In this document: in pieces, positions 1-64,000 of the stretch
How positions within the stretch are numbered: position 1 is the stretch's first letter
Layout: each line of letters opens with the position of its first letter
Assembly (NCBI GenBank): GCA_028284325.1
Contig: JANQRX010000010.1
Span: 372,001 to 436,000, forward strand
DNA length: 64,000 nt
Direction: 5' to 3'
From: Bauldia sp.
GTDB taxonomy: Bacteria > Pseudomonadota > Alphaproteobacteria > Rhizobiales > Kaistiaceae
Made by a program: the position numbers and the translations under genes
The notes under the pieces: generated by a model
The model's input: only the letters and a program-made list of their open reading frames with translations
Database searches by the model: none
Told to the model about the DNA's origin: nothing

Positions 1-1141
1 CCAGCGCATAGGCCTCCTCGTCGAAGGCGATGCTGTGCTCTTCGTCGCTCTCCAGATGGCGTACGACCAGGCGCGGCAGGCCGTTTTCCCGCTCTAGCCG
101 CACCAGATAATCCCGATAGACCGCGATCGACAGGATCAGCACACCGGGCCGATGGGGGATCAGGGGTGTCCAGTGCTGCCGACCGGGCGACCCGATCGGC
201 GCGGTGACGATCTTGAAGTCCTCGGCGCCGTCGGCATTGGTGAGGATGAAGAAGCGATCGCCGTTGTGATCGAGCGTGTACTCCTCCCGCGGCCGGCGCT
301 CGGCGATCAGGGTCGGCGTGCTGCCGGGTTTGTCCGTATCCAGGACCCGCAACTCGCTGGTTTCGTGATCGTGGGAGGAGATCACGACGAACCGCCGCGA
401 CTGCGTCTGCTCGAGCCCGACGAAATAGCGCGGATCGTCGCCGTCGAAGATCACCGTGTCCTTGGCCGGATCGTCACCGAGGACGTGGCGGCGAACGCGG
501 ATCGGACGATGGTTGTCGTCGACCTCGACATAGAGGAGGGCGGTCCCGTCCGCCTCCCAGACACAGCCGCCGGCGGTGTTGGGAATGCGGTCCGGCAGGT
601 CCTCACCGGTCGCGACGTCGCGCACCCGAATCTCGAAGAACTCCGCGCCGCTGCGGTCGGCGGAATAGGCGAGCCTGCGATGGTCGGGGCTGTGGCCGAA
701 ACCGCCAAAGCGGAAATAGGCGAGCCCGTCGGCAAGCTGGTTGCCGTCGAGGAGGACCCGCTCGTCGCCGCCGTCACGGTCGGTGCGGACGATCGCCGGA
801 TGCTCGCTGCCGGGCGTGAAGCGGGTCCCGTAGGCATAAGGGCCGTCGGGCAGCGGCACGGACGCGTCGTCGTCCTTGATCCGCCCCTTCATCTCGGCGA
901 ACAGCGTTTCCTGCAGCGCCGCCGTGTCGGCCATCGCCGTTTCGGTGTAGGCGTTCTCGGCTTCGAGATAGGCGCGGATGTCCTGGTCCAGCACCGCCGG
1001 ATCGCGCATCACCTGCTGCCAGTTGTCGGCGCGCAGCCACGCATAGTCGTCGTGACGGACGATGCCGTGATGCGTGGTGGTGGTCTCGCGTCGCGCCGCC
1101 ACAGGCGGCGCCTTCGGCGCGCCGGTGCCGTCAGCCGGCAT
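1..1141 (-). CDS. ptrB: Oligopeptidase B (S9A prolyl oligopeptidase family), N-terminal part, cut by window edge
   Basis: The minus-strand frame beginning at the ATG at 1141 is open to the window edge, giving about 380 residues of a protein that is normally near 700. The readable part begins with a short lead-in, then a [13 protein letters not shown] stretch typical of the N-terminus of oligopeptidase B, and continues into beta-propeller sequence (for example [14 protein letters not shown] and [16 protein letters not shown]). The catalytic Ser/Asp/His domain lies outside the window, so activity cannot be judged. The family cleaves short peptides after basic residues in the cytoplasm or periplasm. 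Its ATG overlaps the last 11 bases of msrB, so the two genes are probably co-transcribed. Family assignment is firm; the gene symbol rests on the N-terminal half only. Confidence 0.85.
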
Positions 1142-1547
1142 CTTCGTCGAGCTTCAGGGCCGTTCCGTTCATGCAGTAGCGAAGGCCGGTCGGGTTCGGG
1201 CCGTCCTCGAAAACATGGCCGAGATGCGATTCGCAGGTCGCGCACCGGATCTCGGTGCGCACCATGCCGTGGGAGGTGTCGCTGCGCTGCTCGACGGCCT
1301 GATCGTTGACCGGCGCGAAGAAGCTCGGCCATCCGGTGCCCGAATCGAACTTCGTTTCCGAACGGAACAGGGGCGCGTTGCACGCCATGCAGCGGTAGAG
1401 TCCGACGCGATGGTCGTTCCAGAAGGGGCCGGTGAAGGCCCGTTCAGTGCCCGCCTCGCGCATGATGTGGAACTGCTCCGGCGTCAGGCGCGCGCGCCAT
1501 TCGTCGTCCGAGCGGACCACTTTGTCCTGCTTGTCCACGTCAGCCAT
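1131..1547 (-). CDS. msrB: Peptide-methionine (R)-S-oxide reductase MsrB
   Basis: This 138-residue protein reduces methionine-R-sulfoxide in oxidised proteins. Two CxxC zinc motifs (CMAC and CATC) are visible, with the central [10 protein letters not shown] motif and the C-terminal RYCMNG motif carrying the catalytic cysteine. The ATG at 1547 is preferred over an upstream TTG at 1580: it gives the family's usual length, and an AGGG element sits a suitable distance upstream. The stop overlaps the start of the oligopeptidase B gene, suggesting a two-gene operon transcribed away from the Mrp antiporter genes. All key residues are present and nothing looks broken. Confidence 0.95.
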
Positions 1548-1607
1548 GGTCGAAATCCCTTCGCGGGTATTGCCTTGCAAGGCGGGGCCCCCAAGACATA
1601 GACATAG

Positions 1608-1650
1608 CCGGCCCGGAATTCAGCCCCGAGGTTGTCGATTCCCGGGCCGG
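1608..1650. repeat. Inverted repeat between msrB and the Mrp operon
   Basis: The arm at 1608-1619 is repeated in inverted form at 1638-1650, with one extra C in the right arm and about 18 bases between them. It lies 27 bases before the mrpE start and could form a GC-rich hairpin in the operon leader, or act as a protein-binding site between the divergent genes. There is no run of T after it on either strand, so it is not a classical terminator. Function is unknown. Confidence 0.5.
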
Positions 1651-1676
1651 GACGCGAGCGTGAGGTAAGGGGCGCG

Positions 1677-2159
1677 ATGATCCGGTTTGTGAGCCTGACG
1701 GCGGTGCTGTTTGCCTTCTGGCTGCTGCTTTCGGGCCACTATACGCCCTTCCTGGTCACGATGGGGCTGATCGTGGCGCTGGTGGCCGCCAGCCTGGGGC
1801 GAATCATCGGTTACACCGACAGCGAGGGCCACCCGATCGAGCTGACGGTCGGCGCCATCACCTACTGGCCGTGGCTTATCAAGGAGATCCTGATGTCGGC
1901 GATCCACGTGTCGCTGATCATCCTGCGGCCGTCGCTGCCGATCTCGCCCCGCCTGATCCGGGTGCCGACCTCCCAGAGAGGCTCGGTCGGGCAGGTGACC
2001 TATGCCAACTCGATCACCCTCACGCCGGGGACCATCACCGTTCAGGTCGACAGGACCCACCACACGTTTCTGGTGCACGCGCTGACGCGCGCCTCCGAAG
2101 CCGATCTGGCGACCGGCGAAATGGATCGGCGCGTCGCGGCGATGGCCGGCGAGGTCTGA
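1677..2159 (+). CDS. mrpE: Mrp-type Na+/H+ antiporter subunit E
   Basis: This 160-residue membrane protein belongs to the MnhE/MrpE family, a small structural subunit of the multi-subunit cation/proton antiporter. An N-terminal hydrophobic segment (FVSLTAVLFAFWLLLSG) and a second around residues 25-45 are followed by a soluble part with the family's LTPGTITVQVD motif. The ATG at 1677 is chosen because it opens directly onto the first membrane segment and follows a GAGGTAAGGGG ribosome-binding site. It is the first gene of a ten-gene operon, and its TGA overlaps the next start (TGATG). Confidence 0.93.
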   Translation: MIRFVSLTAVLFAFWLLLSGHYTPFLVTMGLIVALVAASLGRIIGYTDSEGHPIELTVGAITYWPWLIKEILMSAIHVSLIILRPSLPISPRLIRVPTSQRGSVGQVTYANSITLTPGTITVQVDRTHHTFLVHALTRASEADLATGEMDRRVAAMAGEV

Positions 2160-2446
2160 TGATCGCCGTCGCCGTCCTCGCGATCCTCGTCGCGACCGCT
2201 CTGATCGTGGCCCGGGTGCTGCTCGGCCCCACGGTGTTCGACCGGCTGGTGGCCGCCAACGCCGCCGGCAACGCGGCGATCCTGCTGCTTGCCCTGTTCG
2301 GCTTCCTCACCGAGCGACCTGAGTTTCTCGACGTCGCCCTCGTCTATGCGCTGCTCAACATCATCAGCACTTTCGCGGTCCTGAAGTTCCTGCGCTTCGG
2401 GGCGCTGGGGTCCGCCGGCGAGGACGAGAAGGAGCCCGGAACGTGA
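2159..2446 (+). CDS. mrpF: Mrp-type antiporter subunit F
   Basis: This 95-residue protein has three predicted membrane helices and belongs to the MnhF/MrpF family. The GPTVFDRLVAANA stretch and the VALVYALLNIISTFAVLKFLR segment are characteristic. Its ATG shares a base with the mrpE stop codon, implying translational coupling. In the antiporter, F is a small subunit with no recognised pump motif, needed for assembly or stability in the systems where it has been tested. It is followed directly by mrpG through a GTGA overlap. Confidence 0.93.
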   Translation: MIAVAVLAILVATALIVARVLLGPTVFDRLVAANAAGNAAILLLALFGFLTERPEFLDVALVYALLNIISTFAVLKFLRFGALGSAGEDEKEPGT

Positions 2447-2796
2447 CGCTCGAGCTGATCCGGTTTTGGGTCGGCGGCGGGCTGGCCGTGATCGGCGCCC
2501 TGTTCACCGTTGTCGGTGCGCTCGGCCTGCTGCGCATGCCGGACGTGTTTTCGCGCCTCCACGCCGCCTCGGTGATCGACACGGCCGGCGCCGGCCTGAT
2601 CTTCGTCGGCCTCATCATTATCGAGGGCTTCACCCTGGTGAGCGTCAAGCTCGTCTTCCTGATCCTGATGTTCGGGCTTCTCGGGCCCGTGGCCGCGCAC
2701 GCGGTGGCGCGTGCGGCGCTGCGGGCGGGCGTGAAGCCGCTGGTCGAGAAGGACGACACCGCGCCGGCAGAGGAGGCGTCGTCATCGAAGCCCTGA
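2443..2796 (+). CDS. mrpG: Mrp-type antiporter subunit G
   Basis: This 117-residue, three-helix membrane protein of the MnhG/MrpG (PhaG) family contains the conserved GALGLLRMPDVFSRLHAAS motif. Translation starts at a GTG that overlaps the mrpF stop (GTGA), so it is probably coupled. The C-terminal 20 residues are charged and probably cytoplasmic. The gene's end overlaps the ribosome-binding region of the next subunit. Length and motif fit the family. Confidence 0.93.
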   Translation: MTLELIRFWVGGGLAVIGALFTVVGALGLLRMPDVFSRLHAASVIDTAGAGLIFVGLIIIEGFTLVSVKLVFLILMFGLLGPVAAHAVARAALRAGVKPLVEKDDTAPAEEASSSKP

Positions 2797-2801
2797 TCAT
2801 C

Positions 2802-3320
2802 ATGGTCGTGCTGACGCTGCTGGCCGCCACCACCGTCGGGATCGTGCGCGTGCGCAATCTGTTTGCGGTCGCGATCCTGACGGGCGTGTACAGCTTCCTG
2901 ATGGCGAGCGTCATGCTGGTGCTCGACGCCGTCGATGTCGCCATGACCGAGGCGACGGTCGGCGCCGGCGTCGCCACCGTACTGATGCTCGGCACCCTGT
3001 CGCTGACCAAGACCGAGGAGAACCGGCCCATCCACTCGGTGGCCCTGCCGCTGTTCGTGGCCGCGCTGACGGGGGCGGTGCTCATCTGGGGCATGTCGGG
3101 CCTGCCTGATTTCGGCATCGCCGAGACCCCGGTCCATCTCGACGGGCCGGACTACGTCGACCGCTCGCTCAAGGAGATCGGCATCCCCAACGTGGTCACC
3201 TCGGTGCTGGCGAGCTACCGCGGTTTCGACACGCTGGGCGAGGTGGTCGTGATCTTCACCGGCGGCATCGCCGTTCTGATGCTGTTGAAGCGGCCGGCGG
3301 CCCGGAAAGAGGACGAGTAG
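2802..3320 (+). CDS. DUF4040 subunit (MrpA C-terminal/MbhD-like) of the antiporter
   Basis: This membrane protein of about 172 residues corresponds to the part of MrpA that follows the NuoL-like domain (DUF4040/MbhD), here a separate gene. The stretch FTEAxVGAGxxT seen in the family appears as MTEATVGAGVATVLMLGTLSLT. Homologs usually begin a few residues earlier (…IEALI), but in this frame no ATG, GTG or TTG occurs there. A strong AGGAGG at 2771-2776 is followed by GTC (2781) and ATC (2784). The ATG at 2802 is the first standard start, so the true start may be non-canonical or hidden by a sequence error. Identity is firm, the start is not. Confidence 0.85.
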   Translation: MVVLTLLAATTVGIVRVRNLFAVAILTGVYSFLMASVMLVLDAVDVAMTEATVGAGVATVLMLGTLSLTKTEENRPIHSVALPLFVAALTGAVLIWGMSGLPDFGIAETPVHLDGPDYVDRSLKEIGIPNVVTSVLASYRGFDTLGEVVVIFTGGIAVLMLLKRPAARKEDE

Positions 3321-3325
3321 CCGAT

Positions 3326-3745
3326 ATGCGCATGGACGTTGTTCTGCGGGTCGCGACCAAGCTGCTCCTGCCGCTGATGCTGGTCTTCGGCGCCTATGTC
3401 CAATTGCACGGCGAGTACAGCCCGGGCGGCGGTTTCCAGGCGGGCGTCATCGTCGGTGCGGCCGGGATTCTCTTCTCCCTGGTCTACGGCCTGGAGGCGA
3501 CGACCCGCATCATGCCGGTCTACGTGGTGGAAGCGCTGATCCCGCTGGGGGCGGTGATCTTCGCCGGCGTCGGCGTCGTGGGCTTCCTCGCCGGCGACAA
3601 CTATCTCGCCTACGGTCAGCTCGCCGGCGATCCCAAGAGCGGGCAGAAGCTCGGCATCATCCTGGTCGAGGCCGGCGTGTTCGTGACCGTGTCCGCCACC
3701 GTTCTCGCGATCTTCTACGCCTTCGCCGGTCGCGGAGTCCGCTGA
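3326..3745 (+). CDS. mrpB: Mrp-type antiporter subunit B (MnhB domain)
   Basis: This 139-residue, four-helix membrane protein of the MnhB family has the conserved HGEYSPGGGFQAGV motif near residues 28-42. In Mrp complexes subunit B lies beside the MrpA C-terminal region. Translation can start at the ATG at 3326 or the in-frame ATG at 3332. The gene begins five bases after the DUF4040 gene ends and is followed one base later by mrpC, consistent with a tightly packed operon. Confidence 0.93.
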   Translation: MRMDVVLRVATKLLLPLMLVFGAYVQLHGEYSPGGGFQAGVIVGAAGILFSLVYGLEATTRIMPVYVVEALIPLGAVIFAGVGVVGFLAGDNYLAYGQLAGDPKSGQKLGIILVEAGVFVTVSATVLAIFYAFAGRGVR

Positions 3746-3746
3746 C

Positions 3747-4112
3747 ATGGGCGTCATCGACGAACTGGTGGCGAACTACAATCGCTGGATCATCGTCTTC
3801 CTGATGGTGGCCGGCCTCTACATCGTGATTGCCCGCGGCAACATGGTGAAGAAGGTCGTCGGGCTGTCCCTGTTCCAGACCTCGGTCTACCTGCTGTTCC
3901 TTGCCCCGGCGAAGATTCTCGGCGGCACGCCGCCGATCCTCCATCCGGATTTCACCGTCTACGCCCAGCCGCTCCCTCACGCCCTGATCCTGACCGCCAT
4001 CGTCGTCGGCGTCGCCACCGTGGCGCTCGGCCTGGCGCTGGTGGTGCGGATCAACGAGGCGTACGGCACGATCGAGGAAGACGAGATCTTTGCCAAGGAC
4101 GACGACGACTGA
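3747..4112 (+). CDS. mrpC: Mrp-type antiporter subunit C (NuoK-like)
   Basis: This 121-residue protein has three membrane helices and is homologous to NuoK of respiratory complex I. The LFQTSVYLLFL and DPLPHALILTAIVVGVAT-like stretch (here YAQPLPHALILTAIVVG) is the MnhC signature. The last residues are strongly acidic. The stop overlaps the mrpD start (TGATG). In Mrp complexes, subunit C packs against the D-type antiporter subunit. Confidence 0.94.
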   Translation: MGVIDELVANYNRWIIVFLMVAGLYIVIARGNMVKKVVGLSLFQTSVYLLFLAPAKILGGTPPILHPDFTVYAQPLPHALILTAIVVGVATVALGLALVVRINEAYGTIEEDEIFAKDDDD

Positions 4113-5590
4113 TGCTCGACCACCTTCCCGTCCTTCAGGTGGTGGTCCCCCTGTTCGGCGCGTTCCTGGCGGCGCTGACGCGACGTCCGCTACCGGCCTG
4201 GATCGTCGCGACCGGCGTGTCGGTCCTTGTCTTCGCGATCTCGATCGGGCTTCTGCAGCAGGTCCTGGCGAGCGGGCCGATCTCCTACGAGATCGGTGGA
4301 TGGGACCCCGAGATCGGCATCGAATACCGGGTCGACATCGTCAACGCCTTCATCCTCGTTCTGGTGTCCGGCATCGCCCTCTTCATCGCGCCGTTTGCCC
4401 GCGCCAGCGTGGCGGCGGAGGTGCCCGAGGACCGCATCGCCTGGTTCTACAGCATGTACATGCTGGCGCTGGCCGGTTTGCTCGGCGTGGCGATCACCGG
4501 CGACGCGTTCAACGCCTTCGTGTTCCTCGAAATCTCGTCGCTTTCCAGCTACGCGCTGGTGGCGATGGGCAAGCATCGCCGGGCGCAGATGGCCGCCTAT
4601 CAGTATCTGGTCATCGGGACAATTGGCGCCAGCTTCTACGTCATCGGCGTCGGCCTGATCTACGCCATGACCGGTACGCTGAACTTCGGCCTCATCGCCG
4701 AGCGGCTGGCGAACGTGGAGTCGATCGCGCCGATCGTCGCGGCGCTGTCGTTCATCATGGTCGGCATCGGCCTGAAGCTGGCGCTCTTTCCCCTGCATGT
4801 CTGGCTGCCGAACGCGTACGCCTACGCACCGTCGATGGCGAGCGTGTTCCTGGCCGCGACCGCGACCAAGGTCGCCATCTATCTGTTCGTGCGGTTCCTG
4901 TTTTCCATCTTCGGGGCCGGCTTCGTGTTCGCCGACCTTCCGGTCACCGAAATCCTCACCGTGTTGTCGGTCGCGGCCGTGTTCGGGGCCGGCGCGGTGG
5001 CGGTCTTCCAGCCGGATATCAAGCGGCTGTTCGCCTATTCCTCGGTGGCCCAGGTCGGCTACATCACGCTGGGTATCGGCCTGGCGACACAGACCAGCCT
5101 CACCGGCGGTCTCGTCCATGTCGTCAACCACGGCCTCATCAAGGGGGCGCTGTTCATGGCGATTGGCGCGCTGGTGTTCCGCGCCCAGGCCTTCAATTTC
5201 GAGGAGATGGCCGGCATCGGCCGCAAGATGCCCCTGACCGCCGCCGCCATCGCCGTCGCCGGGCTCAGCCTGATCGGCATTCCCGGCACCGTCGGCTTCG
5301 TCGCCAAATGGTATCTGATCGTCGCGTCGGTGGAGATCGGCTGGTGGTGGCTGGCCGCCGTCATCGTCGCCAGCTCGCTGCTCACCGTCATCTATGTCGG
5401 CCGCGTGGTCGAGGCGGCCTGGTTTCGCACCCCGTCACGCGAGGTCGCGGAGGCGACCGAGGCGCCGGTGGACATGCTGATCCCGATCTGGATTCTCGTG
5501 GCGGCGACGATCTATTTCGGCATCGACACGCAGCTCACCGTCGGCGTTGCCGAGCAGGCGGCGGCATCGTTGCTGGCGGGGCTCAGATGA
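4112..5590 (+). CDS. mrpD: Mrp-type antiporter subunit D (proton-translocating, NuoM/N-like)
   Basis: This 492-residue protein has about 14 membrane helices and belongs to the proton_antipo_M family. The residues expected for ion translocation are visible: Glu140 in the AFVFLEISS stretch and Lys222 in GIGLKLALFPLHVWLP, matching the essential Glu and Lys known from Bacillus MrpD, followed by the DIKRLFAYSSVAQVG motif. It is the clearest active pump module of the operon. Its TGA overlaps the next subunit's ATG at 5587. Confidence 0.95.
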   Translation: MLDHLPVLQVVVPLFGAFLAALTRRPLPAWIVATGVSVLVFAISIGLLQQVLASGPISYEIGGWDPEIGIEYRVDIVNAFILVLVSGIALFIAPFARASVAAEVPEDRIAWFYSMYMLALAGLLGVAITGDAFNAFVFLEISSLSSYALVAMGKHRRAQMAAYQYLVIGTIGASFYVIGVGLIYAMTGTLNFGLIAERLANVESIAPIVAALSFIMVGIGLKLALFPLHVWLPNAYAYAPSMASVFLAATATKVAIYLFVRFLFSIFGAGFVFADLPVTEILTVLSVAAVFGAGAVAVFQPDIKRLFAYSSVAQVGYITLGIGLATQTSLTGGLVHVVNHGLIKGALFMAIGALVFRAQAFNFEEMAGIGRKMPLTAAAIAVAGLSLIGIPGTVGFVAKWYLIVASVEIGWWWLAAVIVASSLLTVIYVGRVVEAAWFRTPSREVAEATEAPVDMLIPIWILVAATIYFGIDTQLTVGVAEQAAASLLAGLR

Positions 5591-7044
5591 GCGGCGAAAC
5601 CCTTCTCGTTCTCATCCTGACGCTGCCCGCGATCACCGGGCTGCTGGTGCCGCTGTTCGCCGACTACCCCAACCAGCGCGAAGGCGCGACGCTGGTCGGC
5701 GCCGCGCTCCTGTTCGGGGCCGTACTGCTCCTGTTGCCACAGGTGCTGGCCGGCGAGCGGCCGTCGATCACGCTCTGGGAGGTGGTGCCGGGGCTGGAGA
5801 TCGCGCTCGCCATCGAGCCGCTCGGCATGCTGTTCGCGTTCATCGCCTCCGGCCTGTGGATCGTCAATTCGCTTTACTCGGTCGGCTACATGCGGGCCAA
5901 CCGCGAGCCGCGGCAGACCAGTTTCTATGTTGCCTTCGCCGCCTCCATCGCCTCGGCGATGGGCGTTGCCACGGCCGGCAACCTGTTCACCCTGTTCCTG
6001 TTCTACGAGCTCCTGACGCTGGTCACCTATCCGCTGGTGACCCACCGCGCCAGCGATGAGGCCAAGGCCGCCGGCCGGCTCTACCTGATGATGCTGCTCG
6101 GCACGTCCACGCTCCTGTTCCTGCCGGCGATCGCGTGGACCGCCGTCGCCGCCGGCACGCTGGATTTCCAGCCGGGGGGCATCCTGGCAGGACACATCGA
6201 CGGCGTGGCGATGGGCGTCCTTCTCGCGCTGTTCGTCTTTGGTATCGGCAAGGCGGCTGTGATGCCGGGGCATTTCTGGCTGCCGGCGGCGATGGTCGCG
6301 CCCACGCCGGTGTCGGCGCTGCTCCATGCCGTGGCGGTTGTGAAGGCAGGCGTCTTCGCCATCCTGAAGATCGTCGTCTACATCTTCGGCACCGACGTTC
6401 TGGCCGCCAACGGTGCGGGTGACTGGCTCGCCTACGTCGCCGGCGCCACCATCATCTTCGCCTCGATGATCGCGCTCCGGCAGGATCATCTCAAACGCCG
6501 ACTCGCCTATTCCACCGTCAGCCAGTTGTCCTACGTCGTGCTCGGCGCCGCCCTGTTCACGCCGATCGCCATTCTCGGCGCCGCCATCCACATCGCCGCG
6601 CACGCGGTCTCGAAGATCACGCTGTTCTTCTCCGCCGGCGCGGTCCACACGGCCGCCCACCTCGAACGTGTGAGCGAGATGGATGGCGTCGGCTGGCGCA
6701 TGCCGTGGACGATGGGATCGTTCTCCATCGGCGCCCTGTCGATGATCGGTCTGCCGCCGACCGCCGGCTTCCTCGGCAAATGGTTCATCCTCGTCGGGGC
6801 GGCGAGCATCCAGCACTGGTTCGCCGTCGCCGTCATCATCGCCTCGACGCTGCTCAACGCCAGCTACTTCCTGCCGATCGTCTACAACGCGTTCCGGTTT
6901 CGCGACGGCGGTGCCGGGCCCGGCATGCGCGAAGCGCCGTGGCCGCAGGTCGTCGCCCTGGTGGTTACCGCCGTGCTGACGGTGCTCCTGTTCGTGTTTC
7001 CGTCGTTTCCCTTTGCCCTTGCCGAACAACTGATCGCGGGTTGA
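5587..7044 (+). CDS. NuoL/MrpA-N-terminal-like proton-translocating antiporter subunit
   Basis: This 485-residue polytopic membrane protein has the proton_antipo_M domain. Glu141 (FLFYELLTL) and Lys222 (GIGKAAVMPGHFWLP) occupy the pump positions. The adjoining APTPVSALLHAVAVVKAG motif is of the NuoL/MrpA type rather than the MrpD type. I infer that it replaces the N-terminal module of MrpA, whose C-terminal part is the separate DUF4040 gene upstream. It is often annotated simply as another subunit D. The start ATG overlaps the mrpD stop. Confidence 0.88.
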   Translation: MSGETLLVLILTLPAITGLLVPLFADYPNQREGATLVGAALLFGAVLLLLPQVLAGERPSITLWEVVPGLEIALAIEPLGMLFAFIASGLWIVNSLYSVGYMRANREPRQTSFYVAFAASIASAMGVATAGNLFTLFLFYELLTLVTYPLVTHRASDEAKAAGRLYLMMLLGTSTLLFLPAIAWTAVAAGTLDFQPGGILAGHIDGVAMGVLLALFVFGIGKAAVMPGHFWLPAAMVAPTPVSALLHAVAVVKAGVFAILKIVVYIFGTDVLAANGAGDWLAYVAGATIIFASMIALRQDHLKRRLAYSTVSQLSYVVLGAALFTPIAILGAAIHIAAHAVSKITLFFSAGAVHTAAHLERVSEMDGVGWRMPWTMGSFSIGALSMIGLPPTAGFLGKWFILVGAASIQHWFAVAVIIASTLLNASYFLPIVYNAFRFRDGGAGPGMREAPWPQVVALVVTAVLTVLLFVFPSFPFALAEQLIAG

Positions 7045-7045
7045 C

Positions 7046-7303
7046 GTGATGACCACACCTACCGGTGGCGACCGCAGTCTGGTGAGCCCGCAAGCCGTCC
7101 GATGGCTGTGGCTCGTCGCGATCGCCGTCCTTGCGCTGACGGTCGCGGGCGATCTGGTCTTCCCGCCCAAGGGCAAGTTCGGGATCGACGGCACGATCGG
7201 GTTCTACGCGTGGTTCGGGGTTGCCAGTGGCGTCGTGCTGATCTTCGGCGCGTGGTTGATCGGCCTCCTCCTCAAACGGTCGGACGACTACTATGGAGAC
7301 TGA
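7046..7303 (+). CDS. Small two-helix membrane protein of the Mrp operon
   Basis: This 85-residue protein has two predicted membrane segments (about residues 19-38 and 53-73) separated by a FPPKGKFGIDGTIGFYAWFG stretch, and a charged tail ending KRSDDYYGD. The start can be GTG at 7046 or the adjacent ATG at 7049. It lies between two antiporter-like genes, overlapping the next start by 11 bases, so it is probably an accessory subunit. Similar small proteins are known in some alphaproteobacterial Mrp clusters, but I recognise no defined function. Confidence 0.75.
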   Translation: MMTTPTGGDRSLVSPQAVRWLWLVAIAVLALTVAGDLVFPPKGKFGIDGTIGFYAWFGVASGVVLIFGAWLIGLLLKRSDDYYGD

Positions 7304-9014
7304 GGTCACGCCCTTGGCCGAGCCCGTGGCCACCGTGGCAGAAGGCCTGGCGCTACCACCCGGCATCCTGCTGATCGCCGCCGGCCTGCTGCTGCTCGCC
7401 CTGCGCGGCCGTCTGCGCGACGGGGTGATCCTGCTGGCGCCCGTGCTCGCGCTTGCCCTGGTGTGGCTCCTGCCCGAGGGCGGGGCTCTCGGACTGCCCT
7501 ATCTCGGCTACGACCTCGTCCTCGCCCATGGCGATACGCTCTCGCGGCTGTTCGGCACGGTCTTCACCATCGCGGCCTTTGCCGGCGGCCTGTTCGCGCT
7601 CAGGCAGGAGCGCCATGCCGAAATGGTCGCGGCCTTCGTCTATGCCGGTGCGGCACTGGGCGTCGTCTTCGCCGGCGACCTCGTCACCCTGTTCGTGTTC
7701 TGGGAGATCATGGCGATCGCCTCGACCATGGTGATCTGGCTGGCGGGTCCGAAAGCCCGTGGCGCCGGCCTGCGCTACGTGATCATCCACCTGTTCGGCG
7801 GCGTCATCCTGATGGCCGGCATCGCTTGGCATGTGAGCGCGACCGGCAGCATCGCCTTCACCGATCTGACCGAATCTCCCGCCAAGTGGCTGATCCTGGG
7901 CGGCTTCATGCTCAATGCCGGTGCGCCGCCGCTGTCGGCGTGGGTGGCCGACGCATATCCGCGCTCGTCATGGTCGGGCATGGTGTTCCTGTCCGCCTTC
8001 ACCACCAAGACCGCCGTGTTCGTGCTCATGCGCGGCTTTCCCGGCGAGGCGTTTCTGATCTGGATCGGCCTCTACATGATCTTCTACGGGATCGTGTACG
8101 CGATCCTCGAGAACGATATCCGGCGCATCTTCGCCTACTCCATCGTCAACCAGGTCGGCTTCATGGTGGTCGGGATCGGCATCGGCACCGAGATGGCGCT
8201 GAACGGCGTCGCGGCCCACGCCTTTGCCCACATCATCTACAAGGCGCTGCTGCTGACGGCGGCCGGCTCCGTGATCTACATGACCGGCAGGAGCAGGTTC
8301 ACCGAGCTCGGCGGCCTCGCCCGCACCATGCCGGTGACGGCCGCATGCGGGATCATCGGCGCGCTGTCGATCTCGGCCCTGCCGCTGACCTCGGGTTTCG
8401 TCTCCAAGACGATGATCACCGAAGGCGCCATCGGCGAGCAGATGTTCGTAGTGTGGCTGCTGCTCACGGCCGCGTCGGCCGGTTCGATGCTCTACGCCGG
8501 GGTCAAGTTCCCGTGGCTGGTCTTCTTCAGCAAGGACTCAGGCCTCCGGCCGACGGATCCGCCGACCTCGATGCGGACGGCAATGATCCTGCTCGCCGTC
8601 CTGTGTATCGGCATCGGCGTTGTCCCGGGCGCGCTCTATGCCCTCTTGCCGACGCCGGTCGATTACGTTCCCTACACCGGGCCGCATGTCATCTCGAAAC
8701 TGCAACTGCTGCTGTTTGCCGGTGCGGCGGCGTTCGTGATGCTGCGCTGGCTACGGCCGGGCGACACCGTGACCCTGGATATCGACTGGCTGTGGCGGCA
8801 ATGGCCGGTGAGGGCAGCGGCGCGGGCGCCGCGAAGGACGCCGGTGCAGGCGACGTCGGAGGCCATGCACGCCGCCTACCAGCGCATTCTCGACATCGTG
8901 TATCGCGCGCACGGGCCGTCCGGGATCCTCGCGCGCAGTTGGCCCACGGGCAGCATGGCGTTCTGGGCGACACTTCTGCTCGGCGCCTTCATGCTGCTTT
9001 ATTATCTCGGCTGA
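7293..9014 (+). CDS. Third NuoM/N-like antiporter subunit (MrpD-like), altered pump residue
   Basis: This 573-residue polytopic membrane protein carries the proton_antipo_M domain, with an extra C-terminal soluble loop and a final helix. Glu138 (LFVFWEIMAI) is kept. The position of the translocating Lys, however, is Asn208 (GGFMLNAGAPPLSAWVADAY compared with GIGLKLALFPLHVWLPNAY in mrpD here), and the following His is Ser. A later Lys in FTTKTAVFV remains. It may be a structural or modified-coupling subunit rather than a full pump. It is the last gene of the operon, whose order E-F-G-DUF4040-B-C-D-D'-small-D'' lacks a full-length MrpA. Confidence 0.88.
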   Translation: METEVTPLAEPVATVAEGLALPPGILLIAAGLLLLALRGRLRDGVILLAPVLALALVWLLPEGGALGLPYLGYDLVLAHGDTLSRLFGTVFTIAAFAGGLFALRQERHAEMVAAFVYAGAALGVVFAGDLVTLFVFWEIMAIASTMVIWLAGPKARGAGLRYVIIHLFGGVILMAGIAWHVSATGSIAFTDLTESPAKWLILGGFMLNAGAPPLSAWVADAYPRSSWSGMVFLSAFTTKTAVFVLMRGFPGEAFLIWIGLYMIFYGIVYAILENDIRRIFAYSIVNQVGFMVVGIGIGTEMALNGVAAHAFAHIIYKALLLTAAGSVIYMTGRSRFTELGGLARTMPVTAACGIIGALSISALPLTSGFVSKTMITEGAIGEQMFVVWLLLTAASAGSMLYAGVKFPWLVFFSKDSGLRPTDPPTSMRTAMILLAVLCIGIGVVPGALYALLPTPVDYVPYTGPHVISKLQLLLFAGAAAFVMLRWLRPGDTVTLDIDWLWRQWPVRAAARAPRRTPVQATSEAMHAAYQRILDIVYRAHGPSGILARSWPTGSMAFWATLLLGAFMLLYYLG

Positions 9015-9264
9015 TAGTCTGGCGTCGCGCGTGATATACCTGACAAGTTAAGTGCAACTGCGATTGTGACCTAAGGTTGCAATGTGCCCGGGTGCATGTT
9101 TTCCAGCGGTATGGATGAACATTACTTGCGCAGCGATCGGAACCGGTCTACATAGCCCCAGCGGCGATTCTCCCAAGAATTGGTCGTTAACCATCAGACA
9201 ATTCGGACACAAAAATCAGGTCCGAACCGGCCAAATCAGTTACGGCTGCAAGGAAAAGGCAAAA
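9015..9264 (+). promoter_or_regulatory. Upstream region of mucR with a CtrA-like half-site
   Basis: This 250-base gap between the Mrp operon and mucR holds no credible gene. It is clearly richer in A and T than its surroundings near 9170-9264, fitting a promoter. The octamer TTAACCAT at 9187-9194 matches the half-site recognised by the alphaproteobacterial cell-cycle regulator CtrA. MucR proteins often repress their own promoters by binding AT-rich DNA. No transcription start can be fixed by eye. Confidence 0.4.
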
Positions 9265-9678
9265 ATGAACGACGAAACAATTGATTCCGATCTGATCGAT
9301 CTCGCCGCCGATATTGTTTCGGCTTATGTGAGCAACAACACGGTCGCCGCGACTGACCTGCCGGCTCTGATCGCCGAAGTCCACAAGGCGCTGAACGAGA
9401 CGCAGGCCGGCATGCGCGAGCCCGAGCCGGAGCCGCCGAAGCCTGCGGTGAATCCGAAGCGCTCGGTGTTCCCCGACTACATCATCTGCCTCGAGGACGG
9501 GAAGAAGTTCAAATCCCTGAAGCGGCACCTGCGGACCCACTACGACCTTTCGCCCGAGGAGTACCGCGAAAAGTGGGGCCTGGCGGTCGACTATCCGATG
9601 GTCGCACCCAACTATGCCGCCGCGCGTTCGGCGCTCGCCAAGAAGATGGGCCTCGGCCAGAAACGCCGTCGCCGCTAG
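9265..9678 (+). CDS. mucR: MucR/Ros family zinc-finger transcriptional regulator
   Basis: This 137-residue regulator has the prokaryotic zinc-finger region [20 protein letters not shown] near residues 74-93, in which Cys, Asp and two His form the modified finger, followed by [11 protein letters not shown]. The N-terminal half is the oligomerisation part typical of MucR. The tail is basic (QKRRRR). In rhizobia, Brucella and Caulobacter relatives MucR binds AT-rich promoters and affects surface polysaccharide, motility and cell-cycle genes. The ATG at 9265 is preferred over longer in-frame starts because it follows AAGGAAAAGG and gives the normal family length. Confidence 0.95.
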
Positions 9679-9693
9679 GGACCGGCCATCGAT

Positions 9694-10110
9694 TCAGGCG
9701 GCCACGGCCGCCGCATCGGCGCGAATACGATCGACAAGCGCCCGCAATCCATTGGATCGTTGGGCGGTGAGGTGGCTGCGGAGGTCAAGTTCGTTGAACA
9801 GCGCCTCCGCATCCGCGGCGAGAATCTCGTCGGCGGTCCGTCCGTCGTAGAGTGCCAGAACGATGGCGACCAGCCCGCTCACGATCAGGGCGTCGCTGTC
9901 GCCGGCAAAATGCAACCGACGCACGCCGTCGCTGTCGTCGGCGCGGCTGGTCAACCAGACCTGGCTTGCGCAGCCGCGGACGCGGTTCGCCTCGGTCCGC
10001 GCCGCATCGTCGAACGGCGGCAGGGCCTTGCCCAGTTCGATGATGTAGCGGTAGCGGTCCTCCCAGTCGTCCAGGAGGGCGAAGTCGGCGCGAATGTCGT
10101 CGAGCGTCAT
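9694..10110 (-). CDS. sufE: SufE family cysteine desulfurase acceptor protein
   Basis: This 138-residue SufE protein accepts sulfur from the SufS cysteine desulfurase for iron-sulfur cluster assembly. The conserved RVRGCASQVWL motif holds the sulfur-accepting Cys, and the PPFDDAARTEANRV lead-in is typical. The ATG at 10110 opens on MTLDDIRADF; an upstream ATG at 10197 would add 29 unrelated residues. It converges with mucR and is preceded on its own strand by the DUF5330 gene, 58 bases away. No other suf gene is present in the window. Confidence 0.95.
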   Translation of the reverse strand: MTLDDIRADFALLDDWEDRYRYIIELGKALPPFDDAARTEANRVRGCASQVWLTSRADDSDGVRRLHFAGDSDALIVSGLVAIVLALYDGRTADEILAADAEALFNELDLRSHLTAQRSNGLRALVDRIRADAAAVAA

Positions 10111-10168
10111 GGGTGCGGTATAGGCCGCACGGGGCGGTCCGGCAATTCCCGCGGCTGTTTCGGGTAGT

Positions 10169-10516
10169 TCAGACCGGCTGTTCGTTGTTGGCGGCACCGC
10201 GCCAGGTCGGGTGCAGATCGTCGTCGCGCAGCGTACCGCGGTCGATCACGTCGCCGTCGATGTCGCTGCCGAAATAGTCGTAGATCATGCGCACGCCATT
10301 CCGCGCCTTGTCGCCGAAGACGCGAAACGCGGCCTCGCCGGTCGTGCAAACGCCCGGATTGCGGTCGCAGAACGAGGACATGTCGGTGAACGTGGCCTGC
10401 GCCGCCGAAAGGGCCTGCAGCGCCGAGACCCGCGGCGCTTCCTCGCGCGTCTCGGGATTGCCCGGGATGAGGAGGATCACCAGCGAAAGCCAAAAAGCCG
10501 TGCGGATCAAAAACAT
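10169..10516 (-). CDS. DUF5330 family small exported protein
   Basis: This 115-residue protein has an N-terminal hydrophobic segment (FLIRTAFWLSLVILLIP) and a small conserved domain around ALSAAQATFTDMSSFCDRNPGVCTTG with two cysteines that could form a disulfide. It resembles the alphaproteobacterial DUF5330 family, often found near sufE. Function is unknown. Its location suggests the cell envelope, with the signal segment acting as an anchor or cleaved signal. Confidence 0.7.
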   Translation of the reverse strand: MFLIRTAFWLSLVILLIPGNPETREEAPRVSALQALSAAQATFTDMSSFCDRNPGVCTTGEAAFRVFGDKARNGVRMIYDYFGSDIDGDVIDRGTLRDDDLHPTWRGAANNEQPV

Positions 10517-10715
10517 CGTCCTGCTACCATTGTTTCGATGTCCGGCACCCTAGCAGCGCTGCCTGAAAACGCGGTTCAGCCAGCAAGCGTAATTCACATC
10601 AAATTTTAGGTAATTCGGTGGCCAGTCGGGCGCGCTTTCACCCCCCATAGTTTAGCGTTCCTTAAGGCACCGCTGGCACCATCGGCCGGAGTGAGTTTCC
10701 GGAGGATGTGCATCG

Positions 10716-11666
10716 GTGACCGGTAGAACGCGTCGCGCGGCCCCGCGCAAGACGGTACGGCAACAGGGCGAGGTCGGTGCGGTGGCGCGCCTCGTCGACC
10801 GCGCCTTCGACGATCCGGCGACTGCCGGCGGCATGTTCGTCCTGACGCTGACCATCATGGCCATCATGTCGAACGCCATGTTCCTCCAGCCGACCTCGCA
10901 TCCCCAGCCCCTGTTCCAGACGCGCGCAGCCATGCCGCCGCCCGTCGTCACGTCGCCGACGCCGGCCGTTGCGGCGACGGGCACGGAAACCGACGTTGTC
11001 GATCCGGCCGCGCCTGTGCCGCGCGTGCGGACCACGGCGCCCGTCGCGCCGGCCGATCTTGCCGTGCCGCCGCCGGCACCCGAGCGCGTGGCGGCTACCC
11101 CGGCCGCGCCGCAGGCTGCCCAGCCACAACCGGCCCAACCACAGGCCGCAGCGCCCACGCCGGCCGACACCGCGTCGGCGGAGAAGGCACTGACGGTCGA
11201 TATCCAGCGTGGCCTTGCCCGCATAGGTCTCTACAGCGGCGCCATCGACGGCATCGCCGGCCCGCGCACCAGCGCCGCCATCTCCAGGTACCAGGCCGCG
11301 GCCGGTGTGGCCGTCGACGGCAAGGTCAGCACCGAGCTCCTGCAACTCCTGCAGCGGCCCACGCCGCCGGTCCCGCTGGCGCCGCGCGCGCCCGAGACCA
11401 CGGGCACGGTGGCGGCGCCCGCCAACGATCTCGCCGCGCTGGAGCAGCGGAGCCTGGCACTCGAACAGCGGGCGGTGCTGACGAGCATCCAGTCGGCGCT
11501 CAACAAGATCGGCTACGGCCCGCTGGTCGTCGACGGCGAGCCCGGCCCGGATACCGTCAACGCCATCCGCCGGTTCGAACTCGACAACGGCCTCGACGTC
11601 AGCGGCCGCTCGTCCCCGGCGCTGATCGATCGCCTGACCGCGATCGGAGCCCTGACGGCCGGCTAG
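10716..11666 (+). CDS. Membrane-anchored protein with two peptidoglycan-binding domains
   Basis: This 316-residue protein starts at GTG. A basic cytoplasmic N-terminus (RTRRAAPRKTVRQQ) leads to one membrane segment near residues 40-57 (FVLTLTIMAIMSNAMFL), then a long Pro/Ala/Gln-rich linker (about 65-150). Two PG_binding_1-like repeats follow, near residues 155-210 (GLYSGAIDGIAGPRT) and 247-312 (GYGPLVVDGEPGPDT). It probably spans the periplasm and binds the cell wall. It is followed 13 bases later by the DUF1491 gene. The product of this alphaproteobacterial arrangement has no assigned role that I know. Confidence 0.8.
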   Translation: MTGRTRRAAPRKTVRQQGEVGAVARLVDRAFDDPATAGGMFVLTLTIMAIMSNAMFLQPTSHPQPLFQTRAAMPPPVVTSPTPAVAATGTETDVVDPAAPVPRVRTTAPVAPADLAVPPPAPERVAATPAAPQAAQPQPAQPQAAAPTPADTASAEKALTVDIQRGLARIGLYSGAIDGIAGPRTSAAISRYQAAAGVAVDGKVSTELLQLLQRPTPPVPLAPRAPETTGTVAAPANDLAALEQRSLALEQRAVLTSIQSALNKIGYGPLVVDGEPGPDTVNAIRRFELDNGLDVSGRSSPALIDRLTAIGALTAG

Positions 11667-11679
11667 GCTGGCTGGCCCG

Positions 11680-12027
11680 GTGCGGCTCACATCGGCGCTC
11701 TGGGTTTCGGCTCTGATTCGCCGCTGCAACGGCGCCGGCATTGCCGCGTTCGTCACCGGGCGCGGCGCCGAACAGGCCGGTGCGATCTTCATCGTCGTGG
11801 ACCGCCTCGACGGCAGCCTCGACCTCTACGCGCCCGCGCCCCAGACCGATTTCGACGAAGCGCGGCCCGCCGACCGGCGCTTCGAGCGCGTGCTGGAACG
11901 GGCCGGGCAGGAGGACGTGACCGCGCGTCTCGACAGCGAGAAACGCTTCGATCCGGATGTCTGGGTCGTCACGATCGAGGACCGCGACGACCGCGAACTC
12001 TTCGAGATCAGTGGCGGAGCGGGTTAG
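11680..12027 (+). CDS. DUF1491 family protein
   Basis: This 115-residue cytoplasmic protein begins at GTG with RLTSALWVSALIRRC, the typical start of the DUF1491 family. The RFDPDVWVVTIEDRD stretch near the C-terminus is also typical. It lies 13 bases after the peptidoglycan-binding protein and is probably co-transcribed. The family is widespread in Alphaproteobacteria and its function is unknown. It converges with the DUF2336 gene, three bases away. Confidence 0.85.
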   Translation: MRLTSALWVSALIRRCNGAGIAAFVTGRGAEQAGAIFIVVDRLDGSLDLYAPAPQTDFDEARPADRRFERVLERAGQEDVTARLDSEKRFDPDVWVVTIEDRDDRELFEISGGAG

Positions 12028-12030
12028 GCT

Positions 12031-13098
12031 TTACGCGCGCTTGGCGCGTCCGAACGGACGTCGCGCGATCGGGCGGTAGGTTCGCGCCCGCTCGGTGCGC
12101 CGGCTCGGGATCTCCGGCGCCGCCTGCTCGTGCCGTGGCGCCGGCGTCCGCACATCCTCGCGCCAGCGCTCGATGATGCCGGCCGCGACCACGGCCTCGA
12201 GGCCGGAGTAGAGGTCGGACAACTGGAAGAAGGCCTGCACGTCGAGGCCGACGGGACTCATCCCGAGGAACACCTGCTGCGCGGTGACGTCGTCGATCCT
12301 GAGCGCCTTCATGACCAGTGCCAGCGGTTCGCCGGTGAGGTCCTCCAGCGACGCCTCAACGAGATTCTTCGGCAGGTCCAGGCCACGCGCCACCGAGGCC
12401 ACGAACTCCGCCCGCTGCCGCGATCGTGCGAAGCCGACGATCTGGGCGCTGCCGATCAGTTGCTCGAACGCTTCGTCCGCACCGCCAGGGCCACTGCGGC
12501 CGCCGGACAGACGTGCATCGGCCATGCGCGCGATGTAGCGCAGCCTCTCGTCTGTCTCCATCTCCAGGAACGCCGCGGCGCTGGCCGAGTGGCCGGCGGC
12601 AGCCTCACGACGATCGTCTGTTTGCGCCGTCGGAGGTGAGTCGGAACCGTCATCGGCTGCTGGACCGGTGACGTCGCGATGGGCGAGGGCCGCCTTGACG
12701 TCGGCCGGCAGGTCGGGGCGGCCGGCGATGATACGGGCGTGCTCAGCGCCGCCGGCGGCAAGCGCGGTGAGCAGTTCGAATGCCCCGAGGGTCATCGACC
12801 GCGCCAGGATCGGGCGCGCGACCTCGATATCGTCCCGCGCCAGCGCGCCCAGGACCGTCAGGGGCGCGTCACTGATGTCGGCCAGTCGCTCGGCGACGAA
12901 GATGCGGTCGTCGAGACCGGCATCGGGCAGGAGATGGGTCGCCAGTTCTTCGAACCGCCGGTTCTGGCCCGCGTCGTGATCGGGATCGAGCGCGTAGAGC
13001 TCGGTCATCGCGCGCAGGAGCGCGGCATTGCGCGTCGTGTCCTTGGCGTGAACCAGCCGTGAGAAACCGTCGAGTTGGGGCTTGGGCATGTGCCGCAT
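12031..13098 (-). CDS. DUF2336 domain-containing protein
   Basis: This 355-residue soluble, Ala-rich helical protein has the DUF2336 repeat-like segments (FVAERLADISDAPLTVLGALARDDIEVARPIL). The tail is basic and Pro/Arg-rich. The family is typical of Alphaproteobacteria and is thought to adopt an alpha-helical repeat fold; roles are poorly defined, with some members acting near cell-cycle or motility control. The start may be 13098 or the inner ATG at 13089. A TTAACC-containing element 50-70 bases upstream (13153-13169) is a possible CtrA-type site. Confidence 0.8.
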   Translation of the reverse strand: MRHMPKPQLDGFSRLVHAKDTTRNAALLRAMTELYALDPDHDAGQNRRFEELATHLLPDAGLDDRIFVAERLADISDAPLTVLGALARDDIEVARPILARSMTLGAFELLTALAAGGAEHARIIAGRPDLPADVKAALAHRDVTGPAADDGSDSPPTAQTDDRREAAAGHSASAAAFLEMETDERLRYIARMADARLSGGRSGPGGADEAFEQLIGSAQIVGFARSRQRAEFVASVARGLDLPKNLVEASLEDLTGEPLALVMKALRIDDVTAQQVFLGMSPVGLDVQAFFQLSDLYSGLEAVVAAGIIERWREDVRTPAPRHEQAAPEIPSRRTERARTYRPIARRPFGRAKRA

Positions 13099-13233
13099 GT
13101 CCGGTCGCAGATATCGCGACCGGCATCATGCGACGGAGGTGTTAGCAGACTGTTAACCTTGAAGCTTAATCAATGGCATCGACTCGTCGTCTCGCGTTGC
13201 GGAAAGAGACCGTCACGGCCTGGGGGATTGAGG

Positions 13234-13422
13234 ATGCCGACGGTGGTGCGACTGGCAGATTGGCCGCGCGGAAGTCAGGACAAGCGTCCGGACTCGGCGT
13301 CGGCCGAGATCGTGATCTTCCCGGGCATACGGATCGAACGCCACGACATGGATCTCGGCGCCCGCCTCACGGACGCGGCCGGGAAGGGCGACTTCGAACG
13401 TTTCGGCGGTCCGGCCGGCTGA
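13234..13422 (+). CDS. Small conserved-looking hypothetical protein (62 aa)
   Basis: This 62-residue open frame reads MPTVVRLADW at its start and contains AEIVIFPGIRIERHDMDLG, a motif I recall from other small alphaproteobacterial proteins of unknown function. The ATG at 13234 follows GGGATTGAGG, a fair ribosome-binding site. It ends seven bases before the convergent DUF1254 gene. There is no membrane segment. The existence call rests on the motif and start context, not on length. Confidence 0.55.
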   Translation: MPTVVRLADWPRGSQDKRPDSASAEIVIFPGIRIERHDMDLGARLTDAAGKGDFERFGGPAG

Positions 13423-13428
13423 TCTTCG

Positions 13429-13974
13429 TCAGACGCCGGACTCGCATCGCACCGCGTCGAGCGCGCCGTTGACGATCGCGTCCCAGCTTTCGTCCGGCAC
13501 GAGAACCCGCAAGAGCACGAAACCCTCCTCGAGCGCGCGTTCGAAGATGATCGCCGTTTCGAGCGTCTCGGGCGGATTCTGCCTGATCTGAGCCATCTGC
13601 ACCGGCGTCGTCAGGACCAGATCGAGTCGCTCGTCCTGTGTCGACGCGTCGTTGAGACTGAAGACGTTGCGGCCGCGGCGATCGAAGACCGCGGCCGACC
13701 AGAACGTGTCCGGCAATGTCGCGGTGATGCGGACGGCGCCGTTGGCGAGGTTGAACGAGCAGACCGCGTGCGCCATCAGCGGATCGAGCGACGGCATGGC
13801 TTCGCCCGCCGGCGTCGAACGCGGCAGGGTGCGAAACCGCATCCCGGCGTCGAAGGTCTGGACGCGCGCCCAGGCGTCGTTGTCCGCATAGAGCGGAACG
13901 AGCAGGACGACGGCGATGTGGATGATGCCGCCGAGCAGCAGGCCCCCGACGAGTGCGTTGAGGGCGACTTTCAT
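13429..13974 (-). CDS. DUF1254 domain-containing membrane-anchored protein
   Basis: This 181-residue protein has one N-terminal membrane helix (about residues 8-28) and a periplasmic domain of the DUF1254 type, recognised by the YADNDAWARV and DPLMAHAVCSFNLANGAVRI stretches. Its start overlaps the end of the DUF1214 gene by four bases, so the two are coupled. In larger proteins of the group DUF1254 and DUF1214 occur in one chain; here they are two small anchored proteins. Function is unknown. Confidence 0.8.
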   Translation of the reverse strand: MKVALNALVGGLLLGGIIHIAVVLLVPLYADNDAWARVQTFDAGMRFRTLPRSTPAGEAMPSLDPLMAHAVCSFNLANGAVRITATLPDTFWSAAVFDRRGRNVFSLNDASTQDERLDLVLTTPVQMAQIRQNPPETLETAIIFERALEEGFVLLRVLVPDESWDAIVNGALDAVRCESGV

Positions 13975-14546
13975 CGGCAGCCGATCCGGATGACGTCGGG
14001 CATGACCAGATCGCCGATCTGGCTGCCCGTGGAGATCGGCGTGTCGTAGAGCCTCAGGACCAGCCGGAAACGATCCGGCGTCTCGATCGGCAGCCAGTTG
14101 CCAGGCGCGGCTTCGCCACCGATCGCAATCGTCGCGTCACCGCCGGGGTCGCGCAGGACCTCGCGGGCGTGGAAGCCGTTGCGCCGCAGCGGATTGGTCA
14201 TGAGCTGGCCGTTGTCGTCGTAGGCGGTGAGGGTCCACATCCTGGCCGCCGGCGTCTCGCCCGCGATCCGATAGGCGCAGGTCCCGACCAGGGCCTCGCC
14301 GCTGCTGTCGGTGACGGCGGTGAAGGCCAGGCCCTCGCTGGCGCCGAGCGGCAATTCTCCGGTGCGCGCCAGCATGGCCATGGCATAGGGATCGGCGTTG
14401 AGGCTCCCGGTCCGCGGCCACGCGGTCCAGACGTCGGCGCGGACTGCGCCGAAGACTTCACCGCGGCCGATCGCGATCCAGGCCGAGCCGATGCCGGTGG
14501 CGGCGGCGATCAGCAGGCCGGCGATGAGAGCGATCAGGCCGCGCAT
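13971..14546 (-). CDS. DUF1214 domain-containing membrane-anchored protein
   Basis: This 191-residue protein has an N-terminal membrane helix (residues 3-27) and a DUF1214 domain. The segments WTLTAYDDNGQLMTNPLRRN and GNWLPIETPDRFRLVLRLYD are characteristic of the C-terminal domain of DUF1254/DUF1214 proteins. It lies 49 bases downstream of the PBP1A gene on the same strand and is coupled to the DUF1254 gene that follows. It is probably periplasmic; no enzymatic activity is established. Confidence 0.82.
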   Translation of the reverse strand: MRGLIALIAGLLIAAATGIGSAWIAIGRGEVFGAVRADVWTAWPRTGSLNADPYAMAMLARTGELPLGASEGLAFTAVTDSSGEALVGTCAYRIAGETPAARMWTLTAYDDNGQLMTNPLRRNGFHAREVLRDPGGDATIAIGGEAAPGNWLPIETPDRFRLVLRLYDTPISTGSQIGDLVMPDVIRIGCR

Positions 14547-14595
14547 CGGGGCCGACGGTTTGTCTGTGCGTCAACCGGCACGCCGGACCTTGCCA

Positions 14596-16767
14596 TCACG
14601 GCGTCGCAACGTCGTCCGGCGTCGACTGGAGAAATCCGGTCACCGTGTTCGGTTCAAGCGAGGCAGCGGCCGGCGGCACCGGTCGGCGGCTTTCCAGCAG
14701 TACCTTGAGGCGGCGGAGCCGCTGCGTGGTTGCGGTGGAAAGGTTGATCTGGCGCGCGGCGCCGGCTTCCGGGCCGGCGGCCAGTGCCGGCGAGGGCGCC
14801 GCCTCGATCCCGGGGTCCTCGATCAGGGGGATCGCCTTCAGCTCGATGCCCTGGTGGGCGAACGACATGAACTGCTTCCATGTCTGTGCCGGCAACCGCC
14901 CGCCGGTTAAGCGGCGTGTCGGCGCGTAGTCGTCGTTGCCGAACCAGACCGCGGCTGTGTAGTTGCCGGTGAAACCCACAAACCAGGCGTCGCGATAGGC
15001 CGACGTCGTGCCGGTCTTGCCGGCGGTGCGGATGCCGTCGAGCTTGGCGCGCCGTCCGGTGCCCCATTCGGGGATCTGCGCGAGAATTTCGTTCATCGCC
15101 GCCACCGCCGGTTCGGGCAGCGCCCGGTCCGGCTGTGGCACGTCGCTGCGGCGATCGAAGATCACGTCGCCCCGGCCGTTCAGCATCTGGGTGAAGGCGT
15201 GCGGCGGCGCCTTGAGGCCGCCGCTGGCGAAGACCGAATACCCGGCCGCCATATCCAGGACCGTCACCTCCGACGCGCCCAGCGGTAACGACCGGGTGAT
15301 ACGCAGATCACTGGTGACGCCCATGTTCCGGGTCACGTCCACGATCTTGTCGCGGCCGATCGCTTCGGCGAGGCGCACCGGCACCGTGTTGATCGACTTC
15401 ACCAGCGCCCTGGTCAGGTTGACCGATCCGGAATAGCCGCCCGAATAGTTGCGCGGGCACCAGTTGCCGATGCAGATCGGCGCGTCGCGAATGACGCTCT
15501 CGGGCGTGAAGCCGTTCAGCATCGCCGTCGCGTAGACATACGGCTTGAAGGACGAGCCCGGCTGACGGAGAGCGCCGGTTGCCCGGTTGAACTGACTCTC
15601 GCCGTAGTCGCGGCCGCCGACCATGGCGCGGACCGCGCCGTCGGGCTCCATGGCGACCAGTGCCGCCTGGCGTACGCGGAAGGTGTCGCCGAACTGGCGC
15701 AGCGAACTCTCCACCGCCTCCTCGGCGGCGGCCTGGAGGTTCATGTCGATGGTCGTGCGCACGGTCAGCACGCGGTCGAAGAGACCTTCCTGCGCCTTCA
15801 CCTGCTGGAAAGCCCAGTCGAGGAAGTAGTTGGGCGAGGCCGCGGCGTCGGCCTGTTCCACCACGTCGGCCGGCCGCCGCCGGGCGCCGATCACCTGGCC
15901 CTCGGTCAGGAAGCCGGCCTGCACCATGTTGGTGAGCACCTCGTTGGCGCGGGCACGCGCCGCCGGCAGGTTGATGTGCGGCGCAAAGCGGGTCGGCGCC
16001 TTGAACAGACCGGCCAGCAGCGCCGACTCGGCGAGGCCGACATCCTTGACCGACTTGTCGAAGTAGAACGCGGAGGCCGCCTCGACGCCGAAATTGCCGC
16101 CGCCCATATAGGCGCGGTCGAGGTAGAGCTTCAGGATCTCGTTCTTGCTCAGATTGGCTTCCAGCCACAGCGCGATGAACGCCTCCTTGATCTTGCGTTC
16201 GATGGTGCGTTCGTTGGTCAGGAAGATGTTCTTGGCAAGCTGCTGGGTGATCGAGGAGCCGCCCTGGACCACGGCGTTGGCGCGCAGGTTCTCGATCAGC
16301 GCCCGCGCCGTCCCCCACAGGTCGATCCCGAAATGGACAAAGAACCGCCGGTCCTCGGTGGCGAGCACCGCCTTGAGGAGGTGGTCCGGCATCTCCTCAA
16401 GCTCCACCGAGTTGTCGAGCCGGATGCCGCGCTTGCCGATTTCGTTGCCGTAGCGGTCGAGGAAGGTGACCGCGAAGTCGCCTTGCGAGCGCCAGTCCAC
16501 TCGCGTGGCGTCGAAGGCCGGCAGCGCCAGTGCGAGGATCAGCACCGCGCCGAGCGACGCGAGCGTCATGCCGTCGCCGAGGATCTCCGTGAGCCAGCGC
16601 CAGGCGCCTTTCGCGGTCAGGCGGCGGCGCATGAAGATCGAGATCGCCTCGGCGCGTGCGGCGACAAACCGCCCGATATGGAACAGGCTGGAATCGATCC
16701 AGGCATCGACCTCGATCATCCGCAGGCGGCGCCGACGCTTCCTGTTGCTTTGAAACGGATCGCGCAA
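14596..16767 (-). CDS. Penicillin-binding protein 1A family bifunctional peptidoglycan synthase
   Basis: This class A penicillin-binding protein of about 723 residues polymerises and cross-links peptidoglycan. Order: basic cytoplasmic start, membrane helix (ASLGAVLILALALPAF), glycosyltransferase domain with LLKAVLATEDRRFFVHFGID and GGSSITQQLAKN, then transpeptidase domain with the serine motif QPGSSFKPYVYATAM, an SVN motif in YSGSVNLT, and KTGTTSAYRDAWFVGFT. The start is uncertain. The ATG at 16719 gives MIEVDAWID, but homologs keep the basic stretch before it, which favours the TTG at 16767. A far-upstream frame start would overlap the divergent YcgN gene and is unlikely. Confidence 0.9.
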   Translation of the reverse strand: MRDPFQSNRKRRRRLRMIEVDAWIDSSLFHIGRFVAARAEAISIFMRRRLTAKGAWRWLTEILGDGMTLASLGAVLILALALPAFDATRVDWRSQGDFAVTFLDRYGNEIGKRGIRLDNSVELEEMPDHLLKAVLATEDRRFFVHFGIDLWGTARALIENLRANAVVQGGSSITQQLAKNIFLTNERTIERKIKEAFIALWLEANLSKNEILKLYLDRAYMGGGNFGVEAASAFYFDKSVKDVGLAESALLAGLFKAPTRFAPHINLPAARARANEVLTNMVQAGFLTEGQVIGARRRPADVVEQADAAASPNYFLDWAFQQVKAQEGLFDRVLTVRTTIDMNLQAAAEEAVESSLRQFGDTFRVRQAALVAMEPDGAVRAMVGGRDYGESQFNRATGALRQPGSSFKPYVYATAMLNGFTPESVIRDAPICIGNWCPRNYSGGYSGSVNLTRALVKSINTVPVRLAEAIGRDKIVDVTRNMGVTSDLRITRSLPLGASEVTVLDMAAGYSVFASGGLKAPPHAFTQMLNGRGDVIFDRRSDVPQPDRALPEPAVAAMNEILAQIPEWGTGRRAKLDGIRTAGKTGTTSAYRDAWFVGFTGNYTAAVWFGNDDYAPTRRLTGGRLPAQTWKQFMSFAHQGIELKAIPLIEDPGIEAAPSPALAAGPEAGAARQINLSTATTQRLRRLKVLLESRRPVPPAAASLEPNTVTGFLQSTPDDVATP

Positions 16768-16837
16768 GGTCGATTCCAATCGGGGAACTTCGATGCTACG
16801 ACGGCTCGGCCGTCGCGGTTGCAGAGGATAATCAAGA

Positions 16838-17335
16838 GTGGTGGACGCGCAAAGCGATTCTACCTCGCCCGAGCCGTTCTGGCGGGTCCTGAGCCTTGAA
16901 GAGATGTCGCGGGAGCAATGGGAATCGCTCTGTGACGGCTGCGCGCGCTGCTGCCTCAACAAGCTGGAATACGAGGACACCGGCGAGATCGAATGGACCG
17001 AGATCGCCTGCCGGCTGCTCGACGACGAGACGTGCCGCTGCACCGACTACGACAACCGCCACGAGCGGGTGCCTGACTGCGTTGCCCTGACGCCGAAGGC
17101 GGCGCGCGAGCTGCGGTGGCTGCCGCCAACCTGTGCCTATCGCCTCGTCGGCGAGGGACACGACCTCTACTGGTGGCATCCGCTGGTCTCGGGCGATCCC
17201 GATTCGGTCCATCTGGCGGGCATCTCGGTGCGGGGGCGGACGCTCTCGGAGCGCGACGTGCCGGTAAGCCTCTTCGACGACCACGTCGTCGCCTGGCCGG
17301 CGGAGGACCCCTTCGCCACGACCGGCTCGGAGTGA
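16838..17335 (+). CDS. YcgN/UPF0260 family cysteine-cluster protein
   Basis: This 165-residue protein carries the Cys cluster [16 protein letters not shown] near residues 32-47, a further [11 protein letters not shown] and the [14 protein letters not shown] stretch of the YcgN/YkgJ-type UPF0260 family, which probably binds a metal or cluster. The start is a GTG (16838), with a second GTG directly after it. It is divergent from the PBP1A gene. The function of the family is not established. All conserved cysteines appear intact. Confidence 0.88.
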
Positions 17336-17391
17336 CCCGTCGCGCGTACCATTCACCGCCTATTCAGGTTGCTGGCGCTACGAAGGTGAGC

Positions 17392-17751
17392 ATGGCTGAA
17401 CGGATCCTGCCCGCCCTGATCGGTGTCGCGCTTCTGGTGGCCCTGTCCGCCACCGGTGGCGCACCGGCCGCCGGGCGCTTTTCGTTGGGCTTCGACCTGC
17501 CGCAACCGGTCATCGCTCAGGCCTGTCTGTCGCAGCGCCAGATTCGCGCGGCGGTGCAGTCGGGCGCCGCGATTCCGCTGTCGCGTCTCATCAGTTCGAT
17601 CCGCGCGACGGTCGCCGGCCAGGTCCTGCCCCAACCCCAGCTCTGCCGGTCCGGCGGGCGGCTCGTCTATCTGATCAATGTGCTCTCCGGCAACGGCCAG
17701 GTGCAGCAACTGACGATCGACGCCGGAAGCGGTACTATCCTCGGCTACTGA
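17392..17751 (+). CDS. Exported PepSY-like protein upstream of two-component genes
   Basis: This 119-residue protein has a signal-like segment (LPALIGVALLVALSATGGAPA) and a periplasmic PepSY-like domain with AVQSGAAIPLSRLISSIRATV and LIDAGSGTILGY-type ending (here LTIDAGSGTILGY). Two cysteines (in QACLSQ and QLCRSG) could form a disulfide. The ATG at 17392 follows GAAGGTGAGC. It lies 14 bases before the response regulator gene. In Sinorhizobium a small periplasmic protein, FeuN, encoded with feuPQ, restrains the FeuQ sensor; this protein may play a similar part, but homology to FeuN is not shown here. Confidence 0.75.
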   Translation: MAERILPALIGVALLVALSATGGAPAAGRFSLGFDLPQPVIAQACLSQRQIRAAVQSGAAIPLSRLISSIRATVAGQVLPQPQLCRSGGRLVYLINVLSGNGQVQQLTIDAGSGTILGY

Positions 17752-17765
17752 ACCGGAGGTTTCCC

Positions 17766-18437
17766 ATGCGGGTGCTGGTCGTCGAGGACGATGCCGACCT
17801 CAACCGTCAGATCGCAGCGGCGCTGAAAGAGGCCGGCTACGCGGTCGACACCGCCGGCGATGGCGAGGAAGGCCATTTCCTCGGCGACACCGAGCCCTAT
17901 GACGCCGTGATCCTCGATATCGGCCTGCCGATCATGGACGGCATCAGCGTGCTGGAGAAATGGCGGCGTGACGGGCGCACCATGCCGGTCCTGATCCTGA
18001 CCGCGCGCGACCGCTGGAGCGACAAGGTGCAGGGCATCGACGCCGGAGCCGACGACTATGTCGCCAAGCCGTTCCATATCGAGGAGGTGCTGGCACGGGT
18101 GCGGGCGCTGGTGCGCCGGGCCGCCGGCCATGCCTCCAACGAGGTCGAATGCGGGCCGGTGCGGCTGGACAGCCGCTCGGGGCGCGTCTCGGTCGACGGC
18201 AATCCGGTCAAGCTCACCTCGCACGAATACCGGGTGCTTGAATATCTGATGGTCCATCGCGACCGCGTGGTCTCGCGCACCGAACTGATCGAGCACCTCT
18301 ACGATCAGGACTTCGACCGTGATTCCAACACCATCGAGGTCTTCATCGGCCGTCTGCGCAAGAAGCTTGCCGTCGACCTGATCGAAACAGTCCGTGGCCT
18401 CGGCTATCGCGTCGTAGAACCGGGGCATGCGAGCTAG
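17766..18437 (+). CDS. feuP: OmpR-family response regulator (FeuP/PhoP-like)
   Basis: This 223-residue regulator has a receiver domain with the acidic pocket VVEDDAD and phospho-acceptor Asp in VILDIGLPIMDG, Lys in YVAKPFH, and a C-terminal winged-helix domain (LTSHEYRVLEYL, NTIEVFIGRLRKKL). It overlaps the sensor kinase start by 11 bases. Membership in the OmpR family is clear. The feuP name is inferred from the PhoQ/FeuQ-type partner, the PepSY neighbour and the cycHJKL genes that follow. The ortholog in rhizobia controls cyclic glucan export and related envelope functions. Confidence 0.85.
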   Translation: MRVLVVEDDADLNRQIAAALKEAGYAVDTAGDGEEGHFLGDTEPYDAVILDIGLPIMDGISVLEKWRRDGRTMPVLILTARDRWSDKVQGIDAGADDYVAKPFHIEEVLARVRALVRRAAGHASNEVECGPVRLDSRSGRVSVDGNPVKLTSHEYRVLEYLMVHRDRVVSRTELIEHLYDQDFDRDSNTIEVFIGRLRKKLAVDLIETVRGLGYRVVEPGHAS

Positions 18438-19803
18438 GTCCGGTTCTCTTGCCGGCCGCCTGATTGTCGCGGCGAGTCTGTGGAGCGCGGTCGCCCTGGC
18501 GGTTGCCGGCATCATCCTGACCGTGCTCTATCGCCAGACCGTCGAGACCGCCTTCGACGCGCGGCTCAACGTCTATCTGCAATCGCTGATCGGCGCGCTG
18601 GCCACCCAGGAAGGCCCCGAGCCGACCGATCCCGGAAACCTCGGTGAACAGCGCTTCGAGGCGTTGTTTTCCGGCTGGTACTGGCAGGTGCGCGACCCCG
18701 ACGACGGTGACATCCTCCTGACCTCGCCGTCGTTGTTCTCCGACTACCTCGACACCACGACGATCCGCGGCTTCGACGGCGCCGAGGGTGTCCGCACCGC
18801 CGCACTGACCGGGCCGCTCGATCAGGCACTCCGCGTGAGCGCCCGGACCGTCACGCTGCAGGAAGGCCGGCGGCTGGACGTGCTGGTGGCCGCCGATGCC
18901 GGCGAACTGGACACCCAGACGCGCGAGTTCGGCACCAGCGTCGCGCTGACGCTCGCCGTCTTCGGCATTGGGCTGATCCTCGCGACCACCATCCAGATTC
19001 GCTGGGGATTGCGACCGCTGGACCGCATCCGCCAGGGGCTCGCCGATCTCAGGAGCGGCCGTCAGGCCCGATTCGAAGGTCCGTTCCCGCGCGAAATAGC
19101 GCCGCTCGCCAAAGAGTTGAACGCCGTTCTTGAATCAAATCAGCAGGTTATCGAGCGCGCCCGCACCCAGGTCGGCAATCTTGCCCACGCCCTGAAGACG
19201 CCGCTCAGCGTCGTCATCAACGAGAGCCGGTCCTCCATCGATCCCAGCGGGGAAAAAGTAGCCGAGCAGGCCGGCCTCATGCGCCGTCAGATCGACCATT
19301 ATCTCGACCGTGCACGCATCGCCGCGCAATCCGAGGTGATCGGGACCGCGACCGACGTGAAACCGGCGGTGGACCGCCTCCTTCGCGTGATCCGACGCCT
19401 GTCGCAGGAGCGGGGGATCGACATCACCGGAACCGTGGCCGACGGCCTGCGCTTCCGCGGCGAGCAGCAGGATTTCGAGGAAATCGTCGGCAATCTGGTC
19501 GAAAACGCCAGCAAATGGGCAGAAAATTCCGTGCGGGTGGAAGCCGAGGTCCTGCCGCCGGCGGAGGGTGACGAGGGCGCCCGCCTGGTCGTACGGGTGG
19601 ACGACGACGGGCCGGGACTCAGCGAGGCTGAGCGCCGCGAAGCCACGGTGCGGGGCAAGCGTCTCGACGAGACCAAGCCCGGATCGGGCCTTGGCCTGTC
19701 GATCGTCAAGGATCTGGTCAGCCTCTACGACGGAGATTTCAAGCTTCTGCGCGCGCCGCTCGGGGGATTGCGGGCCGAGGTCACCCTGCCTGCGGCACCT
19801 TGA
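18427..19803 (+). CDS. feuQ: Sensor histidine kinase (FeuQ/PhoQ-like)
   Basis: This 458-residue inner-membrane kinase has two membrane helices (residues about 11-33 and 173-192) flanking a periplasmic domain, a HAMP-like linker, and the dimerisation box NLAHALKTPLSVVINESR whose His is the phosphorylation site. The NLAHALKTPL form is typical of PhoQ/FeuQ-type kinases. The ATPase domain shows the N box (EIVGNLVENASKWAE), DDDGPGL and GSGLGLSIVKDLV. It is translationally coupled to the response regulator. The ligand is unknown. The specific name is an inference. Confidence 0.85.
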   Translation: MRARSGSLAGRLIVAASLWSAVALAVAGIILTVLYRQTVETAFDARLNVYLQSLIGALATQEGPEPTDPGNLGEQRFEALFSGWYWQVRDPDDGDILLTSPSLFSDYLDTTTIRGFDGAEGVRTAALTGPLDQALRVSARTVTLQEGRRLDVLVAADAGELDTQTREFGTSVALTLAVFGIGLILATTIQIRWGLRPLDRIRQGLADLRSGRQARFEGPFPREIAPLAKELNAVLESNQQVIERARTQVGNLAHALKTPLSVVINESRSSIDPSGEKVAEQAGLMRRQIDHYLDRARIAAQSEVIGTATDVKPAVDRLLRVIRRLSQERGIDITGTVADGLRFRGEQQDFEEIVGNLVENASKWAENSVRVEAEVLPPAEGDEGARLVVRVDDDGPGLSEAERREATVRGKRLDETKPGSGLGLSIVKDLVSLYDGDFKLLRAPLGGLRAEVTLPAAP

Positions 19804-19891
19804 GACGCGTTCCAATTTTCGCCACGCTCGGCTGCCAAAGCGTGGCGACAACCCTGACTTGCCCCGAATACCTGAACGCCGCAGCGCACGT

Positions 19892-20275
19892 ATGAGATTG
19901 TTTCCTTCTGTTGTTGTGATGCTCGTCGCCGCGATGTTCCTCGCGGCCTGCCAGTCCTCGTCGGTCATCCCGGCACGCAAGACCGTGCGCAACGGCCTGG
20001 CCGGCGCTGATCTCGCGCCCAGCGTCGGCTTCCTCGATCGGTCCAAGGCGTTGCGGGCGGAGTACCGGGCGCTGGAATACGGCGCCACCGGCGCGCCGAT
20101 CGCATGGCGGGGCTGGCAGGGTCGCCGCGGCAGCGTCATTCCCGGCCCGAAGTACCGCGTCAACACCTTCGACTGCCGCGACTACAGCCACACGGTGACC
20201 GCCGGCGGCGAAACCGTCGTCGCCCGCGCGACCGCATGCCGGCGCGCTGACGGAAGCTGGAGCGTGACCATCTGA
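19892..20275 (+). CDS. Lipoprotein, RT0821/Lpp0805 (17-kDa surface antigen) type
   Basis: This protein has 127-128 residues with a lipoprotein signal ending in LAAC (MRLFPSVVVMLVAAMFLAACQ). The mature domain ends with YRVNTFDCRDYSHTVTAGGETVVARATACRRADGSWSV, which matches the outer-membrane surface-antigen family found in Rickettsia and other Alphaproteobacteria. The ATG at 19892 is chosen because it starts the signal peptide directly. The gene stands alone between the kinase and cycH. Role unknown; location probably outer membrane. Confidence 0.8.
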   Translation: MRLFPSVVVMLVAAMFLAACQSSSVIPARKTVRNGLAGADLAPSVGFLDRSKALRAEYRALEYGATGAPIAWRGWQGRRGSVIPGPKYRVNTFDCRDYSHTVTAGGETVVARATACRRADGSWSVTI

Positions 20276-20366
20276 CGCCGCTCTCACGGGTTTGTAGGGT
20301 TGCCAAGAAGGCGGTTTTGGCCACTATGCCCGCCGCCATGTCGCTCGGATTCCAGGCAGGTCGCCC

Positions 20367-21524
20367 TTGAACAGCCTCATCCTCTGGGTGGTGATGGCCG
20401 GCGTTGCGGCCGGCGTGACCGCAGTGATCCTGATCCCGCTGTTTCGCGGCCGTACCGGGGTCGACAGTGGATCGGCCGAACGCGCTATCTATCGCGACCA
20501 GCTGGAGGAGCTCGAGCGCGAGGTGGAGCGCGGCCTGATCGGGCCGTCCGAAGCCGAGGCCGCGCGGGTCGAGATTGCCCGCCGCGTCATGCATCTGGAA
20601 ACACGGTCCGACGCAGCGGCGGCCGGCGTCAGGGCAGGGCGCCTCCGGCTCGCCGGTGCCGGCATCCTGCTCGCACCCCTGGCGGCGTTCGGCCTCTACG
20701 TGCTGCTCGGCTCGCCCAACCTCCCCGACAACCCGCAGGCTGCGCGTATCGACACGCCGGTGGAGGAAGCCGACATGGCGACCCTGATCGGTCGGGTGGA
20801 ACAGCACCTTGCGGACAATCCCGACGACGGCCGCGGCTGGGAAGTCGTCGCGCCGATCTACGCCCGGTTCGGCCGCTTCGACGATGCTGCGGAAGCCTTC
20901 GCGCAGGCTCTGCGGGTTCTCGGACCGACGGCCGCGCGCGAGGCCAATGTCGGCGAAGCATTGGTGTGGGCCAATGGGGGCCTCATCGTCGAGCCGGCCC
21001 GGGACGCGTTCACGCGTGCCCTTGAGCTCGATCCCGCTAATATCCGCGCCCGTTTCTACCTCGCTCGGGCGCTGGAACAGGATGGCCGGGACGACGAGGC
21101 GGTGGAGGCCTGGCGGGCCCTGCTCGACGACGCCCCGCCCGAGGCCGCGTGGACGGCCGCCGCGCGCGCGTCGCTCACCGAACTGGAAACGAGACTAGGG
21201 CTCGCCCCGAGCGGCCCCGCTCAGCCGCCCGGTCCGACGGCCGAGGACATGGCCGCCGCGCAGGAACTGACCGTCGAGGAACGCGAGGACATGATCGTCG
21301 GCATGGTCGAGGGCCTCGCCGCGCGCCTCGAGGACGAGCCCGGCGACGTCGACGGTTGGACCCGCCTGATCCGGTCCTATGTTGTGTTGGATCAACGAGA
21401 TCAGGCCGTCGGCGCCCTAGGAAGGGCCCGTGTGGCGCTGGTGGACGACGAGGCCGGTCTGGCGGCCGTGGACGCCATGGCCCGCGAACTCGGATTGCAG
21501 GACGCAACGGAGCCGGCTCAGTGA
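20367..21524 (+). CDS. ccmI: Cytochrome c maturation protein CcmI (CycH)
   Basis: This 385-residue protein has two membrane helices (residues about 2-24 and 93-113) around a cytoplasmic loop with the [30 protein letters not shown] leucine-zipper-like stretch, then a periplasmic TPR domain ([20 protein letters not shown]…, [22 protein letters not shown]). CcmI presents apocytochrome c to the haem ligation complex CcmFH. It is the first gene of the four-gene ccmI-E-F-H operon, and its TGA overlaps the ccmE GTG. Confidence 0.93.
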
Positions 21525-21961
21525 CACGAAAGCAGCGGCGATTGACGATGATTGGCGCCGCCGGCGTCGTCCTGGCGTTGGCTGCGGGGCTCGTGCTCTA
21601 CGCGCTGTCGGACCAGATCGTGTTCTTCAATTCGCCGAGCGAGGTGATCGCGCAGGAGGTGGCGCCGGGAAGCCGTATCCGTCTCGGCGGCCTGGTGGCC
21701 GACGGCAGCGTCGTCAAAGCCGAGGACGGTGCGGTGACGTTCGCCGTGACCGACGGCGCCGCGACCATCCAGGTAGCGTTTCGCGGCATCCTGCCGGATC
21801 TTTTTCGCGAAGGGCAGGGCGTGGTGACCGAAGGGGTGGTCAACCGCGACAAGACTTTCACGGCCGACACGGTGCTTGCCAAGCACGACGAAAACTACGT
21901 GCCGGCGGAAGTCGTCGACGCGCTGAAGGAACAGGGGCACTGGGAGGGCGGCGGCTCCTGA
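21521..21961 (+). CDS. ccmE: Cytochrome c maturation haem chaperone CcmE (CycJ)
   Basis: This 146-residue haem chaperone is anchored by an N-terminal helix ([21 protein letters not shown]) with a periplasmic OB-fold domain. The [10 protein letters not shown] motif contains the His that binds haem covalently and the conserved Tyr. The start is a GTG overlapping the ccmI stop. A FNSPSEV stretch after the membrane helix is typical. It receives haem from CcmC, not in this window, and delivers it to CcmF. Confidence 0.95.
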
Positions 21962-21962
21962 G

Positions 21963-23939
21963 ATGATCGTCGAACTCGGACACTTCGCGCTGGTGCTCGC
22001 GCTCATGGTGGCGCTGGTCCAGTCCACGGTTCCCATCGCCGGCGTCTACCGCGCCGACGGCCGCATGCAGGCGGTGGGGGTACCCGCGGCGCTGACGCAG
22101 CTCCTCCTCATCGGCCTGAGTTTCGCCGCGCTGACCTACGCTTACGTGGTCTCGGACTTTTCGGTCGTCAACGTGTTCGAGAACGCCCATTCCGACCAGC
22201 CGCTGCTCTACAAATACACCAGCGTGTGGGGCAACCACGAGGGGTCGATCCTGTTGTGGGTGTTGATCCTGGCGCTGTTCGGCGGCCTGGTGGCGGCGTT
22301 CGGGACGAACCTGCCACAGCGGTTGAAGGCGCTGGTGCTCTCGGTGCAGGGCTGGATTTCCGTCGCCTTCATCGGCTTCATTCTCGGCACGTCCAACCCG
22401 TTCGCCCGCCTCGACCCGGCGCCGTTCGAGGGGCGCGACCTCAATCCCATCCTCCAGGACATCGGTCTCGCGATCCATCCGCCGCTTCTCTATCTCGGCT
22501 ATGTCGGCTGTTCGATCTCGTTCTCGTTTGCCGTCGCGGCGCTGATCGACGGCCGCATCGACGCCGCGTGGGCGCGCTGGGCGCGGCCGTGGACGCTCGC
22601 CGCCTGGGTTTTCCTGACGCTCGGGATCGCGATGGGCTCGTACTGGGCTTACTACGAGCTCGGCTGGGGTGGTTTCTGGTTCTGGGATCCGGTCGAGAAC
22701 GCCTCGCTGATGCCCTGGCTCGCGACCACCGCGCTCCTCCACAGCGCCGTGGTCATGGAGCGGCGCGACGCGCTGAAGATCTGGACCGTGCTGCTGGCGA
22801 TTCTCGCCTTCAGTCTCAGCCTGCTCGGCACCTTCCTGGTGCGCTCCGGCGTCCTCACCTCGGTGCACACCTTCGCAGCCGATCCGACCCGCGGCGTGTT
22901 CATCCTGCTCATTCTCTGCGCTTTCATCGGCGGTTCGCTGGCGTTGTTCGCGCTGCGCGCCGGGTCGCTGACGCCGGGGGGCATCTTCGCCCCGATCAGC
23001 CGCGAGGGAGCGCTGATCCTGAACAACATCTTCATCACCGCCGCCACGGCCACCGTGGTGGTCGGCACGCTCTATCCACTGGTGCTGGAATCCCTGACAG
23101 GAGCCAAGATCTCGGTCGGCGCGCCGTTCTACAATCTCACCTTCGTGCCCGTGGTGGCGCCGCTGCTGGTGCTGATCCCGTTCGGGCCGTTGCTCGCCTG
23201 GAAACGGGGCGACCTCCGCGCCGCGGCTGAGCGCCTGACCCTCGCCTTCGGACTCTCCATCCTCGGCACCATCGTCGTCCTGGCGTTCGTCGGCGTATCG
23301 CAGGCGCTGGCGTTGCTCGGCGTCTGGGTCGGGTTGTGGCTCATGGTTGGTGCGTTCGCCGAGCTTGCGGCCCGCATCAAGCTCGCGCAGGCGCCGCTCT
23401 CCGAAAGCTGGCGGCGGCTGGTCGGCTTGCCGCGCTCCACCTTCAGCACCGCGCTCGCCCATTCCGGCGTCGGCATCATGGTGCTCGGCATCGTCAGTGC
23501 GTCGGTCTGGTCCGGCGAGGACATCCGGTCCATGACCGTGGGTGAGACGGCCACCATCGCCGGTTACGAGATCACCCTTGACGGTTTCCGCTCCGGCCGC
23601 GGCCCGAACTACGAGGAAGCTTCCGCCCAACTCACGGTCCGCCGTGACGGTCGGGTCATTGCCGTCATGTCCCCGAGCAAGCGCTTCTACCCCGCCCGCG
23701 ACACTCAGACGACGGAAGCGGCGATCGAAACCCGCGGCTTCTCGCAGATCTATCTGTCGCTCGGTGACATTGCCGAGGGCGGCACCACAGTGCGCATTTT
23801 CTGGCGGCCGTGGGTGACGCTGATGTGGTGGGGTGCGGTGGTGATGTCGATCGGCGGCGCACTCTCGCTCACCGACCGGCGCCTGCGTGTCGGCGCGCCA
23901 CGACCGGCCCGGCGACGTCGGCTGGCGCCGGCGGAATGA
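21963..23939 (+). CDS. ccmF: Haem lyase subunit CcmF (CycK)
   Basis: This 658-residue polytopic protein is the catalytic haem ligation subunit. The WGNHEGSILLW motif near residue 90 and the tryptophan-rich WWD-like segment GWGGFWFWDPVENASLMPWL near residues 235-254 are present, with many membrane helices and a large C-terminal periplasmic domain (GRGPNYEEASAQLTV). It follows ccmE by one base and overlaps ccmH. Length fits the family. Confidence 0.96.
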   Translation: MIVELGHFALVLALMVALVQSTVPIAGVYRADGRMQAVGVPAALTQLLLIGLSFAALTYAYVVSDFSVVNVFENAHSDQPLLYKYTSVWGNHEGSILLWVLILALFGGLVAAFGTNLPQRLKALVLSVQGWISVAFIGFILGTSNPFARLDPAPFEGRDLNPILQDIGLAIHPPLLYLGYVGCSISFSFAVAALIDGRIDAAWARWARPWTLAAWVFLTLGIAMGSYWAYYELGWGGFWFWDPVENASLMPWLATTALLHSAVVMERRDALKIWTVLLAILAFSLSLLGTFLVRSGVLTSVHTFAADPTRGVFILLILCAFIGGSLALFALRAGSLTPGGIFAPISREGALILNNIFITAATATVVVGTLYPLVLESLTGAKISVGAPFYNLTFVPVVAPLLVLIPFGPLLAWKRGDLRAAAERLTLAFGLSILGTIVVLAFVGVSQALALLGVWVGLWLMVGAFAELAARIKLAQAPLSESWRRLVGLPRSTFSTALAHSGVGIMVLGIVSASVWSGEDIRSMTVGETATIAGYEITLDGFRSGRGPNYEEASAQLTVRRDGRVIAVMSPSKRFYPARDTQTTEAAIETRGFSQIYLSLGDIAEGGTTVRIFWRPWVTLMWWGAVVMSIGGALSLTDRRLRVGAPRPARRRRLAPAE

Positions 23940-24412
23940 GGGCGGTGCGCAAGGCGCTGGCCCTCATCGCGCTGGCTTGCGGGCTGCTGGCGCCCGGCGC
24001 GGCGATGGCGGTGCTTCCGGACGAGGTCCTCGACGACCCGGCGTTGGAAGCCCGGGCCCGGGCGCTGTCGCTCGGCTTGCGCTGTCTCGTCTGCCAGAAC
24101 CAGTCGATCGACGATTCCGATGCGCCGCTGGCGCGCGACCTGCGCCTGCTCGTGCGCGAGCGCCTGGTCGAGGGCGACACCGACGAGGAGGTGATGACGT
24201 TCCTGGTCGCTCGCTACGGCGATTTCATCCTCCTGAGGCCGCCGTTCAATGCCGCGACGATCCTCCTGTGGTCGATCCCGGCGATCGCGCTGCTGGGCGC
24301 CGCCGGCCTGACCGTCGCGCATTTTCGTCGCCGGTCGGCGACCGCCGCCGCGACGAACCTGACAGCCAACGAACGGGCCGCGCTCGACCGGCTCATGGCC
24401 GGCGACGACTGA
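23936..24412 (+). CDS. ccmH: Cytochrome c maturation thiol reductase CcmH (CycL)
   Basis: This 158-residue protein has a cleavable signal (LALIALACGLLAPGAAMA), the LRCLVCQNQSI motif with the redox CxxC that reduces apocytochrome c, a FLVARYGDFILLRPP stretch and a C-terminal membrane helix. The ATG at 23936 overlaps the ccmF stop. The C-terminal TPR part found in enterobacterial CcmH is absent because it is supplied by the separate CcmI, as is normal in this class. CcmG is not in this operon, also usual for cycHJKL. Confidence 0.95.
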   Translation: MRAVRKALALIALACGLLAPGAAMAVLPDEVLDDPALEARARALSLGLRCLVCQNQSIDDSDAPLARDLRLLVRERLVEGDTDEEVMTFLVARYGDFILLRPPFNAATILLWSIPAIALLGAAGLTVAHFRRRSATAAATNLTANERAALDRLMAGDD

Positions 24413-24453
24413 CCGCCGGTTCTTCTCCCGTCCGACAGTACGGAGGCCACGCC

Positions 24454-25713
24454 ATGGCGAAGTCGCAGAGGGTGACGTTTACCGGCAGCAATGGCCATGA
24501 GCTGGCCGCGCGGCTCGATCTTCCCGAAGGACCCATCCTGGCCTTCGTGCTGTTCGCCCACTGCTTCACCTGTTCCAAGGATTTCGTCGCCGCCCGCAGG
24601 ATCGCAGCCGGCCTGTCGGCGCGCGGCTTCGCCGTGCTGCGGTTCGACTTCACCGGCCTCGGTTCGTCCGAGGGCGATTTCGCCAACACCAACTTCTCCT
24701 CGAACGTCGAGGACCTCCTACGCGCCGTCGACTTCCTGCGCACCCATTACCGCGCGCCCGAGATCATGATCGGCCACTCGCTCGGCGGTGCCGCGGTGCT
24801 GTCGGCCGCGCCCGACATTGACGAGGTCAGCGCCGTTGTCACGATCGGCGCGCCGGCCGAGGCCGAGCACGTCGCCCACAACTTCCTGCCCCATCTCGAC
24901 ACCATCACCGAGGCCGGCGAGGCCGACGTGAATCTCGGCGGCCGGACCTTCACCATCCGGCGCCAGTTCCTTCAGGACATCCGTGACCACCGCGTGCTCG
25001 ACCGTGTCAAGGGCCTGCGCAAGCCGCTGCTCGTGCTCCACGCGCCCACCGACCAGACGGTGGGGATCGAGAATGCCGCGGCGATCTTCGACGCCGCGCG
25101 TCATCCCAAGAGCTATGTCTCGCTTGAAAACGCCGACCACCTGCTCTCCGAACCGGAGGACGCCGCCTATGTCGCCGACGTCGTCGCCTCTTGGGCGGCG
25201 CGCTATGTCGACACCGATTTCGAGGTGCTGGAGGAATCGGTCTCCGCGCATCTCACCGTTGCCGAGACCGGGCAGGGCAAGTTCCAGGCGATCGCCAATC
25301 GCGGCCGCCACCGTCTCCTGGTCGACGAGCCGGTCAAGGTCGGCGGTCTCGATTCCGGGCCGACGCCGTACGATTACCTCGCCATTGCGCTGGGCGCCTG
25401 CACGACCATGACGCTGCGCATGTACGCCGCCCACAAGAAGCTCGACCTTGGGCGGATCTCCGTCGAGGTCGATCACGGCAAGGTCGATGTGTCCCATTGC
25501 GAGGATTGCGGTGAGGTAAGCGCGGGCCGGCAGGGCCGCATCGACCGCTTCGTGCGCCGGATCAGGATCGAAGGCCCGGTGCCCGACGAGCTTCAGGCCA
25601 AGCTCCTCGAGATTGCCGACAAATGCCCGGTCCATCGGACGCTGCACAGCGATGTCGCCATCGTCACGCGGCTGGAACCCGCGGCCGAGCCGGCGACCAT
25701 TACCGAAGTTTAA
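24454..25713 (+). CDS. Fusion of alpha/beta hydrolase and OsmC-type peroxiredoxin domains
   Basis: This 419-residue protein combines two domains. Residues about 1-250 form an alpha/beta hydrolase (FAHCFTCSKD, nucleophile elbow GHSLGGAA, DQTV acid region, DHLLS His region). Residues about 270-410 form an OsmC/Ohr-like domain (PYDYLAIALGACTTMTLRMYA with one reactive Cys, and KCPVHRTL with the second). The architecture is known in bacteria and is thought to handle hydroperoxides or lipid-like substrates. The ATG at 24454 follows CGGAGG. It sits between ccmH and degP but has its own start context. Confidence 0.9.
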   Translation: MAKSQRVTFTGSNGHELAARLDLPEGPILAFVLFAHCFTCSKDFVAARRIAAGLSARGFAVLRFDFTGLGSSEGDFANTNFSSNVEDLLRAVDFLRTHYRAPEIMIGHSLGGAAVLSAAPDIDEVSAVVTIGAPAEAEHVAHNFLPHLDTITEAGEADVNLGGRTFTIRRQFLQDIRDHRVLDRVKGLRKPLLVLHAPTDQTVGIENAAAIFDAARHPKSYVSLENADHLLSEPEDAAYVADVVASWAARYVDTDFEVLEESVSAHLTVAETGQGKFQAIANRGRHRLLVDEPVKVGGLDSGPTPYDYLAIALGACTTMTLRMYAAHKKLDLGRISVEVDHGKVDVSHCEDCGEVSAGRQGRIDRFVRRIRIEGPVPDELQAKLLEIADKCPVHRTLHSDVAIVTRLEPAAEPATITEV

Positions 25714-25815
25714 TCTCGGCGACAGTGAGCCGTAAGGTTCCGGCCCCCATATTTCCCTCCATCAGGACGGCGACCCGCAGGTGAGTCGCTTGGTTGACGC
25801 GATGGAGACACGACT

Positions 25816-27324
25816 ATGAGCGACACCAATTCCCGAACCGGCGGCCGCGCCTTGCGCACTGTCATTCTCGGCGGCACAGCCCTGGCGCTGGTGGTCACCG
25901 GCGCTTTCCTGGGTTCGACGGACCTCGTCCGGGTCACGCCCGCACAAGCCGAGGCGGTCCGCGTTGAGGGCGTCGCTCCTTTCAGTTTCGCTGATGTCGT
26001 CGAGCAGGTGCGCCCGGCCGTGGTCAGCGTCCGCGTGCGCGGCGAGACGGCGGCAGTCGCCCTCGACGATGAGGGCGAGCAGTTCTTCGACTTCCCGCCC
26101 GGCTCGCCGATGGAGCGTTTCTTCCGCCAGTTCCGCCAGCAGATGCCGCGCGACATGATCCCGCGCAACCGGCCGTCCACCAGCCTCGGTTCCGGCTTCG
26201 TGATTTCCGGCGATGGCCTGGTCGTGACCAACAACCACGTGGTCGACGACAGTGAGACGGTGGTGGTGACCTTCGAGGACGGCACCGAATACGACGCCGA
26301 GGTCATCGGCTCCGACGACCGCACCGACCTGGCGCTGCTCAGGATCGATGCCGACGAAACGTTCACCTACGTCAAGTTCTCCGACCAGGAGCCGCGCGTC
26401 GGCGACTGGGTGGTCGCCGTCGGTAACCCTTTCGGTCTCGGCGGCACCGTGACGGCCGGCATCATCTCGGCCCGCGGCCGTCAGATCGGCGCCGGTCCGT
26501 ATGACGACTTCCTGCAGATCGACGCCGCCGTGAACCGTGGCAACTCGGGCGGTCCGGCGTTCAACTACCGCGGCGAGGTCGTGGGCGTGAACACCGCGAT
26601 CTTCTCGCCGTCGGGCGGCAATGTCGGCATCGCCTTCGCCATTCCCGCCTCGACCGCCGAGCGCATCGTCGATGACCTCACCGACGACGGCATGGTCGTT
26701 CGCGGCTGGCTGGGCGTCCAGATCCAGACGATCACCGACGAGATCGCCGAAGGCCTGCGGCTCGGCAACGAGCGCGGCGCGCTGGTCGCCCAGGTGACCG
26801 CCGGCAGCCCGGCCGAAGGAATCCTGGAGGTCGGCGACGCGGTGACCGCGGTCAACGGCCGCGCGATAGACGACTCCCGCGATCTCGCGGTGCGGATTTC
26901 CAGCCTCAGCCCCGGCGAAACCGCCACGGTCACCGTGGTGCGCGACGGTCGCACGCGCGACTTCGACATCGAGCTTGGCCGCCTGCCGAGCACCGAGCAG
27001 CTCGCTTCGCTGATCGGCCCCGGCCAGCCGGACTCGTCCGACCCGCGCAGCACTGCGCTGCGTGATTTCGGCCTCGCCATGGTGCCCGCCGATGACGGCG
27101 TCGGCGTCACCGTCACCGACGTCGATCCCAACAGCCAGGCCGCGGAGCGCGGCATCCAGCCGGGTGACGTCATCCTTGCGGTCGGCGACACGGAGGTGAG
27201 TTCGCCGGACGAGATCGAGGAGGCGATCGCCGCGGCGCGGGACGAGGGCATGAGGGCCGTGCTGTTCCGCATTCGCTCCGGTGACAGCACCCAGTTCGTG
27301 CCCATGACGCTCGCGCGGTCCTGA
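25816..27324 (+). CDS. degP: Do-family periplasmic serine protease/chaperone DegP
   Basis: This 502-residue HtrA protease has an N-terminal signal or anchor (VILGGTALALVVTGAFLG), a trypsin-like domain with His in TNNHVVDD, Asp in DRTDLALLRID and Ser in GNSGGPAF, followed by two PDZ domains (about residues 300-395 and 420-500). It degrades or refolds damaged envelope proteins. The second two-component pair lies after a strong terminator, so degP probably ends its own transcript. The order cycHJKL-degP-regulator-kinase-glnE is, as I recall, conserved in rhizobia. Confidence 0.95.
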   Translation: MSDTNSRTGGRALRTVILGGTALALVVTGAFLGSTDLVRVTPAQAEAVRVEGVAPFSFADVVEQVRPAVVSVRVRGETAAVALDDEGEQFFDFPPGSPMERFFRQFRQQMPRDMIPRNRPSTSLGSGFVISGDGLVVTNNHVVDDSETVVVTFEDGTEYDAEVIGSDDRTDLALLRIDADETFTYVKFSDQEPRVGDWVVAVGNPFGLGGTVTAGIISARGRQIGAGPYDDFLQIDAAVNRGNSGGPAFNYRGEVVGVNTAIFSPSGGNVGIAFAIPASTAERIVDDLTDDGMVVRGWLGVQIQTITDEIAEGLRLGNERGALVAQVTAGSPAEGILEVGDAVTAVNGRAIDDSRDLAVRISSLSPGETATVTVVRDGRTRDFDIELGRLPSTEQLASLIGPGQPDSSDPRSTALRDFGLAMVPADDGVGVTVTDVDPNSQAAERGIQPGDVILAVGDTEVSSPDEIEEAIAAARDEGMRAVLFRIRSGDSTQFVPMTLARS

Positions 27325-27381
27325 CCCCCGCGCAACGGGCGGAAGCGCTTTTTCCGTCGCCCGAAGCCTTCTGCCCCCGCG

Positions 27382-27411
27382 AACGGCAGGCCAACCTGGC
27401 CTGCCGTTTTC
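27382..27411 (+). terminator. Rho-independent terminator after degP
   Basis: A perfect 11-base stem (27382-27392 with 27398-27408), with a five-base loop and a short T run, follows degP by 57 bases. It is the clearest intrinsic terminator in the window. It separates degP from the next two-component genes. The stem is GC-rich in the middle and has AA/TT at its base. Confidence 0.85.
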
Positions 27412-27459
27412 GCTTTCGCCCGATAGAAGGGGCGTATCCAGGGGAGTAGACTTTCCGTC

Positions 27460-28140
27460 ATGCGAATCCTGGTGATCGAGGACGATACGGCCGCCGCCTC
27501 GTTCCTGCTCAAGGCCCTGCGGGAAGCCGGTCACGTGCCCGACCACGCCGACGACGGCGAGACCGGCGCCGCCATGGCCGTCGGCGGCGGCTACGACGTT
27601 CTGGTGGTCGACCGCATGCTGCCGAAGCGCGACGGCCTCTCCATCATCGAGGACCTGCGCGACCGCGACGACCATACGCCGGTGCTGATCCTGTCGGCGC
27701 TCGGCCAGGTCGACGACCGTGTGGCCGGCTTGCGCGCCGGCGGCGACGACTACCTCACCAAGCCCTACGCCTTCTCCGAGCTGCTCGCGCGGGTCGAGGT
27801 CCTGGCGCGCCGCCAGACCCCGCAATCGGCGGAGACGGTCTACCGGGTCGGCGACCTGGAGCTCGACCGGCTGGGCCACACGGTACAGCGCGCCGGCCAG
27901 CAGATCGCCCTGCAGCCGCGCGAGTTCCGGCTCCTGGAGTTCCTGATGCGCAATGCCGGGCAGGTGGTGACCCGGACCATGCTTCTGGAGAAGGTCTGGG
28001 ACTACCATTTCGATCCCCAGACCAACGTCATCGACGTCCACGTGTCGCGGCTGCGCGCCAAGATCGACAAGGGCTTCGAACGGCCGCTGCTGCACACCGT
28101 GCGCGGCGCGGGATACATGATCCGTGACGGCGCTGAGTAG
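27460..28140 (+). CDS. OmpR-family response regulator
   Basis: This 226-residue regulator has receiver-domain acidic residues in VIEDDTAAA, phospho-acceptor Asp in VLVVDRMLPKRDG and Lys in YLTKPYAF. The C-terminal winged-helix domain has LQPREFRLLEFLMRNAG and TNVIDVHVSRLRAKID. It overlaps the following kinase by 17 bases, so they form a cognate pair. It is the second two-component system beside the cytochrome c maturation genes. The target genes cannot be read from sequence. Confidence 0.92.
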   Translation: MRILVIEDDTAAASFLLKALREAGHVPDHADDGETGAAMAVGGGYDVLVVDRMLPKRDGLSIIEDLRDRDDHTPVLILSALGQVDDRVAGLRAGGDDYLTKPYAFSELLARVEVLARRQTPQSAETVYRVGDLELDRLGHTVQRAGQQIALQPREFRLLEFLMRNAGQVVTRTMLLEKVWDYHFDPQTNVIDVHVSRLRAKIDKGFERPLLHTVRGAGYMIRDGAE

Positions 28141-29509
28141 GTTCGTCCGCACCACCGCGTTCAAGCTGTCGGCGATCTACATCGCCGTGTTCTCGGCCTT
28201 TTCGGTCTTCTTCGTCCTCTACATCTCCTACACCGCCAACGTGGTCCTCAACGACCAGGTCCGCGACACCATCCGCGCCGAACTGCTGGGCCTTGCCGAC
28301 CAGTATCGCTCCGGCGGGCTGATCGCCATGGTCGACGCCATCGAGCAGCGCGCCTACCAGCCGGGGGCGAGCCTCTATCTCGTCACCGATCTGTCGGGTC
28401 GCATCCTCGCCGGCAACGTCTCGCGGGTGTCGAACGAGCTTCTGAGCCGGCCGGGGATCGAACCGATCACCGTGCCTTATCAGCGCTTTGCCGACGAGCG
28501 CCAGGAGCGCACGGCCATGGTCCAGGTCGTCCGGCTCACTGGCGGCTATCGCGTCCTCGTCGGCCGCGATGTCGGCGAGCGCGAGGCCTTCCGCGCCGTC
28601 ATCGGCAACGCCCTCGCCTGGGCACTGGCGGTGATGATCGGGCTCGCGGTGCTGACCTGGGTGTTCGTCAGCCGGCGGGTGCTGAAGCGCATCGATTCGC
28701 TGTCCGCCACCAGCCGCCGGATCATGGACGGCGATCTGTCGGGACGGCTGGAGGTGGTCGGCACCGGCGACGAGTTCGACCGTCTGGCCGAAAGCCTCAA
28801 CGCCATGCTGGAGCGGATCGAGAGCCTGCTCTACGGCCTCAAGGATGTCTCCGACAACATCGCCCACGACCTGAAGACGCCGCTCACGCGGCTGCGCAAT
28901 CGCGTCGAGGCGGCGCTCGCCGGGCCGCGCGACGCCGACGGCTATCGCGACGCGCTGGAATCGACCATCGAGGAATCGGAGCGCCTGATCAGCACCTTCG
29001 ACGCGCTGCTCCTGATCGCGCGGATCGAGGCCGGATCGCCGGCGGGCGAGAAGACCGAGATCGACGCCGCCGCGATCGCCCGCGACGTGGCGGAACTCTA
29101 CGAGCCGGTGGCGGAAGAAGCGGGCCTGCGGATCGAGGTCGACGCGCCGGAGCCCGCCTGTCTCCCCGCGCGCCGCGAACTCGTCAGCCAGGCCATGGCC
29201 AACCTCGTCGACAACGCCATCAAATACGCCGCGCGCTACGGGGCCGACAACGGCGTGGTGAAGGTCGCGGTCCGGCGCGAGGCCGACAACGTGGTGCTGT
29301 CCGTCGTCGACAACGGACCGGGCATCCCGGCGGAGGAACGCGAACGCGTCCTGCAGCGCTTCGTGCGGCTTGAGGCGAGCCGTTCGCAGTCCGGCAGCGG
29401 CCTTGGCCTCAGCCTCGTGGCCGCCCTGGTCCGCCTGATGGGCGGCAAGCTCGAACTCGCCGACGCCGATCCGGGGCTGGCCGTGACCGTGACCTTGCCG
29501 GTAGCCTAG
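28124..29509 (+). CDS. Sensor histidine kinase
   Basis: This 461-residue inner-membrane kinase has two membrane helices (about residues 12-38 and 163-186) around a periplasmic domain with the family's PGASLYLVTDLSGRILAGN motif, a HAMP domain, the H box SDNIAHDLKTPLTRLRNR, N box MANLVDNAIKYAAR, and VVDNGPGIP and GSGLGLSLVAAL nucleotide-binding motifs. It is translationally coupled to its regulator. The stimulus is unknown. It is followed 24 bases later by glnE. Confidence 0.92.
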   Translation: MTALSRFVRTTAFKLSAIYIAVFSAFSVFFVLYISYTANVVLNDQVRDTIRAELLGLADQYRSGGLIAMVDAIEQRAYQPGASLYLVTDLSGRILAGNVSRVSNELLSRPGIEPITVPYQRFADERQERTAMVQVVRLTGGYRVLVGRDVGEREAFRAVIGNALAWALAVMIGLAVLTWVFVSRRVLKRIDSLSATSRRIMDGDLSGRLEVVGTGDEFDRLAESLNAMLERIESLLYGLKDVSDNIAHDLKTPLTRLRNRVEAALAGPRDADGYRDALESTIEESERLISTFDALLLIARIEAGSPAGEKTEIDAAAIARDVAELYEPVAEEAGLRIEVDAPEPACLPARRELVSQAMANLVDNAIKYAARYGADNGVVKVAVRREADNVVLSVVDNGPGIPAEERERVLQRFVRLEASRSQSGSGLGLSLVAALVRLMGGKLELADADPGLAVTVTLPVA

Positions 29510-29533
29510 CCCCACAGGGAGGGGCCTCGGGGC

Positions 29534-32503
29534 ATGGCGATTACCATTGAACCGACCGCGCTGGCCGCGCGTCTCGCACCGCGCCTGAAGCCGGCGACGA
29601 AATCCGTCACGCGCCGATGGATGGCGGAGTGGCTGGAGGCTGTCGGCCAGTCCGATCGGAACGGCCGGTTGACCGGTCAGGCGCAAGCCCTCCTTGGGGT
29701 GCAGGGCTTCGACCGTTTCGCCGCCGCCGTCATGGAGAGTGCGCCCTTCCTGCGCGACCTGATCCTCACCGAACCGGCGCGGCTCGGGCGGTTCGCGACG
29801 GCCCATCCCGATCGCGAGCGGCGGGCGATCGTCGCCCGCGTGCGGCGTGGGTGGAGGACCGAGGACGGCGAGCGCTTCCGACGAGCGCTGCGCCGTGCGC
29901 GCCAGGACATGGCACTGCTCGTGGCCGTCGCCGATCTCGGCGGCGTGTGGGATGTCGCGGAGGTTACTGCCGCGCTGTCGGCGTTCGCCGATGCCTGCGT
30001 ACAGGCGACCTGCCGGCACCTGCTCGCAGGCGCCGCGCGCGACCGTCGCCTGACGCTGCCCGATGCGGCCCGTCCCGAAGACGGATCGGGGTGGATCGTG
30101 CTCGCCATGGGCAAGTACGGTGCCCATGAGCTGAACTATTCAAGCGACATTGACCTGATCGTCTTCTTCGACGAGGCGGTCGCACCCGTCACCGAGCCCG
30201 GCGACGCGCTTGCCGTGTTCGTCGATCTGACGCGGGACCTGACCCGCTGCCTCAGCGACTACACGGAGGACGGCTACGTCTTCCGTACCGACCTCCGCCT
30301 GCGGCCGGACCCCGGCGCGACCCAGGTCGCCATGTCCACCGAAGCCGCCCTGCAATACTACGAGACCTTCGGCCAGAACTGGGAACGCTCGGCGATGATC
30401 AAGGCACGGCCGTGCGCCGGCGACGTGGCCGCGGCCGAGCGCTTCCTCGCCGACCTGCGACCCTTCATCTGGCGGCGCTATCTCGACTTCGCCGCGATCG
30501 CCGACATCCATTCCATCAAGCGTCAGATCCACGATCATCGCGGCCACGAGGACATCGCCGTCGCCGGCCACAACATCAAGCTCGGCCGCGGCGGCATCCG
30601 CGAGATCGAGTTCTTCGTCCAGACCCAGCAACTCATCGCCGGCGGCCGGCATGAGAACCTCCGCGGCCGGCGCACCGTCGAGATGCTGCAGGCGCTGGCC
30701 GCGGGCGGCTGGATCAGACGGCGCACGGCGACCGACATGATCGCGGCTTACGCTTATCTCCGGACCGTCGAACACTGCCTGCAGATGATCGCCGACGAAC
30801 AGACCCACACCCTGCCGGAGGACGACGCGGCCCTGCTGGTCGTCGCCCGCATGGTCGGCCACGCCAGCCTCAAGGCGTTTGCGGCGCGGCTGCGCAAGGT
30901 GATGGGCACGGTGCAGGAGCACTACGCGGCCCTGTTCGAGGACGCGCCGGCGCTCGCATCGGCGACCGGCAATCTCGTCTTCACCGGCGACAGCGACGAT
31001 CCGGGGACGCTGGAGACGCTGACCGCCCTCGGCTTCCGTCGCCCGGCCGAGATCGTCGCCGCGGTGCGTCGCTGGCACTACGGTCACTATCCGGCCACAC
31101 GGTCGGCCTCGGCGCGGGAACGTTTGACCGAGTTCGTGCCGGTTCTCCTGGAGACGCTGGCCGGCTCGGAGAACGCCGACGCCGCCTTCACTGCCTTTGA
31201 CGAATTCCTGTCGCGCATGCCGGCCGGCGTGCAGCTCTTTTCGCTCCTCCAGTCCAACCGCGGCCTCCTGAACCTCTTGTCGCTGGTGCTCGCCACCGCC
31301 CCGCGTCTCGCCGAAACCATCGTCCGGCGTGCCCATGTGCTGGATGCGTTGACCGAGCCGGCCTTCTTCGGCGTCCTGCCGGATCGCGACGCACTCCACG
31401 ACGGCCTCGTCGCCTCGCTGCGCCAGGCGCGCTCCTTCGAGGAGGTGCTGGACCGCGCGCGCATCTTCAACCAGGAGCAGGCGTTCCTGATCGGCGCCCG
31501 GGTGCTGGCCGGGACCGTCGGCGTCCAGCAGGCCGGCCACGCCTACAGCGATCTCGCCGACGTCGTCGTGGCGGAGATGTTCGACCATGTGCGGGCCGAG
31601 TTCGAGACGGCGCACGGGCGCATGGCCAAGGGCCGTGCGGTCCTTCTCGCGCTCGGCCGGCTGGGCGGACGGGAGATGACCGCCGCCTCCGATCTCGACC
31701 TCATCATGCTCTACGACTTCGCCGACAAGGCGACCGAGTCGAACGGCAAGAAGCCGCTGCCGGGCACCATGTACTTCAGCCGGCTGACGCAGCGGCTGGT
31801 GTCGGCGATCTCGGCGCCGACGGCCGAGGGCAAACTCTACGAGGTCGATTTCCGCCTGCGGCCGTCCGGCAACGCCGGCCCGCTTGCGACCCATGTCGAT
31901 GCCTTCCGCGCCTATCAGACCCGCGGCGCGTGGACGTGGGAACACATGGCGCTCACCCGCGCCCGCATCATCGCCGGGGATGCCGCGCTCGCGAAGCGGG
32001 CCCGCCGCGAGATCGACCGCGCACTGGCGATCAGCCGCCCGCGCAAGAAGGTGGTCGCCGATATCGTCGAGATGCGCGGCATGGTCGAGGACTACAAGGG
32101 CGGGGAGGGCGTCTGGGACATCAAGCAGGCCCCGGGTGGCCTGGTCGATGTGGAGTTCATCGCCCAGGCCCAGCAGCTCCTCCACGCCGCGAAGCACCCG
32201 GACTTGCGGGCGACCGAAACCGCGCTGGTGCTGAAGGCGGCGCGCAAGGCGTGTGTGCTCGCCAAGGGCGATGCCGAGGCGCTGATCGCGGCCGCCGAGC
32301 TCTACCAGGCGTTGATCCAGATCCTGCGGCTGTGTACCGAGGGCGTGTTCGACCCGGAGACCGCACCCCGCGGTTTGCGCGAGCGCCTCGCCCGCGCCGC
32401 TGCCTTGCCCGACTTTGCGACCCTGGAAGCCCATCTGACCCAGACGCAAGAGGGCGTTCGCGCGATCTTCGAGCGGCTCTTGGGGACGCCGACCCAAGCC
32501 TGA
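29534..32503 (+). CDS. glnE: Bifunctional glutamine synthetase adenylyltransferase/adenylyl-removing enzyme GlnE
   Basis: This 989-residue enzyme adds and removes AMP on glutamine synthetase in response to PII. Two nucleotidyltransferase domains are seen: the N-terminal adenylyl-removing site with MGKYGAHELNYSSDIDLIVFFD (about residues 194-215) and the C-terminal adenylylation site with LGRLGGREMTAASDLDLIMLYD (about 709-730). The linker helices and the GGLVDVEFIAQ stretch near 870 are present. Length matches the family. There is no zinc-related link to the following gene, which has its own promoter element. Confidence 0.96.
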   Translation: MAITIEPTALAARLAPRLKPATKSVTRRWMAEWLEAVGQSDRNGRLTGQAQALLGVQGFDRFAAAVMESAPFLRDLILTEPARLGRFATAHPDRERRAIVARVRRGWRTEDGERFRRALRRARQDMALLVAVADLGGVWDVAEVTAALSAFADACVQATCRHLLAGAARDRRLTLPDAARPEDGSGWIVLAMGKYGAHELNYSSDIDLIVFFDEAVAPVTEPGDALAVFVDLTRDLTRCLSDYTEDGYVFRTDLRLRPDPGATQVAMSTEAALQYYETFGQNWERSAMIKARPCAGDVAAAERFLADLRPFIWRRYLDFAAIADIHSIKRQIHDHRGHEDIAVAGHNIKLGRGGIREIEFFVQTQQLIAGGRHENLRGRRTVEMLQALAAGGWIRRRTATDMIAAYAYLRTVEHCLQMIADEQTHTLPEDDAALLVVARMVGHASLKAFAARLRKVMGTVQEHYAALFEDAPALASATGNLVFTGDSDDPGTLETLTALGFRRPAEIVAAVRRWHYGHYPATRSASARERLTEFVPVLLETLAGSENADAAFTAFDEFLSRMPAGVQLFSLLQSNRGLLNLLSLVLATAPRLAETIVRRAHVLDALTEPAFFGVLPDRDALHDGLVASLRQARSFEEVLDRARIFNQEQAFLIGARVLAGTVGVQQAGHAYSDLADVVVAEMFDHVRAEFETAHGRMAKGRAVLLALGRLGGREMTAASDLDLIMLYDFADKATESNGKKPLPGTMYFSRLTQRLVSAISAPTAEGKLYEVDFRLRPSGNAGPLATHVDAFRAYQTRGAWTWEHMALTRARIIAGDAALAKRARREIDRALAISRPRKKVVADIVEMRGMVEDYKGGEGVWDIKQAPGGLVDVEFIAQAQQLLHAAKHPDLRATETALVLKAARKACVLAKGDAEALIAAAELYQALIQILRLCTEGVFDPETAPRGLRERLARAAALPDFATLEAHLTQTQEGVRAIFERLLGTPTQA

Positions 32504-32556
32504 GCGAAGTTCGGCGGTGGACGCTTGCACCGTGGGACGCTCTCGGGTAAGAGCGT

Positions 32557-32570
32557 TATGTTATAACATA
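32557..32570. promoter_or_regulatory. Probable Zur box upstream of the zinc-binding protein gene
   Basis: A perfect 14-base palindrome, TATGTTATAACATA, lies 13 bases before the ATG of the ZnuA-like gene, and the flanking bases give a slightly longer imperfect palindrome. It closely resembles the alphaproteobacterial Zur consensus (TGTTATAnnATAACA-like). Zur with zinc would repress transcription here. No zur gene is in the window, so the assignment is by motif and by the adjoining gene's role. Confidence 0.75.
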
Positions 32571-32582
32571 GCGAGGTGGATC

Positions 32583-33770
32583 ATGATCCGACGTTCTGTC
32601 GTGGCCGGCGCGGCCGCATTGACACTGGCGGCCAGTGGGGCAGCCTCCGCGGCGCCCGAGGTGGTGGCGACCATCAAGCCGATCCACGGCCTGGCCGCGG
32701 CCGTCATGGCCGGCGTCGGCGAACCCCGCCTGCTGATCGACGGCGCCCAGTCGCCCCACGGCCTGACGCTGAAGCCGTCCCAGGCGCGCGACCTTGAAAA
32801 CGCGGACGTGGTGCTGTGGATCGGACCGGAGCTGGAAACCTCGCTCGCACGTGCGATCGAGAACCTTGCCGACAGCGCCGTGGTTCTGGAACTGATCGAG
32901 GCGGAAGGCGTGACGGCACTGCCGTACCGGGTGGCGGTTGGCGACGACCACCACGATGAAGCCGCCGAGGGCCACGGCCACCACGACGATCACAAGGATG
33001 ACCACAAGGACGATCATGCCGAGAGCCACGACGGCCATGATCATCACGATGGCCACGGTGACGGCCACGAACACGCCGACGGTCATGAGAGCCACGGCGA
33101 CGAGCATGAACATGCGGACGGCCATGAGCACGACCATGCCGACGGACATGAGGGCCATGGTGACGAGCACGAACACGCAGATGGCCACGAAGGTCACGAA
33201 CATGCCGACAGCCATGAGCACGGCCACCATGGCCATGATCATGCCGGCAGCCTCGACGGCCATATCTGGCTCGACCCGGACAACGCCGCGGCCATGATGA
33301 CCGCCATCGCCGAGGCGCTTGCCGAGGCCGATCCGGACAACGCCGCGCGTTACCAGGCCAATGCCGACGCCGCGATCGCCGAGCTCGGACCGCTGTCGGA
33401 GGAGGTCGACCGCCTGCTGGCCTCGGCGCGGGAGCAGTCCTTCGTCGTCTTCCACGACGCCTACCAATACTTCGAACAGCATTTCGGCCTTGAACCGGCG
33501 GTGGCCATTGCCATCAATCCCGAGATCGCGCCTGGCGCCGCCACGATCGCCGCCATCCGCGAGCAGGTGCTTGACGCCGATGTCGCCTGTGTCTTCTCGG
33601 AGCCGCAGTTCCCCTCCGGCCTGACCGCGACCCTGACCGAAGGGACGGTCGTGGCGTCGGCCGAACTCGATCCCCTGGGCGCGTCGCTGGAGGCCGGCCC
33701 CGGCTTCTACGGCGCGCTCCTGCGGCAGATGGCGGCCACGATGCGCACCTGTCTGTCGCCGTCGAACTAG
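32583..33770 (+). CDS. znuA: Zinc ABC transporter substrate-binding protein, His-rich (ZnuA-like)
   Basis: This 395-residue periplasmic protein has a signal peptide (VVAGAAALTLAASGAASA). The zinc-binding fold shows TIKPIHGLAAAVM, a His in AQSPHGLTLKPSQARDLENAD, then an unusually long His/Asp/Glu/Gly loop from about residue 121 to 222, then HIWLDPDNA, VFHDAYQYFEQ and VFSEPQF. It captures zinc and delivers it to a ZnuBC permease, which is not encoded here. The ATG at 32583 follows the probable Zur box and opens on the signal peptide. The charged loop is much longer than in E. coli ZnuA. Confidence 0.93.
   Translation: MIRRSVVAGAAALTLAASGAASAAPEVVATIKPIHGLAAAVMAGVGEPRLLIDGAQSPHGLTLKPSQARDLENADVVLWIGPELETSLARAIENLADSAVVLELIEAEGVTALPYRVAVGDDHHDEAAEGHGHHDDHKDDHKDDHAESHDGHDHHDGHGDGHEHADGHESHGDEHEHADGHEHDHADGHEGHGDEHEHADGHEGHEHADSHEHGHHGHDHAGSLDGHIWLDPDNAAAMMTAIAEALAEADPDNAARYQANADAAIAELGPLSEEVDRLLASAREQSFVVFHDAYQYFEQHFGLEPAVAIAINPEIAPGAATIAAIREQVLDADVACVFSEPQFPSGLTATLTEGTVVASAELDPLGASLEAGPGFYGALLRQMAATMRTCLSPSN
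32944..33245 (+). repeat. Degenerate tandem repeat encoding the His-rich loop of ZnuA
   Basis: This region consists of irregular copies of short units rich in GAxCATGxCxxxGGCCATGA-like sequence, encoding HEHADGHE/HGDEHEH variants. Several near-identical stretches recur (for example EHADGHE four times). Such a tract can expand or contract by slippage in steps of three bases, changing loop length without breaking the frame. It is coding, not a CRISPR or mobile repeat. Confidence 0.8.
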
Positions 33771-33949
33771 GACCGGTCGGCCCTCGGCCTCGGGTTTCGG
33801 ACGTGGCGCGCACCACGTTTCGAATCCCGGTGCCGAATGGCCTGATCCCCCGCCATATTGCGGCCACCGCCGCGTGCGAGGGGGTTCGCTTCGCACGTCC
33901 GCGCCCCACATGGTATACGTGTGAGAGTTCGCTGACCGATGAGGCGACG

Positions 33950-34627
33950 TTGACCAAGTCCTTGTCCAGGCCCCTGAAACGTCTTGTCCTGGGGACCGGC
34001 GTCGGTGCCGCTTGTCTCGCCGGCGCCGCCGTGCCCTCCGCCGCCCATCCGCATATGTGGGTCGATGTCCGCGTCGAGCTCAGGTTCGACGGCGAGGGGC
34101 GCCTTGCGGCGCTGCGTCAGGTGTGGCTGTTCGACGACCTCTACACCGCCTTCATCCTCGACGGCATGGATGGTGATGGCGACGGCCTGCCGGACCAGGT
34201 CCAGCTCGACGATCTGATGCGCGAAAACCTGTCCAATCTCAAAGAGTTCGACTACTTCACCGAAGTGACGGGTGACGTCGGCAAAGCGACCTTCGCCACC
34301 GCGACCGAAGGCTCGACGCGGGTCCGCGGCCACAACCTCGAAATGTCGTTCACGGTGCCGCTCGCCGCCCCCATGAATCCGGGCGCCCAGTTCACCTACG
34401 CGGTCTTCGATCCGACCTACTACATCGACATGCTCCACGCCGAGGGCGACGACGCGATCCGGTTCGCCGGCGCGCCGGCGGGCTGCAACCACGAAGTGAT
34501 CGAGCCCAATCCCGACCCCGCGACGGTGGAGCTTGCCGCCAGCCTCGACATAACCGAATCGGCCGGGGATACGCTGGGCGCGTTCTTCGCCGAAAGAGTG
34601 GTTGTTCGGTGCGCACCGGTCGGTTAG
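33950..34627 (+). CDS. DUF1007 family periplasmic metal-associated protein
   Basis: The protein is about 225 residues from the TTG at 33950. It has a signal peptide (LVLGTGVGAACLAGAAVPSAA) followed directly by AHPHMWVDVRVEL, placing His residues at the mature N-terminus. It also has an EF-hand-like calcium loop DGDGDGLPDQVQLDD. The alternative GTG at 33803 would add 49 residues before the signal, which is unlikely; no in-frame ATG lies between them. DUF1007 proteins usually pair with NicO-type permeases, as here, with a 19-base overlap. The likely role is periplasmic metal delivery. Confidence 0.78.
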   Translation: MTKSLSRPLKRLVLGTGVGAACLAGAAVPSAAHPHMWVDVRVELRFDGEGRLAALRQVWLFDDLYTAFILDGMDGDGDGLPDQVQLDDLMRENLSNLKEFDYFTEVTGDVGKATFATATEGSTRVRGHNLEMSFTVPLAAPMNPGAQFTYAVFDPTYYIDMLHAEGDDAIRFAGAPAGCNHEVIEPNPDPATVELAASLDITESAGDTLGAFFAERVVVRCAPVG

Positions 34628-35601
34628 CGGCCGTTGCCGCGCTGGCCGCTGTGACGGGTTCGGTCGCGGTCGCCGAAGCGAACGTGCTCGTCGGCACGGC
34701 CACCGAGCCGACGCTATGGGGCCAGGCGATGGACTGGATCGTCTCGCAGCAACGCGCGATCCAGACCAGCCTCACCGACTCCCTGCGCAGCCTGACCGCC
34801 GACGGCGGCATCGCCGCGACCTGGGGGCTCATCGTCGCGGCCGGGCTTTACGGTATCCTCCACGCCGCCGGACCGGGCCACGGCAAGGTCGTTCTCACCA
34901 CCTACCTCGTCACCCACGGCGCGCGCCTCGGGCGCGGCGTGGGCATGGCCGCGGCCGCGGCGGCCTGCCAGGGCCTGGTTGCGCTGGTGCTCGTCTACGG
35001 CCTGATCTATCTCGCCGGCTGGCTGCCACGCGATACCGCCTCGGCCGTCGACTGGACCGAACGGGCGAGCTACGCGCTGGTGACGGCGATCGGCGCCTAT
35101 CTGGTGTGGCGCGCTGCCCGCGCCGTCTATCGCGAGGTGCAGGCGCGGCGCCAGGTCGCCGTAACCGCCGACGCCGTCGTGCACGATTCTCATCACCACC
35201 ACGACCATGACGAGACTTGCGACTGCGGTCACATCCCCTCGGCGAGCCAGATCGAATCCGCCAACGACCTCCGCACCATGGCCGGTGTCGTCCTGTCGAT
35301 CGGGTTGAGGCCGTGCAGCGGCGCGGTCCTGGTGCTGGTGTTCGCCCGGGCGCTCGACCTGCCATGGGCCGGCGTAGCGGCCGTGGCCGCCATGTCGGCG
35401 GGGACGGCCTTCGCCGTGGCGTCTCTGGCGTTTCTCGCCGTCTATGCGCGCGATCGCGTCACGTCGCTGCTCGGCCGCGACGGCGGCGCCTGGGCGCTGG
35501 CCGCCAACGGCATCGCCATGACCGGCGGTGGCGTGCTGATCGCTGTCGGTCTGTCGCTGATGGCGGCGTCGTTCGCGACCCGGCATCCGTTCGCGATCTG
35601 A
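34609..35601 (+). CDS. NicO/RcnA-family metal permease
   Basis: This 330-residue membrane protein has about six helices. The conserved HAAGPGHGKVVLTTYLV motif, the His-rich loop HDSHHHHDHDETCDCGH near residue 190 and VVLSIGLRPCSGAVLVLVF are typical of the nickel/cobalt transporter NicO family. The GTG at 34609 overlaps the DUF1007 gene. Family members move nickel or cobalt, but the adjoining Zur-type box and zinc-binding protein suggest zinc could be the substrate. The direction of transport is not known. Confidence 0.85.
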   Translation: MRTGRLAAVAALAAVTGSVAVAEANVLVGTATEPTLWGQAMDWIVSQQRAIQTSLTDSLRSLTADGGIAATWGLIVAAGLYGILHAAGPGHGKVVLTTYLVTHGARLGRGVGMAAAAAACQGLVALVLVYGLIYLAGWLPRDTASAVDWTERASYALVTAIGAYLVWRAARAVYREVQARRQVAVTADAVVHDSHHHHDHDETCDCGHIPSASQIESANDLRTMAGVVLSIGLRPCSGAVLVLVFARALDLPWAGVAAVAAMSAGTAFAVASLAFLAVYARDRVTSLLGRDGGAWALAANGIAMTGGGVLIAVGLSLMAASFATRHPFAI

Positions 35602-35614
35602 AGCTGTCGGCCAA

Positions 35615-37951
35615 TCAGGCCGACGCCGCACCCGGCTCGGCTGCCGGCGGTTCGCATGGCAGGCGCACCGACACCGTCGTGCCCTTGCCTTCGACGGAGC
35701 GGATGCGCATCCCGCCGCCATGCATGCGCACCAGCGAACTGGTGATCGCGAGCCCCAGCCCCGAGCCCTGATGGCTCTTGGTGAACTGGTTGCTGACCTG
35801 CTCGAACGGCCGACCCAGCCGCCGGAGCGCCGCCGCCGGGATGCCGATGCCGGAATCGGCGACCGTGAAGGTGATCGCCCCGCCCACCTGGCGCGCCCGG
35901 ACCTGAATGGCGCCGCCCTTGGGCGTGAACTTGACGGCGTTGGACAGCAGGTTGAGGAGGATCTGCTTCAACGCCCGCTTGTCGCCATGCAGGCGCAACG
36001 CGGCGCCGATCTCCGCGTTGACCTCGATCTGCCGGTCGGCGGCCTGGGTGCTCATGATGCGGATCGACTGCTGGACCACGTCGTCGAGCTGGATGGCTTC
36101 GTGATCGAGCGCGAACCGGCCGGCCTCGATCCGCGACATGTCCAGAACGTCGTTGATGACACCGAGCAGGTACGACCCGCTCTGATGGATGTCGCGACAA
36201 TACTCCTGGTACTTCGGTGAACCGAGATCGCCGAACAGGCCGGACTGCATGATCTCGGAGAAGCCGATGATGGCATTGAGCGGCGTGCGCAGCTCGTGGC
36301 TGATGTTGGCCAGGAACTCCGACTTGGCGCGGTTGGCGTCCTCGGCGCGGTTCTTCTCCTCGGCGTACTTCTCGGCCAGTTCCACCATCTGCTGCGCTTG
36401 GCGCTCCAGCTTCTGGCGCGACTGGCGCAGGTCGGCGATGGTCGCCATCAACCGCCGCTCGCCCTCCACCAGCTTGGTTTCGTGCGCCTTGAGCTGGCTG
36501 ATGTCGGTCCCGACCGAAACGAAGCCGCCGTCCTTGGTCCGCCGCTCGTTGATCTGGAGCCAGGCCCCGTCGTCGAGCTGCAGTTCGAAACTGCGCGAAC
36601 CGTCGTCGCCGTCGGTGTCGACCTGGTTGCCGATCTGAGCGCGCACCGTCGGCTTGCGGCCGAGCGCCACGACCTCGTCGTAGTGCATGCCCGGCTGCAC
36701 CGACGCCTCGGGCAGGTCGTACAACTGCTGGTACTTCGAGTTGCACATCACCAGCCGGTTGTCGGCGTCCCAGAGCACGAAGGCCTCCGAGATCGTCTCG
36801 ATCGCATCGCTGAGCCGGATGTCGGCTGTCTTGGACCGTTCGACCAGACGCATCTGTTCGGTCACGTCGACGGCGATGCCGATCAGATGCGGATCGGGTG
36901 TGTCGCGGTCCATCAGCTCGGCGCGCACCCGCAGCCAGATCCAGTGGCCGTCGGCGTGGCGAATCCTGAACATGCGGTCGAGCGTCGACTGCCGGGAATC
37001 GTAGAGCGCCTCGACCACCGCCATCAGGTCGCCGTCGTCGGGGTGGATCAGCGCACGCACGTCGCTGAACGACAGGAGCGAGTCCTGCGCGGGCAGGCCG
37101 GCGATCTCGAACATCGAGCGTGACCAGAAGATCCGCGCCCGGCCGAGGTCCCAGTCCCACAGACCGCTGCGCCCGCGCGTCAGTGCGGTTTCGAACCGCG
37201 CCTGGGTTTCGGTGTAGATGCGGTCGGCCTCGTTCGCGCGCGCCGTCTGGGTGAAGTAGCCGTAGAGGATGACGAGCAGGATCGCGCTCGTGCCCACGAA
37301 GATGACGGCGTTGAGCGTCACCTCGGAGCGCCATTCGCGGTAGACCTGCTCCATCGGCTGGATGACGGCCACGCCGCCGCCATCGTCGAGGTGGTGGACG
37401 GTGCCGAGCGCGCGCATGCTGTCCGGCAGTGTTACCCGGAGCACGCCGGCGCGGGCGCCGAACGTCGTCAACGGCTGGGCCTCGCCGACGATATCGGTGA
37501 GCGGAATGCCCTCGCGCTCGATCATGTGCGGCTGGGTCGCGATCACCACGCCGGCCGGATCGGTCACGTAGACCTCGCGCCCCGACTCGATGGCGCGCGA
37601 GGGCAGGGCGTCCGCCACGCGGTTATGAACGTCGAACGTCGTGTCGTCGCTACCGTCGGGCGACAGCGCGGCGGCGACGACCGACGCGATCATGGTGATG
37701 GCAACCCGGGCCTCGCTCTCGCGGTCGGCCCGTAGCTGGTAGAGTTCGTAGGTTCTGACCGCGCCGACCAGCAACAGGAAGACGAAGATCAGGACCGGGA
37801 TGAGCTTGCGCAGGAAGGGCTCGGCCGCCAGGAGTTGCTGATAGGCCGGGTGGGCGAGGAGCCGGGCATGCCCGCTGAGGTGAGAAGCGGCGGCAAGGTC
37901 GCGTCGGAATCCCAATCGTTCCGCGAGACTCGCCGTCCCAGCCCGCGCCAT
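35615..37951 (-). CDS. pleC: PAS-domain sensor histidine kinase, PleC/PdhS type
   Basis: This 778-residue kinase has two membrane helices (about residues 48-68 and 213-233) around a periplasmic sensor domain, at least two PAS regions (about 245-375 and 385-500), a coiled segment, and the H box NISHELRTPLNAIIGFSEIM with the DLGSPKYQEYCRDIHQSG and DMSRIEAGR stretches typical of PleC/DivJ/PdhS kinases. The ATPase domain shows NLLSNAVKFT and GSGLGLAITSSLV. The family acts on the polarity regulator DivK. I recall the Sinorhizobium pleC as lying near glnE, which supports the name. The start is ATG after GAGGGG. Confidence 0.82.
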   Translation of the reverse strand: MARAGTASLAERLGFRRDLAAASHLSGHARLLAHPAYQQLLAAEPFLRKLIPVLIFVFLLLVGAVRTYELYQLRADRESEARVAITMIASVVAAALSPDGSDDTTFDVHNRVADALPSRAIESGREVYVTDPAGVVIATQPHMIEREGIPLTDIVGEAQPLTTFGARAGVLRVTLPDSMRALGTVHHLDDGGGVAVIQPMEQVYREWRSEVTLNAVIFVGTSAILLVILYGYFTQTARANEADRIYTETQARFETALTRGRSGLWDWDLGRARIFWSRSMFEIAGLPAQDSLLSFSDVRALIHPDDGDLMAVVEALYDSRQSTLDRMFRIRHADGHWIWLRVRAELMDRDTPDPHLIGIAVDVTEQMRLVERSKTADIRLSDAIETISEAFVLWDADNRLVMCNSKYQQLYDLPEASVQPGMHYDEVVALGRKPTVRAQIGNQVDTDGDDGSRSFELQLDDGAWLQINERRTKDGGFVSVGTDISQLKAHETKLVEGERRLMATIADLRQSRQKLERQAQQMVELAEKYAEEKNRAEDANRAKSEFLANISHELRTPLNAIIGFSEIMQSGLFGDLGSPKYQEYCRDIHQSGSYLLGVINDVLDMSRIEAGRFALDHEAIQLDDVVQQSIRIMSTQAADRQIEVNAEIGAALRLHGDKRALKQILLNLLSNAVKFTPKGGAIQVRARQVGGAITFTVADSGIGIPAAALRRLGRPFEQVSNQFTKSHQGSGLGLAITSSLVRMHGGGMRIRSVEGKGTTVSVRLPCEPPAAEPGAASA

Positions 37952-38058
37952 GAGGCCCCCTCATCGATTCGCCACTCTGTTTTCGGAGTGATGCCGCACC
38001 CGAATCACTTTCATTTGAATCGACGGGAATCCGCTTGTCCAGCGGGTCAAGGAAATAT

Positions 38059-40695
38059 TTACGCTTTCAGCGTCCGGTCCACGATATCGCGCGTATCCGA
38101 CGAGAGTGACCGCTCGGCCGCGACCTTTCTCAGCGCATTCTCGGCCAGCTCGCGCCGCCCGGGCTCCAGCGTTCGCCACGACCGGAAGGCCACCAGCAGC
38201 CGCGCCGCCGTTTGCGGGTTTCGTGCGTCGAGGCCGATCACGAAATCGGCAAGGAAGTCGTAGCCGGCACCGTCGGCGCGGTTGAACTGCGTTGGATTGC
38301 CGCCGGCGAAGACACCGACCAGTGCGCGGATGCGGTTGGGATTGGTGAGCGAAAACGCCGGATCGGTGAGTAGATCCTTCACCCGGTCGAGCGTCGAGGC
38401 CGCCGGCACGATCGCCTCGAACGTCAGCCATTTGTCGAGCACCAGCGGATTGTCCCGGTAGGCGTCGTGAAACGCCTGCAGGGCCGGCAGTCGCTCGGGC
38501 AGGCCGCCATGGGCGAGGATCGACAGGGCGGCCGAACGGTCGGTCATGTTGTCGGCGCTCTCGACCTGCGCCACGGTCGCGTCGATGGCCGCACCGTTAC
38601 CATTGGCCGTCATCAGGTCGAGCGCGGCGTTGGCCAACGCGCGTCGGCCGGCGGTCTCCGCGTCGGGTGTGTAGCTGCCCGACCGGCGCATGGACTCCCG
38701 GACCGCGGCGAGCCGATCGCCGATGCGGTCGGCGAGGCGGGCCCGGATCTGGTTGTGCGCGGCGGCGATGGCGTCGGGGTCGACGTCCTCGCCGATCTCC
38801 CGGGCAATGTCGGCCTGGCCCGGCAGCGCCAGGACTTGAGCACGGAACGCCGGCTCCAGATCCTCGTTGCCGGTGATCTCGGCGAGCGCATCGAAGAACG
38901 CCGGATCGAAGTCGACGCGTTCGCGCCGGCGAACGGCGGCCGTGCCGCGTTTCAGCGCCTGCATGGCGATCGTCTGGACGGCCTGCCAGCGGTTGAACGG
39001 ATCGGCGTCGGTGCGCATCAGAAAGAGGAAATCGTCGGCCGACAGATTGTCGGTCAGCCGCACCGGTGCCGAGAAGCGGCGAAGCAACGACGGGACCGGT
39101 CGCGCGCCGATCCCGTGGAAGACGAAGGTCTGGCGCTCGTCCGTGAGGTGGATCACGTCGGCCTCGACGGTTCCGCCCTCGACGCGCGAGGGGGCCATGT
39201 CGTCGCCGTTCGGGCCGACCAAGCCGAACCGGATCGGGATGTGGAGCGGCGCCTTGTCCGGCTGTCCGGGCGTCGGCGGCGTCCGCTGGCTGAGATCGAG
39301 CGTGTAGGTCTGCGCCGCAGCGTCGTAGGTCCCACTGGCCTCGACCAGCGGCGTGCCGGATTGCACATACCAGCGGAAGAACCGGGACAGGTCGGCGTCG
39401 GCGACCTCGCGGAAGCAGGCGACGAAGTCTTCGATGGTCACCGCCTGGCCGTCATGGCGGTCGAAGTAGAGGTCCATGCCGGCGCGGAAGGCGTCGTCGC
39501 CGACGATGGTTCTGAGCACACCGATGAGCTCTGCGCCCTTCTCGTAGACCGTCGGCGTGTAGAAGTTGTTGATCTCGGCGTAGCGGTCCGGCCGGACGGG
39601 ATGGGCCAGCGGACCGGCGTCCTCCGGGAACTGCCGTGACCGCAGCGCGCGCACGTCGGCGATGCGCTTCACCGGGCGTGAGCGCATGTCACTCGAAAAC
39701 TCCTGGTCGCGATAGACGGTCAGCCCTTCCTTGAGACAGAGCTGGAACCATTCGCGGCAGGTGATGCGGTTGCCGGTCCAGTTGTGGAAGTACTCGTGGG
39801 CGATGATGGCTTCGATGTGGGCGTAGTCGACGTCGGTGGCCGTGTCGGGGTCGGCCAGCACGAACTTGTCGTTGAAGATGTTGAGGCCCTTGTTCTCCAT
39901 GGCCCCCATGTTGAAGTCGGACACCGCCACGATCATGAAGATGTCGAGATCGTATTCGCGGCCGAACGTCTCCTCGTCCCAGCGCATGCTGCGTTTCAGC
40001 GCATCCATCGCGTAGCCGCAGCGCGCTTCGTTGCCGTGCTCGCAGTAGATGCGCAGCTCCACGTCGCGGCCCGACATCGTGACGAAGGAATCGCGCACCA
40101 TTGCCAGATCGCCGGCAACCATGGCGAAGAGGTAGGCGGGCTTGGGGAAGGGATCGTGCCAGACGGCGAAGTGCCGGTCGCTGCCGTTGACCGTTCCACC
40201 GTCGACCTGATTGCCGTTGGCGAGCAGGACCGGTGTGTCGGCGCGCGGCGCCTCGATCGACACGGTGTAGACCGACAACACGTCCGGTCGGTCGAGGAAA
40301 TAGGTGATGCGTCTGAAGCCTTCGGCTTCGCACTGCGTGCAATACGTGCCGTTGGAGCGGAAGAGCCCCATCAGCTTGGTGTTGGCGGTCGGATCGATTT
40401 CGGTCGTGATCTCGAGCCAGAAATCCTTCGCCGGTACGTCGCGGATGGTCAGCCGGTCGGGCCTTGCCTCGTAGCGTGACGGGTCCAGGGGCTCGCCGTC
40501 GATCCTGATGCTCTTGAGCGTGAGTTCGTCGCCGTCAAGGACCAGGTCGCGCGCGCCGCCGACCGGCCGGATGCCGAGGCCGGCGCGCACGTGCGTCGCG
40601 TGGGGATCGAGCCGGATGTCGAGGTCGACCGTCGGGATGTCAAAGGCAGGCGGCCGGTAGTCTTCCAGGCGAACGATGTCGGTCTCTGTCGTCAT
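38059..40695 (-). CDS. pepN: Aminopeptidase N (M1 family)
   Basis: This 878-residue metallopeptidase removes N-terminal residues from peptides in the cytoplasm. The exopeptidase motif appears as MGAMENKGLNIFN, the zinc site as IAHEYFHNWTGNR followed by the second Glu in LKEGLTVYRDQEF about 18 residues later. The size and the C-terminal DUF3458-type helical part match E. coli PepN. The ATG at 40695 gives MTTETDIVRLEDYR; another ATG at 40701 is possible. It is transcribed toward the pleC-like gene, with a 107-base gap between them. Confidence 0.95.
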   Translation of the reverse strand: MTTETDIVRLEDYRPPAFDIPTVDLDIRLDPHATHVRAGLGIRPVGGARDLVLDGDELTLKSIRIDGEPLDPSRYEARPDRLTIRDVPAKDFWLEITTEIDPTANTKLMGLFRSNGTYCTQCEAEGFRRITYFLDRPDVLSVYTVSIEAPRADTPVLLANGNQVDGGTVNGSDRHFAVWHDPFPKPAYLFAMVAGDLAMVRDSFVTMSGRDVELRIYCEHGNEARCGYAMDALKRSMRWDEETFGREYDLDIFMIVAVSDFNMGAMENKGLNIFNDKFVLADPDTATDVDYAHIEAIIAHEYFHNWTGNRITCREWFQLCLKEGLTVYRDQEFSSDMRSRPVKRIADVRALRSRQFPEDAGPLAHPVRPDRYAEINNFYTPTVYEKGAELIGVLRTIVGDDAFRAGMDLYFDRHDGQAVTIEDFVACFREVADADLSRFFRWYVQSGTPLVEASGTYDAAAQTYTLDLSQRTPPTPGQPDKAPLHIPIRFGLVGPNGDDMAPSRVEGGTVEADVIHLTDERQTFVFHGIGARPVPSLLRRFSAPVRLTDNLSADDFLFLMRTDADPFNRWQAVQTIAMQALKRGTAAVRRRERVDFDPAFFDALAEITGNEDLEPAFRAQVLALPGQADIAREIGEDVDPDAIAAAHNQIRARLADRIGDRLAAVRESMRRSGSYTPDAETAGRRALANAALDLMTANGNGAAIDATVAQVESADNMTDRSAALSILAHGGLPERLPALQAFHDAYRDNPLVLDKWLTFEAIVPAASTLDRVKDLLTDPAFSLTNPNRIRALVGVFAGGNPTQFNRADGAGYDFLADFVIGLDARNPQTAARLLVAFRSWRTLEPGRRELAENALRKVAAERSLSSDTRDIVDRTLKA

Positions 40696-41000
40696 GAACA
40701 TGGCGTTCGCGCTACCGTGGCCAGATCCGGTCCGGCTCGTGCGTGCGACGGACGACGCTCCTCCCTGCCTGCTGCAAGCAACACAATACTGAGGTGCGCA
40801 CGTCAAAAACGCAAGGCGATCTTTGAGGATTTCTCCTCATCATCCGGACTCGGACGTAAACTGATATAAATCAAACCAATTCAGAGCTGCGAAGATCGGG
40901 AAACCGACTCCGCGCGAACCTATATGAGGTATGCCCTCGACGTCATGGCCCGTTGCCTTGAAGGATGCGAAGATGTAACAGTTGAGGGCGAGGGGGAGCC
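40696..41000. promoter_or_regulatory. Divergent promoter region between pepN and the xylose regulator
   Basis: These 305 bases hold no credible gene. They are richer in A and T than the flanks, especially 40840-40885 (TGATATAAATCAAACC), and must contain both the pepN promoter and that of the LacI-type gene. A strong ribosome-binding site (GAGGGGGAG) lies just before the regulator's ATG. I see no convincing LacI-type palindrome by eye. Confidence 0.4.
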
Positions 41001-42056
41001 ATGGCGCGGATGACACTTCAGGACGTTGCCCGCACCGCCGGCGTCAGTCTGGCGACGGTTGACCGCGTCCTGAACGGCCGTCCGGGCGTCAATGCCGACA
41101 CCGCCGCCCGCGTCAGGGCGGTGATGCAGTCGCTGAACTACCGCCCCGATCGCGCGGCCATGCGGCTGGCCCGCGGCACCGGACATCGCTTCTGCTTCGT
41201 TCTGCCGAAGGGCAACAACGCCTTCATGCTGGCCCTGCACCGCGAAGTGCTCGACGCCGGCCGACGCTTCGCCGCCGACCGCGTCGACGTGGACGTGCTC
41301 GAGGTCGACGTTTTCGACGGCGAGGTCCTCGCCGACGCGCTCCACCTCCTGGCCGGCCGGGTCGATGGCGTGGCGACCGTGGCGCTGGACCACCCGTCGG
41401 TCCGCCATGCCATCGACGAGCTGACCTTGTCCGGCGTGTCGGTGGTAACGCTGGTCTCGGACGTGCCGAACGCGTCGCGCACCCACTATGTGGGCATCGA
41501 CAACGTCGCCGCCGGCCGCACGGCGGGGAGCCTGCTGGGCCGTTTCGTCGGCGGCCGCAAGGGCAAGGTCGGGCTCATCGCCGGCTCGCTGGCGTTGCGC
41601 GACCACATCGAACGCCAAATGGGTTTCGAACAGGTCCTCGGGCGTGACTTTCCCGAGTTGGATGTTCTTCCCGTCCGCGAGGGGCGCGACGAGGACGAAC
41701 AGGTCGAGCGCCTGGTGGCCGGCCTCCTGTCGGCGCATGACGATCTGGTGGGCGTCTACAATGCCGGCGCCGGTACCGGCGGCCTGATCGCGGCGCTGGA
41801 AGCCTCGGGGCGGGGCGGTGAGGTGGTCGTGATCGCCCACGAACTGACGCCGGCCTCGCGGCGGCACCTGCTGCGCGGCACCATCGACGCCGTCATCAAC
41901 CAGAATCCCGGCCACGAGGTCCGCAGCGCCATCCGGGTGCTCCTGGCGGCGCGGGAAGGCATGCCGATCATCACCGGGCAGGAGCAGATCCGGATCGACG
42001 TGTTCATTCGCGAAAACGTACCGGCGCTGGCCGACGGCGCTGCGCAGGGAGGGTGA
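41001..42056 (+). CDS. LacI-family transcriptional regulator of the xylose cluster
   Basis: This 351-residue regulator has an N-terminal helix-turn-helix (TLQDVARTAGVSLATVDRVLNGRPGV, residues 5-30), followed by the LacI hinge and a periplasmic-binding-protein-like sugar domain (about 62-340). Its stop overlaps the xylB start region, so it is the first gene of the operon it probably controls. The domain is close to the ribose/xylose-type binding fold, so the inducer is likely a pentose or a product of it. The natural ligand is inferred from the neighbours. Confidence 0.88.
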   Translation: MARMTLQDVARTAGVSLATVDRVLNGRPGVNADTAARVRAVMQSLNYRPDRAAMRLARGTGHRFCFVLPKGNNAFMLALHREVLDAGRRFAADRVDVDVLEVDVFDGEVLADALHLLAGRVDGVATVALDHPSVRHAIDELTLSGVSVVTLVSDVPNASRTHYVGIDNVAAGRTAGSLLGRFVGGRKGKVGLIAGSLALRDHIERQMGFEQVLGRDFPELDVLPVREGRDEDEQVERLVAGLLSAHDDLVGVYNAGAGTGGLIAALEASGRGGEVVVIAHELTPASRRHLLRGTIDAVINQNPGHEVRSAIRVLLAAREGMPIITGQEQIRIDVFIRENVPALADGAAQGG

Positions 42057-42058
42057 CG

Positions 42059-43510
42059 ATGTATCTCGGCATCGATCTCGGAACGTCGTCGGTGAAGGCA
42101 GTGCTCATCAATCCCGATCAGGCGATCGTGGCGTCCGCCTCGGCTGACCTCGACGTTGAGCGACCGCAGCCCGGCTGGTCGGAGCAGGACCCCGGCGACT
42201 GGTGGACGGCCACATGCGCCGCGCTCGACGAACTCGCCGCAAGCCACGGACCGGCACTGGCCGATGTCCGCGGCATCGGCCTCTCGGGCCAAATGCATGG
42301 CGCCACGCTGCTCGATGCCAACGACAGGCCGCTGCGCCCTTGCATCCTCTGGAACGACGGTCGCGCTGACAAACAGGCGCGTATGCTGACCGAGGCCTCC
42401 GAGCGGATCACCGGCAACATCGCCATGCCCGGCTTCACCGCGCCCAAGCTGTTGTGGGTGCGGGAGCACGAGCCGGATGTGTTCGACCGGGTGCGATCCG
42501 TGCTCCTGCCCAAGGACTATCTGCGGCTGCTGCTCACCGGCGAGAAGGCCAGCGACATGTCCGACGCCGCCGGCACGCTGTGGCTCGACATGGCTGCTCG
42601 CGCCTGGTCGGACGAGATGCTGACCGCCACCGGCCTGACGCGGGAGCACATGCCCCGCGCGGTCGAGGGCACCGAGGCGACCGGCGTGTTGCGTCCCGAC
42701 ATCGCCGGCCGTTGGGGCATGGGCACCAACGTGGTGGTTGCTGGCGGTGGCGGCGACAATGCGGCCTCCGCCTGCGGCGTCGGCGCTGTCGCCCCCGGCA
42801 CCGGCTTCGTGTCGATCGGCACGTCGGGTGTCGTGTTCGTCACCGCCGACAGCTACCGGCCCAATCCGGCCGGCGCCGTGCACACCTTCTGTCACGCGGT
42901 ACCGGGTACCTGGCACCAGATGGCGGTCGCGCTGTCGGCGGCCGGCTCGCTGGACTGGCTGGCGCGCACCGTCGGCCGCGAGCCGGAAGACCTGACCTCT
43001 GCCCTCGGCGAGACCCTCGACGGGCCCGGCGCGGTGCGTTTCCTGCCGTACCTGTCCGGCGAGCGTACGCCGCACAACGACGTCGCGATCCGGGGCGCCT
43101 TCGTCGGCCTCGACCAGAATCACGACCTTGGTGATCTGACCCGCGCCGTGCTCGAGGGCATCGCCTTCTCGTTCCGCGACGGCCTCGACGTGCTGACGGC
43201 GCCGTTGGCCGCGCCGTCGCAATTAATCGCCGTCGGCGGCGGTTCACGCTCGCGCCTGTGGCTGCGGATCATCGCCACCGTTCTGGAAACCCCGATCGCC
43301 GTACCGGCCGACGGTGACTACGGCGCGGCCTTCGGTGCGGCGCGCCTTGGCCTCGTGGCCGCCGAGGGCGCCGATCCGTTCGCGGTCTGCACGCCGCCGG
43401 CGATCGAGGCGGTCGTCGAACCGGAGGCCGACCTCGTCCCGGCCTTCGCCGAAGCCCTTCACCATTATCGCAAACTCTATCCCGCCCTCAGAGAGGCCGC
43501 CTTGTCATGA
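42059..43510 (+). CDS. xylB: Xylulokinase
   Basis: This FGGY-family kinase of about 483 residues phosphorylates D-xylulose. [16 protein letters not shown] is the N-terminal ATP-binding motif, [11 protein letters not shown] the sugar-binding region, [16 protein letters not shown] the family signature and [12 protein letters not shown] the C-terminal motif. Translation may begin at the GTG at 42053 or this ATG, two codons later. It is coupled to lacI in front and to xylA behind (four-base overlap). The xylA neighbour supports xylulose as substrate. Confidence 0.93.
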
Positions 43511-44823
43511 CCAACGGATTCTATCGACAGCAAGACGTTATCCGGTACAGCGGCGAGCACACGCCCGACCGGTTGTCCTATCGCTGGTACGACCCCGACC
43601 GCGCCGTGCTCGGCCAGCGCATGGAGGATCATCTCCGCTTCGCCGTCTGCTACTGGCATTCCTTCGTATGGCCGGGCACCGATCCGTTCGGCGGCGACAC
43701 CTTCCTGCGGCCGTGGCAGGGCGCGGGCGACCCCATGGAGCTGGCGCGCCACAAGGCGGAGGTCGCATTCGAGACCTTCCGGCTTCTGGACGTGCCGTTC
43801 TTCACCTTCCATGACCGCGACATTGCGCCCGAGGGTGCGACGCTCGCCGAATCGAACCGCAACGTGCGGGAGATCGGTGAGGTCTTCGCGAAGAAGATGG
43901 AAACCGACAAGGTGCGCCTCCTGTGGGGCACGGCGAACCTCTTCTCCCACCGGCGTTACATGGCCGGCGCGGCGACCAATCCCGATCCGGAGGTGTTCGC
44001 CTATGCGGCCGCGCAGGTGAAGAACGTGCTGGAACTGACCCATGAACTGGGCGGCGCCAACTACGTCCTGTGGGGCGGCCGCGAAGGCTACGAGACGCTG
44101 CTCAACACCGACCTCAAGCGCGAACTCGACCAGCTCGGCCGCTTCCTGTCGACGGTGGTGGAGCACAAGAGCAAGATTGGGTTCGACGGCCAGATCCTGA
44201 TCGAGCCCAAGCCGCAGGAGCCGACCAAGCACCAGTACGACTACGACGTCGCCACGGTGTACGGGTTCCTGAAGGCCTACGGCCTGGAGAACGACGTCAA
44301 GGTCAACATCGAGCAGAACCACGCCATTCTCGCGGGCCATTCGTTCGAGCACGAAATCGAACTGGCCGCGGCGCTCGGCATTCTCGGCTCCATCGACATC
44401 AACCGCGGCGACTACCAGTCCGGCTGGGACACCGACCAGTTCGCCATGAACGTGCCGGAGCTCGCGTTCTCCATCTACCTGATCCTGAAGGCCGGCGGCC
44501 TCGGCCAGGGCGGCTTCAACTTCGACGCCAAGATCCGCCGCCAGTCCCTTGATCCCGATGATCTGCTGGAAGCCCATGTGGGCTCCATCGACGCCTGCGC
44601 CCACGCGCTCCTGATCGCCGAACGCATGATCGACGACGGCCGTCTGGAAGACGAGCTCAAGCAGCGCTACGCCGGCTGGGACGACGCCGAGGGGCAGGCC
44701 ATGCTGAACGGCGAACGGACGCTCGACGATGTGGCTGCTAGGGTGCTCGGCGACGAGATCGACCCGCAGCCCCGCAGCGGCCGGCAGGAACACCTGGAGA
44801 GGCTTCTGAACAGCTATCTCTGA
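43507..44823 (+). CDS. xylA: Xylose isomerase
   Basis: This 438-residue metal-dependent isomerase converts D-xylose to D-xylulose. The catalytic His motif [10 protein letters not shown] (about residues 101-110), the [17 protein letters not shown] metal/Lys motif near 232-248, and [15 protein letters not shown] near 298 are present. The length matches the E. coli enzyme. It is coupled to xylB. A stem-loop follows it, before the next gene. No gene for a xylose transporter is adjacent. Confidence 0.96.
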
Positions 44824-44832
44824 CAACCACAC

Positions 44833-44852
44833 GAGATGGCGTCCGCCATCTC
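44833..44852 (+). repeat. Inverted repeat (hairpin) after xylA
   Basis: The arms GAGATGGCG and CGCCATCTC are exact inverted repeats with two bases between them, in the 48-base gap after xylA. With the inner bases unpaired it gives a stem of seven and a six-base loop. There is no T run, so it is more likely a processing or stability element than a terminator. Confidence 0.5.
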
Positions 44853-44871
44853 ACGACGAGGGGAGACAGAC

Positions 44872-45927
44872 ATGAAGACGATGAAAGGACCGGCGATCTT
44901 CCTCGCCCAGTTTGCGGGCGACGAAGCGCCGTTCAACTCGCTGGCATCCATGGCCGAATGGGCCGGATCTCTGGGCTACAAGGGCATCCAGATCCCGACC
45001 TGGGACGGGCGCCTGTTCGATCTCAAGAAGGCGGCCGAAAGCAAGGATTACTGCGACGAGGTCAAGGGAACGGCCGCCATCCACGGGGTCGAGGTGACCG
45101 AACTCTCGACCCACCTCCAGGGGCAGCTCGTCGCCGTCAATCCCGTCTACGACACCGCGTTCGACGGCTTCGCGGCGGAAGAGGTGCGCGGCAATCCGTC
45201 GGCGCGGACCGACTGGGCGGTCGACCAGGTGAAGATGGCCGCCACGGCCAGCCGCAATCTCGGTCTCGACACCCAGGTCTCGTTCACCGGCGCGTTCTCG
45301 TGGCCGTTCCTCTATCCGTGGCCGCAGCGCCCGGCCGGGCTGATCGAGGACTCGTTTGACGAGCTGGCGCGCCGCTGGAAGCCGATCTTCGATCACTGCA
45401 GCGAGCACGGCAACCGGATCGGGTTCGAACTCCACCCGGGTGAGGACGTGTTCGACGGCGCCACGTTCGAGATGCTCCTGGAGCGGGTCGACAACCACGC
45501 TGCGTGCGGGATCAACTACGACCCGTCGCATTTCATCCTGCAGGCGCTCGACTATCTCGACTTCATCGACATCTATCACGAGCGCATCTACGCCTTTCAC
45601 GTGAAGGATGCCGAACTCAACCCGACCGGACGCCAGGGCGTCTATTCGGGCTTCCAGAACTGGGTGAACCGGGCCGGACGTTTCCGCTCGCTGGGCGATG
45701 GTCAGGTCGACTTCGTCGGCATCTTCTCCAAGCTCGCGCAGTACGACTACGATAGCTGGGCGGTGCTGGAATGGGAGTGCTGCCTCAAACACCCGGAGGA
45801 GGGCGCCCGCGAAGGCGCGCCGTTCATCCGCGATCACATCATCCGTGTCACCGAGCGGGCGTTTGACGACTTCGCCGACGCCGGCAGCGACCGCGACGCC
45901 AATCGCCGTATGCTCGGAATCAGCTAG
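44872..45927 (+). CDS. Sugar phosphate isomerase/epimerase family protein (xylose-isomerase-like TIM barrel)
   Basis: This 351-residue protein of the AP endonuclease-2-like TIM barrel class has metal-binding residues in IGFELHPGE, NYDPSHF and YAFHVKDAE, with a final glutamate in WECC. The ATG at 44872 follows GGGGAGACA. It is followed by a Gfo/Idh/MocA oxidoreductase. This pairing often occurs in clusters that handle 3-keto sugars or inositol-like compounds. The exact reaction is not known; the position in the xylose operon suggests a role in a related sugar. Confidence 0.85.
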   Translation: MKTMKGPAIFLAQFAGDEAPFNSLASMAEWAGSLGYKGIQIPTWDGRLFDLKKAAESKDYCDEVKGTAAIHGVEVTELSTHLQGQLVAVNPVYDTAFDGFAAEEVRGNPSARTDWAVDQVKMAATASRNLGLDTQVSFTGAFSWPFLYPWPQRPAGLIEDSFDELARRWKPIFDHCSEHGNRIGFELHPGEDVFDGATFEMLLERVDNHAACGINYDPSHFILQALDYLDFIDIYHERIYAFHVKDAELNPTGRQGVYSGFQNWVNRAGRFRSLGDGQVDFVGIFSKLAQYDYDSWAVLEWECCLKHPEEGAREGAPFIRDHIIRVTERAFDDFADAGSDRDANRRMLGIS

Positions 45928-45939
45928 GAGGTCCAAACC

Positions 45940-47109
45940 ATGGTCGAAGGAAGAAGCGATGCCGCCGGCGGCGGCCGGATCCGCCTCGGTATGGTGGGCG
46001 GCGGGCAGGGGGCGTTCATCGGTGCGGTGCACCGGATCGCCTCCCGGATCGACGATCAGTACGAGTTCGTCGCCGGCGCGCTGTCGTCGCAGAAGAAGCG
46101 CGCGATCGCGTCCGGGCTCGAATTGGGGCTCGCGAAGGATCGCGCCTATGGCAGCTACGAGGAGATGGCCAGGGCCGAGGCCGCCCGCGAGGACGGGATC
46201 GAGGCCGTGGCGATCGTCACCCCCAACCACATGCACGCCGGCCCGGCCACGACCTTTCTGAAGGCGGGCATCCACGTCATCTGCGACAAGCCGATGACCA
46301 CCACGGTGGCCGAGGCGCAGGCGCTGGTGAAGCTCGCCAAGAAGTCGGGTCGGGTCTTTGCGCTCACCCACAACTACACCGGCTATCCGATGGTGCGGCA
46401 GGCGCGCGCCATGGTCGCCGACGGCACCATCGGCAAGGTGCGGGTGGTCCAGGCCGAGTACGCCCAGGATTGGCTCACCGAGCGCGTCGAGACCACCGGC
46501 CAGAAGCAGGCCGCCTGGCGCACCGATCCCAAGAAGTCCGGCGCCGGCGGGGCGATCGGCGACATCGGCACCCATGCCTACAACCTCGCCTGCTTCGTCA
46601 CCGGGCTGGAGCTGGAATCCTTGTGCGCGGACATGTCGATTTCGGCCAGGGGCCGCAAGCTCGACGACAACGATAACATCCTGCTCCGCTTCAAGGGCGG
46701 CGCGCGCGGCATGTTGTGGGCGAGCCAGGTCGCGGTCGGCAATGAGAACGCGCTGCGGCTCCGCGTCTACGGCACCAAGGGCGGTCTGGAATGGGCGCAG
46801 GAGGAACCGAACAAGCTCTGGTACACGCCGTTCGGTCAGCCGAAGCAGTTGCTGACCCGGGCCGGGGCCGGCGCGGGCGAGGCGGCCGCGCGTGTATCGC
46901 GCGTACCCTCGGGGCATCCGGAGGGCTATCTTGAGGGCTTCGCGAACATCTACACCGAGGTCGCGCAGGCGATCCGCTCGGCCCGGTCGGGGCGCAAACC
47001 GCCGAAGGATGTGGTCTTCCCCACCGTCGAGGATGGGCTTGTGGGCATGAAGTTCATCGAGGCGGCCGTGAAGTCGAGCGGAAAGGGGGCGGTGTGGGTC
47101 AAGCCGTGA
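45940..47109 (+). CDS. Gfo/Idh/MocA family oxidoreductase
   Basis: This 389-residue NAD(P)-dependent dehydrogenase has the nucleotide-binding motif RLGMVGGGQGAFIG near the N-terminus, the ICDKPMTTT motif with conserved Lys (about residues 110-119) and a GGAIGDIGTHAYNLA His-containing stretch. It follows the TIM-barrel protein by 12 bases and ends the operon. A sugar or sugar derivative is the likely substrate. Such proteins oxidise or reduce C3 of glycosides in some pathways, but this cannot be told here. Confidence 0.88.
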   Translation: MVEGRSDAAGGGRIRLGMVGGGQGAFIGAVHRIASRIDDQYEFVAGALSSQKKRAIASGLELGLAKDRAYGSYEEMARAEAAREDGIEAVAIVTPNHMHAGPATTFLKAGIHVICDKPMTTTVAEAQALVKLAKKSGRVFALTHNYTGYPMVRQARAMVADGTIGKVRVVQAEYAQDWLTERVETTGQKQAAWRTDPKKSGAGGAIGDIGTHAYNLACFVTGLELESLCADMSISARGRKLDDNDNILLRFKGGARGMLWASQVAVGNENALRLRVYGTKGGLEWAQEEPNKLWYTPFGQPKQLLTRAGAGAGEAAARVSRVPSGHPEGYLEGFANIYTEVAQAIRSARSGRKPPKDVVFPTVEDGLVGMKFIEAAVKSSGKGAVWVKP

Positions 47110-47126
47110 GCGCGCTATAGTGCCTC

Positions 47127-48839
47127 ATGGCTGACCAGGCCTTCCTCGCGCGCGCCATCGCCCAGGCCCGCGGTCTCGAACCCGCGGACCTCGTGATCCG
47201 CAATGTCGGTCTGCTTGACGTCATCACCGGCGACGTCACGACGACCGACATCGCCGTCTGCGGCGACCGGATCGTCGGCACGCACGCGGCCTATGAAGGG
47301 CGCGCGACCATCGACGGCACCGGCCGCTTCGCGGTACCGGGCTTCATCGACACCCACCTGCACATCGAATCCTCGCTGGTCACGCCGGCCGAGTTCGATC
47401 GCTGCGTCCTGCCTCATGGCGTGACGACCGCGATCTGCGACCCGCACGAGATCGCCAACGTCCTCGGCGTCGACGGCATTCGCTATTTCCTCGACGCCGC
47501 CGGGACGACGATCATGGACGTGCGCGTTCAGTTGTCGTCGTGTGTGCCGTCGGCGGCGGCGGAAACCTCGGGCGCGCGGCTGCTCGCCGAAGACCTCCTG
47601 CCGTTTCGTGACCACCCGAGAGTGATCGGGCTCGCCGAGTTCATGAACTTCCCCGGCGTGCTTCATGCCGAGCCCGAGGTGCTCGACAAGCTGGCACCAT
47701 TCCAGGACGGCCACATCGACGGCCATGCCCCGCTGCTTTCCGGCCAGGATCTCAACGCCTACGTTGCGGCGCGGATCGTCACCGAGCACGAGGCGACATC
47801 GGCGGCGGAGGCGCGCGAAAAACTCGCCAAGGGCATGGCGGTCCTGATCCGTGAAGGATCGGTGTCGAAGGACCTGCACGCGCTCGCCGAGGTGCTGGAC
47901 GAGAACACCTCCAGCTTCATGTGCCTGTGCACCGACGACCGCAACCCGCTCGACATCGCCGACGAGGGCCATCTCGATCACATGATCCGGACGCTGATCG
48001 CCATGGGCCGGCCGCTCCACCACGTCTATCGTGCGGCGAGCTGGTCGGCGGCGCGAACCTTCGGGTTGTTCGACCGCGGTCTCATCGCCCCTGGCCAGCG
48101 CGCCGATATCGTGCTCGTCGACGATCTCGCCGCCTGCCGTGTTGCGCAGGTGATCTCCGCCGGCCGGCCGGTCGACGACGACCTGTTCGCGACACGTCCG
48201 ACCGTCGACCCGATCGGGCTCGACAGCGTGAAACGCGCGCCCGTGTCCGCCGCCGATTTCGTCATTGCCGGCGAGGCGGCCGATCTGCCGGTGATCGGCG
48301 TCACCGCCGGCCGCATCATCACCGACCACCTGACCGTCCGCGTCGAGGCCAACGGTAACGCGCGGCTCGCCGATCCGTCGCGCGACATCGCCAAGGTCGT
48401 CGTCCTCGAGCGCCATGGCGTCAACGGCAACATCGGCCGCGGCTTCGTGCGCGGCTTTGGCCTCCGGCGCGGCGCCATCGCCTCGTCGGTGGGGCACGAC
48501 GCCCACAATCTCTGCGTGGTCGGGGTCGACGACGCGGATATGGCCGCGGCCGTCAACCGCTTGCGGGAGATCGGGGGCGGCTTCGCGGTCGCCTCGGGGG
48601 GTGAGGTGCGCGCCGAGCTGGCGTTGCCGCTCGCCGGGTTGATGAGCCTTGAACCGTTCGAGTCGGTACATGACTCGCTGCAGGCGTTGCGCCAGGCGGC
48701 GCGCGATATCGGCTCGACGTTGCCGGAGCCGTTCCTCCAGGTCGCGTTCCTGCCCTTGCCCGTGATCCCGCATCTGAAGATCACCGACCGCGGCCTGTTC
48801 GACGTCGATCGCTTTGAACTGATCGACGAGGCTGGTTAG
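47127..48839 (+). CDS. ade: Adenine deaminase
   Basis: This 570-residue amidohydrolase converts adenine to hypoxanthine. Metal-binding motifs are visible: [11 protein letters not shown] near residue 75, the DPHEIANV stretch, GLAEFMN and DGHAP, and TDDRNPLDI further on. Length and the C-terminal domain (MSLEPFESV…[17 protein letters not shown]) match bacterial Ade. It begins 17 bases after the oxidoreductase gene and may be read through from that operon, but its function is in purine salvage. Its stop overlaps the convergent amidase gene by four bases. Confidence 0.94.
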
Positions 48840-49621
48840 GCCGGGCGGCGAAACCACTCGCGCTTCTGCGTCGCCCGTATCTCGTCCACGTCCAGCGTCG
48901 CGACGACCAGCTCGGTGCCGGTGCCCGCCATCGCCACGACGTGACCGACCGCGTTGACCGCGAACGAGTGGCCGTCATGCTTCGGCGCCGGATAGTTGGC
49001 GACGGCGATCCCCATCACGTGCTCGAACGCGCGCGCCCGCGTACCGCCAACACGGACGTCGCCGGCGTCGGGATCGTCGATCAGGTTGCAGGCGTTGGGC
49101 ACAAGGATCACCTCCGCACCCATGCGCGCCAGATCGAGCGTCACGTCCGGGTACTCCCGGTCCATGCAGATCATCAGCCCGACGATCACCACACCGTTAC
49201 GAGTCTCGATCGCGATCACCTCTGAGGACGTACCGGCGCCGCAGGCCTCTTCCGGCGCGCCGAAGAAGCAGATGTGCCGCTTGCGCTGGACCAGCGAGAC
49301 CTCGCCGGCGCGGTCGATCAGGACCGCCGTGTTGAACGGCTTGGGCTCGGCTTGCTCCAACAGTGTTGCCACGACGTGCATGTCGTGCGTACGGGCCGCG
49401 TTCCGGAAGCCGACCAGATAGTCGCCGTTGAGGCGTGTCGCCGTGGCGATCCACGCCTCCCGGGCACCGGGGGCGGTTGGGTCGAACGTCGGGTAGCCGT
49501 TGGAGAACATCTCGGGAAAGAGGACGATATCGCAGCCGCGCTCGGCCGCGTCGGCGCAGACCCGGTCGGGGTCGGTCCCGGCCGGAACCTGCGCCAGCCC
49601 GATGATCAAGTCCTGCGCCAT
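48836..49621 (-). CDS. Carbon-nitrogen hydrolase (nitrilase superfamily)
   Basis: This 261-residue protein has the nitrilase-family Glu-Lys-Cys catalytic triad: Glu in [11 protein letters not shown], Lys in [10 protein letters not shown] and Cys in [13 protein letters not shown]. The ATG at 49621 opens on [13 protein letters not shown], typical of the family; an upstream in-frame start at 49648 adds nine residues with no support. Family members cleave amides or nitriles. The substrate is not known. It is the last gene before the change in content near 49.8 kb. Confidence 0.9.
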
Positions 49622-50138
49622 GGTCCCGGCTCTCCCTGAGGCTGACACCGATGACGTGACATGGGCGCCGGTCCACGCCGGCGCAACCCCGACGCGCCGA
49701 CGATCGCCTTCCTTACCTCAGGCCATGCGATCGGTTATAGACAGCGTCGGCGACATTCCGCAGGTCCCTGAATCACATCCGCAAGGACGACGGCCAAGCC
49801 ATTGGACAAAACGCGAAAATCATAGCCGTCGCACCGATGATGGATTGGACCAAGGACTCAACTTTTTCGCCGAGATGCTCAAGACCAATGTACCGAGAAC
49901 CGCCAGCAGGACCGGCCACGCAAGTCGCTGGAACCGATCTTCCGAAATCAGGGCATCAACAAGGGAACGGCTTCCAACGATGGCTTTCATGGCAGGCTCC
50001 AATTGGCAAGTTCGATATTCGGCGCGAGATGCCGATCTTCCGACATAGCAGGACAAATCTCTGACCTGGGCAGCCTCAGGCCCGTCGCCGGAGCCGCCCG
50101 GCAAGCCCTGCAACGGCATCGCGGGGGCCTCGGCATCT
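49622..50138. other. Junction region between the core segment and the catabolic island
   Basis: This 517-base stretch between the amidase gene and pxpA contains only one recognisable piece, the bioY-like remnant on the minus strand (49820-49990). The rest shows no credible gene, tRNA or repeat. The base composition and the truncated gene suggest that a recombination event joined two segments here. No integrase or direct repeat is visible at the joint. Confidence 0.45.
49820..49990 (-). pseudogene. Truncated 5' fragment resembling biotin transporter gene bioY
   Basis: This minus-strand frame of 56 codons starts at ATG after GGAGCC and reads MKAIVGSRSLVDAL…, then FQRLAWPVLLAVLGTLVLSIS followed by AK. 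The stretch VLGTLVLSISAK closely matches the first membrane segment of BioY proteins, which normally continue with (I/V)QVPF. Here the match stops at about 49866, and unrelated residues (KLSPWSNPSSVRRL) run to a stop. I infer a bioY gene cut by recombination. The match is short and recalled from memory, so confidence is moderate. Confidence 0.45.
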
Positions 50139-50903
50139 CTAGTTGATTGCGGCGATTTCTACTCCTTCGCCGCCGAGAGACCGCCGCACGGATTCGGTGA
50201 TGTCGATTCCATTAGGACCGTCTCCGTGGACGCAGAGGCTCTCGGCGTCGAATCGCAACTGCTTGCCGTTCACGGATGGCATCCAGCCCTGCTGGACAAA
50301 TGTGCGGGCCCGCTCGGTTGCAGCGTCGATGTCAAGCTCACCCTTCTTGCGCTCGAGGATTAGCTTGCCCTCGTCGTCGTACATGAGGTCGACATAGAAC
50401 TCGCCGATCGTCCGAAGGCCAGCTTCGGCGGCGAATTCCCTCACGTGGTCACGAATTGGCGCTGGCCAATAAAACATGCGCGCGGGACAGCAATCAGCTA
50501 TCGCGCGTAGCACTGCGCGCGCGATCTCTTCGCGTTCGTTGATCAGCCAATACATGGCGCCATGGGGCTTGACGTGGTGCAGCGTCTCACCTTCCACCTC
50601 GACGAACTTCTGCAGGGCGCCCACCTGGTAGACCACGTAGTTGTAGGCTTCCGAAGGATCGAGGTCCATTCGGCGGCGCCCGAAGCCCATCAAGTCCGGC
50701 AGTCCCGGATGGGCGCCGATCGCGACGCTATGGCGTTGTGCGAGCTTGACGGTCTGTGCCATTGTGCAGGGGTCGGAGGCATGGAAGCCGCAGGCCACGT
50801 TCGCCGTCGTGACCAAGGGGAGCAGCTCTTCATCTTGGCCCATGGTCCAGTTTCCGAAGGACTCGCCACAGTCCACGTTTATGTCCAAAGATCGCAGATA
50901 CAC
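50139..50903 (-). CDS. pxpA: LamB/YcsF family protein (5-oxoprolinase subunit A-like, PxpA)
   Basis: This 254-residue protein has the family motifs INVDCGESFG, TTANVACGFHASDP, IGAHPGLPDLMGFGRR and HHVKPHGAMY. The start is GTG at 50903 after GGGAGG. In E. coli and Bacillus, PxpA works with PxpB and PxpC in ATP-dependent opening of 5-oxoproline. Here the B- and C-like genes are in a separate operon 5 kb away, inside an ABC transporter operon. The actual lactam may differ. It is probably co-transcribed with the racemase and GntR genes upstream. Confidence 0.88.
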   Translation of the reverse strand: MYLRSLDINVDCGESFGNWTMGQDEELLPLVTTANVACGFHASDPCTMAQTVKLAQRHSVAIGAHPGLPDLMGFGRRRMDLDPSEAYNYVVYQVGALQKFVEVEGETLHHVKPHGAMYWLINEREEIARAVLRAIADCCPARMFYWPAPIRDHVREFAAEAGLRTIGEFYVDLMYDDEGKLILERKKGELDIDAATERARTFVQQGWMPSVNGKQLRFDAESLCVHGDGPNGIDITESVRRSLGGEGVEIAAIN

Positions 50904-50980
50904 AACTCGCTTACCTCCCTGGATCTCTTCCGGCCTGTCGAACGGATACGAGGTCGGCTCTCAAGAGCCGGCGTTCCTGA

Positions 50981-51640
50981 TCAAAGCAGTTGCGTCCGCA
51001 TGTGTTCGATCGCCAACTCCGGGCTGGCCAAGGCCGGGACGGTCAGTGCCTGCGGCGAGAGCTCGGACAGGACGCGGGCCATCGAGGCCTGGGCCAGAAC
51101 GACGACATCGACTCGCGCGGCTATATCGACGAAGGCTTCCCTGACCTCGGCATCGTGTTGATCCCGGTTACCCTGTTGCAGAGCCTGGAATGCGCCATCG
51201 CGAAGGGAAGCGACCAACTCGACCGTCTTGCCCTTGGCCTTGGCGCGGCTCTCAATCAGCGCGCGCGTCGGGGCGAGTGTCGTGCTCAAGGTCGCCAAGA
51301 CACCGATCCGCCTGCCCAGATCGATCGCGCGGTCCGCCATCGCCTCGTCAACCCGGAACAGCCTGACGGGACAGGTCGGCACGACGGCATCCACGGCCGG
51401 TCCCAGCGAAGAGCAGGTCACCATGATGGCGTCGGCGCCGGCCTCGACGGCTGACGAGACGTATCCAGCCAAACGGCGTCGAGTGACGGCCGACAGCTCG
51501 CCAGTCCTGATGGTGTCCCTCAGCAGGCTTTCGTCGACGATGTTGAAGACCTCCCATTCGGGCAGATGGCGGCCGGCGAGGTCTTCGAACGTTGGGATAA
51601 GGTTGGTTACGGTGTGAATGAACGCGAGTTGTCGCCCCAC
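50981..51640 (-). CDS. Asp/Glu/hydantoin racemase family protein
   Basis: This 219-residue protein of the Asp/Glu racemase superfamily has one catalytic-type Cys in VTCSSLGPAVDA (about residues 73-84); a second catalytic-site thiol is not obvious, the later corresponding region reading VVLAQASMARVL with no Cys. Related proteins with that second site altered are known in this superfamily. The start is GTG at 51640 after AAGGAGC. It lies between gntR and pxpA on the same strand. The likely role is racemising or isomerising the island's substrate; the precise reaction is open. Confidence 0.82.
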   Translation of the reverse strand: MGRQLAFIHTVTNLIPTFEDLAGRHLPEWEVFNIVDESLLRDTIRTGELSAVTRRRLAGYVSSAVEAGADAIMVTCSSLGPAVDAVVPTCPVRLFRVDEAMADRAIDLGRRIGVLATLSTTLAPTRALIESRAKAKGKTVELVASLRDGAFQALQQGNRDQHDAEVREAFVDIAARVDVVVLAQASMARVLSELSPQALTVPALASPELAIEHMRTQLL

Positions 51641-51720
51641 GACAAGCTCCTTGACGGTTTACCGGTGGGATCCGCACGCGACGGCCAACGGAGCTGCCAC
51701 GCGGTGCCCCTTGCCGCAGC

Positions 51721-52455
51721 TCATGGAGCGGCCTTGCGGTTGGAAAGCTTCGATGTTGACGCTTTGCTTCGGATGGCCTCCAGACCGCTTTCCGAAATCT
51801 TGATCAGAAGACGCTCCCCGGCACTCGTTATGTGATTTCGCACGGCGGTCTTTGCCCGGTCGGCCTCGCCGGACAAGACGGCCCGGAGGAGTGACGTGTG
51901 AGCTTCAACCTCACTCTCGACGTCGGATTCGAAGAGCTTCGTATAGAAGATGAACTGTCGCGTGCAGACCTGAAGGCCGCGCAGTTGCTCAAGAAGGATC
52001 TCGTGGCCGCAGGGTGTGCAGATCGTCCAATGGAGCTGCATGTCGGCTTCGATCAGGGCGAAGGGGTCGTCGAGCTTCGCGCAGTCCTTCATGTGGTCGA
52101 AAGCAGCCTCGATCCGTGCCGCCTCAGGCTTGCGCAGGCGCCCTTCCGTCAGGGCCAGATTCACGGCGAAACCCTCGAGGACGGCACGGAGGCTGAAGAT
52201 CTCACGAGCGCGTTGCGGCGAGAGTTGTGCGACTTCGCCGCCGCGACGGGCATGCAGCACGACAAGGCCCGAATCGGCGAGCGCTCGCAATGCCTCGCGA
52301 ATCGTCCCGCGCGAAGTTTCGAAGCGCCGTGAAAGGGGAATCTCCGGGAGCGTGCTGCCGGGCGGAAACTCTCCGCGTAGGATGGCATCTTGGATGCGTC
52401 GACGCACGACGGCTGACGTCGGCGCTTGCGACACTGTCAGGTCGGCGCCTTTCAA
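51721..52455 (-). CDS. GntR-family (FadR/FCD type) transcriptional regulator
   Basis: This 244-residue regulator has an N-terminal winged helix (VVRRRIQDAILRGEFPPGSTLPEIPLSRRF, FETSRGTIREALRALADSG, residues about 15-65) and a C-terminal all-helical FCD effector domain (about 90-225) with a probable metal/ligand site (His in MQLHWTIC and in NHITSAG). An ATTGTCGGACAAT palindrome lies 66-78 bases upstream. Identical-pattern sites precede the other two transcription units of the island, so this protein is the probable shared regulator. Confidence 0.88.
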   Translation of the reverse strand: MKGADLTVSQAPTSAVVRRRIQDAILRGEFPPGSTLPEIPLSRRFETSRGTIREALRALADSGLVVLHARRGGEVAQLSPQRAREIFSLRAVLEGFAVNLALTEGRLRKPEAARIEAAFDHMKDCAKLDDPFALIEADMQLHWTICTPCGHEILLEQLRGLQVCTRQFIFYTKLFESDVESEVEAHTSLLRAVLSGEADRAKTAVRNHITSAGERLLIKISESGLEAIRSKASTSKLSNRKAAP

Positions 52456-52520
52456 CGGTGTGATCTCCAGCCGGACGACAGCGGCCCGGGCGGCATAGGA
52501 TCATCCGTCGCGTCCAGAAG

Positions 52521-52533
52521 ATTGTCGGACAAT
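52521..52533. promoter_or_regulatory. Probable GntR operator 1 (ATTGTCGGACAAT)
   Basis: A perfect 6-base inverted repeat with one central base lies upstream of gntR on the minus strand. It shares the ATTGTnnGACAAT pattern with two other sites. GntR proteins of the FadR/FCD group typically bind TTGTnnnACAA-like palindromes. This site is placed for autoregulation of the gntR-racemase-pxpA unit. Confidence 0.65.
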
Positions 52534-52822
52534 TGACGGGGCGATGCCGGAGGACAATTGCCCCCTTCAAAGCGCAGGAATCCCAAGGTGTCGAAGACGC
52601 GATCAAGTGAATTGGAGATTCTTATAGTAGGCATGGCGAGCCTGAACCTCTCCCAACCATTGCCTATACACCTTAGCCGGAAGGTAATTTGTTGACAAGG
52701 GCGAATCCTGAACACCGACAGGGCGCCGTGTCTCGAAGATAGCTAGATCCATGTATTGCGGGGACTGGGTTGCGAAGCCTCTTGACCGAGTGAAGCTCGA
52801 TAGCTAGCATGCCGGAAAATAA

Positions 52823-52835
52823 ATTGTTGGACAAT
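52823..52835. promoter_or_regulatory. Probable GntR operator 2 (ATTGTTGGACAAT)
   Basis: The palindrome has 12 of 13 positions of the shared pattern (arms ATTGT and ACAAT are exact). It ends four bases before the ATG at 52840, leaving no room for a normal ribosome-binding site there. Binding could block transcription, or translation may begin further downstream. Confidence 0.6.
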
Positions 52836-52839
52836 TTTA

Positions 52840-53511
52840 ATGACTGCAAAGTCGACAACAATCTATCGCGGTCGCTATGGGCCGACGCCCGATCGGGTCA
52901 TCCCGTGGGCGACGCTCTGGCGTGAGCGGACTGCTGCAATCACAGCCCTGCTGCGGGCTCGTCTTAGCGCTTTGGCCGCTGCCCCTGATCGACGGGCATG
53001 GAGTCGAGAAAACTTGTGTGCCCTCGAAGAGGCGCACCGCGCCGTGCAATTTCCGATCGCTGTGCCCCGTTGGATGCCGGCAGGCTACGGCCTGAGCGCG
53101 CTGTCCTGCGTCTCGGGTGGCGGCGGTTTGCTCACGCTCGTGTTTGCTGCGAACGGGGGCCGCGAATTCCAGATTTCCCAGCGGCAAAGATGGTTGCCGC
53201 TCGAGGAGGAGATGAAAGCGGCGCGCGTGCCGGTGACCCGGCTGCGTCTCTTGGGCCGGCGTCTCTATGTGGTCCATGGCACCTACGGTGGAGAGCCGAT
53301 CGACCATAGCTTTTGGCCCACGACACGACGCTCGGTTGCCTGCGAAGTCGGTGACGTTCTTGTCGAGCTTCGAGAGATAGCCGGTGGCGGGCCAGGCCTC
53401 CGAGATCTGCTGAGTGTCGCCGCCAGTATCTTGCCGGAGCGCAATGTTTCCGATGCGAGGGATTCTGAAGGCTCGGCGGCTGGTGAGATGCCAGGCGCAA
53501 GGAAGCAATGA
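52840..53511 (+). CDS. Hypothetical protein, possible DUF4367-like domain, first gene of the transport operon
   Basis: This 223-residue protein has no signal peptide or membrane helix. Its middle (FPIAVPRWMPAGYGLSALSCVSGGGGLLTLVFAANG…, about residues 73-190) resembles in pattern the DUF4367-type domain seen in some exported and regulatory proteins, but the match is weak. I recognise no function. The ATG directly follows operator 2 with no Shine-Dalgarno; an in-frame TTG at 53016 with GGAG upstream is an alternative start, giving 164 residues. It lies 47 bases before the ABC binding-protein gene and is probably co-transcribed with it. Confidence 0.6.
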   Translation: MTAKSTTIYRGRYGPTPDRVIPWATLWRERTAAITALLRARLSALAAAPDRRAWSRENLCALEEAHRAVQFPIAVPRWMPAGYGLSALSCVSGGGGLLTLVFAANGGREFQISQRQRWLPLEEEMKAARVPVTRLRLLGRRLYVVHGTYGGEPIDHSFWPTTRRSVACEVGDVLVELREIAGGGPGLRDLLSVAASILPERNVSDARDSEGSAAGEMPGARKQ

Positions 53512-53558
53512 GCCAATGAACCAAGGTCTTGAAGGGACTTAACAGGGAGGATGATCCA

Positions 53559-54743
53559 ATGACAGCCAAAGGAAACGGCGGATTCTCGAAGAGCCGCAAG
53601 AGCAAGACGACTGCGGCCTCTGCCACCGGCAGCACTGGTGCCACAACGAACCCGGGCGCTGGCCCGAGCAGCGAGATAAGCCGACGGCAGTTCTTAAGCC
53701 ATTCCTCCGGAGCGGCGCTGACAGCGGGCGCAGCGGCCTTGGTCGGTTCGCAGCCCGGGTTCGTGCGCGCAGCGGCCGCGGCCAAGCCCTTTCGGGTTGC
53801 GATGTTGCTGCCGAGCTTCGACCAGAGGCGGTGGAAAGCGGCTGATGGCGCCTTCTTCTTGAAGCGTGCAAAGGAGCTGGGCATGGACCCGCTGCCGCTT
53901 CAGTCGTCGAACAACGATCCGATTCTGCAAGCCAGCCAGATTGAAAACCTGCTCAACCAGAACATCGACGGTCTGGTGCTGGTTGCGGTCAACGTCGATG
54001 CTGCCGTTGCGAGCGTCCGGAAGGCGAACGACGCGGGCGTTCCGGTGGTCGCTCATAACTACATCATTCCAAACGTGAAGCTTTGCGGCGTGTCCGCGCG
54101 CGACGGCGTCGAGCTGGGCCGCTACCTCGGCAAGATCCTGCTTGACGCGGCACCCAAGGGGAACTGGGTCGTCAACAAGGGTGACGAGGGCACGGACATT
54201 GCTCGCTTGAAGGCGGAAGGCGGTCTTGAGATGATTCAGGCGCAGATCGACAATGGCGACATCAAGATCGTGTCCGATCAGTGGATGCGCGCGTGGTCCG
54301 GCGATCTATCGAGAAAGCAGATGGAGCAGGCTTTGATTGCGACCAACAACGAGGTCGCCGCCGTCTTGTCCTACTGCGATTGCCAAGCCTACGGCATCAT
54401 CGAGGCGCTGCGCGCCCAGGGCCTCAATGGCAAGGTGCCGGTGACCGGCGAGGACGGCGAGCCGGAGATGCTGAAGTTGGTCCTTCAAGGGGATGCAATG
54501 GTCACGGCATGGACCAAGTTCGATGAAATGGGAACGCGGTCTGCCGAGCTGATCTACGAATGCCTGGCGAAGGAACCCTCGAAAGCGCCCGACAGAGTCG
54601 ACAACGGCGCCGGGGAAGTGCCCTGGTACAAGGCAGCGATCGAGAATATCACCAAGGACGGCCAAGGGTACAAGGCGAAGTCCGTAGCCCAATTCGCTGA
54701 GGAAAACCCCTGGTGGGTGACCAAGGACGAATTGGGTCTCTAG
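53559..54743 (+). CDS. Sugar-type ABC transporter substrate-binding protein with Tat signal
   Basis: This 394-residue periplasmic protein belongs to the Peripla_BP_4 (ribose/xylose-binding) family. An SRRQFLSHSSGAALTAGAAALVG twin-arginine signal sits near residue 41, after an unusually long polar leader rich in Lys, Ser and Thr. The fold is read from FRVAMLLPSF, NNDPILQASQIENLLNQNIDGLVLVAVN, GVPVVAHNY and a C-terminal VTGEDGEPEML. The ATG at 53559 follows AGGGAGGATG. It captures the island's substrate; the binding-site residues do not identify the ligand. Confidence 0.9.
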   Translation: MTAKGNGGFSKSRKSKTTAASATGSTGATTNPGAGPSSEISRRQFLSHSSGAALTAGAAALVGSQPGFVRAAAAAKPFRVAMLLPSFDQRRWKAADGAFFLKRAKELGMDPLPLQSSNNDPILQASQIENLLNQNIDGLVLVAVNVDAAVASVRKANDAGVPVVAHNYIIPNVKLCGVSARDGVELGRYLGKILLDAAPKGNWVVNKGDEGTDIARLKAEGGLEMIQAQIDNGDIKIVSDQWMRAWSGDLSRKQMEQALIATNNEVAAVLSYCDCQAYGIIEALRAQGLNGKVPVTGEDGEPEMLKLVLQGDAMVTAWTKFDEMGTRSAELIYECLAKEPSKAPDRVDNGAGEVPWYKAAIENITKDGQGYKAKSVAQFAEENPWWVTKDELGL

Positions 54744-54832
54744 CGCCATAGGGTGGTGCTGGCCCTTAGCTGGCTCTCTCCGCCTCCTATGAAGTTCAGC
54801 CTAGGCCACTTGATCTTGTGAGTTGAGCGCCT

Positions 54833-56062
54833 ATGACCATTGAATCGCAAGGGCGGGTAGCGGCGCCTGTGGAGAGTGCTGCGGACACCGTCGGCGAGCA
54901 GCGATCCCGCTTTCGCGATCGCCTCGCCACGGTGCCCGTGGAGCAGCTTCGTGCCCTCAGTCTCGTCGGTGTTCTGCTCGTCATCTGGATCATCTTTCAG
55001 ATCCTCACGGATGGGCTGTTTCTCTCGCCACGCAACCTGACCACGCTGAGCGTGCAGGTCGCCATGACAGCGATCCTGGCGGCTGGGATCGTCATGATCA
55101 TGGCCCAAGGCTACATCGACCTGTCGATCGGCTCCGCCGTCGCGTTCACCGGCATGGTGGCCACGCTCGTCATTGACCCGACTCGCGGGCTCGGCTGGAC
55201 GACAGACCCAGTGGCGATCATCGCAATCACATTGCTCTCCGGCTTGGCGATCGGGGCCTGGCAGGGATTTTGGGTCGCTTGGATGCGCGTCCCCGCATTC
55301 ATCGCGACCCTGGCCAGCCTTCTCGCCCTGCGCGGAGCGGCCTTGACCGTCACCGGAGGCTCGACGACCTCGCATCATGGCACGCTGTCGTTTCTCGCGG
55401 CCGATTTCGTTCCCGCGCATTGGACCGCCTTGGCAATCCTGGCTCTCGTGCTGCTCTTCGCCCTGGTCAAGCATCGCGACTGGCGGGCCCGCGTCGCCGT
55501 CTCGAAGGGGGTTTCGTTCCTCGCTCACGTCGGGCTCCCGGTGGCCGTTCTGGCCATATTCGGAATCGGCGCTTCGCTCGTCGCCTTCTCCTATCGCGGA
55601 GCGCCTTTGCCGGTCGTGATCCTCGGCATCGTCGTCGCCGTTGTGACCTTCGTTATGTCACGGATGTCTTTCGGTCGGCGGCTCTACGCGATCGGAGGAA
55701 ATCCCGCGGCCGCCCGCTATGCCGGCGTCAACATCGAGTGGCACTGCTTCCTCGTGTTCGCCTTCATGGGGGTGCTCTACGGGGTCGCGGGGCTCATTCT
55801 CGTGTCCCGCATCGGTGTTGCCGTGCCGACCGCGGGCACGGGACTGGAGCTCACGGTCATCGCCGCCGCGGTTATCGGCGGCACCAGCCTGTTCGGCGGC
55901 ATGGGCACGGCGGTTGGTGCGGTCATCGGCGCTCTACTCCTCGAGAGCCTCAACAACGGCATGGGCCTGATGAATGTCGAATCGTCCTTCCAATTGATCG
56001 TCAACGGAATGGTCCTGTTGGTTGCCGTCTACTTCGACATTCGCGGTCGAAAACGGACCTAG
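54833..56062 (+). CDS. Sugar-type ABC transporter permease (XylH/RbsC-like)
   Basis: This 409-residue membrane protein of the BPD_transp_2 family has about ten helices. The [21 protein letters not shown] motif is present as [22 protein letters not shown] (about residues 82-103), with [21 protein letters not shown] (about 281-301) as the coupling region and a [10 protein letters not shown] motif near 348. It follows the binding protein and precedes the pxpB-like gene. It forms the membrane channel with the ATPase encoded at 58038. Confidence 0.92.
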
Positions 56063-56071
56063 GGACGCGGC

Positions 56072-57022
56072 ATGGTGTCGGACGCAGTGGCAATGGAATC
56101 GCCTGAGCCCGGTTTTGACGGTGCGTCGCCCGGCTTGATCGAGGGCTTGCGATTCCTTCCCGCCGGAGACCGCTTCGTGCTCCTCGAGCTCGGTCAACAT
56201 ATGGAGCTGCCGCTGAACCTCCGTGCGATCCAACTGGCCGACCGGCTGCTCGAAGAGAAGGTGCCCGGCCTGATCGAGACCCTGCCGATGTTCATCTCGG
56301 TGCTCGTGCACTACGACTCCCTCGTTTTGACGCCGGAGCGTCTGAGGGACCTGGTCCGCAGGGCCTGGCGCGACCTGCTGGACGAGAGCGACATTGTCGT
56401 GCCCTCCCGGCTGATCGAGATCCCGGTCCACTACCTGGATCCTTGGACCAAGGATTGCGTGGAGGACTATGCCCGGAACATCCAGCCTATCGAGTACAAC
56501 CCGTCCTATGTTGCCAAGATCAACGGCCTGAGCGGCCCGGAGGAGCTCGCGAAGCTCCATTCCAGCACGCAGCACTGGGTTGGCGGTGTCGGTTTCTGGG
56601 CCGGCGTTCCCGACATGCTGCCGCTTGACCCGCGCTGCCGCCTGTCGATCCCGAAGTACAATCCTCCGCGGCTGTGGACCGTGCAGGGGGCCATCGGAGT
56701 CGGCGGTGGGTTCACCTCGATCTATCCCATCGAGTCGCCGGGCGGCTACTACCTGATCGGCCGCACGCCGGTGCCGATCTACAGCGTGGACACGCGATTG
56801 CCAGCCTTTCGCGAGCGCGCGACCCTGTTCCAGCCGGGCGACCGCATCAAGTTCCGGCGGATCTCATTTGAGGAATACGAAGCCATTGCGGCGGAAGCTG
56901 CGGCAGGCGCCTACCGCTATCTGATCTGGGACTACGACCTGTTCTCCTTGTCGCGTTACCAGGCGTGGACCAAAGGGCTCCAGGTGAATGGCGACGCTGC
57001 TCCAGAAGGCGATGAAGCATGA
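56072..57022 (+). CDS. pxpB: KipI/PxpB-type 5-oxoprolinase subunit B-like protein, long variant
   Basis: This 316-residue protein has the carboxyltransferase-type KipI domain (GDRFVLLELG near residue 32; GVGGGFTSIYPIESPGGYYLIGRTPVPIY near 210-240). It is longer than usual for this family (about 220-240 residues), with extra sequence around residues 115-165. The ATG at 56072 begins nine bases after the permease. Its stop overlaps the pxpC-like start. With PxpC and PxpA it could open a lactam or related ring using ATP. Its true substrate is uncertain and the name is by homology. Confidence 0.75.
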   Translation: MVSDAVAMESPEPGFDGASPGLIEGLRFLPAGDRFVLLELGQHMELPLNLRAIQLADRLLEEKVPGLIETLPMFISVLVHYDSLVLTPERLRDLVRRAWRDLLDESDIVVPSRLIEIPVHYLDPWTKDCVEDYARNIQPIEYNPSYVAKINGLSGPEELAKLHSSTQHWVGGVGFWAGVPDMLPLDPRCRLSIPKYNPPRLWTVQGAIGVGGGFTSIYPIESPGGYYLIGRTPVPIYSVDTRLPAFRERATLFQPGDRIKFRRISFEEYEAIAAEAAAGAYRYLIWDYDLFSLSRYQAWTKGLQVNGDAAPEGDEA

Positions 57023-58041
57023 GCGGCAGCTTGGAGATCGTCAAACCAGGGCTGCAGACGACGGTTCAGGACTTTCCGGGACGCGTCGGCTTCTGGCGCT
57101 TCGGTATCCCTCCGTCCGGCCCGATGGACGCTCTAGCCTTTCGGCTCGCCAACCTGCTCGTCGGCAACGAAGACGGCGCGGCAGCCATCGAGATGCAGTT
57201 CGTCGGCCCGAGCATCCGCTTCCGGGCCGGGGCCCATATCGCGATCACGGGTGGGGATTGCGCACCGACCCTGGACGAGCAGCCTGTTGCGCAGTGGCAG
57301 ACGATCGAGGTGCGTGCGGGGCAGATCCTCTCATGTTCCGTCATGGGCACTGGCGCACGTGCCTACCTGGCGGTCTCGGGTGGCCTTGAGAAGCCGCTTC
57401 TCATGGGAAGCCGCGCGACCTTTCCGCGTGGTGAAATGGGCGGTGGGGCGCTGAAGGCCGGAGATTCCTTCGAGTTTCCGGACAGCTCGGGAGATCTGCG
57501 GCTGGTCCGTGTTTCGCAGGCGTGCATTCCGGACTATCCGAGCGAGATCCCCGTCGCCGTGACCAGGGGGCCCCATTTCGATTGGCTCGACGATGCCGGT
57601 CGAGAGACCTTTCTCGCTGTTCCTTGGAAGGTTTCCGGCCAGAGCGATCGGACGGGAATCCGACTCGTCGGCCCGAAACTCAGCTTCTCCCGCCGCGCCG
57701 TGGAGAAGGCGCCGGAGAATGGCCCGGATCCGACCAACGTCATCAACACCGGCTATCCGATCGGCGGGGTGAATTTCTGCGGCGAGACGTTGATCGTCCT
57801 GCCGGTTGATGGCCCAAGCCAGGGCGGCTTCATCACGCCTTTCGTCGTGCCGTCCGGGGCGCTCTGGAAAATCGGCCAAGCCAGACCAGGCCAGACCATC
57901 TCGTTCCAGCTCATTCCGGTGAATGAGGCGATCAACCTGCGGCGTGGCCTCGAGGCGCTTGTCTCTACCGCCAGTCTGGAGCCGGCCAAGGAAGAGAGCC
58001 CCGAGAGCTCGAGGTCGCTGAACGGAGCATTCGGCAAGTGA
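57019..58041 (+). CDS. pxpC: KipA/PxpC-type 5-oxoprolinase subunit C-like protein
   Basis: This 340-residue biotin-dependent-carboxylase-like protein of the urea amidolyase-related (KipA) family has LEIVKPGLQTTVQDFPGRVGFWRFGIPPSGPMD near the N-terminus, and TGYPIGGVNFCGETLIVLPVDGPSQGGFITP near residue 240. It is coupled to the B-like gene upstream (ATGA overlap) and to the ABC ATPase gene downstream (GTGA overlap). The pair is inserted within an ABC transporter operon, which implies that the imported compound is the ring to be opened. Confidence 0.85.
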   Translation: MSGSLEIVKPGLQTTVQDFPGRVGFWRFGIPPSGPMDALAFRLANLLVGNEDGAAAIEMQFVGPSIRFRAGAHIAITGGDCAPTLDEQPVAQWQTIEVRAGQILSCSVMGTGARAYLAVSGGLEKPLLMGSRATFPRGEMGGGALKAGDSFEFPDSSGDLRLVRVSQACIPDYPSEIPVAVTRGPHFDWLDDAGRETFLAVPWKVSGQSDRTGIRLVGPKLSFSRRAVEKAPENGPDPTNVINTGYPIGGVNFCGETLIVLPVDGPSQGGFITPFVVPSGALWKIGQARPGQTISFQLIPVNEAINLRRGLEALVSTASLEPAKEESPESSRSLNGAFGK

Positions 58042-59606
58042 CCGGTTCTATGCAGATGGACCGGAGCGTTGCTGACAGTCCTCGTCGTCCGGATGTGGCC
58101 CTTGAGGTCAGGAACGTCGAGAAATGGTTCGGTGGCACGCAGGCTCTGCGCGGGGTCTCGGTTGCCTTTCGCTCGGGAGATGTGCACGCGATCGTTGGCG
58201 AAAACGGAGCCGGCAAATCCACGCTGGTGAAAGTCCTGTCAGGCTTCTATCCCTCCGGCACATTCAGTGGCGAGGTCTTTCTGGAGGGTGAGAAGCTCTC
58301 GACCCAGAGCCTTTTCGAGGCAGAGGGGCGCGGGATCCATCTCGTGCCGCAGGACCTCCAGGTCGTTCCGGGCCTGAACGTTGCGGAGAACCTTTTCCTG
58401 AACCGAGAGCCGGCGCGCTTCGGCGTGGTGAGGCGGCGCGACATGCTCGAGCAGGCAGCCGGACTGCTGAAGGAGCATCGCATAGTCTGTGACCCATCCG
58501 AGCTGATGGCGAGTCTGACGACTGCGCAACAGCAACTCGTCGTCATCGCCCGTGCCATGATGCGTGGTGTCCGGGTGCTCGCGCTCGACGAGCCGACCGC
58601 GGCCCTGACGGAGACCGAGGCCCATGTCCTGTTCGATCATGTGTTCGAGCTGCGGCGGCGAGGGATCTCGATAATCTATATTTCGCACCGGCTCGACGAG
58701 ATCACGCGCGTGGCGGATCGAATCACGGTCTTGCGCGATGGCTCCGTTGTCGATCACGTGGAAAGGGGTGACCCGAAACAGGTCTCGCGCCGCGTGGTGC
58801 AGGCGATGATCGGTCGCGATGTCCAGCTTAGCCGGCGGAGCAGGACGGCAATTGGCCCCGTCAAGATGGAGCTGAGGAGCATCACGCTGCGGCCCAGCGA
58901 AGGCGTGCGGGCGCCATGGCTCGAGGGGGTCGATCTCAAGCTGCACACCGGTGAGGTTGTGGCTCTGTTCGGTTCGGTCGGCTGCGGCTCCGACCAATTG
59001 GTTCGTGTCATGTTCGGAATGAGCGAAGGCCGGCTGGAGGGTGAGATCCGCATCGACGACGCGAAGGCCCGAATCGACAGTCCAGCCGCTGCAATCCGAC
59101 AAGGGATTGGCTACTTACCCGGCGACCGTCAGCGCGATGCGGCTTTCCCCATGCTCTCGATCGCCGAGAACATCGGCATCCTGGTGCTTCACCGGCTGAC
59201 GCGGCTTGGCGTCGTTCAAGTCGGGAGAGAGTTCGAGCTCGTCAGGGAGTTCTACAGTCGATTCCGGATCAAGGCGCGTTCACTTGACCAGCCCTTGAGG
59301 ACCTTGAGCGGAGGAAACCAGCAAAAGGTCATCCTGTCGCGAATGCTGTCGACGGAGCCGAGCATCCTGATCTTTCACGAGCCGACCCAGGGTGTCGACA
59401 TCGCGACGAAGGAAGACGTCTACGAGGTCATTCACGCCTTGGCGCGTGAGGGCTACGTCATGCTGGTCGTGACCTCCGACCTCGAGGAAGCGATGGTGAT
59501 CGCGGATCGGATCGTGGTCATGCGCTCTGGCCGGGTCGTCGGCGAGTGGAAGGCGGAAGACACGACACAAGAACAGGTTCTCGCCGCGGCAACGGGGGGT
59601 GCCTGA
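58038..59606 (+). CDS. Sugar-type ABC transporter ATP-binding protein (two ABC domains, XylG/RbsA-like)
   Basis: This 522-residue protein has two ABC domains. The first has a complete Walker A (GENGAGKST near residue 55) and Walker B (VLALDEPTAALT). The second has a degenerate Walker A (FGSVGCGSDQLV) and an LSGGNQQKV signature, as is normal for RbsA/XylG-type proteins. The start is the GTG at 58038, overlapping the pxpC stop; an in-frame ATG at 58050 is an alternative. It energises the permease encoded at 54833. Confidence 0.92.
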   Translation: MTGSMQMDRSVADSPRRPDVALEVRNVEKWFGGTQALRGVSVAFRSGDVHAIVGENGAGKSTLVKVLSGFYPSGTFSGEVFLEGEKLSTQSLFEAEGRGIHLVPQDLQVVPGLNVAENLFLNREPARFGVVRRRDMLEQAAGLLKEHRIVCDPSELMASLTTAQQQLVVIARAMMRGVRVLALDEPTAALTETEAHVLFDHVFELRRRGISIIYISHRLDEITRVADRITVLRDGSVVDHVERGDPKQVSRRVVQAMIGRDVQLSRRSRTAIGPVKMELRSITLRPSEGVRAPWLEGVDLKLHTGEVVALFGSVGCGSDQLVRVMFGMSEGRLEGEIRIDDAKARIDSPAAAIRQGIGYLPGDRQRDAAFPMLSIAENIGILVLHRLTRLGVVQVGREFELVREFYSRFRIKARSLDQPLRTLSGGNQQKVILSRMLSTEPSILIFHEPTQGVDIATKEDVYEVIHALAREGYVMLVVTSDLEEAMVIADRIVVMRSGRVVGEWKAEDTTQEQVLAAATGGA

Positions 59607-59608
59607 TT

Positions 59609-59647
59609 GCATGGTGCGCCGAGGCGCGAGACGCCACCATGCCTTTT
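59609..59647 (+). terminator. Hairpin with T-rich tail before the aminotransferase gene
   Basis: The arms GCATGGTG (59609-59616) and CACCATGC (59635-59642) are exact inverted repeats; the 18 bases between them can form a smaller inner hairpin (CGCC/GGCG), and CTTTTA follows. It lies in the 56-base gap between the ATPase and aminotransferase genes. It could attenuate transcription of the last gene or separate it. The T run is short, so termination would be partial. Confidence 0.45.
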
Positions 59648-59662
59648 AGGAAGGAAAGTAAC

Positions 59663-61045
59663 ATGAGCTTGCCGATCAAGAACGTATCCCTGGAAGAGCT
59701 GGACAAGCGAGCTTTCTTCCATCCCTACACCGCGCTGGCGGAGCACGCCGAGGGCGGGCCGCGCGTGATCGCCAAGGCTGAAGGCATCCGGGTCACCGAT
59801 ACGAACGGCGAGGAGTTGATTGACGGATTTGCCGGCCTCTGGTGCTCGAACATCGGGTACAGCAGAGAAGAGATGGCTGAGGCCATATACGAGCAGGCCA
59901 GGACGCTATCGTACTTCCATTGTTTTGGCTCGATGGGCACCGAGCCGTCGATCCGTCTTGCGGACCTGCTTATTGACCTGATGCCCGACAACATGAGCAA
60001 GGTTCAGTTCGGGAACTCCGGATCGGACGCCAACGATACGAGTATCAAGGTCGTATGGCTCTATAACAACATCCTCGGACGCCACCACAAGAAGAAGATC
60101 ATCGCCCGACACCGCGGATACCACGGAATCACGACCCAGGTGGCCGCTGTCTCCAGCTTGCCGACGGTCCACAGCGCCTTTGATTTGCCGATAGAGCGGG
60201 TCCGGAGGGTGAGCCCGGCGTGCTACTACTGGCGCCCCGACAAGGCCATGACGGAAGCCGACTATACCGCTTACCTTGTCAATGAGCTCGAACAGGTCAT
60301 TCTCAACGAGGGGCCGGACACGGTTGCGGCCTTCATCGCCGAGCCGATCGCCGGTGCGGGCGGGCTCTTCACACCCCCGGATGGTTACTGGGAAGGCGTT
60401 CAGAGAGTCTTGGCCAAGTACGACGTGCTGCTGATACTCGACGAGGTGGTGACCGGCTTCGGCCGCGTAGGGCATATGTTCGCGGCGGAAGCCTACGCCA
60501 TTGTGCCGGACATCATGACGATGGCCAAGGGTCTCACCAGCGGCTACGTCCCCATGTCTGCATCCGTCTTTTCGGAGGATATCTGGCAGGTCCTGCTGGA
60601 AGGCCACAAGACGCTCGGCGTCTTCGGGCACGGTTACACCTATTCCGCACATCCTCTTGCGGCTGCGGCGGGGCTGGCCAACATCGAAATCATGCTCCGC
60701 GAAAAGCTCGTGGACAACGCCGCGGTGGTCGGGCGCTATCTCCAGAAGCGGCTACGGGACGAGCTCAATGATCATCCTTTAGTCGGCGACATAAGGGGCA
60801 TAGGCCTGCTTGCAGGCATCGAGTTGGCTGACAAGAGCGGTGGCGAGCCGAAGCCGTTTGAGCCTCGCGGCGTGGAGGGCCAAAAGCTTGCGGTCGCCTG
60901 TCGCAACAACGGCCTGATCGGCCGCCTCCTGATGGACAGCGACGTCTTCGCTCTCTCGCCGCCGCTGATCATCTCAAACGACGAGGTCGACCTCATCATC
61001 TCCATTCTCAAGAAGTCGCTCGACGAGGTCTTGCACGACCGATAG
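59663..61045 (+). CDS. Class III (omega) aminotransferase
   Basis: This 460-residue PLP enzyme has the expected pyridoxal-phosphate features: NSGSDANDTSIK, RHRGYHGITT, LILDEVVTGFGRVG and the Schiff-base Lys in TMAKGLTSGY (about residue 289). The ATG at 59663 follows GGAAGGAAAG. It is of the beta-alanine/taurine/4-aminobutyrate:pyruvate type, acting on terminal amines rather than alpha-amino acids. It is the last gene of the seven-gene operon. The donor is likely the ring-opened product, but this is inference. Confidence 0.92.
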   Translation: MSLPIKNVSLEELDKRAFFHPYTALAEHAEGGPRVIAKAEGIRVTDTNGEELIDGFAGLWCSNIGYSREEMAEAIYEQARTLSYFHCFGSMGTEPSIRLADLLIDLMPDNMSKVQFGNSGSDANDTSIKVVWLYNNILGRHHKKKIIARHRGYHGITTQVAAVSSLPTVHSAFDLPIERVRRVSPACYYWRPDKAMTEADYTAYLVNELEQVILNEGPDTVAAFIAEPIAGAGGLFTPPDGYWEGVQRVLAKYDVLLILDEVVTGFGRVGHMFAAEAYAIVPDIMTMAKGLTSGYVPMSASVFSEDIWQVLLEGHKTLGVFGHGYTYSAHPLAAAAGLANIEIMLREKLVDNAAVVGRYLQKRLRDELNDHPLVGDIRGIGLLAGIELADKSGGEPKPFEPRGVEGQKLAVACRNNGLIGRLLMDSDVFALSPPLIISNDEVDLIISILKKSLDEVLHDR

Positions 61046-61121
61046 AGCATCTTCCGCTCGCCCAGGTTCGTCAGAGAGTCGTCAGAGCGGGGAATGCTGC
61101 AGATCGCGGACTGCGGAGTCC

Positions 61122-62456
61122 TCAGGCGGTCCCATCGAGTACTTGTCGGAAGTAGCCGGTGCCACCGACCTGACCGCCTTTGAGGGCGATCTCCAGACCG
61201 TCGACGTCTCGATCGACCGCGTGGCCGAGGCACAGCGGAGCGCCGGGCGAGATCGGCATGCGGAGGGTAAAGGCGAAGAGGCCAAGCTGCCGGGCCGCGT
61301 GTCCCGATGTATCGCCGCCGGCGACCACGACCCTGGAGAGCTTCTCCCTAGCGACGAGCTCGCGCAGGATCATGCCGAGCTGTGAGCCCAAGCGATGATT
61401 GAAGGCGATGGAGTCCAGGTCCCGGGTTTCCACAAAGCCGCTGCGCCGGCCCAGCGCGCTATAGACAATGACGCTTCGGCCTCGCTTCAAGGCCTCCAGC
61501 GCCCTTTCGATCGCGTCCTTGCTGGACTCAAGGGCGGTTTCAGGCGCTGTGAGCGCCGCCGCATCTACGGCAATGCCGACAAAGCCGTCGTCGCAGGCGG
61601 CAAGGATCTGCTCCTCGGTGACAGGCGAGCAGCTTCCCGACACGGCAGCCAAGCGCTCGACCGGGCCCGCAGGCGGCAGCGTGCTCTTCCCCGAGGCGTC
61701 GCCCGTCATCAGCCAGTGCTTGACGAGTGCATACTCGAGACCCGACGAGCCGGCGGCAAAGATCGGCCCCTGGCCAAGCCGCTGGCCGAGTAGCCGGCCG
61801 ATCCGCGCCAGATCGCCTTCCTCCAGAACATCGAACAACACGATCTCGGCGCCATCGCGCAGGCACGCGTCCAAGGCCGCCTCAGACGCCGGGCCGCGCA
61901 GGGCAAGGATGTCGACCAAGCCGAACCGGGCATCGGACTGCGCTGCGAGATGCTTGCCGATCTCGCTCTCGGACATGGGAGTGACCGGATGACGGGACAT
62001 GACCGGGTGCCGATCGATGCGGTATGTGGTGCCGTCGAGAGTTGCAAAAAGATGGCCGAACAGGGTGTAGCGCGCCAATGTCGGCACACCGATCACCAGA
62101 GGCACGTAGGGTCCGCGGAAGACCGCTTGGCCGATCTCGATCGCGCGACCGATGTTGCCGACCTCGGGCGCGCTGTCGAAGGTCGAGCAGGTCTTATAGT
62201 GACAGATCGGCGCGCCCAGCTCGCGGAGCGCCGCGAAGACGGGCGGCAGCTCCCTTGCCATCCAATCCGGGCTTTGTGCTCGGCTGGTTCCCGCAACGCC
62301 GATGGCCCGGCAGTGAGGGAAATTGGCTAGCTGCTCAGGTGTAGGGGCTTCAAGGAACAAGACCGTCGGAACGCCGGCGAGAGCCAGTACTTCCATGGCA
62401 TCGGTGGAGCCGGTGAGGTCGTCGCCATAAAATGACAGAAGCGGTGACTTGCTCAT
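61122..62456 (-). CDS. Four-carbon acid sugar kinase family protein (OiaK-like)
   Basis: This 444-residue protein has the DUF1537/NBD-Sugar kinase fold: YGDDLTGSTDAMEVL near the N-terminus, and VVAGGDTSGHAARQLG at about residue 388 as the nucleotide-binding motif. The family phosphorylates oxidised acid sugars (3-oxo-tetronate, threonate and 3-oxoisoapionate kinases). It is coupled to the RuBisCO-like gene (TGATG overlap). Pairing with such a protein is the known arrangement of the D-apiose pathway kinase OiaK. No kinase substrate is proven here. Confidence 0.85.
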   Translation of the reverse strand: MSKSPLLSFYGDDLTGSTDAMEVLALAGVPTVLFLEAPTPEQLANFPHCRAIGVAGTSRAQSPDWMARELPPVFAALRELGAPICHYKTCSTFDSAPEVGNIGRAIEIGQAVFRGPYVPLVIGVPTLARYTLFGHLFATLDGTTYRIDRHPVMSRHPVTPMSESEIGKHLAAQSDARFGLVDILALRGPASEAALDACLRDGAEIVLFDVLEEGDLARIGRLLGQRLGQGPIFAAGSSGLEYALVKHWLMTGDASGKSTLPPAGPVERLAAVSGSCSPVTEEQILAACDDGFVGIAVDAAALTAPETALESSKDAIERALEALKRGRSVIVYSALGRRSGFVETRDLDSIAFNHRLGSQLGMILRELVAREKLSRVVVAGGDTSGHAARQLGLFAFTLRMPISPGAPLCLGHAVDRDVDGLEIALKGGQVGGTGYFRQVLDGTA

Positions 62457-63724
62457 CAGCGGAAGGCGTCAAGGGCCTGAGCCAGCTCGGCGTTATCACG
62501 CGCCGCTTCGTCCAGAGCGCGCCCCTCCAGCGCGGCCTCCCAGGCTTGCCGTAGGCTCGCCACGCCGGCGGCGACGCCGCCAGGGTGAGCGACCACGCCG
62601 CCACCGCAGCAGTAGATCAGATCGGTCGAGCCCAAGGCCTTGTAAGTGTCTGGGACCTGCCGCGCGGTCTGCCCGGAGGAGAACACGGGCATCACGATGC
62701 AGTCTTTGTCCGGAGGCGTGAACATCGGCGTCAGACAGGTCCGCGCCGACTCCACCACGCTGTCATCGTCCTCGCAGAACTTGTTCCGCAGTCCGTTCAC
62801 GTGCATGTGGTCGGCACCGGCCAAGCGCCAGAGCTTCTGGTAGGCCCGATAGCTCATGCCGATGTCAGGAGATCGACTGAAGAGGCCCCAGCCGTTCCGG
62901 TGCCCGTGGATCGGCAACTGGCTGTATCGGCGCAGATGATCCAGCCCGGCCAGACCAATGCCGTTGAGGCTGACCATGATGCAGGTGCCGCCGGCACGCC
63001 GCACCTGATCGTGCCGTTGCAGCATCTGGTCGATGCCTCCGGTGATATTGAAGGCGTACATGATCTTCTTGCCGGTCCGCTCGGCATGGTCGTTGAGGAC
63101 ACGCATCACCTTCTCGACGCGCAGCTCCAGCGGGTTGTGCGGTCCGTCGGCTTGCAGCTCGTCGTCCTTGATGAAATCGATGCCGCCTTCGGCGAGACGG
63201 CTGACGGCCTCGGCGGTGGCCTCCGGCGAAAGGCCCACGCTGGGCTTGATGATCGTTCCGATCAAGGGCCCGAAGGCGACGCCGGCGAGCCGCCGTGTTC
63301 CGTCGACGCCGAATTGCGGCCCGGCGTAGGCGGATGCGAAGGCGGGCGGAAGCTGAATATCGAGCAGTCTGAGCGCCGAGAACTGCGCCAGTTCAAAGAG
63401 GTTGCCTGCGACCGTGGCCAGCAGGTTCGGGAGCGAGGGCCCCATGTTGGCCAGAGGCCAGGACAACTCGACCTCGGCTCTTCGATAGACCGGTCTTGTC
63501 GCCGCGGCCGGGGGCACTTTCGCTCCGGGGAGCGCAGGGCGCCGTCCTTCGCCGGTCTGCGTGATTCGCTCTACGCGTGCAGCGTGCGCCTCTCGCAGCT
63601 CGTCCGTCTCGCCGGGCACGCGTGCGAAGGTCCCGGTTGACTGCTCTCCCGCCATCGCTTCGACGGCTTCGGACAACTTGAAAGCGGTCTCGATTTCATA
63701 ACGTGCCGATACGCGGTCGCCCAA
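62456..63724 (-). CDS. RuBisCO-like protein (form IV; oxoisoapionate-4-phosphate decarboxylase OiaX-like)
   Basis: This 422-residue protein is a ribulose-bisphosphate carboxylase large-chain homolog. Equivalents of spinach residues: Lys160 (K175), Lys186-Asp-Asp-Glu189 (K201-D-D-E204), His275 (H294), His308 (H327), Lys315 (K334), Ser350 (S379) are visible. The K177 equivalent, a catalytic Lys, is Ser162. The active-site N-terminal QSTGTF and VAGN stretches are also kept. It is thus a RuBisCO-like protein, not a CO2-fixing enzyme. Start is TTG at 63724 after GGGAG. With the kinase it probably performs a decarboxylation or transcarboxylation of a phosphorylated oxo acid sugar. Confidence 0.85.
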   Translation of the reverse strand: MGDRVSARYEIETAFKLSEAVEAMAGEQSTGTFARVPGETDELREAHAARVERITQTGEGRRPALPGAKVPPAAATRPVYRRAEVELSWPLANMGPSLPNLLATVAGNLFELAQFSALRLLDIQLPPAFASAYAGPQFGVDGTRRLAGVAFGPLIGTIIKPSVGLSPEATAEAVSRLAEGGIDFIKDDELQADGPHNPLELRVEKVMRVLNDHAERTGKKIMYAFNITGGIDQMLQRHDQVRRAGGTCIMVSLNGIGLAGLDHLRRYSQLPIHGHRNGWGLFSRSPDIGMSYRAYQKLWRLAGADHMHVNGLRNKFCEDDDSVVESARTCLTPMFTPPDKDCIVMPVFSSGQTARQVPDTYKALGSTDLIYCCGGGVVAHPGGVAAGVASLRQAWEAALEGRALDEAARDNAELAQALDAFR

Positions 63725-64000
63725 GGCCCAGCTCTCCCGTCCAACTCCTTGTCATCGATCGTTGAAGATTGTCTGACAATATGTCATGGAGTCGTATGCT
63801 AGCCTTCGGGATTTGCCAGGTCAAGTTCGCGGATAAATATATAAAATACCTCAATAAAATTTGAATGTAGAATGGTGATGGAAGCTATTGCCGCGCCTCG
63901 CTTGTCAACAGCCTTGCGGCCGTCTAGAGTGCCCATCCGGCATCAGGAGTTGAGTGGAATCAGTGACTGGAGCTTTGGATTTAACAAGCTGATATTAATA
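63725..64000. promoter_or_regulatory. Control region upstream of the RuBisCO-like gene, to window end
   Basis: This 276-base region to the window edge has no complete gene. It contains GntR operator 3 and a distinctly AT-rich tract (63830-63870). CTTGTCAACA at 63901-63910 is the inverse of a stretch at 52690-52699. On the plus strand a TTG at 63952, just after AGGAG, opens a frame running off the window (SGISDWSFGF…); this may be the start of a further gene, but too little is seen. Confidence 0.45.
63768..63780. promoter_or_regulatory. Probable GntR operator 3 (ATTGTCTGACAAT)
   Basis: A perfect 6-base inverted repeat with one central base lies 44 bases upstream of the RuBisCO-like gene's TTG. 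It differs from operator 1 only at the central base. Its position suits repression of the RuBisCO-like/kinase unit by the same GntR protein. Confidence 0.65.

Follow-up and report, generated by a model that had tools for sequence, protein, structure and literature searches.

Matching palindromes predict a four-unit, PxpR-like GntR regulon that includes a RuBisCO-like protein and a kinase in Bauldia sp.

Introduction

The 64,000-nucleotide stretch of a Bauldia sp. genome analysed here (the window) contains a gene for a GntR-family regulator among genes for a sugar-type ABC importer, PxpABC-type enzyme subunits, an aminotransferase, a kinase and a RuBisCO-like protein. The question raised by this locus is whether the short palindromes found upstream of several of these genes are operators of one regulator, and, if so, which genes they would bring together. 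The distribution of these palindromes, the genes that they precede and their counterparts in related genomes are described below, and the coordinates of all features are collected in Table 1.

Distribution of the palindromic sites

A preliminary description of this DNA had placed three matching palindromes at 52521, 52823 and 63768, and a pattern search of the window finds exact matches to ATTGTNNGACAAT at these positions and nowhere else. The sites at 52521 and 63768 are perfectly symmetrical (ATTGTC-n-GACAAT), and the symmetry of the site at 52823 is broken at one mismatch (ATTGTT-G-GACAAT). The numbers of exact matches expected from base composition are 0.003 for the window and 0.16 for the genome. 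The whole-genome scan that the same description had proposed as a check (like all of our genome scans for sites a pattern search, here of 3.58 Mb in 12 contigs) revealed no scattered matches: ATTGTNNGACAAT occurs exactly in four places, all of them inside 11.6 kb at this one locus. The fourth site, ATTGTTGGACAAT at C2:436064-436076, had been missed because it lies outside the window, 64 bp past its end. The looser core TTGTNNNACAA is found 3 times in the window against a mean of 0.19 in shuffled sequence, and none of 100 shuffles reached 3. When two mismatches to ATTGTNNGACAAT were allowed, no enrichment was seen in the window (6 matches, 4.2 expected), and the signal is thus confined to the exact or core form. 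One-mismatch matches elsewhere in the genome are few and no commoner than those of a reversed control pattern. The core matches elsewhere that we looked at are mostly located inside likely genes and one, C12:285691, adjoins its own FadR-type GntR gene; further regulon members in the genome were rejected on these grounds.

Operators of the FadR subfamily consist of TKGT/ACMA boxes, in which GT and AC are as a rule separated by 3 nt, and by 2 nt in certain orthologous groups (PMC4494728). The arrangement ATTGT-N3-ACAAT, present at all four sites, falls within this 2-3 nt range, and the TTGTnnnACAA class to which the sites had been referred agrees with FadR/FCD proteins (PMC4494728). By reading, a further half-site, GGACAATTG, was recognized near operator 1 at 52552-52560. 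In both divergent regions the operators are paired, at distances of about 300 bp (302 bp and 296 bp).

The window contains the predicted promoter TTGACC-N17-TAGCAT at two places (0.002 expected), before units 2 and 3 only, and the palindromes start 12 nt and 15 nt, respectively, after its -10 hexamer. Since operators 2 and 3 are located just downstream of identical predicted promoters, their placement fits repression, and a repressor bound to them would be expected to cover the first transcribed bases. No good promoter of comparable kind was found beside operators 1 and 4 (units 1 and 4). The start of the BCCP gene lies 205 bp away from operator 4, and a riboswitch in this 205-nt leader was rejected after a comparison with Rfam gave no match.

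Table 1. Features of the predicted regulon; positions are those of the window, or their equivalents past its end.
Feature	Position	Strand	Context or evidence
PxpA (LamB/YcsF) lactam-hydrolase subunit	50139..50903	-	Pfam PF03746; NCBIfam NF003814, 287 bits vs cut-off 226
Asp/Glu/hydantoin racemase family protein	50981..51640	-	Pfam PF01177; same direction as gntR
GntR-family regulator, FCD ligand domain; predicted repressor	51721..52455	-	N-terminal GntR wHTH (PF00392, 51 bits) and C-terminal FCD (PF07729, 71 bits), both above the gathering score
Predicted operator 1, ATTGTCGGACAAT	52521..52533		66 bp upstream of gntR (gntR-racemase-pxpA unit); exact match
Ortholog-type palindrome TTGTTGACAA, 2-nt spacer	52689..52698		Midway between gntR and main operon
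Predicted promoter TTGACC-N17-TAGCAT	52782..52810	+	Main operon
Predicted operator 2, ATTGTTGGACAAT	52823..52835		After the -10 hexamer of the main operon; exact match
Orphan ORF, 223 codons	52840..53511	+	First in operon; coding status uncertain
ABC substrate-binding protein, XylF-like	53529..54743	+	Family profiles
ABC permease, sugar (CUT2-like) type	54833..56062	+	Family profiles
PxpB-like carboxyltransferase subunit	56072..57022	+	PF02682; 59-68% identical in Bauldia
PxpC-like carboxyltransferase subunit	57019..58041	+	PF02626
ABC ATPase, XylG/GguA-like	58038..59606	+	Family profiles
Class III aminotransferase	59546..61045	+	PF00202
OiaK-like four-carbon acid sugar kinase (SBD_N/NBD_C)	61122..62456	-	Family profiles
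RuBisCO-like protein, sister to OiaX	62456..63724	-	Family profiles
Predicted operator 3, ATTGTCTGACAAT	63768..63780		After the -10 hexamer of the RuBisCO-like gene; exact match
Predicted promoter TTGACC-N17-TAGCAT	63796..63824	-	RuBisCO-like gene
Predicted operator 4, ATTGTTGGACAAT	equivalent of 64064-64076		Outside window; upstream of BCCP and biotin carboxylase; exact match
BCCP	equivalent of 64281-64526	+	Outside window
Biotin carboxylase	equivalent of 64534-65889	+	Outside window

Genes of the four transcription units

Four transcription units surround the sites. Unit 1 (minus strand) comprises gntR, the racemase-family gene and pxpA; unit 2 (plus strand) contains seven ORFs, namely the orphan ORF and the genes for the ABC binding protein, permease, PxpB, PxpC, ABC ATPase and class III aminotransferase; unit 3 (minus strand) consists of the RuBisCO-like gene and the OiaK-like kinase gene; and unit 4 (plus strand), past the window end, of the BCCP and biotin carboxylase genes. 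The PxpA protein passes the subfamily model NF003814 and no equivalog model. The scores of PxpB and PxpC are far below their curated cut-offs (86 vs 146 and 147 vs 500, respectively), and hence a substrate other than 5-oxoproline is possible. BCCP, for which a GTG start (L009:2282) and a ribosome site, GGAGGAGG, were assigned by reading, and biotin carboxylase exceed the cut-offs of PRK07051 and PRK12833. The fourth site, upstream of the genes for these subunits, which a biotin-dependent PxpBC would need, provides an unprompted confirmation. The true start of the aminotransferase is probably 59663. The orphan ORF differs from its neighbours in codon-position G+C and has no family match and no homolog in 385 genomes of the class or in plasmids.

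The RuBisCO-like protein and the kinase score 453 and 502 bits against an equivalog cut-off of 700 for OiaX and OiaK, and the identification of the former as OiaX was rejected on this curated cut-off. Relatives of the two proteins that are 60-66% identical and encoded on plasmids likewise fall below the OiaX and OiaK cut-offs; the plasmid neighbours of the RuBisCO-like protein belong to other pathways and lack the ATTGTNNGACAAT motif. A plasmid of Thermomicrobium roseum carries the same set of a sugar-type ABC importer, BCCP, PxpB, PxpC and PxpA.

The regulator and its orthologs

The domain content of the regulator (Table 1) places it in the FCD (FadR) subfamily, of which 24 regulators are encoded in the genome. 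Another FCD regulator of this genome has as its likely operator AATTGTCGACAATT, a sequence facing the genes of a hydantoinase operon. A structure of the window protein from its single sequence reached a mean pLDDT of 43 and was not used. PDB entry 6z74, which we take to be Atu1419, matches it weakly by sequence (E 7.7e-9). In an alignment of orthologs, residues E38, R49, R53 and G72, as well as D138, H142, H186 and H208, are invariant; in our reading, the first four appear to match the DNA-reading residues of FadR and Atu1419 (PMC4494728, PMC7797058) and the last four would correspond to the FCD metal site.

Clear orthologs of gntR are rare among 84,980 species genomes and 297 genomes of the order. 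They were found in two Bauldia genomes (58-60% identity), in Pseudohalocynthiibacter (47%), in two genomes at 48%, in G415 (53%), in G643 (47%) and in a Chloroflexi bin (37%), and scores with the ortholog-model profile fall sharply from at least 181 bits for the orthologs to at most 126 bits for the rest. The core cluster is syntenic at the loci of Bauldia litoralis (L173) and of a Bauldia MAG (L172), which resemble the window in their regulator, in a racemase that is 60-61% identical and adjoins gntR, and in an ABC importer of the sugar type, an aminotransferase, PxpC, PxpB and PxpA, all encoded opposite gntR and the racemase gene. They differ from it in the operator spacer and in that genes for the RuBisCO-like protein, the kinase, BCCP and biotin carboxylase are not at the locus; judging by the exact motif, the RuBisCO-like/kinase pair of Bauldia is outside the regulon.

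Upstream of their own gntR, five orthologs carry 10 TTGTYGACAR-like palindromes (two in L172, three in L173, two in L174, two in G415 and one in G643), although the independent loci are few, with two of these five orthologs closely related. These palindromes have the same half-sites with a central base fewer (2-nt spacer), and about 0.005 are found per region in shuffled regions. The 3-nt spacing of the window was not found upstream of these five genes, and no palindrome was seen upstream of the orthologs L175, L176 and L177. Within pairs, the ortholog palindromes are separated by 104, 101, 105 and 105 bp, which is close to ten helical turns, and the third palindrome in L173 follows 204 bp further on. 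The window locus has four sites of the longer-spaced form and one of the shorter form, at 52689, which is the single match to TTGTNNACAA in the window. The sequence of the latter palindrome, TTGTTGACAA, is identical to both operator-like sites upstream of the L174 ortholog, and it is possibly a relic or an extra operator. In a phylogenetic tree, the window GntR is sister to those of Bauldia (92/87) within the clade of shorter-form users (97/96). Because it is nested among these proteins, the longer spacing is most simply explained as derived, and it appears to be peculiar to this lineage.

Comparison with known systems

In Corynebacterium glutamicum, PxpR represses pxpTABC via agATTGTTCAACAATct, mutation of this site increases expression 6.5-fold, and the protein binds 5-oxoproline with a KD of 0.73 uM (PMC13274462). 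The window shares with this system a GntR-type regulator beside pxpABC, the half-sites ATTGT/ACAAT with 3-nt spacing and the location of operators downstream of the -10 element, whereas for PxpR a single operon was reported, in place of four units, autoregulation was judged unlikely and a RuBisCO-like protein is absent (PMC13274462). As in the PxpR system, ATTGTTnAACAAT-like operators precede pxpA, pxpB and pxpC, with operators 1 and 2 located before the units that contain pxpA and pxpBC. Among 399 genomes from one actinobacterial order, 10 contain an operator that matches agATTGTTCAACAATct with at most one mismatch; at five of the loci it precedes pxp genes, once in the arrangement pxpA-B-C-biotin carboxylase-GntR. 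The PxpR-type proteins found via this operator, C. glutamicum PxpR itself not being among them, scored 53-71 bits with the ortholog model, compared with 20-72 bits for unrelated paralogs and 181-419 bits for true orthologs, and they form a separate clade (100/100) in the tree. The assignment of the regulon to PxpR by descent was rejected on the basis of these scores and this clade. Either GntR proteins with a near-identical operator gained control of pxp genes on two or more occasions, or the divergence between the regulators is too great for their relationship to be recognized.

Atu1419 of Agrobacterium fabrum is likewise an autoregulated FCD repressor (VanR group) with a short palindrome and paired operators in a divergent region, differing in its operator, ATGTATACAT, and in its folate-type effector (PMC7797058). 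The RuBisCO-like protein and kinase resemble OiaX and OiaK of isoapionate catabolism, where a RuBisCO-like decarboxylase adjoins a DUF1537-type kinase, but they score below the corresponding cut-offs and are joined to an amide-opening and transamination module. What is new here is, on our best reading, a variant of a PxpR-like regulon that holds a RuBisCO-like protein and a kinase.

Proposed regulon and alternative explanations

We consider it quite likely that the palindromes are operators of the FCD-type GntR encoded between them, an autoregulated, PxpR-like repressor of a biotin-dependent lactam/amide-opening pathway that is encoded in four units and would have recruited the RuBisCO-like protein and its kinase. 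The earlier proposal that one GntR regulator ties three units together is supported by the genome scan, the fourth site and the ortholog palindromes in five genomes, except that the units number four; that the regulon has a single function, as also proposed, we infer to be likely. A GntR dimer would bind ATTGTYnGACAAT at four places, controlling its own unit, the ABC/pxpBC/aminotransferase operon, the RuBisCO-like/kinase pair and the BCCP/biotin carboxylase pair. When no inducer is present, GntR at operators 2 and 3 would block RNA polymerase at the sigma-70-type promoters, and a pathway compound, most likely the imported lactam/amide or its carboxylate product, may bind the FCD domain and release the protein. 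In the induced pathway, the substrate would be taken up by the ABC importer, its ring amide opened in an ATP- and biotin-dependent manner by PxpABC with biotin carboxylase and the carrier, its nitrogen removed by the aminotransferase to yield an oxo acid, and the hydroxy-oxo acid phosphorylated by the kinase and finally decarboxylated by the RuBisCO-like protein. This scheme would account for nearly every gene, the exceptions being the orphan ORF and, as to its exact role, the racemase. Several observations count against this reading: the spacer of the orthologs is 1 bp shorter, so that the window protein has to tolerate another geometry; operator 4 is distant from BCCP; no good promoter was found beside operators 1 and 4; the orthologs L175, L176 and L177 show no site; the RuBisCO-like/kinase pair of Bauldia is, by the exact motif, outside the regulon; and any of the 24 FCD regulators could in principle read the sites.

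The mode of action could also differ from that of a simple roadblock repressor, with GntR acting as an activator or as a dual regulator that loops DNA between paired operators. The operator pairs about 300 bp apart in both divergent regions and the ortholog pairs spaced by 101-105 bp, about ten helical turns, are consistent with looping, which the Atu1419 tetramer carries out between two sites 190 bp apart (PMC7797058); however, 302 and 296 bp are no whole number of turns and the location of operators 2 and 3 downstream of predicted promoters suits repression, for which reasons we regard this alternative as rather unlikely. It is improbable that a different FCD regulator binds the four sites and that the local GntR binds just the 2-nt site at 52689: all four 3-nt sites surround this gntR and none is found elsewhere, their half-sites match the operators of the orthologs, and a regulator encoded far away should also have a site by its own gene, even though the genome encodes many FCD proteins, every ortholog site has the 2-nt spacer and one such site is present in the gntR-operon intergenic region. 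It is highly improbable that the palindromes are copies of one promoter segment, mobile or duplicated, that play no part in regulation, since the bases shared by sites 2 and 4 (AAATTGTTGGACAATT...ATGAC) and the GAAG common to sites 1 and 3 are few, the divergent regions align outside the palindromes at these few flanking bases only, by which duplication of a whole promoter region was rejected, and the ortholog sites are conserved across genera.

With the local GntR as the regulator of all four units, we tentatively suggest, as a possibility that we hold with less than even confidence, that it changed its operator geometry from TTGTYGACAA to TTGTY-n-GACAA with the half-sites kept, and that its regulon recruited the RuBisCO-like protein and the kinase to a pathway of biotin-dependent amide opening. 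This shift may insulate the regulon from the second FCD regulator with the likely operator AATTGTCGACAATT.

The predicted operators define gene membership in a manner that genome context alone could not, and they assign the RuBisCO-like protein to the same regulated pathway as the importer, the biotin-dependent PxpABC-type enzyme, the aminotransferase and the kinase. The likely substrate for the RuBisCO-like protein is thereby narrowed to a nitrogen-containing ring or amide, with a phosphorylated oxo acid as the product. The respacing of the operators, with half-sites and predicted reading residues unchanged, represents a natural experiment on the half-site spacing of FCD dimers.

Spacing of operators and related palindromes

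Paired operator-like sites occur upstream of the gntR orthologs at four loci (L172, L173, L174, and L116), where they are separated by a constant distance of 101–105 bp. This constant distance, close to ten helical turns, suggests that the orthologous regulators act by looping or cooperative binding; the operator pairs of the window are 302 and 296 bp apart.

Similar sequences were observed elsewhere in the genome from which the window comes. The 2-nt-spacer palindrome AATTGTCGACAATT lies between an FCD-type GntR gene (L171) and the hydantoinase A gene that it faces, and so adjoins another regulator of a ring-amide enzyme. The sequence TTTTGTCTGACAAAT is located about 70 bp upstream of an aldo/keto reductase-like gene (identified by eye), in surroundings that include a FadR-type GntR gene and an amidohydrolase gene (L160).

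Locations of the features discussed
Feature	Location	Locus coordinates
LacI regulator, xylulokinase-like and xylose-isomerase-like genes, oxidoreductases, adenine deaminase (by eye)	window 41001-48839	
Orphan ORF	window 52840-53511	
FCD-type GntR and hydantoinase A genes	C8, about 78046-80498	L271:547-2999
TTTTGTCTGACAAAT	C12:285691	L265:2690-2704

Gene content of the operons

No shared palindrome was found in the segment just upstream that begins with the LacI regulator in the table (window 41001-48839). The orphan ORF, which is the first of the operon, shows weak codon-position bias, and its start codon follows the end of operator 2 by 4 bp with no clear ribosome site between them; the ORF may be a gene whose expression is poor, or the stretch may instead serve as a leader that is not translated.

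A single cluster on a Thermomicrobium roseum plasmid (L050) encodes a sugar-type ABC importer, BCCP, PxpB, PxpC, PxpA, and a biotin transporter, with accC and xanthine dehydrogenase-family genes nearby. In place of Pxp genes, the operons of two gntR orthologs (L116/L117 and L118; genomes G415 and G643) encode an M20 peptidase, a C26 glutamine-hydrolase-like protein, and a different type of ABC importer. This context is a hint that the ligand resembles an amide or an amino acid.
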